This document shows, piece by piece, positions 1 to 64,000 of a stretch of DNA of 64,000 nucleotides. This stretch comes from Sphingosinicella humi (lineage in GTDB: Bacteria; Pseudomonadota; Alphaproteobacteria; Sphingomonadales; Sphingomonadaceae). The notes below the pieces were generated by a model. That model saw only the letters and a program-made list of their open reading frames with translations, ran no database searches and was not told the DNA's origin. Position 1 is the stretch's first letter, and the number at the start of each line of letters is the position of its first letter. A program made the position numbers and the translations under genes. The stretch spans positions 2,403,501-2,467,500 of the forward strand of contig NZ_QFFF01000001.1 in the NCBI RefSeq assembly GCF_003129465.1, read 5' to 3'.

Positions 1-1
1 C

Positions 2-463
2 AAGGATGCGGCCGCTTCTCCCTACATTAATCATCCGCTGGCGGTCGCTGCGATCCTGGCGGAGGAGGGAGGCATCACCGACAGCGTCACAATCGTCGCG
101 GCCCTGCTACATGACGTGGTCGAAGACACCGTGACGACGCCGGATGAGGTCCACGAACACTTTGGTGGGGAGGTGGCGAGCGTCGTCGCTGAAGTCACAG
201 ACGACAAGAAATTGGAGCCGGCTGAGCGTAAGAGACTTCAGATCCAGAAAGCGTCCTCAAAGTCCGAACGAGCAAAGCTCGTGAAGATGGCCGACAAAAT
301 CGCCAATTTGCGAGATCTTGTGAGCTGCCCGCCCCCTGATTGGGATCATCAACGTCGGTGTGACTATTTCGAGTGGGCGCATCAGGTTGTGGAAGGCTTG
401 CGAGGCGTTAGCAGGCCCTTAGAGGAGGCCTTTGATCGGGCTTATGAACTCAGGCCCGCTTAA
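2..463 (+). CDS. HD-domain phosphohydrolase, SpoT/MESH1-like (5' partial)
   Basis: The reading frame is open at the left edge, so the N-terminus lies outside the window; 153 residues are visible. Near the visible start there is an NHPLAVA stretch followed by [10 protein letters not shown], which is the metal-binding HD signature of the SpoT/MESH1 type of (p)ppGpp or nucleotide phosphohydrolase. A later [12 protein letters not shown] segment matches the family's third metal/substrate motif (KxADxxxN). The remaining length is as expected for a stand-alone small hydrolase with no synthetase domain. The role in alarmone or nucleotide turnover is inferred from the family. The gene has no operon partner: the next gene is on the other strand. 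The class is secure, the exact substrate is not. Confidence 0.75.
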
Positions 464-723
464 CGGTTGAAGACTCAAAATGGATGGCTCCGGCTTCCCG
501 CGCCATTTCGCCATCGCTCGATGGTCTGATTTGCGCCCATTGCTGCCGGGCGAGCCGCTAGCGGGGGTGCCGACAATTGGAATTGCTGTCATGCGGGTTG
601 ATGTCAATCTCGATCGAAAATTGTGCGCTGATCGGTCAAGCTATTGGGTTCACACCGAGGATTGACACACGCAGTAGCGGGAGCATGGCCTGTCGCCAGC
701 CTACAATCTCCAGGGGATTGCAC

Positions 724-1038
724 TCAAGTCTGCTGGACCCACTGCTTCGCGCAAGAAGGGCACTTTATCCTCAGCTGCTTTCGGCGGGGCACCCGCATCC
801 TCCGACTACAGCTCGGACAACTGAGCACAGCGGCAGCCGCTTCAGCCGTCCAGGTTGCAAGATCTCTTTCATCAACCAGCACGTTGCCTTCTTCATCTTC
901 AACCTGAGCAAACAAGTGACCATTCTCAGCTTTTGCCCTCGCAGCTAGCACCGCTACATACAGATCATTGAAAGGGTGCCGGTCGATGTGGCCTTCTAAA
1001 GGACCATACATTGGCATTGCTGCAGCGTAGAATGTCAT
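724..1038 (-). CDS. small zinc-ribbon protein, unknown function
   Basis: This 104-residue protein has an N-terminal half of unknown fold. Its C-terminus carries two CPSC knuckles about 20 residues apart, separated by a basic stretch, which would make a zinc ribbon. The frame stays open upstream to 1368, but the ATG at 1038 has a GGAG sequence 7 bases ahead on the minus strand, whereas the longer frame overlaps the neighbouring plus-strand gene start and is Arg-rich and unconvincing. I do not recognise a named family. It is divergent from the DUF885 gene that starts at 1329. A nucleic-acid or adaptor role would be guesswork. Confidence 0.6.
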   Translation of the reverse strand: MTFYAAAMPMYGPLEGHIDRHPFNDLYVAVLAARAKAENGHLFAQVEDEEGNVLVDERDLATWTAEAAAAVLSCPSCSRRMRVPRRKQLRIKCPSCAKQWVQQT

Positions 1039-1328
1039 GACGGCTCCGCCTCCGACTGTGCTCTGCTCGATATGCCGGTCGAATCTTAAAGGCGGCTTTC
1101 CACTCTTCCTCCGCCACTCACCGAAGGGGGGCGCTTTGGCCCCCTCTTGCACGAAGGACGGACGGTCCGCTCGCGGCCAGACGGAGACGTTCGGCTGTGC
1201 TGGCATTGCAGACATCTGCTCAGCGGCCCTTCCTGGCGCGTCAGCATAGAACGTCTGACCTCGTGATAACTGCAGCTTCACCGCATCCATCGGGGCCGAT
1301 AAGCTGACCTCACAGGAGGGTCCCAAAT

Positions 1329-3155
1329 ATGCGCCAATCGCTTCTTCTCGCCGCCAGCGCCTTCGCATTCGCTGTGCCTTCGTTTTCTGCCGTCTCGGCC
1401 CAGGCGCCGGCAGTCGTGGCGGAGGCGGAGGACGCGCGCTTGTATGCGTTCCTGGACAAGGAATTTGCCGAGCAGCTGCGACACAATCCTCAACTGGCGA
1501 CGCGGCTTGGCATGAAGGAGGGACAGGATCGGCTCGACGACATCAGCGAGGCCGCTGAGCTCCGGGAGCTGGAATGGCGCCGCGCCAGCGTTTCGCGCAT
1601 GAAGTCGCAATTCGACCGCGCCAAGCTCTCCCCAAGCGCGCAGGTCAACTACGACATCTGGGCGCTTGAGCTCGACCGTGCAGAGCTCCGCTACCGCTAC
1701 CGCCAATATTCGCCGCCTTTCTACTCGTTCCTCTATTCGGCACATTCGCGGCTGCCCGATTTCATGATCAACACGCACGTCGTGCAGGATGCGGCCGACA
1801 TGCGGGCCTATGCAGCCCGCCTTCGCGCCATCCCGGCAGTGCTGGACGAAGCCATCACCCAAAGCCGGGCCTCCGCTGCGATCGGCGTGCACGCACCGAA
1901 ATTCCAGGTCGAGCGTGTGATCGACGGCAGCCGGGCCATCATCACCGGTGCACCGTTCGATGAAGGCGCCGCCTCGCCTCTGTGGGCCGATGCTGAAGCC
2001 AAGGTGGCCAAGCTTCAGTCGAGCGGCAAGGTCACCGACGAGCAGGCGCGGGCGCTTCTCGCCGACACGCGAACCGCCCTGCTCTCGATCAAGCCTGCCT
2101 ATGAGCGGGTGATCGCCTGGGCCGAAAGCGCGTTGCCGCACGCGCCGAGCGGGCGCGTCGGCGCGGGGTCGCTGCCAGGAGGTGCTGACTGGTATGCCGC
2201 CGCGCTGAAGCTGAATACGACCACCGATCTCACCGCAGAACAGATCCATGAAATCGGCCTCGAGGAGGTCAAGCGGATCGAAGGAGAGCAGGACGCACTG
2301 GCCCGCCAGGCGGGTTCGAAGGATCGCCTAGCTTATTATGCCGAGCGCGAGCGTCGCAATCCGCCCCGGCCGTGGACGGACGAGCTTCGCGCCGAATATC
2401 TGCGCAACGCGAACGCCGCCATCGCGCGCAATCGTGAGCTGCTGCCGAAATATTTCGGTATCCTTCCGGCGCATCGCATGGAGGTGGTGCGCGAGCCATC
2501 GTTCAGCGAAGTCGCCGGCGGAGCCGCGCACGCCGCGCCGCCCACGCCCGATGGCGCCCGTCCGGGCCGCGTCTATGTTCACCTGCTCGGCACCACCGAC
2601 GATCCGGCGCCGGATGCCACCATCGACCTGATGTGCCACGAGGGCGTGCCCGGCCACGTCATGCAGGGCGATATCCAGGTCGGGCAGACGAGCGGGCCGA
2701 AGTTTCGCCAGGCCACGCGTTACGTGGCGTTCGGCGAGGGCTGGGCCCTCTACGCCGAAGCCTTATGCAAGGAGATGGGCGCCTATCCCGACGTAGCCAG
2801 CGATTTCATGCGCCTCGAAGCCGAGTTGTTCCGTGCTGCGCGCCTGGTCGTCGACACCGGCATTCACGCCAAGGGCTGGAATGAGCAGCAAGCCATAGAC
2901 TATATGGTGGCGTCCGGCCGCGCTTCTCCCGACCAGGCCCGCTCGGAGGTCCGCCGGTACATCACGTTGCCCGGGCAGGCCACCGGCTACAAGATCGGCA
3001 TGCTCAAGATCATGGAGTTGCGCGGCAAGGCCGAACGCGAACTTGGTCCAAGGTTCGACATCAAGGGCTTCCACGATCTCCTGGTTGGCGCCGGCTCGCT
3101 CCCCCTTTCAATCCTCGAACGGCAGGTCGATGCCTGGATCGCAGCCCGGAGCTGA
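1329..3155 (+). CDS. secreted DUF885 family protein (metallopeptidase-like)
   Basis: The protein has 608 residues, the usual length for DUF885 proteins. It starts with a signal peptide: charged N-terminus, a Leu/Ala/Phe-rich core and a likely cut after AVSAQA near residue 25. The signature HEGVPGH lies at about residues 437-443, the HExxxxH-type motif by which DUF885 is viewed as a metallopeptidase-like family. A GEGWALY motif follows about 30 residues later, as in the family. The ATG at 1329 is preceded by CAGGAGGG, a good ribosome site. It probably acts in the periplasm as a peptide hydrolase, though substrates for this family are poorly known. It is transcribed alone. Confidence 0.85.
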   Translation: MRQSLLLAASAFAFAVPSFSAVSAQAPAVVAEAEDARLYAFLDKEFAEQLRHNPQLATRLGMKEGQDRLDDISEAAELRELEWRRASVSRMKSQFDRAKLSPSAQVNYDIWALELDRAELRYRYRQYSPPFYSFLYSAHSRLPDFMINTHVVQDAADMRAYAARLRAIPAVLDEAITQSRASAAIGVHAPKFQVERVIDGSRAIITGAPFDEGAASPLWADAEAKVAKLQSSGKVTDEQARALLADTRTALLSIKPAYERVIAWAESALPHAPSGRVGAGSLPGGADWYAAALKLNTTTDLTAEQIHEIGLEEVKRIEGEQDALARQAGSKDRLAYYAERERRNPPRPWTDELRAEYLRNANAAIARNRELLPKYFGILPAHRMEVVREPSFSEVAGGAAHAAPPTPDGARPGRVYVHLLGTTDDPAPDATIDLMCHEGVPGHVMQGDIQVGQTSGPKFRQATRYVAFGEGWALYAEALCKEMGAYPDVASDFMRLEAELFRAARLVVDTGIHAKGWNEQQAIDYMVASGRASPDQARSEVRRYITLPGQATGYKIGMLKIMELRGKAERELGPRFDIKGFHDLLVGAGSLPLSILERQVDAWIAARS

Positions 3156-3167
3156 GCAAATGCGATC

Positions 3168-3305
3168 ATGGGAGATCCAGTCGCCGCTGCAGGAGGTCCG
3201 GAGCATGGGAGCCACGGTCGCAAAGCTCACGGTGGTTCTGGCGTCCTCATTATTGCGCTAGCCGTCGGGATCGCTGCGGGTACTAGATCAGGATCACGCT
3301 TCTAA
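3168..3305 (+). CDS. possible small one-helix membrane protein
   Basis: A 45-codon frame begins 10 bases after the DUF885 stop. It encodes a Gly/His-rich N-terminus followed by one hydrophobic segment (GVLIIALAVGIAAG) and a short basic tail. There is no strong ribosome site, and an overlapping frame could equally be read. Apart from this candidate, the stretch from 3156 to 3496 shows nothing I can identify. Confidence 0.22.
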   Translation: MGDPVAAAGGPEHGSHGRKAHGGSGVLIIALAVGIAAGTRSGSRF

Positions 3306-3496
3306 ACTTCGCAGCAGGTCGCCTGACCTGGATCTTCGTCATCAATTGTGAGCACGCGGCCCCTTTGACGCTCGGGCCACTCAACGCGGGCGCCAGACGC
3401 CAGCACACGCGCAGACTGACCGGCTCCGGAGGGGTAGCGACTCAGACGCGATGTTCTGTATTTGTTCCTCATGTCCTCGCAGCACCCTGGTTTCCA

Positions 3497-4075
3497 ATGA
3501 GCGCCAACCTCAGTCGCAGCAAGCGCGACGAAAAGCGACGCGCAGCCCGGCTGGCAGAGCTCAAGCCATTCCTCGTGCCCGGGTGGCAAATTAGCTCGGA
3601 TAATCTCCGGGTTGTGGCGGTTGCGACGGTGCTTGGCTTCTACCAGCGGGGGCAGGAGATGCTCTTGAAGTGTGGCCGCCGCGATTGCCATCGCCGTGTG
3701 GAGATCGATTTCCGCGCGGCCGTTCAAGCGGGCAGGGGCGATCAACCGCCTCAGCACCTGATCCAGGCCTTGCGCTGCGGCCATTGGGACGGCTGCAAGC
3801 TTGAGGAAGTCAGCGCCATTTATCCCAAAGGCGTCCCACTGGTGGCTTACCTCAATGACAAGGACGTGCTCATTGCCATTGCGTGTGAGCAGTGCCCGGC
3901 GCGGGTCTTGTTGCCGCCGAGAGCCATCATCGAAAGGCTTAAACAGGCGCGTCGCGGTGACGGCTCTACCGGTATTCTGGAGCTCGGCCGCAGGATTCGT
4001 GGGCCCTGCAGGCGATGCGGCGGGCGTGAATTTAGATCGGAGGTGCTGCCCCCGAAAGCGCCAGGACGGCGATAG
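3497..4075 (+). CDS. Cys-rich hypothetical protein
   Basis: This 192-residue protein starts at an internal ATG; the upstream part of the open frame is Arg-rich and non-homologous in character. After a basic N-terminus it contains paired cysteines or Cys/His in several places: CGRRDC near residue 57, CGHWDGC near 92, CEQC near 125 and CRRCGG near 175. These could form one or two zinc ribbons. It lies 47 bases before ligD in the same direction and may share its transcript. I do not recognise the family. A minus-strand frame at 3302-3784 overlaps it and is taken as a shadow. Confidence 0.6.
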   Translation: MSANLSRSKRDEKRRAARLAELKPFLVPGWQISSDNLRVVAVATVLGFYQRGQEMLLKCGRRDCHRRVEIDFRAAVQAGRGDQPPQHLIQALRCGHWDGCKLEEVSAIYPKGVPLVAYLNDKDVLIAIACEQCPARVLLPPRAIIERLKQARRGDGSTGILELGRRIRGPCRRCGGREFRSEVLPPKAPGRR

Positions 4076-4122
4076 CGGCAGGCGTCGCCGGAACCGCTTC
4101 TGTTGCTGAGCGATTCAACTCG

Positions 4123-5919
4123 GTGACGACTCTCGCGACCAGCCTCAGCTTCATTGAGCCAATGCGACCTGCGCTGGTGGATTCGCCTCCTGAGGGTGAC
4201 GGGTGGCTCCATGAGCTGAAATATGACGGCTACCGCACCGAGATCATCGTAGCCGGCGATCAAAGTCGCGCCTTCACCCGCACCGGCCTCGACTGGACGA
4301 GCCAATATGCTCACCTCGTGAACGCTTTGGCGGAGCTCGACTGCGAGACCGCCATCCTCGATGGCGAAGTTATCCTTCAAGGTGCCAATGGCATCCCAGA
4401 TTTTCACGGCCTTCGGCGTGAGCTGGCGAAGAGAAGGCCGCGAGGGCTCATCTTCATGGCTTTCGACCTCCTGCACCTCGACGGGCAGGATCTGCGTCGC
4501 GAGCCTGTGGAGGAAAGGCGCGCCAAACTCCGCGATCTGATAGGCGAGAATACACCCGGCCAGCCGTTCCAGTTCAGCGATCATGTCATCGGCGGCGGAT
4601 CAGAGTTCTTCGCGGCGGCCGAGCGCATGGGCCTGGAAGGGATCGTCTCCAAGAAGCTCGGCAGCCGCTACCGCAGCGGCCCGGCCAAGACCTGGCTGAA
4701 GTCGAAGAGCTTCACCGAGAGCGAGTTCGTCGTGATCGGCACATCCAAAGGGGACCTGGCTCCCGTGGCGCTGCTGGCGCGCGAAACGGAGGATCATCGC
4801 CTGGAATATGCGGGAGCCGCGATGGTCACCTTTTCCGAGGCCGATCGGGAGCGCTTCTGGCGCGCGAACGAGCGGCTGAAGACAGACAGGCCAGCGCTGC
4901 ACATGGATCCACGGCCGGAGACGAGTTGGCTCAAACCCGAAATGCGGGTCCGCGTGAGGCACCTCCAGGGCGAGGAGATGCTGCGCCATGCGACCGTAAA
5001 GTCGATCTTGCGTCTGCCGGCCGAGCCGTCGCGCTCCGCGCAGAAGAAACGAACCGGCGGTCCCAGCAAGGAACCAGGCTACCATGTGGAGCATGGCGCT
5101 GTGCCGGACCTGTCCGCGTTGCTGGCCTACTATCGTGAGGTTGGACCGCTGATGCTCCCACACCTCTGCAATCGCCCGCTCAATCTATTCCGGTGCCACG
5201 GCCGCTACTGCTTCTTCCAGCGCAACCGGAACCACCCGCCGACGGAGCACCCGTTTGATGAGCCGATCCACAAGATTCCGGTTCTTCAGAAGAACGGGCG
5301 GACGGAGGATTATCTATTCATCGACAGCCTCGAGGGGCTGCTCGCCTGTGTCGAAGCCGGCGCCGTCGAGTTCCACGCCTGGGGCTCTCGCGTGCCGGAC
5401 TATGAGCGGCCGGACCGGATCGCCTTCGACCTCGATCCTGGAGAGGGAGTCACCTTCTCGCAGGTCCGGAACACCGCATTTCAGCTCCGCCGTTCCCTAG
5501 AGGCAATCGGCCTTAAGTCGTGGCCGCTCCTCACCGGCGGGAAGGGCATCCACGTGGTGGTGCCGTTCGCGGCGGAGCAGGGCTGGAATGAGGTGCGCGC
5601 CTTTGCCAAAAGCTTCTGCGTAGCCCTCGCGGAAGCGGCGCCAGATCGGTTCACCGTTGCGCTTCCTCTCGCGAAGCGGCGAGGGCGCATCTTCCTCGAT
5701 TATCTGCGCAATCAGCGGACGCACACAGCAATCATGCCCTACTCGCTGCGAGCGCGACCGGGCTCACCCGTGGCGGCGCCGATCACATGGGACGAGCTGG
5801 AGCGTGTCGAAACTCCGCAGCACTACCTGATGAAAGACGCTCAGCACCTGGCGAAGAGGGCAGAGAAGGGGTCGCTGTTTGGTCGGAGTATGATCGATCA
5901 GCGACTGCCTCTCCTTTGA
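4123..5919 (+). CDS. ligD: ATP-dependent DNA ligase D (ligase-polymerase form)
   Basis: The 598-residue protein has an N-terminal ATP-dependent ligase domain with the nucleotidyl-transfer motif KYDGYR at residues 33-38 (Lys33 the likely AMP-accepting residue), DGEVIL and the motif IV-V region EGIVSKK...WLKSK. From about residue 325 it continues into the archaeo-eukaryotic primase-type polymerase domain: LCNRPLNLFRC, AFDLDPGEG with the metal-binding acids, and LTGGKGIHVVVPF. LigD closes double-strand breaks by non-homologous end joining with Ku. The N-terminal or central 3'-phosphoesterase module found in many LigD proteins is absent. Start is GTG at 4123; an ATG 13 codons in is an alternative. 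No ku gene lies in the window. ExoIII follows 57 bases downstream. Confidence 0.93.
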   Translation: MTTLATSLSFIEPMRPALVDSPPEGDGWLHELKYDGYRTEIIVAGDQSRAFTRTGLDWTSQYAHLVNALAELDCETAILDGEVILQGANGIPDFHGLRRELAKRRPRGLIFMAFDLLHLDGQDLRREPVEERRAKLRDLIGENTPGQPFQFSDHVIGGGSEFFAAAERMGLEGIVSKKLGSRYRSGPAKTWLKSKSFTESEFVVIGTSKGDLAPVALLARETEDHRLEYAGAAMVTFSEADRERFWRANERLKTDRPALHMDPRPETSWLKPEMRVRVRHLQGEEMLRHATVKSILRLPAEPSRSAQKKRTGGPSKEPGYHVEHGAVPDLSALLAYYREVGPLMLPHLCNRPLNLFRCHGRYCFFQRNRNHPPTEHPFDEPIHKIPVLQKNGRTEDYLFIDSLEGLLACVEAGAVEFHAWGSRVPDYERPDRIAFDLDPGEGVTFSQVRNTAFQLRRSLEAIGLKSWPLLTGGKGIHVVVPFAAEQGWNEVRAFAKSFCVALAEAAPDRFTVALPLAKRRGRIFLDYLRNQRTHTAIMPYSLRARPGSPVAAPITWDELERVETPQHYLMKDAQHLAKRAEKGSLFGRSMIDQRLPLL

Positions 5920-5976
5920 TACTGTGGTTGAAGGTCGCGCGGATGGAATTGCCACATTGATCTGGGCGAGCATCGG

Positions 5977-6759
5977 ATGAAGATCGCGACCTACAATGTG
6001 AATGGCATCAACGGGCGGCTTCAGGTGCTCCTGCGCTGGCTCGCCGAGGCCCGCCCAGACATTGTGTGCCTGCAAGAACTGAAAGCGCCGCAGGAACGGT
6101 TCCCGGAGGCGGCAATCGAGGATGCTGGCTATCGAGCGATCTGGCACGGACAGCCCCGCTGGAACGGCGTCGCTATCCTCAGCCGCATAGGCGCGCCGGT
6201 CGAAACGCGTCGAGGATTGCCAGGCGATCCGGACGATAGCCACAGCCGATACATCGAGGCGGCCGTGGCCGGCATTCTCGTGGGCGGCCTCTATCTGCCT
6301 AACGGCAATCCGAAGCCGGGGCCCAAGTTCGACTACAAGCTCCTGTGGTTCGAGCGTCTCGTGGAGCACGCCGCTGACCTCATCGCAGCGGATGTGCCCG
6401 CAATTCTCGCCGGCGATTACAACGTCATGCCGACGGAGAAGGACGTCTACAAACCCGAGAGATGGGTCGATGACGCTCTGTTCGCTCCCGAAGCGCGGGC
6501 GGCCTATTTGCGCCTGCTCGAGCAAGGTTGGGTCGACGCGCTCCGGACCATTCATCCCGACGCCGTCATCTACACCTTCTGGGACTATTTTCGGAACGCT
6601 TACGCGCGAAACGCGGGTCTTCGGATCGATCACCTCCTCCTCAGTCCCGCGCTCACCGACCGCCTCATCGATGCTCAGGTCGATGCCCACGTGCGCGGCT
6701 GGGAAAAGACGAGCGATCACGCGCCGGTGTGGATCGAGCTGCGCGATCCCATCAATTGA
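5977..6759 (+). CDS. xth: exodeoxyribonuclease III
   Basis: The 260 residues match the ExoIII/APE1 endonuclease-exonuclease-phosphatase fold over full length. Recognisable motifs in order are YNVNGI near the N-terminus, CLQELK with the metal-binding Glu, GGLYLPNG, LAGDYNVMPTEKDVY with the catalytic Asp/Asn, RIDHLLLS and the closing KTSDHAPVW with the catalytic Asp-His. The enzyme cleaves abasic sites and removes 3' blocking groups in base-excision repair. It follows ligD closely in the same direction, so the two may form a small DNA-repair unit and ExoIII could supply the 3'-end cleaning that this LigD lacks (inference). Confidence 0.95.
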   Translation: MKIATYNVNGINGRLQVLLRWLAEARPDIVCLQELKAPQERFPEAAIEDAGYRAIWHGQPRWNGVAILSRIGAPVETRRGLPGDPDDSHSRYIEAAVAGILVGGLYLPNGNPKPGPKFDYKLLWFERLVEHAADLIAADVPAILAGDYNVMPTEKDVYKPERWVDDALFAPEARAAYLRLLEQGWVDALRTIHPDAVIYTFWDYFRNAYARNAGLRIDHLLLSPALTDRLIDAQVDAHVRGWEKTSDHAPVWIELRDPIN

Positions 6760-7281
6760 TCATCGAAACTGCTCGAGCCGAAGACATGCAGCCTTCCGCT
6801 ACGCGCCCATCCTCGTCGTTGCCGGCTGTTTTCAGGCTCCTCAAAGCGGACGTCTGCCCGCCATGCGCCCGTATCGGCCGCAGTACCGCCGCCATCGGCG
6901 GCACCAGCGATTGGAAAAATGATGGCCCAAGACAAAGACCGCCGATCTATTATGCATTTCATAGCCAATCTCGCCATGACCGAGGCCGAAGCCCTTCAGG
7001 CCGCGTTCAACGCAAAGATCACTTGGTCCCCCGGGGGCAGGGCAGGGCAATTTGAGTATATTCGAATATTGAGTGTCGATCTGAAACGTCGACACGGTAC
7101 TGATCCTGTCGCGAGGCGGCGAGACGTTGGCCCAAACTGGTCGCACAACCCAACCGCCCGCCGCTATTTATGCTTGCAATCCGCCGAGCCTGAGTGCCCT
7201 TTGTCATTGGGAGGGCATGATCGGTGACTATTCGCCATCAAGCAATTGGCATGTGCGCATAAGGGCGGAGACGACCGCCCA
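6760..7281. other. intergenic region before the ABC-3C operon
   Basis: There is no convincing gene in these about 520 bases. A plus frame at 6919-7227 and a minus frame at 6841-7146 overlap each other and show no conserved look or ribosome site. The notable element is the short palindrome at 7058-7069 in a locally AT-rich patch, described separately. Confidence 0.5.
7058..7069. promoter_or_regulatory. 12-bp perfect palindrome, candidate operator
   Basis: ATATTCGAATAT is a perfect 12-base palindrome in the only AT-rich patch upstream of the ABC-3C operon. It is flanked by two TTGAG copies, at 7052 and 7069, spaced by one and a half to two helical turns. A dimeric helix-turn-helix protein could bind here, but no regulator gene lies next to it and the distance to the first start codon is about 210 bases. 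Confidence 0.3.
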
Positions 7282-8454
7282 ATGAGCGAAACTGGCGTTG
7301 CGCAAGGGCAACCTGTGGCGTGGCCCTCGATCAATGACGCGCCTCCGGTGGAAGAGGGCGGCCCCATCGCGCGGAAAGGATTCACCTACCAGGATGAGAT
7401 CGCCGTCAGCTTCCTGCTTGTGATGCTGGAAGATCCGGCGCTGTTACGCGTCCATTGCGAAACCCATGACGATCTCGTCCTGGTCTGGCTGCTTGAAGGC
7501 CAAACCGATGAGTGCGCCGAATTTGTGCAGGTTAAAGCCGGTGAGCCGGACAAGCTCTGGTCAACCGCCGATCTGTGCCGCAAGCCAACCAAGACGACCT
7601 TGTCAATCTTCGAGGCGTCGCTCGCGCGTGATCGGCATAAGGAAATTGCGCTATTCCGACTGGTGACGCTGCGTCCGGTGGTCGAGGCGCTATCGCCTCT
7701 AACCTATGATTGCGGATCGGAAGCCCGGGCGCTCGTCGCGGCCGAGTTGGAGACCCTGCGGGACGAAATCGAGAGTAAGTTTCCCAGCCTAGTCTCCGCC
7801 AAGGGAAATGGCTGCCAATATTGGCTCGAAAATTGTCGGTGGGACGTCCGGTACGACCTTGCCACTGCCAAAAATGAGAATCGGCGAAGGCTGCTTCAGC
7901 TCAGTAATCTGGCCGGACTCCCCTTGTTGTATGAACAGATTGACCAGCTGCTCGACGAGATGCGGGCTTGGACCAAAGCGGCGGGCGACGCGAAATGGGT
8001 GCCCGACAAGGCGAAAAAAATTATCACCCGCGCCCAGGTCCTTGAGTGGTGGCAGTCGAAACTGGCCGAGATCGTCGACGGCAAGGCCGAGGCTTCGGGC
8101 GGCAAGCTAGCCGCGAAAATGATTGCGGCGGACCTTCCCGACGAGCTCGTCCTTCTCGCGGTGGATCTTCGGCGCGAATATGCCGCCGAGGTGCGCACGC
8201 CGCGTTACATGCAGGCCGATAGCATCGGGCAGATGCAGGCGCGTGTGAAGTCGGAGGCGCTCACCCTCAGGTCGCGCCTTGTCGCGGGCGAACTCGATTT
8301 GTCGGGACCGGCTTTCCACGCGCTTTGCCTCGCCAAGATGGACGAGATCAATGCGGCGCCGGAAGCGCAGCAGGGCGCGGGCGCCTTTCTCAAGGGTTGC
8401 CTTTACGACATCGCGGATCGTTGTCTGCTGCGTTTCAAACGGCCGGCAAAATGA
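7282..8454 (+). CDS. ABC-3C effector: DUF4297/Cap4-like dsDNA nuclease
   Basis: The 390-residue protein opens with the hallmark of the DUF4297/Cap4-type restriction-like nuclease: GFTYQDEIAV, then an acidic THDDLVLVW, then EFVQVKAGE, where Glu/Gln-x-Lys provides the active site, followed by a SIFEASLARD segment. The remaining about 230 residues are helical and carry no recognised domain. The chosen ATG at 7282 has GGCGGAG upstream; an in-frame ATG at 7246 has none. The stop codon overlaps the next gene in ATGA. By family precedent the protein degrades DNA when released or activated by its ATPase partner, acting as an abortive-infection effector. It is the first gene of a three-gene operon. 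Confidence 0.8.
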   Translation: MSETGVAQGQPVAWPSINDAPPVEEGGPIARKGFTYQDEIAVSFLLVMLEDPALLRVHCETHDDLVLVWLLEGQTDECAEFVQVKAGEPDKLWSTADLCRKPTKTTLSIFEASLARDRHKEIALFRLVTLRPVVEALSPLTYDCGSEARALVAAELETLRDEIESKFPSLVSAKGNGCQYWLENCRWDVRYDLATAKNENRRRLLQLSNLAGLPLLYEQIDQLLDEMRAWTKAAGDAKWVPDKAKKIITRAQVLEWWQSKLAEIVDGKAEASGGKLAAKMIAADLPDELVLLAVDLRREYAAEVRTPRYMQADSIGQMQARVKSEALTLRSRLVAGELDLSGPAFHALCLAKMDEINAAPEAQQGAGAFLKGCLYDIADRCLLRFKRPAK

Positions 8455-9020
8455 GGTCGCTCAACCGCCTTGGCGCGCAGCCCGCAAGCCTGCCATTGGC
8501 CGCAGACGACGTGCTCGAATTCCACGCGGCGCGCCTGATGCTGCTCATGGAATTTTGCGGGACCAGTGGCCGCATCGACGGCCTCACAAAAATGGCCAAA
8601 CTCGACTTCTTCGCCCGATACCCGGATTTCTTCGACATCGCTCGCGCCGCCGAAGCCGCCCAGGCCGACGGAATGGTTCCTCTGCCGAATGACAATCGCA
8701 CGGTAGAGGCTGCAATGGTCCGCCATCACTATGGCCCGTGGGACAAGCGCTATTACCACGTGCTTTCGCACCTCGAGGCGAAAGCGCTCATCTCGGTAAC
8801 CAAAGAGGGCAAGTCCTTTCGTCTTGCGCTTACCCCGCTGGGCCGTGAGCGGGCAAAACAGTTAGCCGCACGACCATCCTTCACGACTCTGGTCGGTCGG
8901 TTGAAGCAGATCAAAGCCACGTTCGGGCGGAAGTCGGGGACGTATCTCAAGGATATGATTTACCGACTTTTCGATCAGGAGGTCAGCCGTCGTGAAATGG
9001 GCAAGGTGATCGAGCAATGA
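8451..9020 (+). CDS. ABC-3C middle component, winged-helix type
   Basis: This 189-residue protein starts at an ATG that overlaps the effector stop (ATGA) and ends in an ATGA overlap with the ATPase gene, so all three should be translationally coupled. The mid-region reads as winged helix: RIDGLTKMAKLDFF, then KRYYHVLSHLEAKALISV and FRLALTPLGRERAKQL. Sequence character, size and position match the middle components of ABC-three-component systems, which are thought to link the ATPase sensor to the nuclease effector. Without the neighbours it could be taken for an ordinary DNA-binding regulator. Confidence 0.72.
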   Translation: MRSLNRLGAQPASLPLAADDVLEFHAARLMLLMEFCGTSGRIDGLTKMAKLDFFARYPDFFDIARAAEAAQADGMVPLPNDNRTVEAAMVRHHYGPWDKRYYHVLSHLEAKALISVTKEGKSFRLALTPLGRERAKQLAARPSFTTLVGRLKQIKATFGRKSGTYLKDMIYRLFDQEVSRREMGKVIEQ

Positions 9021-10930
9021 CCAACGCATTTCTGTCGGTTGCGCGCCTCGAACGTCGGCTCACCACCGGCAACGTCGAGTCTTTGACGTTCAAAACAGGC
9101 GTCAATCTTCTGGTCGGCCCACCCAATACCGGCAAGACGAAATGGCTGCAGACACTGGATTTCCTACTCGGCGACACGGGCGCCAATCCGTACGAAGGTA
9201 GCGATGAGGCAGGTCTCGCCGACAAATACGAAAGCGCCGCCGCGAATCTCATCGTCGATGGCGATGCGGTGCGGATTGAGCGTCGCTGGCTCGAGCCAGG
9301 CGCGAAGGGCAAGATCTTCGTCGGCGACGAGGTGATGGATACGAAGGAGTTCCAGCATTGGCTTTTCGCCAAGCTCGATATCCCGCTCGTCCATTTTCCT
9401 AAGGGTAACCCGATGTCGGGGCAGACCTGGCCGGAACTCAGCTTTCGCATCCTACTTCGCCATATCTATCGCCAGCAGCGGTTCTGGAGCGGCCTAGCCG
9501 ACCAACAGCCCGAGGGCGAGCAGCATGCGTCGCTGCTTCAATTCCTAGGGCTGGCCCAGCGCATCTTCACCGATGATTACGGTGAGCTGGTTCAACTTAA
9601 GCTGGAAGTCGAACGCCTCAAGGCTCGTCGAGACCAGTACCAGCACACGCTGGCTGAGCTGGCACGCGGCCTCCTCTCCGATGAAGACATTTCGGTGGTG
9701 GTGAATGCGCTAACGGTTGCAGCGGCAAAGGTGCGCATCGCGACCGAAACCGAGGTGCTCAGGCGGCAACGTGTCGAATTGCTGAGCCGGTCGGCGGGCG
9801 AGACCCTAGATCCCGGCCAGCGCAGCAGAATTGTCGAACTGGGCGAGCTTCGCGCCCTCGTCTCCTCTCGACTGGAGGCTAGCTCCCGCGATCGCAACTC
9901 CGCTGTCGATCGCGCCCGCGAAGTTGCGCGATACGAAAGCGATCTCGCCGATGAGCTCGACCGGATGGCTCGCGCCGAGGACGCCGGCACAATGCTGGCC
10001 GATTTGAAAATTACCCATTGCCCGGCGTGCGATCAGACCGTCGCGCCCGTCGTTATTCCCTCCCCCGATTGCTTCCTCTGCCACCAGGCACGGCCCTCCG
10101 AGCCTATGGTCGAGGGGCTAGGCGCAGTTCGATTGCGGTTCGAACGCGAACGGCTGGAGAGCGAACGGAAAGAGGCAGCGGCGCTCTCCGACGTTCTAGC
10201 GAGAGACATTCGGCACCACGCATCGCAGATCGCCGATGACGAGCGCCAACTGCGGATCATCGACAATGAGCTAGTTCCGGCGCGACAGGCGATTGCCGCC
10301 GTGGCGCAGGAAGAGATCAGTAAGATCGACATGGCTTTGGGTCAGGCGAGCGAGCGAGAGCGGCAGCTTGACAGGGTCAGTGCCGCTCTGGCGCTTGAGA
10401 CAGACATCGCGGATCGCATCGCCGCGCTCGAAGCGAAAATCGAACCGATTCAGGAGCGCGTTGACGAAGTAATGCGCACGGTCGATTTCGGCGCTGCCGC
10501 CAGCGATCTCGAGGACGGCATGAACGCATATCTCGAAGCTCTCAATCATCTAAGGCCCCACACTTGGCGTCATAGTCCGGTTCAGATCAGCCTTTCCCGG
10601 CGCGAAGGGGTATTCCGCGTCGGAAACCGTCGCTGGATGGCGGCACTTGAAGGAACGGACTCGCTCTATTTTCTGATGGCCTATCACTACGGCCTGCTCT
10701 CTCTTTCCGGAAAGCCGGGCTCTCACTACCCAGGCATTGCGATCATTGATTTGCCGGGGGAGTTTCTCGGGGAAGCAATTGAGGACAAAGAAAACTTTAT
10801 CGTCCAGCCCTTTGTTGACCTGCTGTCGGGAGAGGCTTTCGAAGGTGCCCAGTTGCTGATTACCGGTGCGTCGTTCACGGGGCTCGCCGGTGCACATGTT
10901 CAAGCCCTGCGGCAGGTCCATATCGCTTGA
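9017..10930 (+). CDS. ABC-3C ATPase, Rad50/SMC-like with zinc hook
   Basis: In this 637-residue protein the Walker A motif GPPNTGKT lies at residues 34-41. Long Arg/Glu-rich coiled coils span roughly 185-335 and 365-500, broken by a cysteine pair CPAC near 335 and a second CFLC near 351, which form a Rad50-type zinc hook. The C-terminal ATPase half contains GIAIIDLPGEF, where the expected Walker B acid is present, and LLITGASF. The start overlaps the middle-component gene. In ABC-3C systems this is the sensor that detects aberrant DNA and controls the nuclease. It is the last gene of the operon, and no terminator hairpin is evident directly after it. Confidence 0.82.
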   Translation: MTNAFLSVARLERRLTTGNVESLTFKTGVNLLVGPPNTGKTKWLQTLDFLLGDTGANPYEGSDEAGLADKYESAAANLIVDGDAVRIERRWLEPGAKGKIFVGDEVMDTKEFQHWLFAKLDIPLVHFPKGNPMSGQTWPELSFRILLRHIYRQQRFWSGLADQQPEGEQHASLLQFLGLAQRIFTDDYGELVQLKLEVERLKARRDQYQHTLAELARGLLSDEDISVVVNALTVAAAKVRIATETEVLRRQRVELLSRSAGETLDPGQRSRIVELGELRALVSSRLEASSRDRNSAVDRAREVARYESDLADELDRMARAEDAGTMLADLKITHCPACDQTVAPVVIPSPDCFLCHQARPSEPMVEGLGAVRLRFERERLESERKEAAALSDVLARDIRHHASQIADDERQLRIIDNELVPARQAIAAVAQEEISKIDMALGQASERERQLDRVSAALALETDIADRIAALEAKIEPIQERVDEVMRTVDFGAAASDLEDGMNAYLEALNHLRPHTWRHSPVQISLSRREGVFRVGNRRWMAALEGTDSLYFLMAYHYGLLSLSGKPGSHYPGIAIIDLPGEFLGEAIEDKENFIVQPFVDLLSGEAFEGAQLLITGASFTGLAGAHVQALRQVHIA

Positions 10931-11764
10931 TGGTTGAAAGGGCGCGGCGATCAACGATCAGGCCCAAATTGCATCGCTTTGCGGCAAACCCTCGAAGGTC
11001 TCCAGACCGAGGTGCGGCGTAGCTCGACCCTCAGTCGGACGGCGGTGGCGCCAAATCTCCCTTGTGTCCGCTTTCATGCTGTTTCGACCAACCAGCGGAC
11101 ATTCTGCTTCCGGCCACACCTAGCTATTCCGCAAGGCGCCCATCCAGGTCGTTCCGATTGCCGAAGCCCGCACCCGTGAGCGAACCTTCGCTTAGGTCAC
11201 AGCTTATATCCGATTTCGGCTAAGTCTCGCCATTACCGGTCGTTCTAACTACCAATTAGCACCCTCGAGATTTGCCATTGCCCTTCCCGGAAGAGGCACG
11301 GTGGTATCGCTGCCCGCAGGTTGGAACGTTGCGCCCACGGCTGCCCCCACATGCGCGACAACAGCCCTGCTCCACCGTTCAGATTGCGCATTCAGGAGTA
11401 AAACCGATGATACTGCCTCGGCCTTCATTACCGACTTTGCTTTGCTTCGTCGCTGAAGATGACGTCGACGCCAGAAAAGCGATCAGCATGTTTGGACCCG
11501 CAAGACCCTCAGTCGTGAAGCCTCTATTGCGTCGTGGGCACAACCGTCCACGTAGTCTTATAGTCGACAAAAGCACGGCCACTCAGTCCGGCGTTGGACG
11601 TCGGGTAGCATCGAGCAACCGGTTTTGAAGTAAAGCATTGCGCCTTCGCGGCTGTCAGACGGCGTGGTACTAATCAGAGGCGAGCGAATGAAAATGTAAC
11701 CCTATCCTTCGAAAGGGTAAGTCGCTTCACGCATAGCCTACTCATATTATTGTTAACTTCCTAA
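10931..11764. other. long intergenic region without a clear gene
   Basis: I see no supportable gene in this stretch of over 800 bases. Short open frames at 10934-11179 and 11272-11628 lack ribosome sites and protein-like composition. The region becomes notably AT-rich after about 11690. It contains an 8-base inverted repeat (11065-11101) and the promoter listed next. Confidence 0.5.
11065..11101. repeat. inverted repeat TGTCCGCT / AGCGGACA
   Basis: TGTCCGCT at 11065-11072 is matched exactly by AGCGGACA at 11094-11101, with 21 bases between. A related AAGCGGACGTCTGC string occurs near 6843 in the gap after the ExoIII gene. The flanking bases resemble a degenerate intergenic repeat type that I associate with sphingomonad genomes, but I cannot confirm that here. 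Confidence 0.3.
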
Positions 11765-11794
11765 TTGACATGATTATTATAAATTCAGTAAAAT
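11765..11794 (+). promoter_or_regulatory. sigma-70-like promoter for the OmpA/giant-protein operon
   Basis: A perfect TTGACA at 11765-11770 is followed after 18 bases by TAAAAT at 11789-11794. Both lie in an AT-rich stretch that stands out from the GC-rich surroundings. The first gene starts about 70 bases downstream. Consensus-like promoters of this quality are uncommon elsewhere in the window. Confidence 0.6.
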
Positions 11795-11861
11795 GAGCAC
11801 TTAAGGTGCAATCAGTCGCGTCGCATGAGTGAGAGTGCTCCACCCAAGGGATGCTCCGGCG

Positions 11862-13100
11862 ATGCTGTACTTATATTGTACGCTCTTCGCGGCCTTTCTA
11901 GGCGCCTTCCTCGGAGGATTGACCCTCTGGTTGGTCAACCGGTCGCTCGTCAGCGGCTCCTCCGGTGAGCCGGTCGACGGAATAATTCTTGGCTGGTCGA
12001 AGGATTGCGAGGAGGCTCTCGGCGAATGCCGCCGGCCAAGCCGAATGAGGGGAATGGCTCCTGAGCGGATCTGGAGTTTCCTTTCTAAGCACAAGTTCGA
12101 ACGTTCTGACCGGCCGTCCTTTGACCTGCTGAAATCTTGGCCAAAGCAAGCGGAACTGCTTCACCTCGGACGTTATAGCACCTTGGCGCGGTACAAACGC
12201 TTCATCGCCAAGGGCTATGATGAACCTCCCGGCGCAGAGGACTACCAGGGTGAACGCAGGCTGACGGGCAAGGATCGCGTCAGCATTGCATTGCTGGTCG
12301 TCTTACTGATCGCCTTGATTCCCGCCTACTTCCTGATGCGAACCAACGATTGTTTTGCCTGCGAGGATCAGGCCTTCGATCCTAGCGTCGTGTTCGTGAA
12401 GCTCACGCCCACCGGCCCAGGCAAGTTCTTCATCGAGTTCAACGCCGACCAGATTTTCGAGTACAACGAGGCTGGACTCGAAGCTGTTCATCGCCGCCGG
12501 GCCGAAGCGGTAATGCGCAAGGCTTTCGGAGAATTTGACGGCGTCTCGATCGATCGGGTGGAGGGCTTCACCGATCCGATTGGCGGGCTGTGCGACAACT
12601 ACCAATTGGCCAACGGGCGTGCCGACACGGTGGCTGGAGTGCTCGATGGACTTCAGGCGGACGGCATCATGTTGTCCCGCCCCGGGCAGTTTGCAGCCAC
12701 CGGCGTCGGTATCGGTCCAGGCACAGAGCAGATCGACGTCGATCAGTGGAAAAGCTGTCTCGCGACGTACCAAAAGGTCACGACGACCAATAGGATTATT
12801 GGTCAAGGCGCCAGGCGCCGCCGAGTGGACATTCAGGTTCCGACCCCGCTGATTTTGGATCGTGGCGAAATCTGCACCGGGAAAACCCCAGGTCAGCTGA
12901 CCGCCTATCCTGAAAGGCTTATTGCCCGCGACCCGAGGAGCGTGCGCGACAGGGACGCGGCATTGGCTCTTTCAATCCAGCAGCGCAAGCTGTTCAGCTG
13001 CCTGGCGCCCATGCGCAGGGTGTCGATAACCTTTTCAGGAACGCCGAGAAAGAAGGGCGAGCTTGGGCCGTCGCCGGATTTGCCTGCCATGGCTGACTGA
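11862..13100 (+). CDS. membrane protein with C-terminal OmpA-like domain
   Basis: This 412-residue protein has a hydrophobic N-terminal helix (about residues 3-25), a cytoplasmic-looking segment of about 120 residues, and a second transmembrane helix near 144-162 (VSIALLVVLLIALIPAYFLM). The C-terminal part resembles an OmpA/MotB peptidoglycan-binding fold: an EGFTD motif at 234-238 in place of the usual GHTD, then NYQLANGRADTVAGVL, the N-x-x-L-x-x-x-RA-x-x-V pattern. The ATG at 11862 has AAGGGA 10 bases ahead and gives a start directly at the helix; an in-frame GTG 11 codons earlier is possible. It is followed after 42 bases by the giant amidase-domain gene, so the two products probably work together at the envelope (inference). 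Confidence 0.65.
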   Translation: MLYLYCTLFAAFLGAFLGGLTLWLVNRSLVSGSSGEPVDGIILGWSKDCEEALGECRRPSRMRGMAPERIWSFLSKHKFERSDRPSFDLLKSWPKQAELLHLGRYSTLARYKRFIAKGYDEPPGAEDYQGERRLTGKDRVSIALLVVLLIALIPAYFLMRTNDCFACEDQAFDPSVVFVKLTPTGPGKFFIEFNADQIFEYNEAGLEAVHRRRAEAVMRKAFGEFDGVSIDRVEGFTDPIGGLCDNYQLANGRADTVAGVLDGLQADGIMLSRPGQFAATGVGIGPGTEQIDVDQWKSCLATYQKVTTTNRIIGQGARRRRVDIQVPTPLILDRGEICTGKTPGQLTAYPERLIARDPRSVRDRDAALALSIQQRKLFSCLAPMRRVSITFSGTPRKKGELGPSPDLPAMAD

Positions 13101-13142
13101 TGCCGCCGGCCGCAAGCACTCATCGTAGGATCGAGGGTCAAT

Positions 13143-16100
13143 ATGATTCGCGCACTGATCAAGGGTAGAATCGAATTCTCTCCGGCTGAACAGGGCGGGG
13201 ATGACGTCGGGCTGCAGTTTCAAGCGCTGCTTACTATTCTAAAGGGGCGTTTCGCAGCGCCGGTTTCAACCAATCGTCCAGGCTCGTCGGGCGTACCACG
13301 GGCCTCGTACGGTCAGGCTCAACCGGAAACCGAAACCACGGTGCTACCGTTTCCCGTCGCGTTGACCTTTCAGGAACGGAAGTCGGCGTCGTCTTTGGAC
13401 AAGGCGAAGAAGCAGGCGCTGCTGGTGGCCGACCGGGTCCTTGAAGCTATGGCCAAGCTGCCAGGGCCGCTCGGGATTGGAGCGGCAGCGGTCGACGCGT
13501 TCAAGGACCTGATCTCCAAGGATGAAAATGGAAATCAAGCAGGAGTCGATCATTTCCTTCAGCAGATGCGCGACGTCTTCAGGAGCCAGTCGGATAGGGG
13601 TTGGAAGCAGATTGTTGACCGAGCCCGGTCGGGGCCGAGAGAGGTCAGGAAGGCGCTCAAGAAAAAGGATTGGCAGGAATTCATCGACACTTTGCTGGGC
13701 AAGGAAGGCGACGGCGATGCAGATTCCGGCAAACTTCTCCCCGATGGCGAAGACCCTACTCGCAGCAACCAGCCTGCAGAACCGAAAGAGCCGGCTGGCG
13801 CCGATCAGCCGAAGGTTCCCGAGCAAGGCTCGGAGGACTTGGGCGTTGAGGCGGGCGCAACCACTCCAAAGCTCCAATTCGAGACAACCCAGCTGCTCGG
13901 TTGGCTCACGGAGCCTCAAGAGAAGAAGTATGAATTCATCATCGAAGGGCTAACGCGATTTGAGAAAGACAAGGTCGAGTATGGCGATCTCGCCCGTTTC
14001 GACGTGCTTGGACCGGACGGAAGTCAGCTAATCACTTGCTACCTCGACCGTCCAACCCTGCGTGATTGGCTGACCGAGGACAAGACGCAACCTGTCAAAG
14101 TGGGGGCCGGCCAGGATCTCAAGGCAGCCATTCATCGGCACGAACATCTCAGTAAGGCTGAAACCCGTGAAACGGGCCGCGGCAAACTGTGGTTTTCGGA
14201 TGGGGTGCCCTTCGGATCGCGGACGATTGCAATCTACGCTCCCCCCGCGTTCGACCAAACCTTCGATGACTGTTGTCCGCCGATCGATTTTCTCGGTCAA
14301 GATCAGGACCACTGCGACGATGATGACGATATTCCAGATGTACTCATTGCGCCGCAGGCACTCGCCGTCACCCAGACCGACGAGACAGGCTCTTTTGAAT
14401 TCTCTTATCCGGACAACGCCACTTTTGCGTCCGAATATGCCCTTATCAGGGTGGCAGGGATTGGCATGCCGCTCGCCGTTAAGTTGCTCACTAAGTCCGA
14501 GAGCACATTAAGGCGGTTCCCACAGCCCATTCTGCTCGAAGTAGACGCTCGCTTAAGACGGAAGAATTTTGCCGACTTCGCTGTGGAAGCGAGCGGTGAC
14601 TGTAGTTGCGACGCTCTTGCCTTCCACGAGCGTGACCGCGCGATCGACGAATTCAGCTTCGACATCGTGGTCAGAACGACGGACCCGATGATTACCAGGG
14701 AGTTTCTGCAACTTCCTTCGATGTTTCCGAAGCCTGTGAAGCCGGCGGAGGGCGAGCAGGCGGCAGTTGCTGGCAACCCTGACACCGTTCCGTCGATCGA
14801 GCCAATCGATCAACTGTTTCGGGCGCCCCTTTCGAGGGTTAACCCGATCAGTTGGGACGAGACCCCGATGATCACGCAGGCAGCCACCATTTCTCACGGG
14901 CGTATACTGACGGTGAAGCAGGTATGGCGCCCCGACGGCTATTCGCTCGGGGACCTCCGCTACTCATTGCCGCTCGCTCCACTACAGCAAAAGAAAATCG
15001 CCGTGATCGACTGGGCGCGGCAGGATGATCTTCGAGCCGAGGCCGTTCAGGAAAACGTCGAACGACTGACCAATCAAGCGACCCGGGAACGGGGCATTTC
15101 CGAAATCGTCAACTCGGCGCTGAACGAAACCCTGCGCGGCAGCTCGGAGTCGCGCGGCGGCGGTGGCAGTGGCGGTTTCGGGATATCAGTCGGCCCTATT
15201 TCGCTGGGATCAAGCGGCGGATCATCGAGCGCGTCATCGACGTCGAGCCAAGACTCAACCAAGACGCTAGCCGCCAACTTCGTCAATCAGCTTCGAGATA
15301 GCACGATTCAGGCGGCCAATGCCTATCGGGCGCAGCGGGTGACGACCGTTCAGCAAGTCAGCCAAACGGAATCGTCGCGAGCTGTTTCGGAGACGGTCGC
15401 GAACCGCAATTCCTGTCATGCGATAACGGTCCAATATTTCGAGGTATTGAGGCATTTTAAAGTCGATAACGAACTGGCGTCGGTCCGAGAGTGCCTGTAC
15501 GTCCCAATGCCAGTGCGGCCGTTCGACGCCGAGAAGGCGCTGCGGTGGCGCGACAGCCTGCAACGCTATGTTCCGACGCAATATCTGCGCGATGCTTTCG
15601 ATGCGTGCGTGCGCCTCAAACAGGCTGAGTACCCGGCCGGAGCGAAGGGCTACGCCGACGAGAAGATTCTCAAGATCGGCGGGGAATTGGAGTTACGACT
15701 AGTCTTCGATTTTCCCCGGAATCTGGATGCCGCGACGACCTCCTCACAATTCTTCGGCTTTGCTTTCCCTGAGTTGGCTGGCGTGTTTAACGCGCTCAAG
15801 AACGAAAAGGACGAGAGCAAGCGTCATCGGCTCTACGAGTCCGACGCTGCGCCGATCATCGCTCGCAAACTGGCTGAGAGCCTGGTCTTCAGTGCCGAAG
15901 GGGCGCAGGGCCTGCTGACTCCCATCAACTTCGAACTGGGCATCGTCGCCGACTATCGGCCGGGTCAGGGCTTGCGAGTTGCGTTGCCCGAATCTCAGTC
16001 TCTTTCAGGCCTACACCGCTCTGAAGTTCGGGCGCTTAGGATTGACCTGTCAGTGGTCTTGCCAAGCCATGTCCGCGTCGAGATCTCAGAGCTGCTGATC

Positions 16101-17906
16101 CACGTCATAACTCGGTTCAATCGATCCTTGTTGGTGGGTGAGCTGGCCGGGCGTAGCCGCCCACGTCTACTGTCGAACGCAGTTCGCATTTCAACCCCGC
16201 TGCTGTTCGAAGAGACGCGCAATCCCAAGCTCGAAGACGAGCGGGCACAAGCTAGCCTTGTCCGTCATTTGAATGAGCACCTTGAGCTCTACCACAAGGC
16301 GATCTGGTGGCACATGGATGTGGAACGCCGGTTCAGCCTGCTAGACGGCTACGTCGCGCCCAATGCGGGCGGCCGAAGCGTCGCTTCAGTGGTGGAAAAC
16401 CGCATTGTTGCGATCGTCGGCAATAGCCTAGTGATGCCGCTGGCGCCTGGACTGAAGCTCGACCGGTTCAACGACATCAGCGAAACTGCCGACCACAAGA
16501 CCGCAGACAAGGAGCCTGCGGATTTGCTCAAGATTTATAAGCCTGAAATGGACAGCCCGACGGTGCACATTGCGGTACCGACCCAAGGCGTGTTTGCTGA
16601 ATCCGTGATGGGCAGATGCAACAGCTGCGAACCGATCGACGATACGCGGAACTGGCATCCCGACGAGCCCACCCCGATTGACCCACTTTCGACTGGCAGC
16701 CGAGCACAGCCACAAACCCCCTTCATGCCGGCGGCGGCGCCGTCAACTGTCAGCCAGCAACCGACGGGCCTCGAACAAGCGCCATCACCCGTCGACATTG
16801 CGCAGGCAATCCTTGCGCTCGCCACGGGCAGCCCGTTCCCTGATGCTCGCGGTCTCGCGGGCACCCAGCAGAGCGCGCGCGATGCTCTCGCCCAATCGTA
16901 CGCGGCCACGACCAACTTCGGCGAAATGGCAACCGAGCTCAACAAGCAGCGGACCGCCATTGCAGGCGACATTCTAAAAGCTGTCGCCAGTTACTATACG
17001 GGCGTCCCAATCGCGCCGGGTGGGGGCGGGGCATCAACCGCACCTGGGCATCGGGTCAAGGCTTCGATTCAAAGCGATGTCGCAAACGGCCGCATCACAG
17101 AGGAGGAAGGAAGGGAATCTCTAAACCGCCTCAACGGAGCGATGATCTCAGATCTTGAAACGCCTGAGGCGACGTCCCCCCTTGAAAAGCCCGAGGTCGC
17201 GTCCGCCATTCAGACGGCAGCAGCACAGGGCGCTCCATTCAGTATCTCCGATGGCCAGACGAAACTGGACATCGGCGAACGGCGGGCCGGCGGCTCGTCA
17301 GCCGGTCGATCCAATTGGCCGTGGCCGTTCCGGTTGTTCCAGCCGTCCGTGGCCGAGGCAGCGCCGGCCCGAAAGCAGCAGTTTACTGACGACGAACTGT
17401 TCAAGGGAATGTGGGCCTCTCTGGGCAACCATTACATGGATTCGGACGTCTATTCAGACAAGAAGTTCCTCAAGCAGCAGCGCGCTGGAGAAGCGCATAT
17501 GAACATGTGTGCAACGAGGATCTCGCTCGCATTCCACGACGCTGGAGCAGGCGCCCTCTTCGATAACTGGAGAGACTATATCGTGCGCGACAAGCGCGGA
17601 AGGAAACTCATTGCTTCGGTTGAGCACCTCATGGAACTGCTGGAAAAGCGGCTCGGTCGACCGACGGTACTCCAACCGAAGGATGCCAGAAACTACGCCA
17701 AGAGTCCCTTGCTGGCCGGTCAGCAAGGATTGATCGCCTTTCGCAATTTCTGGCAAAGGCGCGGAGAGACCGCGTTCAACGGGGATCATATGGATCTCTG
17801 GAGGGGTGACGAAATCTCAGGCTCCGCATTGCAAAACCTAGGCAGAGCAGAAATCAGTTTCTGGCCAATTTGGATGCTCGGACAATACATTCGTTCGCGT
17901 CGCTGA
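13143..17906 (+). CDS. giant protein with C-terminal Tae4-like amidase domain
   Basis: The product has 1587 residues. The N-terminus is helical and charged (1-250). There follows a beta-rich region with a run of five Asp near residue 390, then a central module beginning around 585 with YSLGDLRYSLPLAP at about 600 and a Gly/Ser-rich linker at about 666-705. A mixed region runs to 1170, and a Pro/Ala-rich low-complexity linker to about 1420. The last 150 residues match Tae4-type peptidoglycan amidases (NlpC/P60 fold). MNMCATRISLAFHDAG carries Cys1456, NGDHMDLWRG carries His1549 and Asp1551, and ISFWPIWML closes the fold. No signal peptide is visible. Tae4 enzymes are secreted toxins that cut the bacterial peptide stem; here the domain sits on a large unknown carrier. 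No Tai4-like immunity gene follows. Function beyond the amidase domain is unknown. Confidence 0.75.
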   Translation: MIRALIKGRIEFSPAEQGGDDVGLQFQALLTILKGRFAAPVSTNRPGSSGVPRASYGQAQPETETTVLPFPVALTFQERKSASSLDKAKKQALLVADRVLEAMAKLPGPLGIGAAAVDAFKDLISKDENGNQAGVDHFLQQMRDVFRSQSDRGWKQIVDRARSGPREVRKALKKKDWQEFIDTLLGKEGDGDADSGKLLPDGEDPTRSNQPAEPKEPAGADQPKVPEQGSEDLGVEAGATTPKLQFETTQLLGWLTEPQEKKYEFIIEGLTRFEKDKVEYGDLARFDVLGPDGSQLITCYLDRPTLRDWLTEDKTQPVKVGAGQDLKAAIHRHEHLSKAETRETGRGKLWFSDGVPFGSRTIAIYAPPAFDQTFDDCCPPIDFLGQDQDHCDDDDDIPDVLIAPQALAVTQTDETGSFEFSYPDNATFASEYALIRVAGIGMPLAVKLLTKSESTLRRFPQPILLEVDARLRRKNFADFAVEASGDCSCDALAFHERDRAIDEFSFDIVVRTTDPMITREFLQLPSMFPKPVKPAEGEQAAVAGNPDTVPSIEPIDQLFRAPLSRVNPISWDETPMITQAATISHGRILTVKQVWRPDGYSLGDLRYSLPLAPLQQKKIAVIDWARQDDLRAEAVQENVERLTNQATRERGISEIVNSALNETLRGSSESRGGGGSGGFGISVGPISLGSSGGSSSASSTSSQDSTKTLAANFVNQLRDSTIQAANAYRAQRVTTVQQVSQTESSRAVSETVANRNSCHAITVQYFEVLRHFKVDNELASVRECLYVPMPVRPFDAEKALRWRDSLQRYVPTQYLRDAFDACVRLKQAEYPAGAKGYADEKILKIGGELELRLVFDFPRNLDAATTSSQFFGFAFPELAGVFNALKNEKDESKRHRLYESDAAPIIARKLAESLVFSAEGAQGLLTPINFELGIVADYRPGQGLRVALPESQSLSGLHRSEVRALRIDLSVVLPSHVRVEISELLIHVITRFNRSLLVGELAGRSRPRLLSNAVRISTPLLFEETRNPKLEDERAQASLVRHLNEHLELYHKAIWWHMDVERRFSLLDGYVAPNAGGRSVASVVENRIVAIVGNSLVMPLAPGLKLDRFNDISETADHKTADKEPADLLKIYKPEMDSPTVHIAVPTQGVFAESVMGRCNSCEPIDDTRNWHPDEPTPIDPLSTGSRAQPQTPFMPAAAPSTVSQQPTGLEQAPSPVDIAQAILALATGSPFPDARGLAGTQQSARDALAQSYAATTNFGEMATELNKQRTAIAGDILKAVASYYTGVPIAPGGGGASTAPGHRVKASIQSDVANGRITEEEGRESLNRLNGAMISDLETPEATSPLEKPEVASAIQTAAAQGAPFSISDGQTKLDIGERRAGGSSAGRSNWPWPFRLFQPSVAEAAPARKQQFTDDELFKGMWASLGNHYMDSDVYSDKKFLKQQRAGEAHMNMCATRISLAFHDAGAGALFDNWRDYIVRDKRGRKLIASVEHLMELLEKRLGRPTVLQPKDARNYAKSPLLAGQQGLIAFRNFWQRRGETAFNGDHMDLWRGDEISGSALQNLGRAEISFWPIWMLGQYIRSRR

Positions 17907-17911
17907 ACATT

Positions 17912-18031
17912 ATGCGCCATGCTTCGCGCGGCAAGCTCGACCGCGAGCAGCGGCGAGAGGCCGCGAAGGAGGGGTGTGAGGCGGAGAAGAAGTGGCGTGA
18001 GCGCATTCGCTACCATGAGTGGCGCTACTGA
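17912..18031 (+). CDS. possible small basic protein or gene remnant
   Basis: A 39-codon frame starts 5 bases after the giant gene's stop. It encodes a highly charged peptide rich in Arg, Lys and Glu that looks like a single amphipathic helix, with GC-rich codons like real genes here. There is no clear ribosome site. It is too short and has the wrong composition for a Tai4 immunity protein, which is normally exported. The rest of 17907-18377 holds nothing I recognise. Confidence 0.25.
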   Translation: MRHASRGKLDREQRREAAKEGCEAEKKWRERIRYHEWRY

Positions 18032-18377
18032 GACGACTGACCGACTGCGCCGCCTTCGTTGAAGGATTGGAAGACACAAGGTTCGGCCTGAATAGTGTCT
18101 GCTTTCGAGCCTCAGCCCACAAGACCGGACTGGCTGCTTTCGGCCAGCTCGCGTCATTCCGTTGAGTCCGCTGATCGTTCCGAGTTTGTCGTGCCGTCAC
18201 TGACCGGCGTTCGCTCAGCTTTGGGACGAAGCTCGCTTCGATCCGCTGCAGACATTCGGCAGCTCAGGTGCACCTCTTACCATTGTCGCCATTCGTCTGT
18301 GGCCGTGTCGGCTGTCAGATCAACAGAGGAGATGCACAGGCCGGAAAGGACGGGTGCGGCACGCCCGAGGCCGGAAC

Positions 18378-18818
18378 TCAGGATAGCGATGCGTCCAAGG
18401 CAAGGCCGGGCCTTTCACTGTCCCACGCCAAGCCCGCAACCTTCCAGCCTGTTTCGGTTCGCACGAACAGGAATGCGTTGGCGCCTCGGGCGGGCGCGTC
18501 TCCGTCGACCTGCATCTCATAGCCGCCGATCGCCACCGCGATGTTCCCGAATAAGTGAACCACCGTGGTGAGCGGCTTTTCGCTGAACGTCGCCATCGCG
18601 CTTTCCGCGTGAAGTCGTCGCATGCGGTCCGTGAAGGAGACGATGTCGGTGGGAGCCGCCGGCCGTGCGGAGGGGACGAGAATGGCTTCGGGCAGAACCG
18701 GTTGCGCGAACCCATCCAGGTCGGGCCCCTGGTCGGGGTTCCAGCTGATGGCGTCGAACATCCGCGCCACGATCGCAATGATCTCGCTTTCATCCTGCGA
18801 ATGGGTGCTGTCTGTCAT
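18378..18818 (-). CDS. SnoaL/NTF2-like family protein
   Basis: The 146 residues have the size and layout of the alpha+beta-barrel NTF2-like superfamily (SnoaL/DUF4440). An N-terminal helix (EIIAIVARMFDAISW) is followed by beta strands including TVVHLFGNIAVAIGGYEMQVDG and ANAFLFVRTETGWKVAGLAWD, the typical last two strands. Members are small-molecule cyclases, isomerases or binding proteins. It lies 48 bases after the TonB receptor gene and appears to be the last gene of the Rid-SRPBCC-Rieske-receptor operon, so a role in processing the same compound is likely but inferred. Confidence 0.7.
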   Translation of the reverse strand: MTDSTHSQDESEIIAIVARMFDAISWNPDQGPDLDGFAQPVLPEAILVPSARPAAPTDIVSFTDRMRRLHAESAMATFSEKPLTTVVHLFGNIAVAIGGYEMQVDGDAPARGANAFLFVRTETGWKVAGLAWDSERPGLALDASLS

Positions 18819-18866
18819 GAATGGCCTTCCTGTCCCTGGTTCAAGGCTCGCATCGTTCCCACGCCC

Positions 18867-21029
18867 TCAGAACTGGTGGCGCAGCTGGAATCCCCAGCGT
18901 CGATCGGGAGCCGGTATGGAGTAATTGCCGAGCGGAGCCCCGCTGAAGCGCTGCGAAATATATTCGAGCACATATTCCTCATCGAGGAGGTTTTCGACAT
19001 AAGCCGTCACCCTCAAGCCCCGCCAGCGGCCGGTGAGCCGGAGGTTGAGCAGGTCTATGCGCTCGCGCCGGTCGAGATTGTCGATCTCCCAGAAATAGTC
19101 GCCGCCAGAGCTGTTGAACTCGGCCCGCGCTGAGACGGAGGCATCGGCCGCGATGTCATGGCTATATTGTGCGGCGAGGCTGTAGGAGCTGTGCGCAGTC
19201 TGGGGCAGCTTGTTGCCGGTGAAGTCGCCCGCTGCGGGCAGGCCCGCAAAGACCGTCGGATCGTAGCGCTGGATCTCGCTGTCGAGGAGGCCGAGGGACG
19301 CCGATAATTCAAGACCGCGCAGCGGTCGCAGGATGGCGTCGACCTCCAAGCCCCGCACCTGCGCTGCGGGAATTGGATTGGTGATGATCTGAGCGGCCGC
19401 GAGAAGGTCGAACACATAGACCTGTCGGTCCTCGATATCGGTGACGAACGCCGCAGCAGACAGGCTGAGGCGCCGGTCGAACAAGGCGGCCTTCGCGCCG
19501 AGTTCGTAGTTCCACACCTCCTCCTTGTCGAAGCTTCGCACGATGCGGTCGTTAGGGTTGAAGCCGCCGCTGCGAAAACCCTTGCCCACGCTCACATAGA
19601 AGGTCGCGTCGTCGTTGGGATAATAGGTCAGCTGAAATTTCGGCTGAAAGGATTTGAAGGTCCGGGCAAAGGCCTCGCCGGCGACCCGGTCGAGCTGGAC
19701 GCGCTCGTCCCAGTCCTGTCGTGCGGCGACCGTCGCCTCGACTTTGTGGAGGATGCGATATCCGATCTGGCCAAACAGGGCGTAGGCCTGATTGTCGTCA
19801 GTCGAGCGGGTGGCGCTGAACGGGACCGGGCCCGGAATAGGAAAGGGCACAAGGAGCCCACCGGCGCCGGGCCTCAGGAAGACGACGCTGTCGAGACTTT
19901 TGTCCGTCTCCAGATAATAGGCGCCAGCCAGCCATTTCAGGGGCCCCGATCTCGCCGACGCGAGACGAAGCTCCTGCGACCAGCTTTCCTCGCGCACCGT
20001 TTGGGTGGCGCTGAGGAGGTCAAGGGGGGTGAAGTCGAAATCCTCGTCCAGGTCAGACGAGACCTTCGAGTAAGCGGTGATGGACGTGAGCGTCGCAGCG
20101 CCAAGGTCGACATCGAGCTTGGCCGAGGCGTCATCGAGTACGCGCTCCGATCGACCCAGCCGGTCGGCCGTCACCGGAAGGACCGCGTTGATAGACGTGC
20201 CCGGCGGCACCAAGGTGTACCAGGCCGCCCCGGCTTCGGTATCCAGCCGGCTGTAGCGAAGATCGAGCTCCATGCGTTCGCTTAGCTGCGCAAGAAGGCT
20301 GGCCCGAAAATTCTGGCTGTCCTCGAAATTGGCGGGACGTTCGAGGGTTACATTGGGGATGTCCCCGTCTGAATTGCGAAGGCTGCCGGAAATCCGGAAC
20401 AGGAGCCGGTCTTCTACGATCGGTCCGGAAACGGCAGCGCTCGCGGCAAACGTATCGCCGGTTTCATAGCCCACCTGTCCCCAGCCTTCGAAATCGTTGG
20501 TCGGCCTGCGGGTTACGATGTTGATCGCCCCGCCCAGCGCATTGCGCCCATAGGTCGCACCCTGGGGGCCCTTTATCACTTCGATCCGTTCGATATCGAA
20601 GAGATCCTGCGTGATCTGGCTGGCGCTGCTGAGCTGAACGCCATCGACGATGACGGCGACGGGAGGCTCGGCATTGCGGACCTGGCCGATACCCCGGATG
20701 TTGATCGCGCTCACCCCGGGCTGCTGGGCTTCGACAATCGAGAAATTGGGGACGCGCAAGGCGACGTCGTTGACGCTTTCGATCCCCGATTCCTCGATCT
20801 GCTGGCTCGTAAAGGCGGTGATCGCCTCGGGCACCTCGATCAGCCGCTCGGCGCGCTTTCGCGCGGTTACGATGATCTCGCCGACCTTCTCCGGCTGCTC
20901 GATCGAAGCCGTTGGCCCGGCGCTGCTTGTGGAGGCGTCCTGAGCATGCGCCGGTGTCGCCTGCAGCGAGGCAAGACAGAGCGCGGCCAGCGAGCCACAG
21001 CAGAACAGATCGACCTTTGCCACTTGCAT
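18867..21029 (-). CDS. TonB-dependent outer-membrane receptor
   Basis: This 720-residue protein has a signal peptide with a cut near HAQDAS (about residue 30). A TonB-box-like GEIIVTARKRAE precedes the plug domain, which includes INIRGIG, VAVIVDGVQL, IERIEVIKGPQG and YGRNALGGAINIVTRRP. The rest is a beta-barrel, ending in the outer-membrane signature with terminal Phe (FQLRHQF). Such receptors import scarce or bulky ligands using TonB energy. The neighbouring oxygenase and small cyclase-like genes suggest an organic substrate rather than a siderophore, which is an inference. It follows the Rieske oxygenase gene by 49 bases on the same strand. Confidence 0.9.
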   Translation of the reverse strand: MQVAKVDLFCCGSLAALCLASLQATPAHAQDASTSSAGPTASIEQPEKVGEIIVTARKRAERLIEVPEAITAFTSQQIEESGIESVNDVALRVPNFSIVEAQQPGVSAINIRGIGQVRNAEPPVAVIVDGVQLSSASQITQDLFDIERIEVIKGPQGATYGRNALGGAINIVTRRPTNDFEGWGQVGYETGDTFAASAAVSGPIVEDRLLFRISGSLRNSDGDIPNVTLERPANFEDSQNFRASLLAQLSERMELDLRYSRLDTEAGAAWYTLVPPGTSINAVLPVTADRLGRSERVLDDASAKLDVDLGAATLTSITAYSKVSSDLDEDFDFTPLDLLSATQTVREESWSQELRLASARSGPLKWLAGAYYLETDKSLDSVVFLRPGAGGLLVPFPIPGPVPFSATRSTDDNQAYALFGQIGYRILHKVEATVAARQDWDERVQLDRVAGEAFARTFKSFQPKFQLTYYPNDDATFYVSVGKGFRSGGFNPNDRIVRSFDKEEVWNYELGAKAALFDRRLSLSAAAFVTDIEDRQVYVFDLLAAAQIITNPIPAAQVRGLEVDAILRPLRGLELSASLGLLDSEIQRYDPTVFAGLPAAGDFTGNKLPQTAHSSYSLAAQYSHDIAADASVSARAEFNSSGGDYFWEIDNLDRRERIDLLNLRLTGRWRGLRVTAYVENLLDEEYVLEYISQRFSGAPLGNYSIPAPDRRWGFQLRHQF

Positions 21030-21078
21030 TCCTCCCCCCTGATCATGACCTGCTTGAAGCCAAAGGACCCGCTGTGGA

Positions 21079-22095
21079 CTATTTGATGAACTCCGCCGAC
21101 GGGTGGGCGCGCGGATAGGCGCGCAGCAGCTTCAGATATCGGGCGAAGGTCTTGTCGCTCTTCGTCAGCGTCCCCGGTCGGAACCGGATGGTGTTCATGA
21201 TGGGAAGGTCCTCGCCGACGACCCGCTTTTCGAACTCGATCACGAAATCGAGCCATTCCTCCACCTCGCGGGGAGTGCCGTCGGCTCTCTTGCCAGCCGC
21301 GACCATGAAATTCTTCGAGTGACCCGGCTTGGGAAGTCCCATGGGCACCAGGAAACCGAACCACTTCCCGTCGATGAAGGTAGATTGGTAGTATAAGGAG
21401 GTGCCGTAGACAGCGATGCTATTCTCGACATGCTCTCCGTTCACATGCGTTCCATCGAAATCATAAGCACAGGAAAAGTCGGTCCAGCGCACCGCCTCGT
21501 GCGGATCCTCCTGGTTGAAGCTCACCCCGTGGAGCGCCTTGATGTGCTGCATGTCGGGCGTGTTGCAGCACTGGACCCAGGGATCGACCGGCGACAGTCC
21601 CGGCAGCTCGATCGTCTTGAAGGCGAGCTCTTTCTCCGGAAAGGGAAAGTCCGGCAGCTCGAACAGGGGTTCCTCTCCGTTGAAGGCCCAGATGAGCCCG
21701 TAGCGCTCCTGCGACGGGAAGACATAGAGGCAGGCCGTCGGGGGCGGGGGGTCGCCGACCATCGTGGCGACGCATTTGCCGGTCAGATCATAGTCCCAAT
21801 GATGGAACGCGCAGCGGATCCTGTCACCGATGACACGCCCCACCGCCAAATCGGCCCCCATATGAGGGCAATAGGCGCTGGCGACCGTCGCCTGGCCGGA
21901 GGCCCCCCGGTAGACGACGATGCGGCCGTCGAGGAAATCGAAACCCTTCACTTCTTCAGGTCCGACGTCGCTCGACAGGCAGATGGGAAACCAGGATTGC
22001 GTGAAGAGACCGTCCTCGCCTTCGGCCTTGACCGGCGGACCGGCTGCGCGCCGGACGGGATTGGAATGCGGCACGGATTGCGCGGCGCTAGCCAT
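21079..22095 (-). CDS. Rieske [2Fe-2S] non-heme iron oxygenase, alpha-type
   Basis: The protein has 338 residues. The Rieske cluster ligands are clear: Cys76-x-His78 in CPHMG and Cys95-x2-His98 in CAFHH. The mononuclear iron motif NTPDMQHIKALHG at 178-190 supplies Asp181, His184 and His189 in the order typical of ring-hydroxylating or O-demethylating oxygenases. Length fits a single-component terminal oxygenase; reductase and ferredoxin genes are not adjacent. The ATG at 22095 has AGGAG 7 bases ahead and overlaps the end of the SRPBCC gene; a longer frame upstream is the shadow of that gene. It probably opens or hydroxylates the substrate imported by the neighbouring receptor (inference). Confidence 0.88.
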   Translation of the reverse strand: MASAAQSVPHSNPVRRAAGPPVKAEGEDGLFTQSWFPICLSSDVGPEEVKGFDFLDGRIVVYRGASGQATVASAYCPHMGADLAVGRVIGDRIRCAFHHWDYDLTGKCVATMVGDPPPPTACLYVFPSQERYGLIWAFNGEEPLFELPDFPFPEKELAFKTIELPGLSPVDPWVQCCNTPDMQHIKALHGVSFNQEDPHEAVRWTDFSCAYDFDGTHVNGEHVENSIAVYGTSLYYQSTFIDGKWFGFLVPMGLPKPGHSKNFMVAAGKRADGTPREVEEWLDFVIEFEKRVVGEDLPIMNTIRFRPGTLTKSDKTFARYLKLLRAYPRAHPSAEFIK

Positions 22096-22537
22096 GGGCG
22101 TCTCCTGTTTCGACCTGAGAGCGGATGAAATCGATGAACGCGGTCTGCATGGCGGTGTAGATTTCCCGCCACTCGGCCGCGCTGATGCGGCTGGGCACGA
22201 ACTCGCAGGAGAAGACGATCCGGCAGCTGCCGTCCTCTTCGGGCGAGACGGAGACTGAGCCGAGATAGTCGGCGAGCGGAAAGTCCGCGAGATTAAGGAC
22301 GCGGTATCGAAAGCCATGACCTGTCGGCGAAAGGCTCTCGAGACGTTCGACGACCTTCTGGCCACCGGCAAGGGTGATGGTGCGAGTGGCGCCGGGCACC
22401 GGTGCGCGTTTATCGTAGTCCACAGCGGTGAAGAAGCCGCCGGGGAGCATCGCTTCCAGATTGTCCCAACGGAAGAACCGCCAGACCGCATCGGCAGGAG
22501 CAGCAAGCTGCGCTTCGACGCGGGCGCTCTCGGTCAC
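22088..22537 (-). CDS. SRPBCC (polyketide cyclase/START-like) protein
   Basis: The 149 residues show the SRPBCC layout: an N-terminal strand (ARVEAQLAAPADAVWRFF), a WDNLEAMLPG turn, GATRTITLAGG and VVERLESL strands, and a long C-terminal helix ending near IDFIRSQVE. This fold binds hydrophobic ligands and occurs in cyclases and transfer proteins. Its start overlaps the Rid gene (ATGA) and its end overlaps the oxygenase start by 8 bases, so the three are translationally coupled. It likely handles the same small molecule; chemistry unknown. Confidence 0.75.
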   Translation of the reverse strand: MTESARVEAQLAAPADAVWRFFRWDNLEAMLPGGFFTAVDYDKRAPVPGATRTITLAGGQKVVERLESLSPTGHGFRYRVLNLADFPLADYLGSVSVSPEEDGSCRIVFSCEFVPSRISAAEWREIYTAMQTAFIDFIRSQVETGDAHG

Positions 22538-22944
22538 GGATTGGAATCCGATCTGCCGGATCTGCGCGCGAGACAGGACACTTCTATCACCAGCCCCGGC
22601 AACACCAGAGCCGAAACCTGGACGGCGGTGGTGGCGGGGCTGGCCGGAAAAAGCGCTTCCTTTCTGACCTCGTTGGCAGCCACGAGGGCGGCCATGTCGG
22701 TCACGTGCACGGTCTCCTGGATGATATCGCCGACCGCAAATCCCGCCTCTTCAAGCAGCGCGCCCAGCTCTGAATATACGCGCCGCACCTGTACTCGCAT
22801 GTCGTCGGGGTCGAGGACATTGAACGCCTGATCGACGCTCAGAATGCCGGCGACGAACAGTTCGTCTCCGCTGATGACGGCCTGCGCAAACCCAAATGCG
22901 TCTTCTGTGGCCGATCGCTTGTGGATGGGCCGATGACCGGTCAT
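22534..22944 (-). CDS. RidA/YjgF/YER057c family protein
   Basis: The 136 residues have the Rid layout: FAQAVISGDELFVAGI near the start, QVRRVYSELGALLEEAGF, DIIQETVHVTDM, FPASPATTAVQVSALVLPG and a final IEVSCLA strand. The Arg that binds the carboxylate in imine-deaminating RidA enzymes is not at its usual place: the segment reads PATTAVQVSAL rather than PxRxxVxV. It may therefore be a Rid-fold protein with another activity, as often in catabolic operons. It is the first gene of the minus-strand operon, next to the palindrome at 23000. Confidence 0.8.
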   Translation of the reverse strand: MTGHRPIHKRSATEDAFGFAQAVISGDELFVAGILSVDQAFNVLDPDDMRVQVRRVYSELGALLEEAGFAVGDIIQETVHVTDMAALVAANEVRKEALFPASPATTAVQVSALVLPGLVIEVSCLARRSGRSDSNP

Positions 22945-22999
22945 GAAAGAACCTTCGGATGAGCGAGTTTGGCCGAGTCCATAACCCAGGCTTATTTTC

Positions 23000-23015
23000 G
23001 ACCGACGGGTCGGTC
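23000..23015. promoter_or_regulatory. 16-bp palindrome, likely TetR operator
   Basis: GACCGACGGGTCGGTC is a 7-bp perfect inverted repeat around a two-base centre. It sits between the divergent Rid operon start (22944) and the TetR-type gene (23114). Position and form fit a site where the TetR protein represses both directions. Confidence 0.65.
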
Positions 23016-23113
23016 AAGTTAATCTTGTCGACCATGGATGCAGGCGGTAGAGCGGGTGCAAAGCCGGGCTTCGTCCCTCATTGCGATCGTTCGGCGACCA
23101 GACAGGTGGACCG

Positions 23114-23722
23114 ATGCCAAGGATCGTCGATAAGAACGCGAAGCGAAGAAGCCTTATTCAGGCGGCGGCGGCGGTGTTTGCGCGAGAGGGTTTCGCGCGA
23201 ACGAAAATGGCCCATATCGCTGCTGAGGCGGGCGTCGGGAAGGGCACGCTCTACGAGTATTTCGCCTCGAAGGACGAACTGTTCCTCGCCATGTGCCGCG
23301 ATCTGGTGGAGTGGCCGGAGGACATCTCGCGTTTCACGGAGGAGCCTCGACAGGGCCTGCACGATCTCATCCTGGCGCTCGTCGACAGCTATGAGCGGGC
23401 CAGCGGCTTCTTCAGCATCCTGATCGACTATTGGTCCGTGATCATTCGGGAGAAGAACGAGCATGGGCAGCTCTTTCTGTCGCGGGGGGCGGATCTTTAT
23501 GATCAGCCACGGGGGCTCATCGCGAGCGTGATTGTGGTTGGGCAGGCGCGGGGGGCGTTCAGGCAGGATCTTGACGCGACACGCACCGCGCAGGTCATCA
23601 TCGCGGGCATCGAAGGGTTGAGAATTCAGAGGGCTCTTGATCCGGTCCATCTCGACCTCAACGAGACGGTATCGTGTCTGGCCGACGTCATGCTGGCGCG
23701 CCTGGCAGCCTCTGCCGCCTGA
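23114..23722 (+). CDS. TetR/AcrR family transcriptional regulator
   Basis: The 202-residue protein has an N-terminal TetR helix-turn-helix, residues 10-58: IQAAAAVFAREGFARTKMAHIAAEAG followed by VGKGTLYEYFASKDELF, the canonical recognition helix. The rest is an all-helical ligand-binding and dimer domain. The ATG at 23114 follows AGGTGGA; an upstream in-frame start is less likely. It is divergent from the Rid-SRPBCC-Rieske-TonB receptor operon, and the shared intergenic region holds a strong palindrome. It therefore probably represses that operon and itself until a ligand arrives. Confidence 0.9.
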   Translation: MPRIVDKNAKRRSLIQAAAAVFAREGFARTKMAHIAAEAGVGKGTLYEYFASKDELFLAMCRDLVEWPEDISRFTEEPRQGLHDLILALVDSYERASGFFSILIDYWSVIIREKNEHGQLFLSRGADLYDQPRGLIASVIVVGQARGAFRQDLDATRTAQVIIAGIEGLRIQRALDPVHLDLNETVSCLADVMLARLAASAA

Positions 23723-23805
23723 GACGCCGGGCTGAAGGCGACGTGTCGTTGACGCTCCGCGAAAGAGCTGCTGGAATCGTCCCATGGCAACGCCTGAGTG
23801 GCGCG

Positions 23806-23828
23806 TTTTGGGTTATGATTATCCAAAA
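23806..23828. repeat. inverted repeat downstream of tetR
   Basis: TTTTGG at 23806-23811 pairs with CCAAAA at 23823-23828 across 11 bases. It lies about 85 bases after the TetR stop. It may be a weak terminator or a binding site. Confidence 0.3.
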
Positions 23829-23841
23829 TCGAATATGATCA

Positions 23842-23865
23842 GCAGGAGCGGCTTAGTTCTCCTGC
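23842..23865. repeat. stem-loop GCAGGAG / CTCCTGC
   Basis: A 7-base perfect stem with a 10-base loop, without a following T-run. It is one of three inverted repeats within 120 bases between the TetR gene and the gene at 24056. The remainder of 23723-24055 holds nothing else I can identify. Confidence 0.3.
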
Positions 23866-23898
23866 GTGTGATCGTGCCGCAGTGGTCGCAAATCCTAA

Positions 23899-23925
23899 CA
23901 TGACCCGAGCGTCGATCGGGTCATG
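23899..23925. repeat. 10-bp stem-loop CATGACCCGA / TCGGGTCATG
   Basis: A perfect 10-base stem at 23899-23908 and 23916-23925 with a 7-base loop. No T-run follows, so an operator for a dimeric regulator or an RNA hairpin in the leader of the next gene is as likely as a terminator. Confidence 0.4.
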
Positions 23926-24055
23926 AAGCCTATTCGTTACTGGCATGGACCGGCCTTTGCCGCGAGGTCGTGACAGGGGGCGAGACTTTCCTGCTACTAA
24001 AATAGACCCGTCCGGTGGTGGACGGGAGATACATCATCGGAGGCGGGCATCCGCC

Positions 24056-24595
24056 ATGAAGATTGGAATGAAATATAAGGACGCCGAGCGACTGGCTCGT
24101 ATGGAACGCAGCAGAAGAGCCGCGTTCGCTCTCGCGGATCTCGCAGGCTGGGACATTGACTTAGCCAGTGACATATTCTTCGCCGGTCTCGGCGAGCTGA
24201 TATATGCACCGCAACCCGACACCGTGATCGTGCTCGGACCGGCCGACGGCCGCAGAGACAAGTGCGCTAGCTACATCCAGCAAACCCGTTCTAGCGTGCT
24301 GTTCATCGAACCAGGGAAGAGTCAGCTTGGAAACTCTACAATTTACATGTCGCTCGCGCGTAGTGCGAAGGGGCAGGTGCATTGGCATGATGAGCTTCGT
24401 CTCTGGAGCCTAGGTAAGGACGACGAGCTCTGGCTGTTGCCCGATCCTGAGGGATCATGCGCGGATGGTGCGACCTTTCTTTTGGGGCAGGGTCCGCTTC
24501 GGCAAACCTCCGATAGGCCTTGGAAGGATCAGCAGGAACATGGCTTTGGTTTCGGTTGCGCTGACACGCTTTTGTTCAACTCGGGCGGCTTCTGA
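24056..24595 (+). CDS. hypothetical protein
   Basis: The 179-residue protein starts at an ATG with GGAGGCGGG upstream; the frame is open further upstream but there it is Arg-rich. It begins with a basic helix, then alternates strands and helices such as ELIYAPQPDTVIVLGPADG and SSVLFIEPGKSQLG. The spacing of hydrophobic residues suggests a compact alpha/beta fold. I recognise no family. The next gene in the same direction, also unknown, starts 81 bases later. Confidence 0.5.
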   Translation: MKIGMKYKDAERLARMERSRRAAFALADLAGWDIDLASDIFFAGLGELIYAPQPDTVIVLGPADGRRDKCASYIQQTRSSVLFIEPGKSQLGNSTIYMSLARSAKGQVHWHDELRLWSLGKDDELWLLPDPEGSCADGATFLLGQGPLRQTSDRPWKDQQEHGFGFGCADTLLFNSGGF

Positions 24596-24676
24596 GATGA
24601 GGCCGGGGAACAGGCGATTAGCCAAACAAGGCGGATCGTTCGGTCATGTATCCACGACGCCCAGGTCGGCCACAGA

Positions 24677-25261
24677 ATGACTATCCGCCGAGAATGCCCA
24701 GCAGCCCATTCGCCCAGCACTCGTCTAGAGCTCCTGAGAGATGCATCTTGGCGACCGAAGCCTGAGGCGCGTCGGGCTCAGAGACTTATCGTCGACATTC
24801 TTGGGGGCGGAGAAGAGTGGGGCTGCGGTGCTATGCCCCACGCAATCAGAGGCGGTGTTTGTGCTGATCGATCGCCAACCTATGTGTTCGCCGAACCGGA
24901 GATCACGTCCGAAATTTATGCGGACGTCCTTCGGTTTGCCGGCAGCGAGCATATGGATGTCATTGCCGTGGCATACGGGGCGCGTCCAGCCGATCCCCTC
25001 CGGCTGTGGGGCGCTCTTAGGCGGAGAGGAACGACAATAAGGCTTCTCGATTATCGGCTTTGGCGGTTGGACGACCGACTTCCCGCCTTTGTCGCGGGAC
25101 GGGGAGGTCCTTCAGTGATCGTCAAACAAGGCCGGCTGGTTGTGACGAGTGCTTCTCCCTGGTGCGGCATCGACGAGCGAGATCATGGATTGGAGCAGGG
25201 CGCTCGGCTCGCGCGAGCCGCCGTCTGGCCGAACCTGAGTGTCGATCGAGCTGACGGCTAA
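24677..25261 (+). CDS. hypothetical protein
   Basis: The 194-residue frame has a convincing middle and end: EITSEIYADVLRFAGSEHMDVIAVAYG, RRRGTTIRLLDYRLWRLDD and PSVIVKQGRLVVTSASPW. The first 60 residues look less protein-like, and another frame reads better over part of that interval (24741-25040), so an early frameshift or a wrong start is possible. No ribosome site is obvious. The family is unknown. Confidence 0.4.
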   Translation: MTIRRECPAAHSPSTRLELLRDASWRPKPEARRAQRLIVDILGGGEEWGCGAMPHAIRGGVCADRSPTYVFAEPEITSEIYADVLRFAGSEHMDVIAVAYGARPADPLRLWGALRRRGTTIRLLDYRLWRLDDRLPAFVAGRGGPSVIVKQGRLVVTSASPWCGIDERDHGLEQGARLARAAVWPNLSVDRADG

Positions 25262-25363
25262 AACCAAATCTAACTTGCGCGCGCCGCAATAGGCGCAACA
25301 ATCTCGTCTAATGGACTGCCGACGCCAGATGCGCTTCCCCGTTGGCGCACATACGGAGAGTGC

Positions 25364-25564
25364 ATGTCGATCGGATCTTTCCACAGCGAAACCGGATTGC
25401 TCCTGCGCCAGCGAGGCTGGCTCATCCTGCAACGCGACGAGGGCGGACGTTGGCGTCTTGAGGTGAGCGCATCCTTTGATGATCTCCTCGGATCTCGGGT
25501 TCGGGTTGAGGGCACGCGGATCGACTTCGACATCCTTGAGGTGGCTCGTATCTCGCCGTGTTGA
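25364..25564 (+). CDS. small DUF5818-like protein
   Basis: The 66-residue protein reads as a single small beta-barrel: ETGLLLRQRGWLILQRDEGGRWRL, then GSRVRVEGTRIDFDILEVARI. The RVRVEGxRxxFDxLxV ending is typical of the DUF5818 proteins that I associate with sphingomonads. Function unknown. It overlaps the next gene by 7 bases, so the two are probably co-translated. Confidence 0.6.
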   Translation: MSIGSFHSETGLLLRQRGWLILQRDEGGRWRLEVSASFDDLLGSRVRVEGTRIDFDILEVARISPC

Positions 25565-25752
25565 GTGACTGGGAAATTTGGGCTTGCGCCAACGAGACCG
25601 TTCGCCAGCATGGGGCCGCAGCGACCGTTTTTGCAGTGACAAGGGCTGACGAGCTTGAGCGGCAGGGCGACCAAGCAGGAGCTCGAACCTGGCGCTTGAT
25701 AGGCGCGCGGATCAAGGAGTTGCTGGGCCCACCACCTGGGGACTTAAACTGA
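25558..25752 (+). CDS. small DUF6961-like protein
   Basis: The 64-residue helical protein begins with SDWEIWACANETVRQHG and continues with RADELERQGDQAGARTWRLIGARI, a two- or three-helix pattern I associate with the DUF6961 family, common in sphingomonads. The start is GTG at 25558, inside the end of the preceding gene. Function unknown. Confidence 0.55.
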   Translation: MLSDWEIWACANETVRQHGAAATVFAVTRADELERQGDQAGARTWRLIGARIKELLGPPPGDLN

Positions 25753-25815
25753 GGCTGGAGGCATCAGGCTGTGAGTTATGGCGACCGAGCCAGCGTTCCG
25801 CTCAACCGGCGCAGG

Positions 25816-26415
25816 TCACGCATCGAGAATGAAAGGGCGTGCCTTGTGGAAGAGGGCCTCCCGGGATCGCACCTCGAGCTTGGAGTAGATGCTCTTTATG
25901 TGAGAGCGCACTGTCGCGACGGTAGTCCCATGATCGTGGGAGATCTCCTCGGCCGTGCTGCCGTCCAGTAACGAGGTCAGCGTCCTGATCTCCGCACGGG
26001 TGAGGCCAAAGGCCTGATCGAGCGCGGCGCAGCGGATCTGTTCCTTCCTTCCCGCGCGACGAAACAGAAGACCGAAATAGCGTGTCCGATTAGACGCGGC
26101 GAGCTCCTGACAGCTGATGATCATATGGCCGTTCCCGTCAGCGGCCGGCACACAAAAGCAGGAGGGAGTCATGTCTGCCCCTTCCATGAACTGCTTGAAT
26201 GCATCGGATTGCCCGAGCGTCTTGATGACGAGGCGACCGTTCTGGTCTGCGAAGGTTTGCGAGCTGGCGAGTTCCGCATTGGCCGCCGAGTTCGTCCAAT
26301 GGAGCCGCCGAAGGTCGTCGATTATGACGCGGGGCAGGGGGTCGTTATAGGCCCACCGGAAAAGCAACATGGTAGGACTGACAGGGGCCGCGCGCTCTTC
26401 ATCTGATCTTGCCAT
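25816..26415 (-). CDS. LuxR-type helix-turn-helix regulator
   Basis: The 199-residue protein ends in a LuxR/NarL-type HTH: LTRAEIRTLTSLLDGSTAEEI, then THDHGTTV-like spacing and VRSHIKSIYSKLEVRSREAL, the canonical recognition and dimer helices. The N-terminal 130 residues (RVIIDDLRRLHWTNSAA, GHMIISCQEL) look like a PAS-type sensor. The start is uncertain: ATG 26415 was chosen; ATG 26370 and a frame open to 26496 are alternatives. It is convergent with the small genes at 25364-25752. Target genes are unknown. Confidence 0.75.
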   Translation of the reverse strand: MARSDEERAAPVSPTMLLFRWAYNDPLPRVIIDDLRRLHWTNSAANAELASSQTFADQNGRLVIKTLGQSDAFKQFMEGADMTPSCFCVPAADGNGHMIISCQELAASNRTRYFGLLFRRAGRKEQIRCAALDQAFGLTRAEIRTLTSLLDGSTAEEISHDHGTTVATVRSHIKSIYSKLEVRSREALFHKARPFILDA

Positions 26416-26626
26416 GACGCGACAACAAGCACCTTCCTCCGACAGAAACGGTCGCGTCCGCGAACCCGCGAACGGAGCAGGTCGCGCAAGGATCATCCCG
26501 CTCCCAACAACAAGCTATCGCTCCTCTCCTCCCGCTGCAAGAACGAAACAAGAACAAATTGCTGTCCTACAGGGGGCTACTTGTGGTTTGAGAGCTTCCC
26601 TGAGTCGAGAACGGAGGCACTGGTGA

Positions 26627-26767
26627 ATGTGCGACTTTCTGGAGTTGGTGATGGCCATCGCGCCGGCGCTGCTCTTAGGATGGGCGGCGATAAGGCGAGC
26701 AGAGGCGCGCGTTATCTGGTCTAAGCGCCGCCATCCACGCGGCGGCGAAAGGGGAGGGGGCGAATGA
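26627..26767 (+). CDS. 46-residue membrane protein ahead of the SNase-like gene
   Basis: This short gene has a clear ribosome site (GGAGG at 26613-26617, 9 bases before the ATG) and ends in an ATGA overlap with the next gene, which argues strongly for real translation. It encodes a hydrophobic segment (LVMAIAPALLLGWAAI) followed by a basic tail rich in Arg and Gly: a one-helix inner-membrane protein with its C-terminus inside. Unknown family; possibly a partner or translational leader of the SNase-like protein. Confidence 0.6.
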   Translation: MCDFLELVMAIAPALLLGWAAIRRAEARVIWSKRRHPRGGERGGGE

Positions 26768-27225
26768 AATTTGCTATCACATCAGCCTTGCTCGCAGGCT
26801 GTGTGTTCACGGCAGTCTATCTTTGGCCGACGGCGGGCGCGGGCCTGTCGACCGGCCGTCTCGATGGGCCCGCTGCTCGTGATCGGTTTAGCTGCACCGT
26901 CACGACGGTGCATGATGGTGATGGCCCAATCTGGTGCGCGGAAGGGCCGAAGATCAGGCTTACTGCGATAGCAGCGCGTGAACTCGACGAGACATGCAGT
27001 CCCGGACACCCCTGTCCCTCAGCGACCGGCGCCGCTGCGCAAGCGGCTCTGGAGGACTTGGCTCTTGGCCATGTTCTTCAATGCCAGAAGACTGGCACGA
27101 GCTATGGCCGGGTCACGGCCTGGTGCTGGCGAGAAGATGGGCTGGAATTGAACTGCGCGATGGTTGAGGGTGGATGGGCTCTTCGATGGGACAAGTTCGA
27201 TCCCGACGACAGGATGTGCGGCTGA
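26764..27225 (+). CDS. thermonuclease (SNase)-like protein, exported or anchored
   Basis: The 153-residue protein has an N-terminal hydrophobic signal or anchor (residues 4-24) and then the SNase core: CTVTTVHDGDG with the DGD metal-binding pair, PKIRLTAIAARELDE with the catalytic Arg and Glu, and SYGRVTAWCW with the second catalytic Arg. The calcium-binding Asp expected five residues after the first Arg is Ala here, as I recall from a group of alphaproteobacterial relatives with an IAARE motif. Several cysteines suit a periplasmic location. Nuclease activity is therefore plausible but not assured. It is co-transcribed with the small membrane protein before it. Confidence 0.75.
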   Translation: MKFAITSALLAGCVFTAVYLWPTAGAGLSTGRLDGPAARDRFSCTVTTVHDGDGPIWCAEGPKIRLTAIAARELDETCSPGHPCPSATGAAAQAALEDLALGHVLQCQKTGTSYGRVTAWCWREDGLELNCAMVEGGWALRWDKFDPDDRMCG

Positions 27226-27369
27226 TTGGAAGCCACGCTTGCCGGCATGAGGATCGATATCGCTCCGAGGAGCCGGTGCTGAATGCTCTCGTCTGTCGCC
27301 GCCGATCCGCATCGTCGCAGCCCTTGCTGAGGTGTGAGCAGCATCAATGGGAACAGATAGTGGGAGGAA

Positions 27370-27789
27370 ATGATGGAGCTGCCCTCGCGCCCGGAGCTCT
27401 TAACACCGGAGCAACGACGAGAACTGACGGGACCGGCGCTGCGAACGTTCTTTCGCATAGCCGATGCCTGGTCGCTGTCGGAGGCTGAACAAGCCAAGCT
27501 CCTGGGTCTCTCGGACGCGGCAATGGTGCGTCATCGGCAGGGGAAAGGCGGGGAGGCGGAGGCTCTGGAAGCAGAGACCCTCGAGAGGATCTCCTATATT
27601 CTTGGCATCTTCAAACGCATCAACACGCTGCTGCCGAGTCCCGAGCGAGCCGACGCATGGATGCGCCGACCAAACTCGGCGCAGGTTTTCGGCGGGCGGA
27701 GCCCCATTGAGCGGCTGTCGACCGGAACTCTTGAGGACCTTCAGGCTGTCCGCCGCTACCTGGACGCAGAGGTGTGGGCATCGCCATAG
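27370..27789 (+). CDS. MbcA/ParS/Xre-type antitoxin-like protein (orphan)
   Basis: The 139 residues have the two-part layout of these antitoxins: an Xre-like HTH region (FFRIADAWSLSEAEQAKLLGL to MVRHRQGKG) and a C-terminal DUF2384 domain (LERISYILGIFKRINTLLPSPERADAWMRRPN, then GGRSPIERLSTGTLEDLQAVRRYLD). The usual partner, an RES-domain toxin that degrades NAD, should follow directly; instead a short gene on the opposite strand lies 14 bases away. The ATG at 27370 is preceded by GGGAGGAA. It may regulate something at a distance or be the relic of a toxin-antitoxin pair. Confidence 0.78.
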   Translation: MMELPSRPELLTPEQRRELTGPALRTFFRIADAWSLSEAEQAKLLGLSDAAMVRHRQGKGGEAEALEAETLERISYILGIFKRINTLLPSPERADAWMRRPNSAQVFGGRSPIERLSTGTLEDLQAVRRYLDAEVWASP

Positions 27790-27803
27790 GCGAGCCAGTT
27801 CGC

Positions 27804-28115
27804 TCATGAGCGCTTGGGCTTAGCCTTCGATGATCCTGCCATCTTCTGTGACGCTGGCGCGGGCGTCTTCTTGGACTTAACCGAGGCTTTGGCCGTCGGA
27901 TCTGGAGCTTCGTGCATGCCAGCCGGGCCAGAAGCGGGTAGCCTCACCGTTTCCGCGCGCAAATGCTGGTATATCTTCACAGGCTTTAGACCATGCTTCT
28001 TAAACCCACCTAGGGCAGGCGGACCATATTTCCTCGTCAGATCGATGAGAGTTGGACCGTTCGTCAGGACGAACACGCCGGCTTTCTTTGCAAACGGGAT
28101 CAACCAAGGGGGCAT
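27804..28115 (-). CDS. small basic hypothetical protein
   Basis: The 103-residue protein starts PPWLIPFAKKAGVFVLTNGPTL, followed by LTRKYGPPALGGFKKHG and, in its last 35 residues, a Lys/Ser/Ala/Pro-rich tail such as often contacts nucleic acid. The ATG at 28115 has GGAG about 12 bases ahead. No family recognised. It is convergent with the ParS-like gene and 100 bases downstream of the PLD-like gene on the same strand, so the two could share a transcript. Confidence 0.5.
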   Translation of the reverse strand: MPPWLIPFAKKAGVFVLTNGPTLIDLTRKYGPPALGGFKKHGLKPVKIYQHLRAETVRLPASGPAGMHEAPDPTAKASVKSKKTPAPASQKMAGSSKAKPKRS

Positions 28116-28214
28116 GGCATTAGCTCTCCGAAGGTGTTCGAAAGCAAGCTGTGGTGGCGGCTGCGCTGTCGGGATGCGCGAAAGTCGGGTCGGGGAACGA
28201 GGGTAGACTTACTA

Positions 28215-29519
28215 TCACAGCAACAATCCCTCCTGTTTTGCTCCCTCGGCGGCGTCGAAATTCCGGAAAAGTGAGGCGATTATGCTCGCCGGAATCCGCT
28301 TCTTCTCCATCGCGACGCGGAGCTTCACCAAAAACTCCTCTTGAGCGGCGGATTCCGGCGCGATATCCTTGGGCACGACCCGAATGGACGGCTCTTCGAA
28401 CACGAATGCCTTATCCAGAAGCTCATTCGCAATGCGATGGAGCTCAGCCTTCAAATCCTCTACCGGTGGCTTATCGTTGAATCGCTTCATGTAATCGGGC
28501 GAGCGCTGCTTCCAACGCGGCAGGAACTCGGTCACCATGGTGTTGGCGAACTTGGATTTCACCTTTTCCAGGCTGGCATTCACAGCGGCGCGATAGGTAC
28601 GCAGGTTGGTTTCGAACCGCTCCACCTCGGCATCAAATTTGGCGCGCTCCGATCGGAGTATGACTCGCCCGTACTTGGGAACCTCAAAGGTGTAGCTCTG
28701 CTCAATGCGCTCTCGTTCTTGGCTCAGCCATTTCTCGCTCACCTTCCGTTTTTTCATGCTCCCGTCCTCGTCGAGGATGTCGATCGTGAAGGGGCCTAGG
28801 GCATCCGCCGGCGGTCGTATGCCGCTAGAAATTCGGTCCTTCAGGTTCTTATCGGCCACGTTGAGAAGTTCCGGCGGTAGGGCCACGCGCCGGCTGCTGA
28901 AACGGCAATTTTGAACTTTGAGTTCTATATATTGGAGCTGGGAACTGAATACGCGCACGGAACGCACGATGTCGAACTTTTGAGGTGGGTTGGCCTTGAG
29001 ATCGCTGGTGATCGCCGTGGCGGCCTCGGGTGTTAAGGCCGCCAGACCGACTTCTTGATCACCAGTCTTCTCGGCGGGGCCGGCACCCGCTGCTACAGCG
29101 AGCTTCTCACTGGCGCTGCCGCTTATCATCACCGCATTCGGCTTCTCGTCGCTTGTAGAGCCGGCCTCGATCAGTTGGGGGACGGGCGAATAGAGCAATG
29201 TCGCGGTGTCCGCGATGAGCAGCCCGATCCGAATGCCAGGCTGGATTTGGAGGGGGAACAGGTGCTTCGCAGCCGCCGTGCGTAACAATTCGAGAGCACT
29301 GGGGCTGCCATAGCCGAGCCGATAAACCTCAGGATCGGCATCCAAGATGATGGTGATATCCAAACGCCCAACCTCGGGCAGACGGGCGGCTAGGGCTTTG
29401 GCAACGGGTTCGGTGACGGCGGGTGCTAGAAACACGAGGCGGTCACGTGCGCCTTCGATCAATCGTGCAAGCCGGTCGTCTGACGCAACAACGAAGGTTT
29501 GCGCGGTTCTCGTATTCAC
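28215..29519 (-). CDS. PLD-like domain protein with long C-terminal helical region
   Basis: This 434-residue protein starts at a GTG directly behind AAGGAGGG, a near-perfect ribosome site. The first 170 residues read as a phospholipase-D-like fold (ARDRLVFLAPAVTEPVAKAL, DITIILDADPEVYRLGYG, GIRIGLLIADTATLLYSP), but I cannot see the HxK(x)4D catalytic motif, so it may bind rather than cleave. The rest is a mixed region (VRVFSSQLQYIELKVQNCRF) and a long helical segment rich in Glu/Arg from about 290. The fold type is seen around phage-defence genes. It is not clearly in an operon with a known system here. Confidence 0.5.
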   Translation of the reverse strand: MNTRTAQTFVVASDDRLARLIEGARDRLVFLAPAVTEPVAKALAARLPEVGRLDITIILDADPEVYRLGYGSPSALELLRTAAAKHLFPLQIQPGIRIGLLIADTATLLYSPVPQLIEAGSTSDEKPNAVMISGSASEKLAVAAGAGPAEKTGDQEVGLAALTPEAATAITSDLKANPPQKFDIVRSVRVFSSQLQYIELKVQNCRFSSRRVALPPELLNVADKNLKDRISSGIRPPADALGPFTIDILDEDGSMKKRKVSEKWLSQERERIEQSYTFEVPKYGRVILRSERAKFDAEVERFETNLRTYRAAVNASLEKVKSKFANTMVTEFLPRWKQRSPDYMKRFNDKPPVEDLKAELHRIANELLDKAFVFEEPSIRVVPKDIAPESAAQEEFLVKLRVAMEKKRIPASIIASLFRNFDAAEGAKQEGLLL

Positions 29520-29663
29520 TTGACCCTCCTTACGCGAAACCGACGCACCCCCACGCGGCTGCAAACTAGATTAGAATTGTGAGAGGATAGGCAACAACCC
29601 CAGATTTAATGCGCGTGATGGCGGAGGGGTGACGGACCGGCACCCTATTGGGGCGCACCTGAA

Positions 29664-29687
29664 GGCCTCTAGCTGCGCATAGAGGCC
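29664..29687 (-). terminator. stem-loop, possible terminator
   Basis: GGCCTCTA at 29664-29671 pairs exactly with TAGAGGCC at 29680-29687 around an 8-base loop. It lies about 85 bases downstream of the minus-strand gene ending at 29771 and upstream of the PLD-like gene, so it may end the former's transcript. No T-run. Confidence 0.35.
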
Positions 29688-29770
29688 GCTAGGTGACAAG
29701 GAGGGAACACTGCGCGACTTGGAACCTGCATTGGTGGTACCATCCTCATCAGCCGAGCTGAGGCTAAATG

Positions 29771-30211
29771 TCAGGTCTCCTCAGCCAACCCGAACCTATC
29801 CAAATCCTTGGGAAGGACCATGGCAGATGGCAGGTTCGAAGTGGCAGATGAAAGTTCGATCGTCACTCCGTTCGAACCGTTTTCACTGTAGTATATCTCA
29901 ATCCCTCGCCCGTCATCGCTCTCTAAAAATACACCGTGGTTTTCTACTCGGAATGAACGGATGAAAGCGTCTCGCATCGCCCAGAGCATTCGCTGCTCAT
30001 TCAAGCTGCGGTCGCTATCGTGCTCATACTCAACCTCGAGGAACCAGGATCGGCTGTCGACCTCGTGAGCATATGTGAATCTGGCTGCTTCGCACGCGGT
30101 GATCTTCCACCGCACTTCCTCGTCAACATAGCTGCCGGTAACCACGATCGGGCCGTGACCGTCGAAGCATACATCTGAAATTGTAGTGCCGTGCAATTCT
30201 TCCAAAATCAC
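29771..30211 (-). CDS. hypothetical protein
   Basis: The 146-residue acidic protein is mainly beta: TISDVCFDGHGPIVVTGSYV, then VRWKITACEAARFTYAHEV, FLEVEYEHDSD and GIEIYYSENG. It resembles small sandwich-type proteins but matches no family I know. The start ATG at 30211 has GGAGCTC-like bases upstream on the minus strand (AGGAGCTCAAGGTG), which is reasonable. It stands alone between unknown genes. Confidence 0.5.
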   Translation of the reverse strand: MILEELHGTTISDVCFDGHGPIVVTGSYVDEEVRWKITACEAARFTYAHEVDSRSWFLEVEYEHDSDRSLNEQRMLWAMRDAFIRSFRVENHGVFLESDDGRGIEIYYSENGSNGVTIELSSATSNLPSAMVLPKDLDRFGLAEET

Positions 30212-30646
30212 CTTGAGCTCCTAGTCTGGAATTGGATCGCCTTAGATCAGGGTCGCTGGCTAGGGCTTGAGGAACTACTGCTACGATTTGGTTAGCGTGC
30301 GCCAAATTCGAGCAGCGAACTGCGCTCGTTTTCCAATAGTTTAGGCAGCTGAACGGCAGAAGGTAGGAGGGCAGGGGACTGCAACCCTTGAGCCACCCGC
30401 GTCCACTGCTGAGCCACTTTCGTAGCGCGTCAGCGGAAGAAGCTGCCGTTAGCGGAAGCTCAAGCGCACCAGGGCGGCCCCTCCAGACGCGCCGGTTCCC
30501 TCAAGTGGCAACTCGGTCGCCGAAAGCGGAGATGGCAGAAGGAGGGGCTGTGAACAGCCAGGGGGGGAGGGTGGCTCCGCCAGAAAGATGAAAACCTGTC
30601 GCGATCATGAGGGTCGAGCCGGCGCGACTGACAAGAAGAATGCACT
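30212..30646. other. intergenic region without a clear gene
   Basis: Nothing in these about 430 bases is supportable as a gene. Short frames at 30388-30591 (plus) and 30460-30966 (minus) have shadow-like composition, the latter overlapping the gene at 30647. Confidence 0.4.
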
Positions 30647-31261
30647 ATGGCCATTAACAATTCAGCCATCGCCGACCGAGCGTCATCCACTAACATCCTG
30701 CGAAACTCCTCGACACCTAGTGGGTCGGAGCAAAGGAGAGCATCGCCACTCCGGTCAATTCCGGTCCCCACTCCGCGACCTCTCATCCTTCGCCGGATGC
30801 AAGAGGTAGCACGTCTCATCGGTGGGCCGGCCGAGACGCTTGCCGTCGGAAAGGACGTAGAGGCGGAGAACACGCTCCACCTCCAAATGGCGAATCTCAT
30901 CATCATGGGCACCGCCTGCTCACGCCCGCTCCTGCAGGACGAAGCGACGGATTTGAGCAAGGTCATCAGTTACGGGATGCTTATCGTCCGTCTCGAGCTC
31001 GATCCTGCAATCCCCGAAGGAGTGACCTTCGACTATCTCGGGGGTCGCCGAGAGGAATGGATCGATCGAGCGCTCATGTGGCAGGACCCGACCCGCCATG
31101 GGCTTTGGCTTGTGCCATCAGCAGGTGAGGGACGTTCAGTCCGCCTTTCTGCTTTAAGTCGCGAGGTAGTCAGCCGTGCGCCCTTTTACAGTCTTGAGGA
31201 GCGCACAGCCGGCCTCGAGCGGGCGGCGAGTTCCATGCGCGCTCTGAGGGAACCTCGCTAA
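30647..31261 (+). CDS. hypothetical protein
   Basis: This 204-residue protein has a polar, probably disordered N-terminus of about 45 residues, followed by a folded region with GVTFDYLGGRREEWIDRALMWQDP, HGLWLVPSAGEG and VRLSALSREVVSRAP. Its stop codon overlaps the next start (TAATG), so the two genes are translationally coupled. An internal ATG at 30797 would skip the disordered part but has no ribosome site. Family unknown. Confidence 0.5.
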   Translation: MAINNSAIADRASSTNILRNSSTPSGSEQRRASPLRSIPVPTPRPLILRRMQEVARLIGGPAETLAVGKDVEAENTLHLQMANLIIMGTACSRPLLQDEATDLSKVISYGMLIVRLELDPAIPEGVTFDYLGGRREEWIDRALMWQDPTRHGLWLVPSAGEGRSVRLSALSREVVSRAPFYSLEERTAGLERAASSMRALREPR

Positions 31262-31947
31262 TGGCTAAGGCCTCTAGATCACCGAAGACCAAGGCTGCCA
31301 AGGCGCAGTCCAGCACGCCGGCGAAGGCCAGGGCTCAAGCTCAGTTAAGGTCGGACAACCCGATGGACTGGCTCTTTGACAATCCGTTGGGACCCTATCC
31401 GAATTTCGTGTTCGGGATCCTCAAGCAATCTTATCAAGGCTTTTCAAACACCGCCGTTGAGTTTGGAGGGCGCAAGCTCAGGCCTGTAGAGGGGCATACG
31501 ACCGACGCGCCTCCAGATCGCCCCCCAATAACTGCATACCGCCACGGCACAGTCTTGCCCGAGGATGCTCCCGATGCCTTCGACGACATCGAGCTCTTGC
31601 TAAAGGCGTTTGATCTTGCTGCTTGCCCGCATGCTCCTGCCCTGTTGGCCTACGTAACGTTGAGCTTCCCAGATGCACGGCGGTTGCACCATTGCTGGGA
31701 GGAGGCGAGGGCCTTCAGCGTCCAGGCTTTCGCGCGAAGGCGGCAACTTCCAGTGGGGTTAATCCAGCATTGTCCCGGGGAGGCCGGGTCTGACAATCCA
31801 GTCCACGTCCATTTGTTGGTAGGCCCTCGCCGCCTCGATGGCATCGGTTTCCGGGGTTATGTGACCGACATACTCATGGATGAGGGCCAGGAGGTGCTGC
31901 ACGGTGAATGGCTGAACTTCAGGAAAGCTTGGAATGAGAAGACCTAA
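31261..31947 (+). CDS. hypothetical protein with HUH-like HVHLLV motif
   Basis: The 228-residue protein begins with a Lys/Ala/Ser-rich basic tail of about 28 residues, suited to nucleic-acid binding. Near the end it has NPVHVHLLVGPRRL followed by GFRGYVTDILMDEGQEVLHGEWL. The His-x-His flanked by hydrophobic residues is like the metal-binding core of HUH nucleases (relaxases and rolling-circle initiators), but I do not see the catalytic Tyr in a convincing context, so this could be chance. Co-translated with the preceding gene; its stop overlaps the end of the convergent gene. Function unknown. Confidence 0.5.
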   Translation: MAKASRSPKTKAAKAQSSTPAKARAQAQLRSDNPMDWLFDNPLGPYPNFVFGILKQSYQGFSNTAVEFGGRKLRPVEGHTTDAPPDRPPITAYRHGTVLPEDAPDAFDDIELLLKAFDLAACPHAPALLAYVTLSFPDARRLHHCWEEARAFSVQAFARRRQLPVGLIQHCPGEAGSDNPVHVHLLVGPRRLDGIGFRGYVTDILMDEGQEVLHGEWLNFRKAWNEKT

Positions 31948-33164
31948 GCATTATCGGGAGGAAGGATCTGCCGCTGGCGTAGCATCGGACTCAACCGTCG
32001 CTCTATGTTCTCGCCCACATTCGAGGCGGGTTTAAGCCCGGAGATGAATGGGCGGCCCGCTTTGTACAGTAGGTGAGAAATGTTCTGCCATCGGAGCGTT
32101 ACCGAAGCAGCCGTGCGATTCCGCAGGACGCCCTCGCGAAGCTGCCTAATCCTCGCGGCTTTGTTATAGGGAATGCCTCTAGCCTCGCACGTCAGCATTT
32201 CCGCGTAGCTCTCTACGGCCGCCCACAATTCAGCATCAGTCCACCCGGTCCCAGCCTCGCCGACCCGTTCGCCGTGGCTTCCACGCCGAACGCTGGCTGA
32301 GCTAAACGGCGGCTCTTCGAGACGAGCCAAAATCGCGAGGATCACGTCAAGGTAAGCTGCGACGTGGGTTTTGTCGGTGGCCGCTCGAAGATCAGCGGGA
32401 ACGAGCCTTGCATACTCTTCTCTGCTGCTCACACCCTCCTCGAGCAGCGACTGCATCATAGCGCGTCGAAGTATCCCCATCGTCGGCGACACTAGGGGGA
32501 AAGAGGGCTTCATCTCCTCGTCGCGTAGCCGAATTAGGATCTGGCGGGCTTCATCCGCAGTCACCTGGCTAGTCGGGACGAAAGCCGTCGCTCGTTCACG
32601 TGCAGCATTGATCGGATCGAGTGAAGATTCCTCCGTGTTTTTTGATTCTTCGAGTGGCTCGGTAGGCTCCACCGACGCCGGCGCCTCGCCATGGGGCAAT
32701 TCCGAAATGATAACCTCAGCGATGCCAGAAGCCGCCTCAGCGGCAGTGACTACATTCCGCGCTGCTGGGCTTTGATCCTCATCGGTCGGTCGCGGCAGCG
32801 AGACGTCGGCTGGAGAAGGTTCAAACTGAGCTGATGGCTCTTTGCTGCGCAGGGCATCTCTCTGTTGTTGGCTTAGCCGGATCCAGACTGGGCCGGACTT
32901 GCCCGAGGATACTGCTACAGGAGAGGCGAACCATTCCACCTGATCAAACTGCCAATCACTTCCTCCATCATCGTCTTCCGCAGATGCATCAGATAGCGTT
33001 GCAGCGCCGATTATCGCGCAGGTGCTCTGACTGAAGAGGGCGATCCGCATGCGCAGCCGTGTCGCCGTGCGGCGACGCAGGCGAATGCTATCGTCTACCT
33101 GAAGCTGGTTGATCTCGCCGTCGTCGAGGATCAGGGCGTGCGAGATAGAGCTAGTGTTTATCAT
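31944..33164 (-). CDS. hypothetical protein with C-terminal McrA/HNH-associated-type domain
   Basis: The first 110 residues of this 406-residue protein form a beta-rich domain that includes WQFDQVEWF. Residues about 110-190 are acidic and low-complexity. A helical segment follows (ADEARQILIRLRDEEMKPSFPL). The C-terminal 100 residues, GWTDAELWAAVESYAEML to YNKAARIRQLREGVLRNRTAAS and LRWQNISHLLYKAGRPFISG, resemble the module placed in front of HNH or McrA-type nucleases (consensus of the kind YxKxxxxRxLxxxxxxRSxxSVxxxxQNIS), thought to bind DNA. No nuclease domain is attached. The start overlaps the end of the coiled-coil gene (ATGA), so they form one operon, divergent from zorA. Confidence 0.5.
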   Translation of the reverse strand: MINTSSISHALILDDGEINQLQVDDSIRLRRRTATRLRMRIALFSQSTCAIIGAATLSDASAEDDDGGSDWQFDQVEWFASPVAVSSGKSGPVWIRLSQQQRDALRSKEPSAQFEPSPADVSLPRPTDEDQSPAARNVVTAAEAASGIAEVIISELPHGEAPASVEPTEPLEESKNTEESSLDPINAARERATAFVPTSQVTADEARQILIRLRDEEMKPSFPLVSPTMGILRRAMMQSLLEEGVSSREEYARLVPADLRAATDKTHVAAYLDVILAILARLEEPPFSSASVRRGSHGERVGEAGTGWTDAELWAAVESYAEMLTCEARGIPYNKAARIRQLREGVLRNRTAASVTLRWQNISHLLYKAGRPFISGLKPASNVGENIERRLSPMLRQRQILPPDNA

Positions 33165-34450
33165 AGTCCCCCCAGCCAGCTTATGTCGCCAGCTTGTGCA
33201 GCTTTGTCAGACACTAAGATGTCCCACATCGCTGCGCCATTCTCCGTCTTGCGTTTATAGTATATTCGCCCGTCCCGGGCACGGCCCGTGCTGAAGTGTA
33301 TCTCCAGCCATCCATCAGCTGTATGCACTCGCTTACCGCGCAGAGACGTCGGATTCTCACTTAGCATACGCAACTTTGTGTAAAGATCGCGGCGATCGTC
33401 TACCTCCGTGACAATGAACTCGCATGAGCCACGCAGTAGGCGAATGTCGGGAAGCAACACACGTATCGTCGTCTCCAGCTCATCAAGGCTTCGCTGGCGA
33501 CCTCTTCGCCCGCCCGCTGGCGACGGGGGAGGCGTAAGTGCAAGTTCCTCCAGCCGGGCCTGAAGCTCTCGTCTCTCCGCCTCCGCTCTCTGAAAGGCCT
33601 CATCAGAGACGGTCCACTTGCCCAGCGCATCTTCTCGTTCGGTCTCGAGTTTTCGAATGATCTCTCTGAGCTGGGCCTCTTCGGGCGTAGGGCGTTTTGT
33701 CGCCGACTTCGAGGCGTTCATGCTCGCACGGAGGAAAGCGAGCTCCGTCTCGAGGATCCGCTCCCGCTCCTTGGCTCTGCGGCCGATCTCAAGGATGGCA
33801 GCAGCCTGCGCATCAGCACGCGTGAACGCCTCTGATAGCTGGCGTTCAGCGTGGGCTTGGCGACGTAGCAAGGCATCTAGCAGCCGCTGCGCGCGGTTCA
33901 ATTGATCCTGCAGAGTTGCGTCCGACTGGTTCTTGTTCGCCTCGTCTTCGAGCGGCGCTAGGATCTGGTCTAGCTCCCACGAGCTGGGGGCATCTTCCTT
34001 GCCAACCGGCATTCGAATGAACCAGTCGAACAGTCTTCCGGAGTGACCCTCACGGAACGAGGGGCCCCAGTGTTCGACCGTAATACTGGCAGCGTGCAGC
34101 GCGGCAAGCGCCCGTTCCAGGTAGTCAGCGCTGCCATTGAGAAAGAGATATGAGCGGGAGGCGAGGTTCTCCAGGTGCCAACTTGCCGATCGAGAAGACG
34201 CAACCTCCGGTGGTTCTAGACAGATCGGAGCGTCGGACGGGTAGCACCATTGGGCATCCAAGCTGATGCCGTTGGTGTCCGAGAGTGGATAAACCAGCCC
34301 CATGTACTCGGCACCGACGCGTCCGTCAGGGAGGCGTCGCAGCAAGCGCGTAACGGTGTCGATCAATGTGCCGTTCCGCTCGACTCTGATTTGGACGGGC
34401 TTCAGCTCCGTTGTCCTATTCCAACACCGATCACCAAACCCTCTTAACAC
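33161..34450 (-). CDS. coiled-coil protein with RelE-like C-terminus, beside Zorya
   Basis: The 429-residue protein has an N-terminal globular region (1-170, beta-rich at first: VQIRVERNGTLIDTVTRLL). A long coiled coil runs about 175-310 and is rich in Glu, Arg, Ala and Leu. After a Pro/Gly linker the last 90 residues include LRGSCEFIVTEVDD, ADGWLEIHFSTGRARDGRIYYKR and MWDILVSDKAAQAGDISWL. This last part fits the RelE/HigB/ParE toxin fold, though ribonuclease residues cannot be assigned by eye. It is transcribed away from zorA with only 47 bases between starts and coupled to the next minus-strand gene. A role as a regulator or an added toxic component of the Zorya island is a guess. Confidence 0.5.
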   Translation of the reverse strand: MLRGFGDRCWNRTTELKPVQIRVERNGTLIDTVTRLLRRLPDGRVGAEYMGLVYPLSDTNGISLDAQWCYPSDAPICLEPPEVASSRSASWHLENLASRSYLFLNGSADYLERALAALHAASITVEHWGPSFREGHSGRLFDWFIRMPVGKEDAPSSWELDQILAPLEDEANKNQSDATLQDQLNRAQRLLDALLRRQAHAERQLSEAFTRADAQAAAILEIGRRAKERERILETELAFLRASMNASKSATKRPTPEEAQLREIIRKLETEREDALGKWTVSDEAFQRAEAERRELQARLEELALTPPPSPAGGRRGRQRSLDELETTIRVLLPDIRLLRGSCEFIVTEVDDRRDLYTKLRMLSENPTSLRGKRVHTADGWLEIHFSTGRARDGRIYYKRKTENGAAMWDILVSDKAAQAGDISWLGGL

Positions 34451-34497
34451 TTTGACATATCAACGGTAGCTAGGAGTGCCTCGGGGGAGGAGCATCC

Positions 34498-36444
34498 ATG
34501 TTAGAATCGCTGTCGGTCGTGATGTGGCCGATCGAGACAGGAATCAAAGGCGTCTTCGGATTTCCGCTAACGCCGTTGATCCTTTGTGGCTTTATCGTCT
34601 TTTACGCATGGAGATCCTACAAGGAAGCCTCCGTCCGACTGTCGCAGTTCGAGAGCTCACTTGGGCAACTTGCATCGGCACTGTCGACTTCGAATGATGC
34701 GCAGCAGTTTGCAGCCTCTGTAGAGGAGGTGAACGAAAGATTCGCAGACGATCCGTTCGTCGGTGACGCTTGGGCAGCGTACTCAGCTGAGCTCTATGTC
34801 GATGAACGCACAGGCTCCCTAAGAAGCCCTCTTCATCCCTCAGACTACTTCAACGAACGACTTTATAGACGCGGAAAGGTAAATCTGCGGGCATTCGAAG
34901 CAACACCCAACATCCTGGTCGGTATCGGACTGTTCTTCACGTTCTTGGGGTTGGTTGCCGCTCTGCTAATCGCACGCGACGGCATAACCGCTGATCTGAA
35001 CGAATCCAAAGAGGCTCTTCGGCAGCTGCTCGGCGCTTCAGCGGTGAAGTTTCTAACGTCCGTGGCGGCCTTGGCATGCTCACTCTGCTTCGCGAGAGCG
35101 ATGAATGGCAGGATGGCCGTGGCCGAGGGTATGTTGGAGGACATCAACCACTGCCTCGAGCGGCGGGTGCGGTTCGTCACGGCAGAGCGATTGGCGGAAG
35201 CTGCAAACTACCAGCTCGAGCAACAGACAACGCAGCTGGAACGCTTCAATCAGGACTTCGCCGTCAGCATCGCGGAGGCCTTAGACGCGCGAATTCAAAA
35301 GACGTTTAGCAACGCCCTGACCCCAGTTCAGCAATCAATCGAGGGCATGGCTGAGCGCCTCGGAGATATCAATCAGGATGCGCTAGAGAAGATGGTAGAC
35401 CGCTTCTCATCTGAGCTTAGTGGTGCTGCGCAGGAGCACACCACACGTCTCGCTCAGATGCTGGAGGTGGCCGCGAATGCGATCGGAGAAATTCCCTCCA
35501 AGATCGAGGCCGCTGGCGAGCAATTCGTCCGGCAAATGGACGCGGGCGCCACGGAAGTCAGGAACGGATTTGCGGCGGCCGGCGAGAACATGGACGAAAT
35601 TATCCAGAGAACCAGCGAAAAGGTAGCTGCCTCACTAAAGTCCGTGGCGAGTGAAATTGAGGGAACCGGCGCAGTTGTGCGTGACCAGGTCGTGAGCGGC
35701 GTGACCGCCTCGACCGAAGCATTGGGCAGTGCTGCGGCTACAGTACGCGACACGATGACCGGTGGTGTAGCCGAGCTCTCGAATGCGATGTTGGCGGCCG
35801 TCGACAACATTGACGAAGCAGTCAGCCGGGCCGGTGAGAAGCTCAGTGACTCTTTGGAGGGTGCCGCTGGGCGCGTCGAAGCTAGTGCCGAGGCACTTAA
35901 AATAGTGTCCGACAGGAGCAGCGCCCTCGCGGAGCAGTTCGAGCAGGCGCTCGCTAGTGGACGGGAACTCGCCGGGGCTATGTCTGTCCTGACGACGGAA
36001 GTAGCCAGCGCCGGCGAAGCGGCTGAAACGCTTGGTCGCCTGACCGAACAAATGACGTCGGTTGCTGAGAAACTTGAGGTCGCGGCGATGAGCGTGACCG
36101 AAGCCGCCCGTCAGACCAGCGATATGAGTGATCGCACGGGGAGCTTCTTGGAAGGGCTCGGAACGCGGGTTGAGAACATCAACCGAGATCTGGCAACGCT
36201 CAACAATGCGCTGGCCTCGACCATGGAAAAAACATTCCAAGGCTTGGGGCAGTTTGGCGAGCGGACAACTCAGTTCGTTAAGTCGGTCGATAAGGATCTG
36301 GCCGAGGCAGTGGGGCGGCTCAGCGGCGCGATTCAGCAGCTTGATGAGGTTCTGAATGAGCTTCCGAGAAAGGGCGATTTCAAGACCTTCAACGACAGTG
36401 TGCTGAGGCTGGCTGCGACTCCCGCTACCATCGCTGCCGAGTGA
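34498..36444 (+). CDS. zorA: Zorya protein ZorA (MotA/ExbB-like motor with long tail)
   Basis: The 648-residue protein has three transmembrane helices, near residues 20-38, 137-160 (ILVGIGLFFTFLGLVAALLI) and 180-200 (SAVKFLTSVAALACSLCFA), which match the MotA/TolQ/ExbB channel core. From about 205 to the end there is a long coiled-coil tail, typical of ZorA, which projects into the cytoplasm. ZorA pentamers with ZorB dimers form an ion-driven rotary motor in the inner membrane that senses phage entry. The ATG follows a strong GGGGGAGGAG ribosome site. The four genes zorA-D follow without real gaps. Confidence 0.9.
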   Translation: MLESLSVVMWPIETGIKGVFGFPLTPLILCGFIVFYAWRSYKEASVRLSQFESSLGQLASALSTSNDAQQFAASVEEVNERFADDPFVGDAWAAYSAELYVDERTGSLRSPLHPSDYFNERLYRRGKVNLRAFEATPNILVGIGLFFTFLGLVAALLIARDGITADLNESKEALRQLLGASAVKFLTSVAALACSLCFARAMNGRMAVAEGMLEDINHCLERRVRFVTAERLAEAANYQLEQQTTQLERFNQDFAVSIAEALDARIQKTFSNALTPVQQSIEGMAERLGDINQDALEKMVDRFSSELSGAAQEHTTRLAQMLEVAANAIGEIPSKIEAAGEQFVRQMDAGATEVRNGFAAAGENMDEIIQRTSEKVAASLKSVASEIEGTGAVVRDQVVSGVTASTEALGSAAATVRDTMTGGVAELSNAMLAAVDNIDEAVSRAGEKLSDSLEGAAGRVEASAEALKIVSDRSSALAEQFEQALASGRELAGAMSVLTTEVASAGEAAETLGRLTEQMTSVAEKLEVAAMSVTEAARQTSDMSDRTGSFLEGLGTRVENINRDLATLNNALASTMEKTFQGLGQFGERTTQFVKSVDKDLAEAVGRLSGAIQQLDEVLNELPRKGDFKTFNDSVLRLAATPATIAAE

Positions 36445-36452
36445 CTTAGCCG

Positions 36453-37250
36453 ATGGCACGAAGACTGAAGCCACGAACCAGCCAGGCGAAGGCCGAGGAT
36501 AGCTATTTCGTATCCCTCAACGACCTTCTCATCGGCATGCTGTTCGTGTTCATCATCCTGCTGATGATCTTCGCGCTCACGTACCAGAGCGCGGAAGCGC
36601 AGCTGAATGCGGAGGTGGCGCGCCTTCAAGACGAGTTGGAGGGTCGTGAAAAGGTCCGATCGGATTTTCTGCTTCGGCTGGAGGGCGAGCTTAAGGCAGC
36701 GGACCTCGATGACGTTGCTGCCGATCCCGAACAAGGTGTCTTGCATCTACCGGAATCAGCGCTCTTTGCTTCTGGCTCCGCTGACCTAGGGGCGCGCGGC
36801 CAAGCTGCTCTGCGGCGCCTCGCGAACATCTTGGCTCGGGAGCTCCCCTGCTATGGCCTCCGCAATCAGCAGATCACGGACCGCTGCCCCGAGGGCGCGG
36901 AATCAATCCTAGAGGCCGTCTATGTCGAAGGTCACACGGACAACGTCCCCATCGCCACCGCCGAGTTTCGCAACAATTGGGAACTTTCGTCGGCGAGGGC
37001 TATCCGAACATACCAATTCATGACGGGAGCGGCCCCAGGACTCGAAGCGGTGCAGAACGCCTCCGGCTCCGCGACGCTGTTCGGAGTGAGCGCCTACGCG
37101 GATCGTCGGCCGAGGTCGCCAAATTCTAATGCGACCGAGCAGGGGCGAAGATCCAATCGCCGTATCGATCTACGATTCTTGTTGTCTCCTCCGACACGAA
37201 GAGACTTCGAGCGGGCCGCCTCCGGAATAAGACGAGCCGCTGCTCAGTGA
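36453..37250 (+). CDS. zorB: Zorya protein ZorB (MotB/OmpA-like)
   Basis: The 265-residue protein has a single N-terminal transmembrane helix (about 24-45) with the Asp of the LNDLL motif, Asp24, at the place where MotB/ZorB proteins carry the ion-binding acid. A short coiled linker (50-80) leads to a peptidoglycan-binding OmpA domain (LPESALFASGSADL, VEGHTDNVPI, NWELSSARAIRTYQ, GRRSNRRIDLRF). It anchors the motor to the cell wall and conducts ions with ZorA. Starts 8 bases after zorA; overlaps zorC (GTGA). Confidence 0.92.
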   Translation: MARRLKPRTSQAKAEDSYFVSLNDLLIGMLFVFIILLMIFALTYQSAEAQLNAEVARLQDELEGREKVRSDFLLRLEGELKAADLDDVAADPEQGVLHLPESALFASGSADLGARGQAALRRLANILARELPCYGLRNQQITDRCPEGAESILEAVYVEGHTDNVPIATAEFRNNWELSSARAIRTYQFMTGAAPGLEAVQNASGSATLFGVSAYADRRPRSPNSNATEQGRRSNRRIDLRFLLSPPTRRDFERAASGIRRAAAQ

Positions 37251-38650
37251 TATCCCTTCGGTTCACCAAGGCCGTCGAGGGGCTAAAAGGCTGCGCCGCG
37301 ATCGCAGACGATCTTCCGCGTCACGTGCCCCTATCCAGCCAAATGGCAGTGGTAGCACAGCGCGTGCTCAACATGTTTGAGCTACCCGCCAAACCTGGCG
37401 AGGAAGAACTTCTCAAGGCGTTTCGCACATTCATTTCGTGGTGCGAGAGAGGTGGCAAAGCTCCCTCCCAGGAGGACTGGCTGCTCGCACCGTGGGTAGC
37501 GCTCCAGGGCAGCCCCGCGTTGCTCGCCCGTTCGACTTTCTCAGATCAACTGGCCAAGCTTCTGGAGGTTGAGGCGCAGCCTCGCCTGCTCGCTGCTCTG
37601 ATATACAGCTATATTCGAGATTACGCTCCCGCCGCGAGCGCTGCAGCCTTGGCTGGTGAATTCATTGATCGTAACCTGCGCCGCCACAACAGCAGACTCG
37701 CCGTTCGGTGGCGGGAACGAACGTCTGGAGTGCGTCTCTTCGAAGCACAAGGTGCTCACGAGCGGCTCGCCAGCGCGGCGCTCGAGGCGCGCGGTGACGT
37801 CAAAGGCCTCATGCGGGATCTTGGCTTCACGACCGAGCTCGTAACGCGTTCTGGATTTCATGAGCCAACCGCTGAATACCTGGCCGGCAAGCTGGTGCGG
37901 GAACTGCAATCATCCGCTGAGTTCGACGGCGAGACAGTGGCCCAAGCATTGTCGTTTTTTCGCCTTGGTTCGGAGCTGGCCTTTCCAGGGCTCCGAGTTC
38001 AGCTTGCAGACACCCTCTTAGCTCCCTTCGCCCACAAGGAACTCAGGAACCTGGCAGCTCGGGCGATGCTGATGCAGTTCTTCGATGAGCTTTACGGCGA
38101 CCCGAGGAGTCACAAGAAACTATGGATCGGCGTCAGCCAGGACGCGAAGAAGACGATAACACGCTGGCTTTCACGCAAGGCGCTGGACCTATTCTTCGAC
38201 ATCCTCAGTGCGACGGCGGATCCGATCTGGAAGTGGCGCCGCGCATTCTGGTTAGCACTCGAGCGACACGGAGCCATTGATGAGGCATGGCCCGTTTTCG
38301 GCCGCGAGGCGCTTGATTACATCCGCCGGCACCCCGACAAGAAGAGCAAGATCGTCGCAAGCGGGCAGTTACAGGGCGCTGAGCGGCGGCAATCCGTGAT
38401 GCTAATGAAGATTGGCAAGTTCACGGTTGCCGAATGGAGCCACTCTGGATCTGCGAGAATCTGGGCAGAGGATGATTCCCGGGCACCACGCCTTGAGCGA
38501 CGGTTCTACTCCGCGAGCGATCTGCGTGAAGATTGCCTTTTCGATCAGCGTCATGATTCGACGCAGAGCTACCGTTGGCAGCGAGAGCTAATGGACTTCT
38601 TGGCCCCCCGAATTGGCATTCGTGTCAGTGTATCTGAGATGCGCCCGTGA
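37247..38650 (+). CDS. zorC: Zorya protein ZorC (EH-signature type)
   Basis: The 467-residue helical protein starts at a GTG overlapping the zorB stop. Order and length fit type I ZorC, which carries the EH-signature region; candidates here are AWPVFGREALDYIRRHPD and KIGKFTVAEWSHSGSARIW near the C-terminus. ZorC is reported to bind DNA and to connect the motor to the nuclease. Sequence alone would not identify it with certainty; identification rests largely on position between zorB and zorD. It ends in a GTGA overlap with zorD. Confidence 0.85.
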   Translation: MISLRFTKAVEGLKGCAAIADDLPRHVPLSSQMAVVAQRVLNMFELPAKPGEEELLKAFRTFISWCERGGKAPSQEDWLLAPWVALQGSPALLARSTFSDQLAKLLEVEAQPRLLAALIYSYIRDYAPAASAAALAGEFIDRNLRRHNSRLAVRWRERTSGVRLFEAQGAHERLASAALEARGDVKGLMRDLGFTTELVTRSGFHEPTAEYLAGKLVRELQSSAEFDGETVAQALSFFRLGSELAFPGLRVQLADTLLAPFAHKELRNLAARAMLMQFFDELYGDPRSHKKLWIGVSQDAKKTITRWLSRKALDLFFDILSATADPIWKWRRAFWLALERHGAIDEAWPVFGREALDYIRRHPDKKSKIVASGQLQGAERRQSVMLMKIGKFTVAEWSHSGSARIWAEDDSRAPRLERRFYSASDLREDCLFDQRHDSTQSYRWQRELMDFLAPRIGIRVSVSEMRP

Positions 38651-41565
38651 ACCATCAAGTCCAGCTCGAGTGGGTGGCGAACGACGGCTGGGTGATCATC
38701 ACAGGCCACTTAAATGGCACGCCCATCCCAGTCGAAGAGTGGCCGCGCATATGCGGCGCCAATATGGCAACTGCTGTCGGCAGGCTTTGGCGGCTCGTCG
38801 AAGATGAGCAGGCGCTCACTCAGCACAATGAAGTGCACCTGCCGGCTGCCGAGGCAGCGGCATTGAGTCCCGGTGTACGCACGGCGCTCCATCTCCCGCA
38901 AGCGCCACCGGCCACGCTTTTCATTCAGCATAAGGGCACGATCGAACAGGACAGCTTCCGCGTAGATTATCGCTGGGACCACGTTTCTGGTCGGCAGATC
39001 ATTACTCCGGAGCGGACGGGCGCATTTCTCACTATCGGCACACGTCGTTACCTGCTGCCGAGTGATCTGTTCGGGATTGTCGATGCGATCGACCGCTTCA
39101 ACTCGACGGATCCCTCAGACCCAGACACGCGGACCCAGGCCTGGTTGGACATTCAGGAATTCATGCCTCGAGAAAATGAGGCGGGTGACATCGACGCAAG
39201 CCGCTACCTAAGAGATGTTCGAGTTGCACACGCGGGGGCATTCTCTCTGCTTCCATACGAGGTGGACGGGGAGGTGCGTTTTGATCCGGTCCTTTTCGCC
39301 GCCGGCAGGAAGGCGCCTGACGATCCCGATGCACTCGGCGATGAAGAGGAGGAGCCGGAGCCTCTTCTTCAAGGCGAGTTACAGTCGGTCTTCGCCCGAG
39401 ATCGCTTTGCCCGGTTCCAAGATGCTCGTAACTGCTACTCTCTACCCGGAGGAGTAGTGCTCCTTGTGTCGCCTGCCCTTCGCGAGGCACTTAAAGTGAC
39501 ACGCAAGGCGCAGCGCGCCGGGGGCGAGATAGCGAAGGAGTTTGTGCGCAATCCTCGAGCCTACCTCAAGGAAGCGCTTGGAGACGAGCTTGAGGAGCAC
39601 CTCATCGAAGGCCTCTTCAAGGAAACCAGAGAATTCTCAGAGCGCGTCCAGGCAATAGGGCTATGGGAGAAGAAGGTTCTCCCTTGGGTGCAAGTCGCAA
39701 GCGAAGCCTGGCTTCCGCCAGAGGCTGTCGGTCTCATCGTGGACGGCGCCCCCATCAAGTTGCCCCCTGAGCGGCTGGATGGGCTCACGCGAAAGATTGA
39801 AGAAGCGATACAGCAAGGCCGAGCGGAGATCGTTTTTGACGGCATCCATATCCCTGCCTCCGAGCAGACACTGGCGGCGCTCAGCGAGATCAAACGCGCC
39901 GCTTCACCTGAAGAAGTCGCCGTCGACGAGCAGGACAGAGCTCATAAGCAGGAACGAGAGCCGGGACCCGAACCTCACGTCCTCATTGTTCGCAATAACT
40001 TCGAAAGTGTCGTTTTCAATAGCGATCCTCGGCGTCGGGAACCCGAAGTGCCAAGGCAGCTGTACCAGTCACTGCTCCGGTCGCAACCAAAGCCACACCA
40101 GGTGGATGGTGTTCAATGGCTTCAGGATTGCTGGCAGACCGGGTGGACTGGTGCGCTTCTCGCGGATGACATGGGCCTAGGAAAGACTTTCCAGACGCTT
40201 GCTTTTTTGGCCTGGACTAAAGCCGCGATGCGGGCCGGTCACATCACGCCGGCCCCTGTCCTTATCGTTGCTCCTACAGGGCTCCTACGAAACTGGGAGA
40301 AAGAGCACGACATTCATCTGGAGCAGCCGGGGATTGGCAAACTCCTTCGCGCGTATGGATCAGATCTCAGGGCGTTGCGATTGAGCTCGGGCTCAGAATT
40401 GGAGCTGGCGACGCCGGTTCTTGATGTCGAACGCATCGAGACGGCTGATTGGATCCTCACGACCTACGAGACCCTGCGCGATTATCAGCATAGCTTCGGG
40501 CGCGTCCGCTTCTCCTCCATTGTCTTCGACGAAGCGCAGAAGGTGAAAACGCCTGGGACGCAGGTGACCGACGCCGCGAAGGCAATGCAAGCCGAATTCA
40601 TTCTCGCGCTTACCGGCACGCCCATCGAGAACAGGCTGGCTGACCTCTGGTGCATCATGGACACCCTTCATCCGGGCGCCCTGGGCGGATTGAAGGACTT
40701 CAGCCAGCGCTACGAGGCTGCACCTGATCCGGAGGATCTGAAGCATCTCAAGGAAGTGCTTACATCACCGGGGCAGGGGCGTCCGTCGGTCATGTTGCGG
40801 CGCATGAAGGAGGAGGTTCTGGGCGCCCTTCCACCCAAGGCAGAGCGGACCGTCGAACGGCCGATGCCGGACCTCCAAGCAAACGCTTACTCCGCCGTTA
40901 TAACGGCAGCGAGGCAGAAACAGGATCGGGGGAAGATGCTTGAGGCGCTACAGGCGATGCGGCGGGTCTCGCTAACGCCGCTCGAGCGATCCGTGGTGGC
41001 TACGGATGAGGATTATCTGGCATCATCGGCTCGGCTCGAGGCGCTCGTCGAGATCCTCGATGAGATCCATGCAAAGGGCGAGAAAGCATTGCTCTTTGTG
41101 GAGTTCAGGGATGCGCAAAGCGACCTCGCTGGCGTTCTCCAGAGGAGGTATGCGCTCCCGCGTGCTCCGATGATTATCTCGGGAAATGTGTCGGGGCCCA
41201 AACGTCAAGAGCGGGTCGACGCTTTCCAGGCGCAGGCAAACGGCTTTAATGTGATGATTCTCTCGCCGAAGGCAGGCGGGGTGGGCCTCACTCTAACGGC
41301 GGCCAACCATGTCGTGCATCTCACGCGTTGGTGGAACCCCGCTGTTGAGGATCAAAGCACCGACAGGTGCTATCGTATTGGACAGGATAAGCCCGTGACG
41401 GTGTACTACCCGATGGCACTCCTGCCGGGCGGAGAAGATCATAGCTTCGATAGGCGGCTCCACTCTCTGCTGACGAGAAAACGAGAACTCAGCAGGGAAA
41501 TGTTGATGCCCCCCGCACTTTCTGAGGAGGATGCGAGGCAGTTATTCGAAGAGACCATAGCATAA
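38647..41565 (+). CDS. zorD: Zorya protein ZorD (SNF2-type helicase/nuclease)
   Basis: The 972-residue protein has a long N-terminal part (1-460) of unknown fold, then a SNF2-family motor: LLADDMGLGKTFQTLAFLAW at about 505-520, DEAQ at about 625, LTGTPIENRLADLW, and in the second lobe GGVGLTLTAANHVVHL and RWWNPAVEDQSTDRCYRIGQ. ZorD of type I systems is the ATP-dependent DNA-degrading component acting on invading phage DNA. The start is a GTG within the zorC stop. Presence of ZorC and a ZorD of this kind defines type I rather than type II Zorya. Confidence 0.92.
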   Translation: MNHQVQLEWVANDGWVIITGHLNGTPIPVEEWPRICGANMATAVGRLWRLVEDEQALTQHNEVHLPAAEAAALSPGVRTALHLPQAPPATLFIQHKGTIEQDSFRVDYRWDHVSGRQIITPERTGAFLTIGTRRYLLPSDLFGIVDAIDRFNSTDPSDPDTRTQAWLDIQEFMPRENEAGDIDASRYLRDVRVAHAGAFSLLPYEVDGEVRFDPVLFAAGRKAPDDPDALGDEEEEPEPLLQGELQSVFARDRFARFQDARNCYSLPGGVVLLVSPALREALKVTRKAQRAGGEIAKEFVRNPRAYLKEALGDELEEHLIEGLFKETREFSERVQAIGLWEKKVLPWVQVASEAWLPPEAVGLIVDGAPIKLPPERLDGLTRKIEEAIQQGRAEIVFDGIHIPASEQTLAALSEIKRAASPEEVAVDEQDRAHKQEREPGPEPHVLIVRNNFESVVFNSDPRRREPEVPRQLYQSLLRSQPKPHQVDGVQWLQDCWQTGWTGALLADDMGLGKTFQTLAFLAWTKAAMRAGHITPAPVLIVAPTGLLRNWEKEHDIHLEQPGIGKLLRAYGSDLRALRLSSGSELELATPVLDVERIETADWILTTYETLRDYQHSFGRVRFSSIVFDEAQKVKTPGTQVTDAAKAMQAEFILALTGTPIENRLADLWCIMDTLHPGALGGLKDFSQRYEAAPDPEDLKHLKEVLTSPGQGRPSVMLRRMKEEVLGALPPKAERTVERPMPDLQANAYSAVITAARQKQDRGKMLEALQAMRRVSLTPLERSVVATDEDYLASSARLEALVEILDEIHAKGEKALLFVEFRDAQSDLAGVLQRRYALPRAPMIISGNVSGPKRQERVDAFQAQANGFNVMILSPKAGGVGLTLTAANHVVHLTRWWNPAVEDQSTDRCYRIGQDKPVTVYYPMALLPGGEDHSFDRRLHSLLTRKRELSREMLMPPALSEEDARQLFEETIA

Positions 41566-41782
41566 GTGTGGTTCTAGGCGCCCCCGAAGTCTACCTTAGA
41601 AGGTGCGTGATGATCTGGGCGGGACGGACGATACGGCCCCCGATTATCCTTCGTGATGGGTAATGGCGATCGGTGCCACCTCCGGCCTCTGACGCATGAA
41701 GAACAGGCCCGAACGTTAGCGACCACGCGGACCACGGCCGTCGCACTCGGCCGGCATTAGGCGGTGTGGCCGCTTCGAGGCT

Positions 41783-41806
41783 AACCAGCCGGCGGACCGG
41801 CTGGTT
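41783..41806. terminator. 10-bp GC-rich hairpin between convergent operons
   Basis: AACCAGCCGG at 41783-41792 pairs perfectly with CCGGCTGGTT at 41797-41806 around a four-base loop. It sits immediately after the stop codon of the YgjP-type gene (minus strand), and zorD converges from the other side. There is no T-run; it probably ends the hsd operon and may also stop zorD read-through. Confidence 0.6.
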
Positions 41807-42514
41807 CTAGCCTATCGTCGGCAATGGCCCTTCGTTTAAGCGGTCTCGAGCGATGCGCCAGCCGGGCATGTGCAGATCAAGAAGTTGAACAAATGCCTCA
41901 CTGTGGTTTGGCACTCTGAAATGCGCGAGCTCGTGCAGAGCCACATAGTCCAGGCATTCGGTGGGAAACTTTGCAAGCTCGAGATTGAGCCGTACGGTGC
42001 GCCGCGTGGGGTTGCTGCTGCCCCACTTGGTTTTCATCCGTTGGATATAGAAACCTCTGATGTGGAGATCGAGGCGCTTGGCCCATTTGGCGAGCACCGC
42101 GTCAGCTCGGTCGCGCAGTTCGGCGCGATACCACTCCATCAGCGCCTCCTTGCGTGTCTCCAACGGTTCGCCCTTCGGCATGGTCAGCTCGAGCGAGCGA
42201 CGCCCTAGCGTAACGACGGGCTTACAACCGCCCTCCTTGATCGTAAGAAGGTATCTTCGGCCCCACACATAATGGCTTTCGCGCTCTAAATACTCACGCG
42301 GGGTTTCGCGGGCTTGGGCAGAGATTTTAGCCTGATGCCGTTTGATCCAACCAATTTTGGCGATTGCAAAGAGCCGGATGTTCTCAAGGGCCATTCGGCG
42401 CGGTGCGGAGATCCGCACCCGGCCTGTCGGAGGGTAAACGCTCAGATGAACGTTTTTTATGTCCTTAAAGACGACATCAATGGTGACACCGCCGATGTCG
42501 AGAACGGTGTCCAT
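41807..42514 (-). CDS. YgjP-like (DUF45) metallopeptidase
   Basis: The 235-residue protein carries the zinc-protease motif HELAHFRVPNHSEAF near the C-terminus, preceded by KWGSSNPTRRTVRLNLELAKFP, both typical of the YgjP/SprT-like DUF45 family. Such genes are frequent companions of type I restriction-modification operons, where the role is unproven. Its ATG shares a base with the stop of hsdR (TGATG), so it is the fourth gene of the hsd operon. Confidence 0.88.
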   Translation of the reverse strand: MDTVLDIGGVTIDVVFKDIKNVHLSVYPPTGRVRISAPRRMALENIRLFAIAKIGWIKRHQAKISAQARETPREYLERESHYVWGRRYLLTIKEGGCKPVVTLGRRSLELTMPKGEPLETRKEALMEWYRAELRDRADAVLAKWAKRLDLHIRGFYIQRMKTKWGSSNPTRRTVRLNLELAKFPTECLDYVALHELAHFRVPNHSEAFVQLLDLHMPGWRIARDRLNEGPLPTIG

Positions 42515-45500
42515 CAATATTCTCGCTGCGCTTCGATGATTGGAAAAATGCGTTCCACTTCATCCACATCTCCAAGGATGGCGAAGATCGCGGCCTTGAT
42601 AACTCGCTCTTTCGGTTCCACGCCGCGCCAGCCGTCTGGGCGGTTCGCCTTAACGGTCGCGTCGACTTCGAGCGCCAGATCCTCGTTCTCGCCAAGGTTG
42701 TTGAAGAGGGCCCGTTTGCCGGGCGTATCGAGCGCGGCCGGCGTGACGTCGCCCGTGCCCTGCATCATGTTCGTGACGAGGTCGCCGATCTGTTTCAGGT
42801 AGTCCTCGTATTCGAGCGCTTTGGCCTTCCGCGCTTTAATGATCTCGTCGAGCAGCGCGGAAATTTTCTCGAAATAAACTGGGTCGTTGAGATGTTCCTT
42901 GACGATCTTGGCACGGATATTGTTTTCGATAGTTTCCGCGATCGCTTCCCGGCTCTTCATGCCGCCGAGCTGGTCCGTGATCGCGTCGGCAATGCCGCTT
43001 TTCACCACCAGGTCGAGGAGGCTCACGTTGTCGAAGGGCGAGATTTTGCGCGGCGCGTCGGCTTCGATGTAGGTGTCGATCAGGTGCCGCATGTCCGCTT
43101 CATAGGCTTTGAGGTCGAGCACTTCGCCGCTGGCATGGCGGATGGTATCGCGGACGCCGACGGCGTTTTGGACCTTCTTCTTGATCGCTACGATCTCGGC
43201 GGCGCTGTATCCCGCTTCCTCCATTTCATCGGCGATACCGGCGAAGGCGCGGACCAGCGAGGCGACGGCCTTATAGAGCGCTGCGCGTTGCGGTTCACGC
43301 TCGGCAAGGTCGGTGACGATCTCGGTATTGCCGCAGAAATAATGGATGTGCTGTAACTCGCCCTTGGGCGGCTCGACGGGTTCGCAGACAAGGGCGACGA
43401 CTTCCAGGGCCTCATTCAGGCGCTCCCGGCCTTTCTCCAGCCGGTCTTTCATCAACACCTCAGGATCGGCTCCGCCCGCGCTGGTGTCGATTTCGGAGGA
43501 ATAGACGGCGATGGCCTTATTCACCTTCTTGAGAAGGCTCATATAATCCACGATGAAGCCGAAATCCTTGTCCTCGCCATCCAGACGGTTGGTGCGGCAA
43601 ATGGCCTGGAACAGGCCGTGATCCTGCATCGACTTATCAATGTAGAGATAGGTGCAACTCGGCGCGTCGAACCCCGTCAGCAGCTTGTCCACCACGATCA
43701 GCAGCTTCATGTTCGCGGGCTGCTTGATGAAGCGATCCTTTGCGTCCTCCTCATAGGATCCCGTCTTGGTCATGCCGGGCTTGGCTTCGACGTGTTTCAG
43801 AAGATCGGTATAGGTGTTGTAGATGAACTGCTTGTCGGTTTCGGAGTTGGCCCCGGTCTCCTCCTTGGTAACGTCCTGCGCGATGGGATTATAGGAAGTG
43901 ACGACCGCACAGCGGCCTTTCAGTTCGGTATTCTGGAAGGCTTCGTAATATTTGCACGCCTCATAGATGGATGACGCGACAAGGATGGCGTTACCGCGCT
44001 GGCTAGAAAGGCGCGGCTTCACGTTGAAGTCGAAAATGATGTCCTGCACCACGCGCTCCATGCGAGAGCGTGAGGAGAGCACGGTTTGCATCGTGCCCCA
44101 TTTCTTTTTCAGCTCGTCCTTCTGCCAGTGATTGAGCCCCTTCGTTTTGGCCTCGAACCACGCCTCGATCTTGTCCTCGGAGCCGAGTTTCTGGTCGATG
44201 TCGCGGGCCTCATAGATGAGATCCAGCACAACCTCATCCTCCACCGCCTCGCTGAATTTGTAGGTATGGATGTAGCTGCCAAACACCTCGAGGCTGGTCT
44301 GTTTGTCACGCTTCAAAAGTGGCGTGCCGGTGAAGCCGATGAACACGGCGTTGGGCATCATCGCCTTCATGGCCTTGTGAAGCTTGCCGCTTTGGGTGCG
44401 GTGGCACTCGTCCACGAATACGAAAATCTCGCCGACGGTCTTGGCGGGCTGGGCTTCGAGCTCCTTAATAAAGGCGTCGAAATCATCGCCACCCCGCTTG
44501 CCGAATTTGTGAACGAGTGAGCACAGGAGCCGGGGCTTGGCCTCTGCAAGCTTCGCCATAAGGTCGCGACCGCTGCTGGTCCGGTGGATGGCTTCGCCCG
44601 CATCGGAGAATACGCGCTTGATCTGCTTGTCGAGCTCGTCGCGGTCGGTGATGATGGCTACGCGGGCGTTGGGGTTGTTCTCAAGAATCCACTTGGCGAG
44701 CAGGACCATGACGATGCTCTTGCCCGAGCCCTGGGTGTGCCAGATGATGCCGCCGTTCCGTTGGCGCACATGCTGTTGCGCCGCCTTAATCCCGAAATAC
44801 TGGTGCACGCGGGGGAGCTTCTTCACCCCGCCGTCGAACAGCACGAAATCGTGCATTAACTCGATCAGGCGGCGCTTATCGCAGAGCTTGGCTAGATATT
44901 TGTCGAGCTTGAAACTGGCGTTGTCGGCCTCGTCCTCCTTCCATGGGAGGAACATTTTTTCAGGGGTGCCGATGGTGCCATATTTCACCCCTTCGGAATC
45001 GTTGCCGGCGAAAACGATCTGCACGGTGGAAAAGAACCAGGCATTGAACTCGGGACGCTGGTTGGAAAGAAGCTGGCGGATGCCGTCGCCAATGGTGACG
45101 CGGCTGTTCTTCAGCTCGATCACGCCGATGGCAATGCCGTTGACGTAGAGCACCAAATCCGGGCGCCGCGCGAAGCCGCCCTTCAGCGTCACTTCCTCGG
45201 CGATGGCGAAGTCGTTTTTCTCCGGCTCGGTCCAGTTGATGAGCTTCACATTGTCGGTTGGCTTGCCCGCTTCTACCTGCACATCGACGCCGTAGCGGAG
45301 CAGCCCATAGACGGCTTGATTGTTGTCGTAGAAGCTGCGCTGGGTGTTGTGGGCCTGGGTGCGGAGCTTGAAGAGTGCGGCGCTGATATGTGCGTCGCTA
45401 TATCCAGCGCCGCGCAGATAGTCGGCCAGCAATTTCTCTTCCACATTGCTGTTGCCGTAGCGGTCGGTCCAGTCGCCAAGATAGCGCCAGCCTAGCTCGT

Positions 45501-45564
45501 CGTCGAACAGCCCGATGATGCGCTTCTGTGTCGCCTTCTCCGGCTTGCCGACAAAATCGCTCAT
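42514..45564 (-). CDS. hsdR: type I restriction endonuclease subunit R
   Basis: The 1016-residue protein starts at ATG 45564 (GTGAGG ahead on the minus strand and ATGA overlap with hsdS); the longer frame is discounted. The N-terminal PD-(D/E)xK nuclease lies near 130-155 (RRPDLVLYVNG followed by IGVIELKN). The translocase motor follows: GIIWHTQGSGKSIVMVLLAKWI near 275, DECHRTQSGKLH near 385, FIGFTGTPLL, and the C-terminal lobe FDAPSCTYLYIDKSMQDHG and AICRTNRL. It cuts DNA lacking the host methylation pattern after ATP-driven translocation. Full length. Confidence 0.94.
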   Translation of the reverse strand: MSDFVGKPEKATQKRIIGLFDDELGWRYLGDWTDRYGNSNVEEKLLADYLRGAGYSDAHISAALFKLRTQAHNTQRSFYDNNQAVYGLLRYGVDVQVEAGKPTDNVKLINWTEPEKNDFAIAEEVTLKGGFARRPDLVLYVNGIAIGVIELKNSRVTIGDGIRQLLSNQRPEFNAWFFSTVQIVFAGNDSEGVKYGTIGTPEKMFLPWKEDEADNASFKLDKYLAKLCDKRRLIELMHDFVLFDGGVKKLPRVHQYFGIKAAQQHVRQRNGGIIWHTQGSGKSIVMVLLAKWILENNPNARVAIITDRDELDKQIKRVFSDAGEAIHRTSSGRDLMAKLAEAKPRLLCSLVHKFGKRGGDDFDAFIKELEAQPAKTVGEIFVFVDECHRTQSGKLHKAMKAMMPNAVFIGFTGTPLLKRDKQTSLEVFGSYIHTYKFSEAVEDEVVLDLIYEARDIDQKLGSEDKIEAWFEAKTKGLNHWQKDELKKKWGTMQTVLSSRSRMERVVQDIIFDFNVKPRLSSQRGNAILVASSIYEACKYYEAFQNTELKGRCAVVTSYNPIAQDVTKEETGANSETDKQFIYNTYTDLLKHVEAKPGMTKTGSYEEDAKDRFIKQPANMKLLIVVDKLLTGFDAPSCTYLYIDKSMQDHGLFQAICRTNRLDGEDKDFGFIVDYMSLLKKVNKAIAVYSSEIDTSAGGADPEVLMKDRLEKGRERLNEALEVVALVCEPVEPPKGELQHIHYFCGNTEIVTDLAEREPQRAALYKAVASLVRAFAGIADEMEEAGYSAAEIVAIKKKVQNAVGVRDTIRHASGEVLDLKAYEADMRHLIDTYIEADAPRKISPFDNVSLLDLVVKSGIADAITDQLGGMKSREAIAETIENNIRAKIVKEHLNDPVYFEKISALLDEIIKARKAKALEYEDYLKQIGDLVTNMMQGTGDVTPAALDTPGKRALFNNLGENEDLALEVDATVKANRPDGWRGVEPKERVIKAAIFAILGDVDEVERIFPIIEAQREY

Positions 45565-46820
45565 ACTAGCCTCACCCTCCCCGTGAGCAGTTCCCGCATC
45601 ATGCCCTGCTTGATCTGGCGGGCTTTGGCGAGGCGGCCTTCCAAGGCGATCAACTCCTCGCTCATATCGTTGAGCACGTCGCGGATTGCTTCCTGCTCTT
45701 TCCGTTCGGGAACTGGGACAACAAGATCGCACAAGGCGGTCTTGGATACGGCATACACCTTCATACCAGTCATGACGCGAAGATACTGTTCGCGCAGTTG
45801 CTTGGCGTTTCCAAGGTATCCCTTGAAGCCAGGTGCAAAGGTTGGCTTCTTCTCACGTAGCAGGAACGTGTGGAGACCGGAGATGGCAACATCGCCGGTC
45901 TTAAGGCCCGTCACTTCCACACTCTTGGCTACACCATCGAAATCTTCAGATGCGTCCGCCATGATCCAGTCACCATTTTTCAGAGTAGCGGCATTAGGAC
46001 ACCGATGGCGCTCGATCCGTGGCGGCGACATGCGGCTGAAATCGAGGATTTCGTGAAAGCGCGTGTGGATGTCGCCATAATGGACGTAAGCAGCGTCGCC
46101 TTCATCGGACAAATCATCGCGGGCGTTGGTCGCTGTCGGCAGGAAGGCAAAGACTTCTGCGAATGTTGCTTCCTCCCACTTGCAACTGAACCCCGGCAAT
46201 CGCCGCCGCCCGGAAAGAAGCTCCTGCATCGCGCCCTGCTTGATGGCGCGCTTCTTGGCGAGGAGGCTTTCCAGCCCCTCTATCAGCGCATCTGCATCCG
46301 ACAGCGCGGCGGCGATGGCTTGTTGCTCCTTAATCGAGCTTGGAACAACAACAGGGCAATTTTGAAACACTGGGTTCAAAAGGTGTGTCTGGCTGACGCC
46401 ATCATCGAAGCGTAGAAAGTAGCGATTGCGATTCAACGCGTAGGCAAGATATTTCGAATCGTCGCGGTATGGGGTCAAAGAGCAGACACGTTGATTGACC
46501 GCATACAGATCATCAACATCGGAGACATAGGTTTTTGCTAGAGCCTTCCCATTGGGAAGGTCGCTCATCACCATAAGAATGTCGCCACGCTTAGCTGGGC
46601 AAAAATTCTTCGTAGCGAACTTGCGCACTGCGCCATCAGTGGAGATGAATTTTGAGTTCACACAAACATATTTCCCATGCTCGGAAACGAATTGCTCGTG
46701 CGCTTTTCCGCCCCTGAATCGGCAAACCTCCGGCAATAGTTTGATTGACCAATCTGTTGGGATGGAACCGACTTCAGATTGTTTAAAGTCGGTGTTCGTT
46801 TTGCCTTTCGCTAAGGCCAT
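45561..46820 (-). CDS. hsdS: type I restriction-modification specificity subunit S
   Basis: The 419-residue protein has two target-recognition halves, each followed by a conserved helical spacer: PSSIKEQQAIAAALSDADALIEGLESLLAKKRAIKQGAMQELLSG-type helix at about 170-215 and the matching EQEAIRDVLNDMSEELIALE to KQGMMRELLTGRVRLV at the C-terminus. This repeat is the hallmark of HsdS. The ATG at 46820 overlaps the hsdM stop; an ATG two codons upstream is possible. It decides which bipartite sequence is methylated or restricted. Confidence 0.93.
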   Translation of the reverse strand: MALAKGKTNTDFKQSEVGSIPTDWSIKLLPEVCRFRGGKAHEQFVSEHGKYVCVNSKFISTDGAVRKFATKNFCPAKRGDILMVMSDLPNGKALAKTYVSDVDDLYAVNQRVCSLTPYRDDSKYLAYALNRNRYFLRFDDGVSQTHLLNPVFQNCPVVVPSSIKEQQAIAAALSDADALIEGLESLLAKKRAIKQGAMQELLSGRRRLPGFSCKWEEATFAEVFAFLPTATNARDDLSDEGDAAYVHYGDIHTRFHEILDFSRMSPPRIERHRCPNAATLKNGDWIMADASEDFDGVAKSVEVTGLKTGDVAISGLHTFLLREKKPTFAPGFKGYLGNAKQLREQYLRVMTGMKVYAVSKTALCDLVVPVPERKEQEAIRDVLNDMSEELIALEGRLAKARQIKQGMMRELLTGRVRLV

Positions 46821-49324
46821 CACCATGCGAACCCCATCGCTTTCAGATGCCCCTCGACCTTGGTTTCAAGGTCGGCGACAAGCGCGGCAAGATTAGGCAT
46901 CGGAGTGTCATACCGTTCCGCCAGCGTGCGGACACGCTGGGTCAATGCTTGGCTGATGCGGTCCATTTCGCCGTGAATGTCCGCGTCGATGCGGGCCATC
47001 CACTTGTCATCGACCACAAGGGCCTTGATCTCGGCCTCGGTCAGCTTGGGGTATTTGGCATAGGCGGCGGCATCCAGCTTCGCCTCTGCCTTCTTGACCG
47101 CATCCGCCAAATCATCGCGCTCATCGAGCAGCTTCAGCATATCGTCGATCGCGAAGATTTCCTGAAAGTCCGGGATCGCCTCAAGGAACTCGGCCTTGAT
47201 TGCCTCACCCGCGCCGCCCTGTTTTAACAACGTGTCGTATCGCTTGAAAAAGCCAGCATCCAACTCGCCCGCCAGCGCTTTCCGACGGGCTTTGAGCAGG
47301 GCCGCTGTCACCTTGCCCTTCTCGGTGCGGCACTCGGCGAGCAAACCTTCTTCGCCGCTGTGTTCCTCGTCCAGCTCAGCAATCGCAGCGTTGGCGGCTT
47401 CGAGCTTGACATTCAGTTCGTCGATCTCGGCTTGGTCCCTGGCGAAGTAACGGGCAATAATATAGCGCTTGGGGATAATGTCGCAGGTCCAGCCCTTGTC
47501 CCTCTCCTTGCCCTTTTTATCCTTCTCGATGATGCGGTAAGGCACGGCCTTCCAACCGTCGAGGGCGATGACATAGCAATCGTCCTGCATTGTTTCGGCC
47601 CAATAATCCATAAGATGCTGATAGACGTCGTATTTGTCGATCAGCGGCTTGCCCGCGTAATGGGCAAGCAGCCCCTCGGAGAGCTTGCCGATCACCTCTT
47701 TAGGATGGATGCCTGGCTTCAAGGCTTTCAGTGCTTCGGCATTCTTCGTCCGCCAGCTGTCGAAATGCGCGGTCATCTGTGCGGTGAAGTCGGCAAATTC
47801 CCTGTGCTCGAAAATCGCCGATCTGATCGCGGATTTGTCGACCGCGAGATCGACATAGCCGGGCCGTGCCTCGGTGAAGAGCGCGGATTTCAGATTGGGA
47901 CAAACTTCCCAGTAGGCGTTCAGTGCGTCGATGTCGGCCTGCGGGATGCCGCCGCGCAAATGGGCATCAATGTCCTGCCAGTCTTCCGCCTTCTGGCTGT
48001 CGATGTAGCGTGGCAGGTTAAGATTGTAGTCGTTCTTCTCGATCTCAGTGTAACACACTGAGCGGGCGTAGCCCGGTACATCGAGCGACTTGGTGAAGGC
48101 GTCTACGATTTTGTGGATGTCCTGCGCACGGAGGCGGTTCTTGGGGCCGTCCTTCATGAAGCCTTGGGACGCGTCGATCATGAAAATGCCCTTGCGGGCC
48201 TGCGCGTCCTTTTTGTCCACGACGACTATGCAGGCGGGGATGCCAGTGCCGTAAAAAAGGTTTGCGGGCAGGCCGATGATGCCCTTGATATAGCCTTTGC
48301 GAACAAGGGCGCGGCGAATGGCAGCCTCGGCATTGCCACGGAACAGGACGCCGTGCGGAAGGACGCATGCACCAGAACCGGTGCTCTTAAGTGATCGGAT
48401 GATGTGGAGTAGATAGGCATAGTCGCCCTGTTTGTTGGGCGGGATGCCGAAGCCCTTAAAACGGTCGTGGGGGTCATGGTGCGGGTCCAGCCCCGTGCTC
48501 CACCGCTTATCGCTAAACGGTGGGTTGGCGACGACGAAATCGAACTGTTTTATCGCGTAGCCGTCCCTAAATTTTGGATCAGTCAGCGTGTTGCCGGGCG
48601 CGATCTGCGCGGTCGGGTTGTCGTGCAGGATCATGTTCATGCGGGCGAGGCCGCTGGTAGCCGAGTCCTTCTCCTGCCCGTAGAGCGAAACCTTGGTACC
48701 GGCTTCGTCTCCGACTTTCAGCAGCAGGGAGCCGGAGCCGCACGTGGGGTCGTAAACCGTGGTGTCGGAACTGGTCTTGGCCTGACCGATGCCGATGATC
48801 TGTGCCATGACGCGGCTGACCTCGGCGGGCGTGTAGAATTGACCTTTGCTCTTGCCGCTCTCCGTGGCGAAGTGACGCATGAGATACTCATAGGCATCGC
48901 CCAGAATGTCATCTCCCTCGGCGCGGTTCCTCGAGAAATCGAGCGCCGGGTTCTCGAAGATGGCAATGAGATTGGTGAGTTTTTCCACCTTCTCCTTGCC
49001 GTCGCCCAACTTGGCGGCATCATTGAAATCAGGGAAGTCGGCTTGGTTTAGTTGGTTGTTGGCGGCAGCGAGCGGGGCGATGATCTTCTTGTTGATCTGA
49101 TCGCCAATGTCGGTCGCTCCCTTGAGCGCGACCATCGCTTTAAAATCGGCGCCCGCCGGAATCTTGATTGGGGCGAAGGGAACGCCTGCATATTTGTCGC
49201 TGACGTATTTGATGAAAAGAAGCGAAAGCACGTAATCTTTATATTGGCTTGCATCCATACCCCCTCGAAGCTCGTCACAGCTTGACCATAGTGAACTGTA
49301 CAGCTCGGACTTCTTAATCGCCAT
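46820..49324 (-). CDS. hsdM: type I restriction-modification DNA methyltransferase subunit M
   Basis: The 834-residue protein begins with the HsdM N-terminal helical domain (KKSELYSSLWSSCDELRGG). The AdoMet motif DPTCGSGSLL lies at 192-201 and the adenine-N6 catalytic motif NPPF at 267-270. After residue 480 there is a C-terminal extension of about 350 residues containing a coiled coil (AEIDELNVKLEAANAAIAEL), which makes it far longer than classic 500-residue HsdM; such long forms exist. ATG 49324 opens the conserved MAIKKSEL start; the frame is open 47 codons further upstream but without that conservation. First gene of the hsd operon. Confidence 0.92.
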   Translation of the reverse strand: MAIKKSELYSSLWSSCDELRGGMDASQYKDYVLSLLFIKYVSDKYAGVPFAPIKIPAGADFKAMVALKGATDIGDQINKKIIAPLAAANNQLNQADFPDFNDAAKLGDGKEKVEKLTNLIAIFENPALDFSRNRAEGDDILGDAYEYLMRHFATESGKSKGQFYTPAEVSRVMAQIIGIGQAKTSSDTTVYDPTCGSGSLLLKVGDEAGTKVSLYGQEKDSATSGLARMNMILHDNPTAQIAPGNTLTDPKFRDGYAIKQFDFVVANPPFSDKRWSTGLDPHHDPHDRFKGFGIPPNKQGDYAYLLHIIRSLKSTGSGACVLPHGVLFRGNAEAAIRRALVRKGYIKGIIGLPANLFYGTGIPACIVVVDKKDAQARKGIFMIDASQGFMKDGPKNRLRAQDIHKIVDAFTKSLDVPGYARSVCYTEIEKNDYNLNLPRYIDSQKAEDWQDIDAHLRGGIPQADIDALNAYWEVCPNLKSALFTEARPGYVDLAVDKSAIRSAIFEHREFADFTAQMTAHFDSWRTKNAEALKALKPGIHPKEVIGKLSEGLLAHYAGKPLIDKYDVYQHLMDYWAETMQDDCYVIALDGWKAVPYRIIEKDKKGKERDKGWTCDIIPKRYIIARYFARDQAEIDELNVKLEAANAAIAELDEEHSGEEGLLAECRTEKGKVTAALLKARRKALAGELDAGFFKRYDTLLKQGGAGEAIKAEFLEAIPDFQEIFAIDDMLKLLDERDDLADAVKKAEAKLDAAAYAKYPKLTEAEIKALVVDDKWMARIDADIHGEMDRISQALTQRVRTLAERYDTPMPNLAALVADLETKVEGHLKAMGFAW

Positions 49325-49532
49325 GTATCTCTCTTCGTACGAAATTACTCGTGCTCGCGGCAGAACGTCTAAGGCGGACGGACCATGGCACGATTGAGTG
49401 GGTGCCCCCCTGGAGGCATGTCCATGCCACCCAATTTCGATAGACAAGCAGTCTATCAACGACAACTTGCTGCATCATGATCTGCGCGCGAGCGCGTTGC
49501 TGCTGCGGGTGAGGAGCAGCCAGTTCGCAGAC

Positions 49533-49907
49533 TTAGTTCTCTCGCCGCACTGAGCCACCCTTGCCGGCATCTATGACACCCGACTTTAATGTTACCTGAG
49601 TGATGTACCCGCTCTCACCGTTGCTCACCGGCTCGAGGAAGCCTCCAGCGACCGCGTGTCCCATGCAGCCCTTATCCATCCGGCGTCGATCGCCATTGAA
49701 GTCGATGAACACGGGAACGGTATCGCTGCCGAGGTGCCATGCAATGCGCCGGACAACCTCTTCAAAGTGCTTCTGTCGAGCTGTGTCTCGGGCAGGGGTT
49801 GATTTGCCCAATGATGATGCGTCGAACGTCGTGCTGGAACGCACAAACACATCCGTGCCTTTCGTCCACGGCTCATAGTCTAGCGGGATCGGTGTCCACA
49901 TCGGCAT
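49533..49907 (-). CDS. hypothetical protein
   Basis: The 124-residue protein contains PLDYEPWTKGTDVFVRSS, RQKHFEEVVRRIAWHLG and VPVFIDFNGDRRRMDKG. The ATG at 49907 has GGAG 9 bases ahead on the minus strand. I recognise no family. It is located between the hsd operon and the next plus-strand operon, divergent from the latter with about 115 bases between. Confidence 0.5.
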   Translation of the reverse strand: MPMWTPIPLDYEPWTKGTDVFVRSSTTFDASSLGKSTPARDTARQKHFEEVVRRIAWHLGSDTVPVFIDFNGDRRRMDKGCMGHAVAGGFLEPVSNGESGYITQVTLKSGVIDAGKGGSVRREN

Positions 49908-50021
49908 CAAGCGGTCTCCAAATCAAGCACTTACCTTGAAGCAAGGCGGCGCAATGGTCTAGCTTCATGTCGGGCGAGCGACGCGACCGAATCTGACGCA
50001 GGTGCGGTCGAAAGGGGGGAT

Positions 50022-53000
50022 ATGCGTGTCCACAACGATTCACTGCTGCATTCCGCATCAGACCTGAACGCCTTTCTAGGCTGCGCCCATGCGGCTGCTT
50101 TGAACCTTCGAAAGCTGATCGAGCCCGATAGTCTTCCCGATCCTGCAGAAGATGATGAGAGCGCCGTTCTCATTCAGCAGGCGGGACACGCCCATGAGGG
50201 TGCTTACCTGGCCAGCCTTCGAGAGAAGGGCGGAGTGATCGAGATCTCTAGCAGAGGCACGCTTGAAAAGCGCGCAGCGGAGACTCTGGACGCCATGCGG
50301 GTTGGGGCGCCGATCATCTACCAGGCCACATTCCTCGATGCACCGTGGCATGGCTTCGCTGACTTCCTGCGGCGCGTAGAGCGGCCGTCCGAGCTTGGCG
50401 GTTGGTCATATGAGGTCATCGACACCAAGCTCGCGCGCACCGCCAGTCCCAAGCATGTCCTGCAACTCGCTCTGTACTCCGAAATGATCGCCAAGGTGCA
50501 GGGAGTGCGCCCCCACGGCATGCACCTTGTGCTGGGGGATTGCCGAGAGGAGGAATTCCGCACGACGGAGTTTCGTCACACGCTTGATGCTTCGACGCAT
50601 CGCTATCTGACATTTATTGAGGGCGGCGCCCAAGGGTCCGTAGGCGAGCCCTGCTCTTCCTGTAGCTTGTGTGGCTGGCGCGAAGTATGCGCAGCAGAAT
50701 GGGAAGCGATTGATCATCTTTCGCGTGTCGCTGGCATGCAGAAATCGCAAATTGCTAAACTGCGGGATGCTGGTGTTTCGACCGTGGCAGCGTTGGCCGC
50801 GCTGCCCGTCGGAACGCGTGTGCCGAAGCTCGCGCCGTCCACATTTGAGCGCCTGCGGGCACAAGCAGTTCTCCAGGTCGCACGGCTGACAGGCGAACCG
50901 GTGGTCGAGCACCTGCCCTTAGAGGAAGGGCGAGGTTTCGCGAGATTACCCGCCCCCGATCCTGCCGATCTTTTTTTCGACCTTGAGGGGGATCCACTCT
51001 ATCCCGACGGCCTCGAGTATCTCTGGGGCGTTCATTACCGCGACGCAGCCGGCGAGCCTGTTTTTCGCTATGAGTGGGGCCATGATCGCGCCAGCGAACG
51101 CGCCGCGTTTGAGGCAATGGTTGACTGGTTCACCGAGCACGTGGCGGCGAACCCCCATGCACATATCTATCATTATGCCGCCTATGAAGTGACGGTCCTC
51201 CGCCGCCTCTCGACAGCGTTTGCAAGCAGAGAGGCCGAGGTGGATAGCCTCCTTCGCGCGGAGAAGTTCGTGGACCTCTACTCCGTGGCGCGTGCAGCCA
51301 TTCGAACGTCAGAGCCAAATCTCAGCCTCAAGACGCTCGAGATCTTTTTCGCAGAAAAGCGCGCGGAGGACGTGACAAAGGCCGATCAGTCGATCGTCCA
51401 CTATCATCGCTGGCGCGAGACGGGCGAGCAGGCGCTCCTCGATGGCATTCTCGCCTACAACCGCGTGGATTGTGAGAACACGGAGGGCTTGCGAGACTGG
51501 CTCCTGACGCTGCGTCCTGAGCTTCCGTGGTGGACCAAACAGGGCCCAGCTCCCGATCCTGAGAAAACAGCAGAGGCGATTGCACGCGAAGCCAGGCTAG
51601 CGGCGCTCAGAGAGTCGGTGCGCGCAAACGCAACCTGCCTATCCGAGCGCGGCCGTGAACTCGTTGCGCATCTGATCGACTTTCACAGCCGTGCGAAGAA
51701 GCCGGAACAGTGGGCGGTCTTCGACCGCTGCGGCCGCGACGACGATGAACTTATAGACGATGGCGAGTGTATCGGCGCTATCGAGCCCGTCTCCGGCACC
51801 TGGCTTCGTCAAGAAAAGCGATCCACGGTCGCTCGCTACCGCTTTCCCCATCAGGACACGAAGCTGCGTGAAGGGTCGACAGTGGTCCACGCACCGACAT
51901 TGATGCCCATGGGAACGATCGTGGCGCTCGACCGGGCAAATGGCTTCGTCGAGGTGAAGCGTGTGCTCAAAGGGGAGGATACTTTCCCTCAGAGCGGCTC
52001 GTTGATCCCCGGCTGGCCGCTCGATACTTCCGTCCTCGAGGAAGCGGTGGAGCGGGTGGCCGGTACACTCGCGGCCGGCGACGGAAACCGATATCGCGCC
52101 ATAATCGACCTCATTGAGCGGGCTCCACCTCGCTTGGCTGGGTGGGACGGCGGAGAGCTGGTCCGGCCGGACGAGACGCTGATCGAAGCCACCACTGGGC
52201 GCGCGATGACGCTCGATCGGTCGACACTCTTCATTCAGGGGCCTCCCGGGACGGGCAAAACGCATACAAGCGCGCATGTCATTTGCGCGCTGATCGCGGC
52301 GGGAAAGCGCGTCGGCGTTTCTTCCAACAGCCACAAGGCGATCAATAATCTTCTCGCCAAAGTGGAAGCCGTCGCGAAGGAGCTGGGGCTCGATTTCAGC
52401 GGCATGAAGAAGGTGACGCGAGGCGACCCGGATACGCTTCTTAACGGCGGGCTGATCGAAGACGTTACCGATGCAAAGGACATCGAGGATGCGATGCCAG
52501 ACCTGATCGGTGGCACCGCATGGCTGTTTGCCCGGGAGAAGATGGATCAGGCCCTCGATTATCTCTTTGTCGACGAGGCAGGTCAGGTGTCTTTGGGTCA
52601 CCTGATGGCGATGGGGGCTGCTGCGAAGAACATCATTTTGGTTGGAGATCAGATGCAGCTGGGGCAGCCGATCCAGGGGGCTCATCCCGGCGAGAGCGGC
52701 CAATCGGTGTTGGACTATTTGCTGCAAGGAGCCGCAACGATCGCTCCCGACAAGGGCATTCTCCTCGACACCAGCTGGCGGATGCACTCGTCGATCTGCG
52801 GTTTCATCTCCGAAGCGGTCTATGACGGCCGGCTAAGAGCTCATCCTGACAACGAAGCTCAGCAATTGCTGCTGGACGAGACTGCTCACGATCAGCTGTC
52901 GCCGAACGGCATTCGAATGGTCGAGATGCATCATAGCGGTTGCAGCCAGCGCAGCGATGAAGAGGTGGAGGTGGCGGCCGAGCTCGTCGAAAGTCTGTGT

Positions 53001-53396
53001 GGCCAACGATATGTCAACCGACGTGGCCATGAAGCGACGATCGGTCTCGAGAATATTCTCGTTGTGGCACCCTACAATCTGCAGGTGAATGCCTTGAAGG
53101 AACGGCTGCCGGCTGGTGCGCGCGTCGGGACCGTTGACAAGTTCCAGGGCCAGGAGGCCGAGGTCGTGATCGTTTCCCTCGCGACATCGACACCAGGCGA
53201 TCTGCCTCGCCACGTCGACTTCTTCTACTCGAAGAATCGGCTCAACGTCGCGATAAGCCGTGCGCGCACCCTCGCGGTTGTGCTGGCAAACCCTAAGCTT
53301 CTGGAACTCGACGCAAAGACCGTCGAACATCTGCGATTGGTAAATACGCTTGCATGGTTGAGATCGGCAGCAACGGGAGATGCTCATGCCGGATGA
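50022..53396 (+). CDS. Cas4/RecB-like nuclease + DEDD exonuclease + SF1 helicase fusion
   Basis: The protein has 1124 residues in three parts. Residues 1-230 are a TM0106-type RecB/Cas4-like nuclease with Cys21 and the cluster CSSCSLCGWREVC, enough for an iron-sulphur site, and a nuclease core around YEVIDTKLAR. Residues 310-490 are a DEDD/RNase H-like exonuclease (FFDLEGDPLYPDG, then YNRVDCENTEGLRDWL). From about 730 there is an Upf1/Dna2-like SF1 helicase (QGPPGTGKTHTSAHV, LFVDEAGQVS, DKFQGQEAEVVIVS, NRLNVAISRART). The ATG follows AAAGGGGGGA. Dna2-like end processing of foreign or broken DNA is likely. It overlaps the DUF4268 gene and heads the operon that includes the McrB- and McrC-like genes. 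Confidence 0.85.
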   Translation: MRVHNDSLLHSASDLNAFLGCAHAAALNLRKLIEPDSLPDPAEDDESAVLIQQAGHAHEGAYLASLREKGGVIEISSRGTLEKRAAETLDAMRVGAPIIYQATFLDAPWHGFADFLRRVERPSELGGWSYEVIDTKLARTASPKHVLQLALYSEMIAKVQGVRPHGMHLVLGDCREEEFRTTEFRHTLDASTHRYLTFIEGGAQGSVGEPCSSCSLCGWREVCAAEWEAIDHLSRVAGMQKSQIAKLRDAGVSTVAALAALPVGTRVPKLAPSTFERLRAQAVLQVARLTGEPVVEHLPLEEGRGFARLPAPDPADLFFDLEGDPLYPDGLEYLWGVHYRDAAGEPVFRYEWGHDRASERAAFEAMVDWFTEHVAANPHAHIYHYAAYEVTVLRRLSTAFASREAEVDSLLRAEKFVDLYSVARAAIRTSEPNLSLKTLEIFFAEKRAEDVTKADQSIVHYHRWRETGEQALLDGILAYNRVDCENTEGLRDWLLTLRPELPWWTKQGPAPDPEKTAEAIAREARLAALRESVRANATCLSERGRELVAHLIDFHSRAKKPEQWAVFDRCGRDDDELIDDGECIGAIEPVSGTWLRQEKRSTVARYRFPHQDTKLREGSTVVHAPTLMPMGTIVALDRANGFVEVKRVLKGEDTFPQSGSLIPGWPLDTSVLEEAVERVAGTLAAGDGNRYRAIIDLIERAPPRLAGWDGGELVRPDETLIEATTGRAMTLDRSTLFIQGPPGTGKTHTSAHVICALIAAGKRVGVSSNSHKAINNLLAKVEAVAKELGLDFSGMKKVTRGDPDTLLNGGLIEDVTDAKDIEDAMPDLIGGTAWLFAREKMDQALDYLFVDEAGQVSLGHLMAMGAAAKNIILVGDQMQLGQPIQGAHPGESGQSVLDYLLQGAATIAPDKGILLDTSWRMHSSICGFISEAVYDGRLRAHPDNEAQQLLLDETAHDQLSPNGIRMVEMHHSGCSQRSDEEVEVAAELVESLCGQRYVNRRGHEATIGLENILVVAPYNLQVNALKERLPAGARVGTVDKFQGQEAEVVIVSLATSTPGDLPRHVDFFYSKNRLNVAISRARTLAVVLANPKLLELDAKTVEHLRLVNTLAWLRSAATGDAHAG

Positions 53397-53802
53397 AGTT
53401 CTTGCCCAATATCTAGCCATCTTCACCGAGCGCGCGAAGGAAGCCGGATTAGACATGAGGGCGCCCGGCCAAAACTGGGCTCCGATGAGGGATATCGTGC
53501 CGGGCTCGCATATCAGTTTGAGCGTCCGCCGGGATGCCATTCAGGTCAATCTGAACAACGAGCGGGATGAAGATCGAGCCAGGTTTGAAGCTCTTTACCG
53601 GGATCGTTCAACCATTCAGGCTGCCATCGGGGAAAGCCTGGCCTGGGAGAAGAAGGATGGACGCAAGAAGACTGCGATCAGAGCCACGCTGAGCCGGGGG
53701 TTTGAGGACCGAGGGGATTGGGACGAGCAGCATAGGTGGGCCATCAAAATGATGCGGGCATTCGAGCGAGAGTTCGGCCCTCGTCTCCGGTCATCAGCCT
53801 GA
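53386..53802 (+). CDS. DUF4268 family protein
   Basis: The 138-residue protein resembles DUF4268: SHISLSVRRDAIQVNLNN, FEALYRDRSTIQAAIGESLAWEKKDG and WDEQHRWAIKMMRAFEREFGPRL, matching the family order of beta core, helix and a final Trp-containing helix. DUF4268 often occurs on or next to nucleases and in restriction loci. The ATG at 53386 lies 6 bases behind GGGAG and inside the end of the preceding helicase gene, so the two are co-translated. The ATG at 53380 sits directly against the ribosome site and is less likely. Confidence 0.7.
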   Translation: MPDEVLAQYLAIFTERAKEAGLDMRAPGQNWAPMRDIVPGSHISLSVRRDAIQVNLNNERDEDRARFEALYRDRSTIQAAIGESLAWEKKDGRKKTAIRATLSRGFEDRGDWDEQHRWAIKMMRAFEREFGPRLRSSA

Positions 53803-53844
53803 TCAGCAGCCATCGGGAACGAGAACTCATTCGAGGGGGCAACG

Positions 53845-56800
53845 TTGAAGGAAGAGGAATTTCGCGCGTGGATGCAGGCGCAGGGACAGGCGCCGAATAC
53901 GGTGTCGACACGTATTGCCGACACTCGTCGCGTGGAGAGACACTATGGCGACGTCGATGCGGCCTTCGAAGCCGACGGCTTTGCGTCCATCCTGGCGGAC
54001 CTCGCCTATACCGCTGAGGATAACGCGGCGGGTAAGCCGAACACCTCCCGCATCGAAATAGACGGAGACCCGTACAAGAGCTTGGCCTCATATCGGTCAG
54101 CGCTTTCGATTTACCGCCAATTTCGCGAGAGCGAGGGAGCCCAGACGCAGGCAGATGAAATCCGCCAATTCGTGATGCGTGAGTATGCTGAGCTGGCTCG
54201 CAGGGCAGGGCAACCTCGTTTTTCGGTGAGGGCAGGAGACGTTCATGGCCAGATGGGCCTCTCGAACGCGATGCCAGCCGTGTGTAGCGCGATTGGAAGC
54301 GGTAAATTCCAAAACTTGGCTGGTGTTCGACAGGTCGGTCGTGAAGGGCCAGCGATTAGCTCCACGGTGACGTTCACCTTCGAATTCCAGTCACGCGGCG
54401 CCTTCGATGTGTCGGTGGCCGAAGCGGTCCTTCGCGGTCGCTATGGGGCGCCAGAAGTCGACAATCAGAAAATGATCTCGTTCATCTTGAGCGACAGCAG
54501 AGCTATCGCGCTGCAGCGCGATATTCAGCTGGTCCAGCTCTGGCTGGAGGACGACGGCAATGCCGCGCCTCCACCGGCTCAGCAGGTGCAGTCCTATGCG
54601 GCAGACCAGGGACGCCACTCAAACCTGCCAGGGCGCCTGAGCCATGACCCGCCAGCCGAGCTCAGGAGCCAAGGCTTTCCCAAGCCGGTCCTCAGCGTAA
54701 GAGCGGGCAGCGAACCCGAGTTGAACAACATACTTGATTGGTATGAGGCCGGTTCAGACGGGCTGAACCGAGCCGCTCTTGAGCGACTCAAGCAAAACTT
54801 CCTTGCCCAATATCCTGATTTCGAGCCGGAGGCGTTTAGAGCGACATCAGGCGGCTATTGGGACGAGGAACGTAGCTACAAAGAGGATCTCCTGGCGCGA
54901 GCTCGAGCGGCCCTGCAGGAAGATCCGCCACTCTCTGATGAGCAGTTGGGCGGTCGACTACTTGACGCTCTCACCGGTGACGGCAGCAAGCTCTGGGGCT
55001 GGCGCACGAACGCTCATTTTCAGAGTGTTAGGGAGCAGCACCCGGGAGCTTTGGAAGCTGCCGCCGGCCGGCTAGCCCGGAGCGAAGACGAGCTACCCGT
55101 CGCTATCTCTCGGTTCGTTGAAGAGATCTGGCCGATCATTTCCGACGAAACCAACCGCCCATACAGCGACAGTCGCTGCCTGCCGACGATGATTGCCGGC
55201 CTCGTCTGGCCCGACCGCGCCTATGGCATCAACACCAGTCCCGTGAACCGAACCGCTCAGTACCTGACCGGCGAGCGGATGTATGGCTACCAGCCGCTGT
55301 CAACAGAGGAATACCGTGCCACCTTGGAACTGATGACTGCCATCCGCAATGTGATGGACAAGGAATGGGGTTGGGCGCCGCGCGATTTCTGGGACGTGCA
55401 GGGCTTCGTCTGGGCGGTGAACCGCTCCGATATTGCTGGTCAGAGTGACAACGACGAACAAACTGGGGGAGCGCAGCCTGTGAGCAACGGCGCCACAAAT
55501 CTCATTCTCTATGGTCCACCCGGAACGGGGAAAACCTACAGAACAACGACCGAGGCGGTCCGTCTGTGCGACGGCTCTGCCCCGGGGAGCTGGGAAGAGG
55601 CTAAAGCTCGCTATGAAGAGCTCGTCGAGGCGGGACAAATCCGTTTCGTGACCTTTCACCAGTCGTACTCATATGAGGATTTCGTCGAGGGATTGCGCCC
55701 CGTAACAGGTGAGGGGGCTAGCGGCTCTGAGGCTGACACCCAGGGCGCGGGCACTGGTTTCCGGCTGGAGCCCAAAAGAGGCATTTTCCGCGAAATATCC
55801 GCCTTGGCCGAAGAGGCTCGTAAGAATGCGGGTCGCTCGGGAGGATTCGATCTAACGGGACGGCAGATCTTCAAAATGTCGCTCGGTCGGTCTGGGTCCG
55901 AGGATCACATCTTTGAGGCCGCCATCGAGGGCAATTACGTCGCCCTGGGATACGGCGGAGATGTCGATTGGTCCGACCCGCGCTACGACGATTACCAAGC
56001 AATCTTCGACAGGTGGAATGAGATTGAGCCTGGCACGCACGGCGGCAGCGGCAACATCTCACAGGTGTGGCGGTTCCGTTGTTCGATGTGCGAGGGCGAC
56101 ATCGTCGTAGTCTCAGAGGGGAACTCAAGATTCAGAGCCATTGGTGAGATCGTCGGCCCCTACCGCTTCGATGCTACCGGAGAGCGCGATTACAACCATT
56201 TGCGAGCTGTGCGCTGGCTGCTCGTTCCCGATGAGTCCCTCCCGGTGGAGACGATCTACAGCAAGAACTTCACTATGCAGTCCTGCTACCTGCTGAAGGA
56301 CAACCTGGTGAAGAAGGAGGCCCTCGCGCGGCTGCTGCCAGGCGGCGAGGACGTGCGTCCTGCTCGACCTGATCAGTTCGTGCTGATCATCGACGAGATC
56401 AACCGTGCGAACATTTCTAAGGTCTTCGGCGAGCTCATCACGCTGCTCGAGCCAGATAAACGGATCGGAGCTCGGAACCCGATCAGGCTGAAGCTGCCCT
56501 ATTCCGGGGATATGTTCGCCGTCCCCAATAATCTCCACATCATTGGCACGATGAACACGGCCGACCGCTCGATCGCGCTGCTCGACACCGCATTAAGGCG
56601 TCGGTTCTCATTCAAGGAGCTGATGCCCGACCCGGAAGTGCTGAAAGATGCCAGCGATGTGACCGGGATCGACCTCGTAGCGCTGCTGCGCACGCTCAAT
56701 CAGCGGATCGAGTTTCTATTCGATCGTGAGCATCAGATTGGCCACGCCTATTTCATGCATTGTCGCACTGCTGGAGACGTTGATGACGTCATGCGCGACA

Positions 56801-57009
56801 AGGTCATTCCGCTCCTTCAGGAGTATTTTTACGAGGATTGGAACAAGGTCGCCCTTGTCCTCGGCGATGCGGACGGATCGGAAAATTTCCTGAGGCGCGA
56901 CACGTTGAAATCTCCAAACGGGCTCACTGCCGATGCCTTCACGGAAGATTGGTATAGATGGTCTGTGAAGCATGAGTTCGGCCCGAGCGCCTATGCTCAG
57001 TTCGGATGA
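53845..57009 (+). CDS. mcrB: McrB-like AAA+ ATPase with an inserted EVE/PUA-like domain
   Basis: This 1054-residue protein probably starts at TTG 53845 behind AGGGGG. The N-terminal domain (1-95) has the RVERHYGDVDAAFEADG pattern; a second small module around MGLSNAMPAV lies near 135. Region 290-540 ends in RDFWDVQGFVWAV. The AAA+ module starts with Walker A GPPGTGKT at 557-564 and VTFHQSYSYEDFVEG. Normally Walker B follows soon after; here about 160 residues intervene (672-830) and include VWRFRCSMCEGDIVVVSEG and FRAIGEIVGPYRF, which resemble an EVE/PUA-type modified-base-binding fold. Walker B IIDEINRAN is at 848-856 and the sensor/Arg-finger part MNTADRSIALLDTALRRRF starts at 903. Overlaps mcrC (ATGA). 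Confidence 0.85.
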   Translation: MKEEEFRAWMQAQGQAPNTVSTRIADTRRVERHYGDVDAAFEADGFASILADLAYTAEDNAAGKPNTSRIEIDGDPYKSLASYRSALSIYRQFRESEGAQTQADEIRQFVMREYAELARRAGQPRFSVRAGDVHGQMGLSNAMPAVCSAIGSGKFQNLAGVRQVGREGPAISSTVTFTFEFQSRGAFDVSVAEAVLRGRYGAPEVDNQKMISFILSDSRAIALQRDIQLVQLWLEDDGNAAPPPAQQVQSYAADQGRHSNLPGRLSHDPPAELRSQGFPKPVLSVRAGSEPELNNILDWYEAGSDGLNRAALERLKQNFLAQYPDFEPEAFRATSGGYWDEERSYKEDLLARARAALQEDPPLSDEQLGGRLLDALTGDGSKLWGWRTNAHFQSVREQHPGALEAAAGRLARSEDELPVAISRFVEEIWPIISDETNRPYSDSRCLPTMIAGLVWPDRAYGINTSPVNRTAQYLTGERMYGYQPLSTEEYRATLELMTAIRNVMDKEWGWAPRDFWDVQGFVWAVNRSDIAGQSDNDEQTGGAQPVSNGATNLILYGPPGTGKTYRTTTEAVRLCDGSAPGSWEEAKARYEELVEAGQIRFVTFHQSYSYEDFVEGLRPVTGEGASGSEADTQGAGTGFRLEPKRGIFREISALAEEARKNAGRSGGFDLTGRQIFKMSLGRSGSEDHIFEAAIEGNYVALGYGGDVDWSDPRYDDYQAIFDRWNEIEPGTHGGSGNISQVWRFRCSMCEGDIVVVSEGNSRFRAIGEIVGPYRFDATGERDYNHLRAVRWLLVPDESLPVETIYSKNFTMQSCYLLKDNLVKKEALARLLPGGEDVRPARPDQFVLIIDEINRANISKVFGELITLLEPDKRIGARNPIRLKLPYSGDMFAVPNNLHIIGTMNTADRSIALLDTALRRRFSFKELMPDPEVLKDASDVTGIDLVALLRTLNQRIEFLFDREHQIGHAYFMHCRTAGDVDDVMRDKVIPLLQEYFYEDWNKVALVLGDADGSENFLRRDTLKSPNGLTADAFTEDWYRWSVKHEFGPSAYAQFG

Positions 57010-58343
57010 TCCAGCGCACCATTCTTGAGTGGCAAACCCTACAATATTCCGACGATCTACAAGATCAGCGGACCATTCCTGCATGGGCTGCAGACAGGCT
57101 GGCCGCCGTCGCGAAATCCTCTTCGCTTGGCGGCGAGGGCGGCGCCCGCATTCTCCAGCATGGGCGCCATTCTCTCAGGGCCGCTCAGGTCGTCGGCGTT
57201 ATCGCCGCTCAAGATTGCGCGCTCGAGATCCTGCCGAAAATCGATGGACTCGAGGAGGACGCGTCCAGAGTTCGTAAGAACCTTGTCCACATGCTTGCGG
57301 TCGCGTTGGACCTCGAGATTGCTACCGGGCGGGTGACGGAACTTGGCTGGCAGAAGGACAATCTGCTCGAGATCCTGATCCGCCTGTTCTCCGAGAAGCT
57401 GTTCGCACAAGTGCACCGAGGGCTCCCTAGGCGGTATATTCCGCTTGAGGACGATCTTCCGGCGCTTCGAGGAAGACTGGACGCCATTCGACAGTTCACG
57501 ACACTAGCGGCCACGCCTCAACGGCTCGCCTGTCGTTATGATGATCTGTCGCCGGACGTTCCGCTCAACCAGATCATGAAAGCCGCTGTGAGGCGGCTGT
57601 TGCAGCTTTCCCAAGCTCCTGAAAATCAGCGGCGTCTCCGCGAGCTAAGTTTTGCTTTTGCGGACGTGGCGAGCGTCCCTGTGCCCTCTCTCAGGTGGGA
57701 CAAGGTCGTCCTTGACCGAACCAACGCGCGTTGGCGGGAGCTGCTAAACCTCGCCAAGCTGCTGCTAGGCGATCGATTTCAAACGACGACGACCGGCGGC
57801 GGGAGGGGCTTCTCGCTCCTCTTCGAGATGAATACGCTTTTTGAGGAGTATGTCGGCCGACTGCTACGCCGCGCCTTGGCCTCAAGCGGATACAGCGTGC
57901 ATCTTCAGGGCGGCCGTCTGCATTGTCTAACTGAGCTTGATCTCGATACCCTTCAGCCCGGCGCGAACCGCTTCATGACGAAGCCCGACATCATCATAAA
58001 ACGCGGTTCTTCCCCGGTGATGATCATCGACACGAAGTGGAAGAGATTGGCGCCGCGCATTGATGATCCAAAGCAAGGCGTCTCGCAGGCAGACGTCTAC
58101 CAGATGATGGCCTACGGTCGGCTCTACCAATGTCCATCACTGATGCTGCTCTATCCTCACCATCGCGGCCTGGGCGACCATGAGGGGCTGATCAGCAGGC
58201 ATCGCGTTACCGCTTGTGATGACGTGCTGCTTTCCGCCAGCATTGGGCTGGAGGACCTGTCGTGCGTGCCCAGGTCATTATCGCACCTTGTGCTGCATGA
58301 GATCGAGGCTCGCGCGAGCATCCAGGACGATGTCCTATGCTGA
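57006..58343 (+). CDS. mcrC: McrC-like nuclease subunit of McrBC
   Basis: The 445-residue protein starts with the McrC N-terminal region: VVGVIAAQDCALEILPKIDG, then LVHMLAVALDLEI. A central helical part is followed by a PD-(D/E)xK nuclease at the C-terminus, TKPDIIIKRGSSPVMIIDTKWKRL, with the Asp and Asp-x-Lys residues, and QADVYQMMAYGRLY. It binds the McrB ring and cuts DNA carrying modified bases. The ATG overlaps the mcrB stop. Complete. Confidence 0.9.
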   Translation: MIQRTILEWQTLQYSDDLQDQRTIPAWAADRLAAVAKSSSLGGEGGARILQHGRHSLRAAQVVGVIAAQDCALEILPKIDGLEEDASRVRKNLVHMLAVALDLEIATGRVTELGWQKDNLLEILIRLFSEKLFAQVHRGLPRRYIPLEDDLPALRGRLDAIRQFTTLAATPQRLACRYDDLSPDVPLNQIMKAAVRRLLQLSQAPENQRRLRELSFAFADVASVPVPSLRWDKVVLDRTNARWRELLNLAKLLLGDRFQTTTTGGGRGFSLLFEMNTLFEEYVGRLLRRALASSGYSVHLQGGRLHCLTELDLDTLQPGANRFMTKPDIIIKRGSSPVMIIDTKWKRLAPRIDDPKQGVSQADVYQMMAYGRLYQCPSLMLLYPHHRGLGDHEGLISRHRVTACDDVLLSASIGLEDLSCVPRSLSHLVLHEIEARASIQDDVLC

Positions 58344-58356
58344 AGGAAGGTTTAGA

Positions 58357-58665
58357 ATGAGCGACTTTGATAAGAGGTTTTATCTGGTGACGAAGGACGG
58401 ATCCAAGCGCTTCGCTGCGCGGATCGATGGTCAATTTCAAATTGGCAAGTATCGAGAGGAGACCTTCGCCAACCTTGCGGATTTCGCGCGCGCCGTGATC
58501 ATTAATGGCAAGGGCGGACGTTTCAGTTCCGCGAACGGCGTGAGTAAGAGCATTCTCGTGTATGGCGCTCGGACACGCTCCGTGGCGGCTTATTGGCTCG
58601 ATCCCTCCGTGGCGGCTGAAGCCGGTCTAGCATCCGAAGGCACTCTGGCGACATCAGGTCAGTAG
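58357..58665 (+). CDS. small hypothetical protein in the McrBC operon
   Basis: The 102-residue protein starts 13 bases after mcrC behind GAAGGAAGG, so it is very probably translated from the same transcript. It reads as a compact alpha/beta protein (KRFYLVTKDGSKRFAARIDG, TFANLADFARAVI, SKSILVYGARTRSVAAYWLD). I recognise no family. Being conserved as the fifth gene of this operon elsewhere would make it a component of the system; that I cannot check here. Confidence 0.6.
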   Translation: MSDFDKRFYLVTKDGSKRFAARIDGQFQIGKYREETFANLADFARAVIINGKGGRFSSANGVSKSILVYGARTRSVAAYWLDPSVAAEAGLASEGTLATSGQ

Positions 58666-58763
58666 CCTCCACGTGGCTTGACCTTCATGCGACCATTCCT
58701 GTCGCATCCCTGACGATATTGCCCTCATCGCACGGTCCTCACCAGGGCCGGGGAAAGAGGGGA

Positions 58764-59507
58764 ATGATGAAAAACCAAATAGCACTTCTTGCCGCCGCGA
58801 GCGTGGTCCTCTCGGGCTGCGCCACAACCTATTCCATGACGCCGATCACGAGTGCATCGCAGACGGTGCGTTACGATCGCGGCAGTCCGACCACGGACTT
58901 CGAGAAGGAGTTCGGCGCTATCCAGGTGACACCAGTCCAGGTCGCTGACGATGGCAAGCTCGTGTTCGCCGTGGCAGCATTCAACAAGGCTGAAACGCCT
59001 TCAAACTTCGGCGTGGAGAATATCTCTCTGGAGACTGCCGAAGGCGAGGCGATCCGCGTCTTCACGCACGATGAGCTCGTTCGTCAGGCCAAGAATAAGG
59101 CAATGTGGGCATCGATCGCGACTGCCATGGCCGGCGGGTTAGCGGCCTATGCTGCTAACCAGAATGCCTACCGGACGACCAACGCGAATTTATACACCCC
59201 CAGCGGCGGGGTGTATCACTACACGGCCCGAACCTATGATCCGGCTGCGGCAGTCGTCGGGACAGCTGCCGCGACAGCCGCTGCCGGAGCTGGGATTTAC
59301 GCGATCCAACGCACCTTGGATAACACTATCGCCAACCTTGGCGATCGGGTCCTGCAAACCACGACTATCGACCCTGGTGAGGCATTCGGTGGCCAGGTTG
59401 TGGCCAATGAGCTGGAGGGAGCAAACTATCCTAGGGACGTCATCCTGACGATCACATGGAATGGCGAAGAGTTCCCGTTCCGGTTCAGGATCGACAAGGT
59501 CAAATAA
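58764..59507 (+). CDS. lipoprotein of unknown function
   Basis: The 247-residue protein has a signal peptide ending in the lipobox LSGC, with Cys19 as the lipidated residue. The mature part has a beta-rich segment (LVFAVAAFNKAETPSNFGVENISLE), an Ala/Gly-rich hydrophobic stretch with glycine-zipper look (IATAMAGGLAAYAAN, AAVVGTAAATAAAGAGIYAI), and a final beta segment (VILTITWNGEEFPFRF). Start ATG 58764 follows GAGGGGA; the upstream open part is discounted. Probably anchored in the outer membrane, facing the periplasm. Confidence 0.75.
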   Translation: MMKNQIALLAAASVVLSGCATTYSMTPITSASQTVRYDRGSPTTDFEKEFGAIQVTPVQVADDGKLVFAVAAFNKAETPSNFGVENISLETAEGEAIRVFTHDELVRQAKNKAMWASIATAMAGGLAAYAANQNAYRTTNANLYTPSGGVYHYTARTYDPAAAVVGTAAATAAAGAGIYAIQRTLDNTIANLGDRVLQTTTIDPGEAFGGQVVANELEGANYPRDVILTITWNGEEFPFRFRIDKVK

Positions 59508-59592
59508 TCGCGAGATTTGCCGTTGGCTTGGGTTGATGAGCATCGATCCTCGCCGACGGTCGAATTTTTTGCTAGTCGCTGAGCCGGTCATC

Positions 59593-59706
59593 ATGATTAT
59601 GGTCATCAGCAATCACTGCGACCAAGGGGGGGAAATGCCGGCCATCGCTAAAATGGAGCTGATGAATCGCGCCGACCATAATGGAACGTCGGAGGCGATC
59701 GCATGA
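59593..59706 (+). CDS. short coupled ORF ahead of the membrane protein gene
   Basis: A short frame ends in an ATGA overlap with the next gene. The best ribosome site, AAGGGGGGG, precedes the ATG at 59635 and would give a 23-residue peptide; the frame is open back to ATG 59593 (37 residues). The peptide may be a leader whose translation drives the membrane-protein gene rather than a functional product. Confidence 0.4.
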   Translation: MIMVISNHCDQGGEMPAIAKMELMNRADHNGTSEAIA

Positions 59707-60221
59707 GTGTCGCCGGCGCCCGGGACGCTGGCGTGAACGCGCTGGCAATGCCTCCAGAGCAGGCCCTGCTCGAACTCACAATTCTCAATGCCGAGGCCCA
59801 TGATCATCGCTTTGAAGAGATCATGATCCCGCTTCTCGATCGTGGTGTCCCACCGGAGGTGCTAACCAGGCTCTCAGAGCTCTGGGAGCATACCAAAGCG
59901 GTAGCGGGCGAGATCGTAGCCGTCGGAAAGATCATCGTTCGGGCTGTTGTTGATTTCTTGATAGCCAACCCGAAGCTCACAATCGGTCTGGCGTTAGGAG
60001 CCGCTCTAGCTTCGTTGATCGCATCCATACCTTTTCTCGGTCCCATTCTAGCTCCCCTCTCGACGTGGATGTCTGTTGCCTACGGTGGAGCGGTGGGCGC
60101 CTTGATGGACGCTGGGGATTATTCGGGTGCGATCTATCCAGCCGCGATCACACTCGCGTCCAAGTTCTTCGAACTGCTGGCGGCCATCTTTAATGGCGTT
60201 CAGGCTTATTGGATGGCGTAA
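59703..60221 (+). CDS. membrane protein, unknown
   Basis: The 172-residue protein has an amphipathic first half (EQALLELTILNAEAHDHRFEEIM, LTRLSELWEHTKAVAGEIVAVGKIIVRAVVDFL). It then has one or two hydrophobic segments (LTIGLALGAALASLIASIPFLGPILAPL and YSGAIYPAAITLASKFFELLAAIF). There is no signal peptide. The look is that of a helical membrane-inserting protein. Transcribed with its two neighbours; family unknown. Confidence 0.6.
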   Translation: MSVAGARDAGVNALAMPPEQALLELTILNAEAHDHRFEEIMIPLLDRGVPPEVLTRLSELWEHTKAVAGEIVAVGKIIVRAVVDFLIANPKLTIGLALGAALASLIASIPFLGPILAPLSTWMSVAYGGAVGALMDAGDYSGAIYPAAITLASKFFELLAAIFNGVQAYWMA

Positions 60222-60230
60222 GGCGAAGCT

Positions 60231-60785
60231 GTGGCTCGAAAGACGAAGATTGGTCGCGGCGGAGAAGCCGCGAAACAAGCTATCAACAAACTGAAGGGCG
60301 GCGATCGCATAGGACATGTTGGTCAAGTGCTCGCCACCACCGCTGGGGCCGCCGCTGGCGCCTCAGCGGCTGGCAGTGTTGCGGCGGCAGCGGGCGCTAC
60401 AACCCTTTTGGGGTCGACAACACTCGCAAGCGCCCTCGGTGGAATATTTGTAGTCTCCACGCCAGTGGGGTGGGTAGCGGGATGCGCCATTGCAGGCGCG
60501 GGGGCGGCTTATGGCATGACCAGGTTGGTAAGATCGGGTGGCCGCCAAGATCGCATCCGCGAAGAGCTCAGGAAAAGATTACAGCGGAAGGTCGATCGCG
60601 AGCCGTCAAAGAGCGGCGATACAGAGGCTGACTTGGAGCAGCTCATCAACGATGCAATCCGAAGTGACAGGATCACAGCCGCCCAGGCAGATCGCATGCG
60701 GGCGCTTGTCGCCAGCGGCAAGTTGGACCCTGAGCTCCTCCATTCGCGCCTTGCAGCTCTGGGCACGGGTTTAGCCGAGGCTTAG
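60231..60785 (+). CDS. Gly/Ala-rich membrane-associated protein, unknown
   Basis: This 184-residue protein starts at GTG, 9 bases after the previous stop. A basic N-terminus is followed by a long Gly/Ala-rich hydrophobic region (ATTAGAAAGASAAGSVAAAAG, GGIFVVSTPVGWVAGCAIAG) reminiscent of glycine-zipper or pore-forming proteins, and then a charged helical C-terminus (RIREELRKRLQRKVDREP, DLEQLINDAIRSDRIT). With the preceding membrane protein it could form a complex. Its stop overlaps that of the small gene on the other strand. Confidence 0.55.
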   Translation: MARKTKIGRGGEAAKQAINKLKGGDRIGHVGQVLATTAGAAAGASAAGSVAAAAGATTLLGSTTLASALGGIFVVSTPVGWVAGCAIAGAGAAYGMTRLVRSGGRQDRIREELRKRLQRKVDREPSKSGDTEADLEQLINDAIRSDRITAAQADRMRALVASGKLDPELLHSRLAALGTGLAEA

Positions 60786-60886
60786 CTCGCCAGCGCTTGG
60801 GCGATAAGAATGATGAGCGTCCAGAAGGCCGCTACCACTGCTACAAAGCCGACCAAGAAGCCCGCAGTCAGCTTGAGGCACCCCAT
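60782..60886 (-). CDS. 34-residue single-helix membrane protein
   Basis: The minus-strand frame encodes a short basic start (MGCLKL) and one long hydrophobic helix of about 25 residues ending in ALAS. GAGGAG lies 9 bases before the ATG, a clear ribosome site, which makes a real small protein likely. Convergent with the gene ending at 60785 (stops overlap by 4 bases). Unknown function. Confidence 0.5.
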   Translation of the reverse strand: MGCLKLTAGFLVGFVAVVAAFWTLIILIAQALAS

Positions 60887-60959
60887 CACGCCAATCTCCT
60901 CTCGACGCGGTAGCATTTACCGCTAGCATGACAGAAATGGTCGTAGCGGGGGGAACGCG

Positions 60960-61946
60960 ATGACGGGTAGAATGAGCAAGCTGGACAGGCTGCTGAAGCT
61001 TGTCCACGCATTAGCTGAGGATGCCGAGGGTCTCACCCTCGATCAGATGGCAGATCGGCTTGAGGTCAATCGGCGAACCGCCGAGCGAATGCGAAATGTC
61101 ATCATGATGCATTTCGACCTTGAGCCAATCGTCGATGGGCGGATCAAACGCTGGAGGATCGTCGGCCGGTTGGGTCGGATGTTTACACAACCGACGGCGC
61201 AGGAGCTGGCGGCGGTCCAGACGGAGATCGATGCCCAGCGAAAGCTGGGGCAACATGCCCGCGCGGATTTACTGGCCGGCTTACTGGCAAAGGTCCGCAG
61301 CGCTCAGGACATGCAGGCTCGAACGCGGATCGGTCCAGATCTTGAGGCGCTTTCCAGGGCTCAACGGACGCTGATTTCAGCGGGGCCGGGGGCTCCCGTG
61401 CCACCAGAAACACTGGAAGCCGTGCACACAGCGATATCGGCGGGGTCCACGTTGGAATTTGATTATCGGGCTGACGGGAGCAAGACCGCTGCCTGGCGAA
61501 GGGTTATCCCCTACGGCGTTGTTCACGGGCCGGTGAGCTATCTGATCGGGAAGATTCCGAGAGGCTCCAAGCCTCCTGTCTATTACCGCCTCGACCGAAT
61601 GGAGAATGCGAGGCCGGGGAATGAACCGGGCGTCGTGCCTGATGACTTCGATGTCGACGAATTCGTTCACCGTAGTTTCGGCATCTACCACGACGCTGAG
61701 CACGACATTGTCCTGCGGATAAAGCCCGCTGCTGCCGAGCGGGCCCGAGGCTGGCGCTTTCACCCGGGTCAAGTCCGTCGCGAGGACAAGGATGGTAGCG
61801 TCGTGATCGAGTTTCGGGCAGGCGGCCTCCGGGAGTTATGCGACCACCTTTTCTGCTGGGGTGAGCACGTTGAGATCATCGCCCCCGACGTCCTGCGGGA
61901 GCAAATGGTGGAGTCACTAACTAAAGCGCTCGCTGCGCATCAATGA
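60960..61946 (+). CDS. WYL-domain transcriptional regulator
   Basis: The 328-residue protein has an N-terminal winged helix (KLDRLLKLVHALAEDAEGLTL, then MADRLEVNRRTAERMR) followed by a WYL domain with STLEFDYRADGSKTAAWRRVIPYGVVHG and VYYRLDRMENA, and a C-terminal WCX-type extension ending LFCWGEHVEIIAPDVL. WYL proteins respond to nucleic-acid or nucleotide ligands and commonly repress phage-defence operons. The ATG follows GGGGGGAACGC; a second ATG four codons on is possible. It stands upstream of the DUF4258- and DUF2779-type genes, which it may regulate. Confidence 0.88.
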   Translation: MTGRMSKLDRLLKLVHALAEDAEGLTLDQMADRLEVNRRTAERMRNVIMMHFDLEPIVDGRIKRWRIVGRLGRMFTQPTAQELAAVQTEIDAQRKLGQHARADLLAGLLAKVRSAQDMQARTRIGPDLEALSRAQRTLISAGPGAPVPPETLEAVHTAISAGSTLEFDYRADGSKTAAWRRVIPYGVVHGPVSYLIGKIPRGSKPPVYYRLDRMENARPGNEPGVVPDDFDVDEFVHRSFGIYHDAEHDIVLRIKPAAAERARGWRFHPGQVRREDKDGSVVIEFRAGGLRELCDHLFCWGEHVEIIAPDVLREQMVESLTKALAAHQ

Positions 61947-62006
61947 CCGTTTTTGACGCATGGATGCGGCAAGGTTTCCCTCTCATCAGGAGGACAGGAG
62001 GAACCG

Positions 62007-62273
62007 ATGTATACCGCGCATGCCCGCGTTCGCTGCCAACAAAGGTCGATCAAGAGTGAGGCCGTCGACGCCCTGCTCGCATATGGCGATCGCAAACGGC
62101 ACCATGGCGCCGACATCTACTATTTGACGCGTCGCTCACGAGCACGGGCGGCGACGGCACTTGGCCCGGAGCGGTATCGTCGTCTTGAGCGGTGCCTAAA
62201 TGCTTATCTCGTGGTCTCTGATGACGGGGCTCTTGTGACTGCCGCTCGCCGGCGCACGCGGCTCAAATTCTAG
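62007..62273 (+). CDS. DUF4258-like small protein
   Basis: The 88-residue protein has YTAHARVRCQQRSIKSEAVDALLAYG near the start, matching the HAxxRxxxRxI pattern of DUF4258/RelE-like small proteins, then YYLTRRSRARA and LNAYLVVSDDGALVTAARR. The ATG at 62007 has AGGAGGACAGGAGG upstream; the longer frame is discounted. DUF4258 proteins are often toxin-like but functions vary. Located between the WYL regulator and the DUF2779 gene. Confidence 0.55.
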   Translation: MYTAHARVRCQQRSIKSEAVDALLAYGDRKRHHGADIYYLTRRSRARAATALGPERYRRLERCLNAYLVVSDDGALVTAARRRTRLKF

Positions 62274-62389
62274 TTCAATGCGGGCATCCCAAAGCGCCCA
62301 ATCTGAACCTGCGACACTTCCGGTCGTGCTTAGGTTTTGCGAGTCTAAATCCAGTTGACCCAAACTAATTACGCCTCAGGATCAACGTC

Positions 62390-63886
62390 ATGACCTACGG
62401 ATTGTCCAAATCCAAGATAACCGCATTCGAGCAATGCCCGAAGAAGTTGTGGCTGTCCGTGCATCGACCAGAGCTCGCGGAGCAGGACGCCGGTGCTGAG
62501 CAGCGGTTTGCAGCGGGTCATGAGGTGGGCGCCGTCGCATGCGCTCTTCATCCTGGTGGCGTCATGGTCGATGCTGACCCGGACCTTCGGGCGGCATTGA
62601 AACAAACCGCAGAGTTGCTTGGCGCTGGATGGAATGGTCCAATCTTTGAAGCGACGTTTGCGCATGACGGCGTTCTTGTGCGTGCCGACCTAATGCTGCC
62701 GGCCGATGAGGGCGGGTGGCACGTCGCTGAGGTCAAAAGCTCCACCGGCCTCAAGCCTTATCACGTGCCGGACATCGCAACTCAAATTTGGGTCATGCGG
62801 GAGTGCGGTGTCGAGGTGGCGTCGGCGAGTATTCGCCATCTCGATAGTGCTTTCAGATTGACCGAAACGGGGAACTATGAGGGTCTCTTCTCCGACGAGC
62901 GCGTCGAGTTGGCAATTGAGCCGATCATCGAAGGCCGGCCCGCTGTGATTGCTGAAGCACGTTTGGTCCTAGCGGGGGATGAGCCGCCGAAGGAACTCGG
63001 TGATCATTGTCGGTCCCCGTTCGAATGCGAGTTTCAGGCCTATTGCGGCCAACATCTGCCGCCGCCGCCGGAATGGCCCTCGTCGCTTCTGCCCGACGGT
63101 AGCGGCAAGAAGATTGCTCGTTCCTGGGCCGAGAAGGGAATTGACGATCTGACGCTCATACCCGCGAGCGAGATGTCTTCACCAAAGCTTCTCAGGGTGC
63201 ATGAGGCAACAATTTCAGGCGAGGTCTACTGGGACCGTGATGGGATAGTCACGGAAACAGCGTGCTGGACCTGGCCGCGTCACTTCCTGGATTTTGAAAC
63301 AATAGCTTTCGCCGTTCCGCGCTGGGTGGGAACCGGCCCTTGGCGCCAAGTCCCGTTTCAGTTCTCCTGCCACACTCGACACGAGGATGGCAGGCTTGAG
63401 CATCGTGAGTTTCTGAGCCTTGATGGGGCAGACCCGCGTCGTGCCTGTGCGGAAGCACTGATCGAGATACTGTCCGGAAGCGCCGGCGAGGGTGCCATCG
63501 TTGCCTACAACGCAGGCTTTGAACGTCGCTGCCTATCCGAGCTCGCGGATGCATTGCCCGATCTGCGAGCTGAATTGGAGGCTATTCGTTCTCGAGTGGT
63601 CGATCTCCTGCCCGTGACGCGGGCGCACTACTATCACCGAGATCAGCGTGGAAGCTGGTCCATCAAGGCCGTCATCCCGACGGTTTGCCCTGAACTCGAC
63701 TATGGCGGTCTGGGAGAAGTGAAGGCGGGTGATGATGCGCAGGCCGCCTATTTGGAAGCCATATCTGAAGACATCTCTGACGAACGAGGTGCGGAGATCC
63801 GATCGGCCCTCCTGGCGTATTGCGAACGCGACACGCTGGCCATGGTCGAAATGCTCACCCGGTTAACCTCGCGAGAAATGCGATGA
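62390..63886 (+). CDS. DUF2779 protein: Cas4/RecB-like nuclease + DEDD exonuclease
   Basis: The 498-residue protein begins GLSKSKITAFEQCPKKLWL, the Cas4/RecB-type opening with the first cluster Cys, followed by the nuclease core VLVRADLML and WHVAEVKSSTG with the catalytic Glu-x-Lys. HCRSPFECEFQAYC gives the remaining Fe-S cysteines. From about 300 comes a DnaQ/RNase H-like exonuclease: RHFLDFETIAFAVPRW and ALLAYCERDTLAMVEML. This is the DUF2779 family arrangement, which parallels the first two domains of the fusion gene at 50022. Function in DNA end processing or defence is likely but untested. Overlaps the next gene (ATGA). Confidence 0.82.
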   Translation: MTYGLSKSKITAFEQCPKKLWLSVHRPELAEQDAGAEQRFAAGHEVGAVACALHPGGVMVDADPDLRAALKQTAELLGAGWNGPIFEATFAHDGVLVRADLMLPADEGGWHVAEVKSSTGLKPYHVPDIATQIWVMRECGVEVASASIRHLDSAFRLTETGNYEGLFSDERVELAIEPIIEGRPAVIAEARLVLAGDEPPKELGDHCRSPFECEFQAYCGQHLPPPPEWPSSLLPDGSGKKIARSWAEKGIDDLTLIPASEMSSPKLLRVHEATISGEVYWDRDGIVTETACWTWPRHFLDFETIAFAVPRWVGTGPWRQVPFQFSCHTRHEDGRLEHREFLSLDGADPRRACAEALIEILSGSAGEGAIVAYNAGFERRCLSELADALPDLRAELEAIRSRVVDLLPVTRAHYYHRDQRGSWSIKAVIPTVCPELDYGGLGEVKAGDDAQAAYLEAISEDISDERGAEIRSALLAYCERDTLAMVEMLTRLTSREMR

Positions 63887-64000
63887 GCAAATACGATCCT
63901 TTGAGAGATCATCTGGCGGAACTCGGGAAGGAAACGCTGACGATGACGTTTTCTGAGGTTGGACGCTGCGTCGGCGGGCTGCCGAAATCGTCAGAGATTC
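63883..64000 (+). CDS. DUF7662-like protein (3' partial)
   Basis: The first 39 residues are visible before the window ends. KYDPLRDHLAELGKETLTMTFSEVGRCVGGLP resembles the start of DUF7662-type proteins, which I recall as small proteins often found beside nucleases and restriction genes. The ATG overlaps the preceding stop, so it is translationally coupled with the DUF2779 gene. Confidence 0.55.
   Translation, partial: MSKYDPLRDHLAELGKETLTMTFSEVGRCVGGLPKSSEI

Follow-up and report, generated by a model that had tools for sequence, protein, structure and literature searches.

The McrB-type protein encoded at positions 53845..57009 of the window (the whole stretch of DNA analysed here, 64,000 nucleotides) raises the question of what fills the 291 residues that separate its Walker A and Walker B motifs, start to start, compared with 76 in McrB of E. 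coli K-12, and what this segment might do for the motor in which it sits. Our preferred answer, to which we assign a probability of roughly 0.78, is that the gene belongs to an McrBC system whose motor carries a YTH/EVE-like module after helix alpha2 and ahead of the Walker B strand, that this module probably binds a modified base in foreign DNA, and that the insertion site serves as a socket at which modules are swapped.

All features of the gene pair lie on the plus strand. The McrB frame (53845-57009) is intact over 1054 codons, with a TTG start and an AGGGGG stretch upstream; its 1054-aa product matches AAA_5 (2.6e-12), Thermococcus gammatolerans McrB (TgMcrB, 6.9e-59) and, with a score below that model's curated cut-off, the McrB model PRK11331 (4.2e-33). 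The N-terminal region (aa 1-540; 53845..55464) is devoid of Pfam matches, as is all of aa 1-552. Present in the AAA_5 core are Walker A (GPPGTGKT, aa 557-564; 55513..55536), Walker B with the residues next to it (IIDEINR, aa 848-854; 56386..56406), the McrB signature TMNTAD (aa 902-907; 56548..56565), all read as motifs, and the conserved arginines, with ALRRRF beginning at aa 916; among these arginines we presume the arginine finger. TMNTAD is of the NxxD form and not the NxD form that marks CoCoNuTs. The start of mcrC (57006..58343) overlaps the end of the McrB frame by four bases, and its product matches PF10117 (2.9e-73) and contains KPD at 326 and DTK at 342, which we read by eye as PD-DxK; beyond PF10117, Pfam and NCBIfam yielded only a weak nuclease match. 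The pair is a type IV-like McrBC, in which an intact McrB-type AAA+ motor is followed by a PD-DxK McrC. As in the K-12 system, the AAA+ motor bears both Walker motifs and NxxD, and its McrC partner is of the PD-(D/E)xK kind. K-12 McrB differs in having no insert and in carrying, according to the text of PMC11090510, an N-terminal DUF3578 reader.

An AlphaFold2 model of motor plus insert (aa 541-1054; 69 sequences; pLDDT 91.3, pTM 0.88) places the additional residues inside the motor. The chain departs after helix alpha2 (aa 647-660; 55783..55824), which is the final motor element ahead of the insert, and rejoins just ahead of the Walker B strand (aa 845-850). The roughly 185 residues in between (aa 661-844; 55825..56376) contain a folded YTH/EVE-like domain at aa 675-830 (55867-56334). 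Two strands that precede the insert (aa 615-619 and 641-645) are read as the AAA+ helix-2 hairpin. The initial annotation, made from the letters alone, had pointed out the long gap between the Walker motifs and proposed a separate domain at 672-830, nested within the AAA+ module; its motif coordinates and spacing are correct, and both the domain and its nesting are recovered in the model. When this model was compared with the PDB by Foldseek, the top matches were chains of TgMcrB (5.6e-27), a YTH-McrB (6UT5, 6P0F) that is the best structural match of the window motor, and YTH domains were returned as well (6.2e-5). Walker A GxPGTGKT (apart from its second residue), Walker B DE-NR, TMNT-D and RRRF are kept in all 69 insert-bearing motors, and the motor motifs therefore stay complete despite the insertion. 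Likewise, a McrC-like frame follows downstream at each of the 92 insert-bearing loci, out of 95 in all, that have more than 600 nt of room.

Modelled by itself from 58 aligned inserts, the insert forms one compact domain (pLDDT 90.5, pTM 0.84). Foldseek matched it to 39 PDB chains at E <= 0.001, with a probability of 1.00 for rows 1-39. Among the best 50 rows, 47 are YTH domains by title, with YTHDF-type domains prevailing, and the other three are 1zce, 1wmm and 2hd9, which we take to be EVE-type proteins. Rows 1-12 are all YTH (best E 1.6e-5), and 1zce follows in row 13 (2.4e-4); the predicted fold is thus nearer to the solved YTH domains than to EVE. Overall structural agreement is modest: within these 50 rows, YTH domains reach TM-scores by query of 0.29-0.45 at an rmsd of 7.0-11.0 A, and the highest TM-score by target (0.61) belongs to 1wmm, at an rmsd of 4.3. 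Against viral structures, Foldseek scored E <= 0.001 twice, most strongly for a 336-aa myovirus protein (1.4e-7), and two weak matches came from a phage collection.

Profile comparisons lead to the same superfamily. The insert profile matches the N-terminal domain of four Mrr-type nucleases (99.4%, E 1.1e-21) and that of two insert-free McrBs, L015 and L029 (98.9%, E 2.8e-17); the alignments compared with it were free of the window sequence and consisted of only four and two sequences, respectively. L015 additionally bears a K-12-type MrcB_N domain at its N-terminus. The nucleases (L022, L023, L026 and L027), found with a query made of the insert plus a motor flank, combine the insert-like N-terminal domain with a nuclease-like C-terminal part, which Pfam names Mrr_cat in L022 and L023, the two that were scanned. 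The PADLOC model PDC-S02, a candidate defence system whose examined relatives join an EVE-like domain to an Mrr-like nuclease, matches window McrB at aa 680-820 (E 3.7e-12); the match covers only profile positions 5-147 of 346, that is, the homologous N-terminal domain. PDC-S02 has the Mrr-like nuclease in place of an AAA+ motor, and its domain is not nested. Pfam, NCBIfam and PDB sequence searches left the insert unnamed: in the PDB search, the insert profile hit McrBs solely through its Walker B flank and, weakly, one unrelated chain, and Pfam EVE (PF01878) does not match the window insert. Among the 58 inserts EVE reached E <= 0.1 in just two (best 0.032), and unrelated Pfam families did no worse (Lipocalin_4 in two, best 0.012; Lcl_C in one, 0.0049). 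The identity of the insert derives from PADLOC PDC-S02, the fold search and the profile comparison. Structure prediction, fold search and profile comparison support the assignment of the nested domain to the YTH/EVE branch of the PUA-like superfamily. Of the EVE/PUA-like identity suggested initially, the PUA-like part is supported, with YTH as the nearer relative and EVE itself missed by Pfam.

The nested architecture is widespread, and common rather than unique. A domain of the same family occupies the same site in 113 of 166 McrB frames examined, a recurrence that argues against chance; most of these frames were collected by similarity to an insert-bearing query, and the proportion is not a prevalence. 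Frames with an unreadable Walker A had been dropped (L056, L102, L109, L115, L158, L165 and L171), as had four whose two Walker motifs come from separate AAA modules or had been wrongly assigned (L157, L159, L172 and L101). In a contig scan, relatives were encoded in 559 of at least 594 stretches, and the best 80 of the 559 were kept; the insert HMM found the nested domain in all 75 frames of these 80 stretches that had a readable Walker A and B. Selection of these stretches by similarity means that they speak for breadth and not for prevalence. By record title, the carriers among them include Alpha- and Gammaproteobacteria, Bacillota, Bacteroidota, Planctomycetota, Chlorobi and desulfo-type bacteria, together with metagenome-assembled genomes titled Thermoanaerobaculia and Bryobacterales. 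IMG/VR contributed 57 loci with 51 usable frames, 20 of which have the nested domain.

Frequency can be read from a sample that was drawn via McrC. A PF10117 search of 398 Pseudomonadota genomes matched 38 of them, the window's own included. Its 41 rows, without the row of that genome and with two split pairs merged, correspond to 38 places, one of them under Pfam's cut-off; L231 and L242 are without an McrB frame, which leaves 36 McrBs. Fifteen of these 36, all from systems whose McrC matches PF10117, carry the nested YTH/EVE-like domain. A different element of 118-129 residues is found at the same site in four; in three others the insertion lies between alpha1 and beta2, and the remaining 14 lack any insert. 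Insert size was taken from the GxF motif to Walker B, a distance of about 20 residues when there is no insert; L146 and L148, with 61 and 46 residues, were scored as having none. In L207, one of the 15, the nested domain is followed by a second element that resembles the L143 insert by eye. A survey confined to McrB N-termini would miss the module in these 15 McrBs. No insert is present in the five systems above the cut-off of NF007277, the model for K-12-type McrC (L234 and L236-L239); NF007277 was run on the same 398 genomes, to which it added one place (G348, a fragment), and is not an independent sample. Together with the lack of an insert in K-12 McrB this leaves standing the initial annotation, which would have failed had the segment been standard in E. 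coli-type McrB.

Within this family, readers and motors do not vary in step. On a FastTree phylogeny of the motor from which insert columns were removed (132 rows after thinning at 90% identity, with L155 and L161 omitted for want of an anchor), the nested-domain label needs at least 14 changes, eight of them forced by starred branches. Among the inserts themselves, a divergent subtype B separates from the main type (support 93 in the insert tree), and a single motor clade for the ten subtype-B motors was rejected against 38 others (AU p 3.2e-5); this test used a motor tree of 60 hand-chosen rows, with the pair L106/L131 on a long branch, and subtype B was defined on the insert tree after an earlier motor tree was known. 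Individual pairs point in the same direction: L170, whose motor is 80% identical to that of L127, is without an insert; L116 and L205 are 80% identical in the motor and have different modules; for L112 and L133, identity is 77% in the motor and 28% in the reader. The motor of L054 is closer to that of L071 (82% shared) than to that of L060 (71%), whereas its reader is 35% identical to the former's and 75% to the latter's, which is what transfer of a reader between motors would give. Recombination within the motor itself is a further conceivable source of such a pattern. On the motor tree, rows labelled 'other insert' group together no better than shuffled labels do (eight rows, eight changes), and these elements therefore need not be one family; for those of L205, L216 and L136 at the same site, for the second element of L207 and for the alpha1-beta2 insert of L210, Pfam returned no match better than E 0.07. 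The site thus behaves as a socket, in that motors 70-80% identical to each other hold a YTH/EVE-like module, another module, or none.

That McrB GTPase domains accept insertions is already in print and our finding is partly anticipated: Bell et al. (2024, PMC11090510) state that such insertions are frequent, "likely encoding specificity domains", and left them out of their tree. The fold of the inserts, their site and their exchange are not given in the text of that article, and fold, site, prevalence and exchange are what we add. Beyond that sentence, no description of a YTH/EVE domain inside an McrB AAA+ module was found in the open-licence literature, supplements aside. For Type I-A CoCoNuTs, the same text describes an insert of helical structure that lies between Walker B and NxD. 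As far as the text of Bell et al. (2020, PMC7641849) goes, EVE-McrB is the commonest EVE architecture in defence, a combination of McrB with a reader from the same superfamily; EVE is a fusion partner there and is not described inside the AAA+ domain. Readers are likewise N-terminal in S. aureus PcdA, for which two EVE domains on a McrB-type AAA+ are described in the texts of PMC10602043 and PMC12458937. TgMcrB, too, uses a YTH-type module for recognition, and the text of PMC12707154 assigns binding of 6mA-modified DNA to this N-terminal domain; it precedes the AAA+ domain, whereas the window protein has its module inside that domain, just ahead of the Walker B strand.

With these parallels in mind, we propose that a modified base in foreign DNA is the most likely ligand of the nested module. 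In the McrBC systems of E. coli and T. gammatolerans, according to the text of PMC7680126, McrC reaches through the pore of a hexameric ring and stimulates one active site, GTP hydrolysis powers translocation, and guanine-contacting elements lie outside the core and differ among McrBs. By homology the window pair would form a hexamer active in restriction. Six copies of the module would then sit on the ring itself instead of on an N-terminal tether, and base binding would position or license the ring on DNA. GTP hydrolysis and the McrC finger would drive translocation, the PD-DxK nuclease of McrC would cut, and evolution would swap modules on one motor through the socket. It is tempting to go further and to speculate, tentatively, that the alpha2-to-Walker-B junction is a general exchangeable specificity socket and that a bound base directly gates GTP turnover of its own subunit, which would make the reader a built-in switch and not a tethered hook. 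Such direct coupling, already raised in the initial annotation, is plausible, since both ends of the module are anchored beside the strand that bears the catalytic Asp-Glu. The characterised McrBs of E. coli and T. gammatolerans read bases N-terminally, an arrangement from which it is not apparent how recognition starts the motor. A reader within the core of the motor, which two of the proteins combine with an N-terminus too short for another, makes this question directly testable, and the pairs L116/L205 and L127/L170, with motors 80% identical and a module that differs or is absent, are ready-made natural experiments. That the module lies in the middle of the engine, where relatives carry none or others, suggests a position at which the motor's specificity can be exchanged.

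The most serious competitor, which we rate somewhat below even odds, holds that the target is recognised primarily by the N-terminal region, that the nested module acts as a second sensor, and that the ring fires only if both are satisfied. More than 200 N-terminal residues, counted to 12 before Walker A, are found in 95 of the 113 insert-bearing McrBs, lengths that come from stop-to-stop frames and are upper bounds. Single-linkage clustering of the 111 N-terminal regions of at least 60 residues yields 20 sequence groups, of which the largest has 76 members. The window protein itself keeps 540 N-terminal residues without a Pfam match, for which reason its nested domain may not be the only or main recogniser and may act beside another. 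By contrast, no more than 19 codons precede Walker A in L105 and no more than 39 in L207, which leaves no room for an N-terminal reader, and no likely detached reader gene was seen by eye among upstream frames of at least 80 residues; the short N-terminus of L085 (84) is due to a contig end that cuts the frame. Moreover, the insert HMM, which detects this fold only, found a second YTH/EVE-like domain N-terminally in none of the 113.

It is unlikely, in our estimate, that the insert has kept the PUA fold and lost base reading to become a structural or partner-binding element, for instance in ring assembly or McrC contact. Such a role would fit an insert that varies more in sequence than the motor does (over 68 relatives, median identity to the window protein is 36% for the insert and 56% for the motor) and can be missing in close relatives, but fast variation fits a specificity module as well. 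Nine domain positions are aromatic in at least 80% of the 58 inserts (for example 676, 703, 709, 773 and 791), and R787, V789 and W791 are almost invariant; judged from the sequences, this conservation suits a base-binding fold. In addition, homologous domains are N-terminal modules of nucleases and McrBs, and reader subtype does not track the motor tree.

Less probable still is a target of modified RNA, as proposed for the CoCoNuT relatives of McrBC, an idea suggested by the nearest solved folds, which are RNA m6A readers and mostly of the YTHDF type. Against it stand the NxxD signature of the motor in place of NxD, the PD-DxK retained in McrC with no more than the weak additional nuclease match, and the 6mA-DNA binding described for the YTH domain of TgMcrB. 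We give practically no weight to an ordinary AAA+ helix-2 hairpin extension, which the AlphaFold2 model and Foldseek refute as far as prediction goes, as they do the non-PUA fold that the initial annotation had considered (the strands read as that hairpin lie ahead of the insert), or to an assembly or frame artefact, given that the insert is present in numerous species, including on plasmids with complete sequences.

The preferred reading, a nested and exchangeable base reader, also carries a warning for annotation, as the PADLOC PDC-S02 model matches inside an McrB motor. Plasmid copies are found in several genera: a Klebsiella plasmid encodes a 718-aa McrB relative with the insert, and other insert-bearing relatives reside on Sphingobium and Caulobacter plasmids. 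The Klebsiella gene pair is matched over its full length, at 95-99% DNA identity, in 10 of 5426 complete E. coli genomes (seven matches on plasmids, three on chromosomes), a species in which a plasmid-type McrB of the insert-bearing kind nonetheless occurs. Enterobacter plasmids match an equal range of the query and are candidates for further copies. In the NCBI annotation, one of the E. coli copies is called a 'DUF8426 domain-containing protein' and further copies 'AAA family ATPase'.

Together with a Type I Zorya system and Type I restriction-modification genes, mcrBC forms a defence island in the window. Zorya, recognized by PADLOC, occupies positions 34498-41565 on the plus strand with the gene order ZorA, ZorB, ZorC, ZorD, and is followed by the restriction-modification genes R, S, and M (42514-49465), which lie on the minus strand, opposite to mcrBC. 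Directly upstream of mcrB, two further genes are located on the plus strand. The first encodes a 1124-amino-acid protein (50022-53396) with matches to RNase_H_2 and to the helicase domains AAA_11/AAA_12, whose N-terminal part has a weak Cas4/PDDEXK-like match. It precedes the gene for a short DUF4268 protein of 140 amino acids (53380-53802) which adjoins mcrB and whose match to PDC-S11 models is confined to the C-terminal part of these models.

Elements other than the predicted YTH/EVE-like nested domain are also found between helix α2 and the Walker B strand of the McrB motor. Among the loci gathered for comparison, L205, L206, L212, L216, and L136 carry such other inserts of about 100 residues at this site, as does L207 in the form of a second element located after its nested domain. 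A Pfam scan of the inserts in L205, L216, and L136 and of the second element of L207 yielded no significant match. In L224 the nested domain is followed by an extra stretch of about 150 residues before Walker B, and 356 residues separate the GIFK motif from Walker B.

A second insertion site, between the Walker A helix and β2, is used in L210, L223, L240, L135, L145, L147, and L156. The distance from Walker A to the FHQ motif amounts to 138-159 residues in these relatives, compared with about 30-60 otherwise. L240 and L156, in the frame as read, almost lack the N-terminal region.

In three proteins (L157, L159, L172), a single chain contains two AAA modules, and the first of these has motifs that look divergent by eye. 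In Aureivirga marina (L105), short-period tandem repeats at about 4724-5191, reading LHLHKTG in one frame, are located upstream of an McrB that lacks an N-terminal domain. The Escherichia coli relatives L035 and L036 reside on a plasmid and a chromosome, share their near neighbours in both settings, and are surrounded by IS26, ISKpn38, IS110-type, and IS21-type elements.
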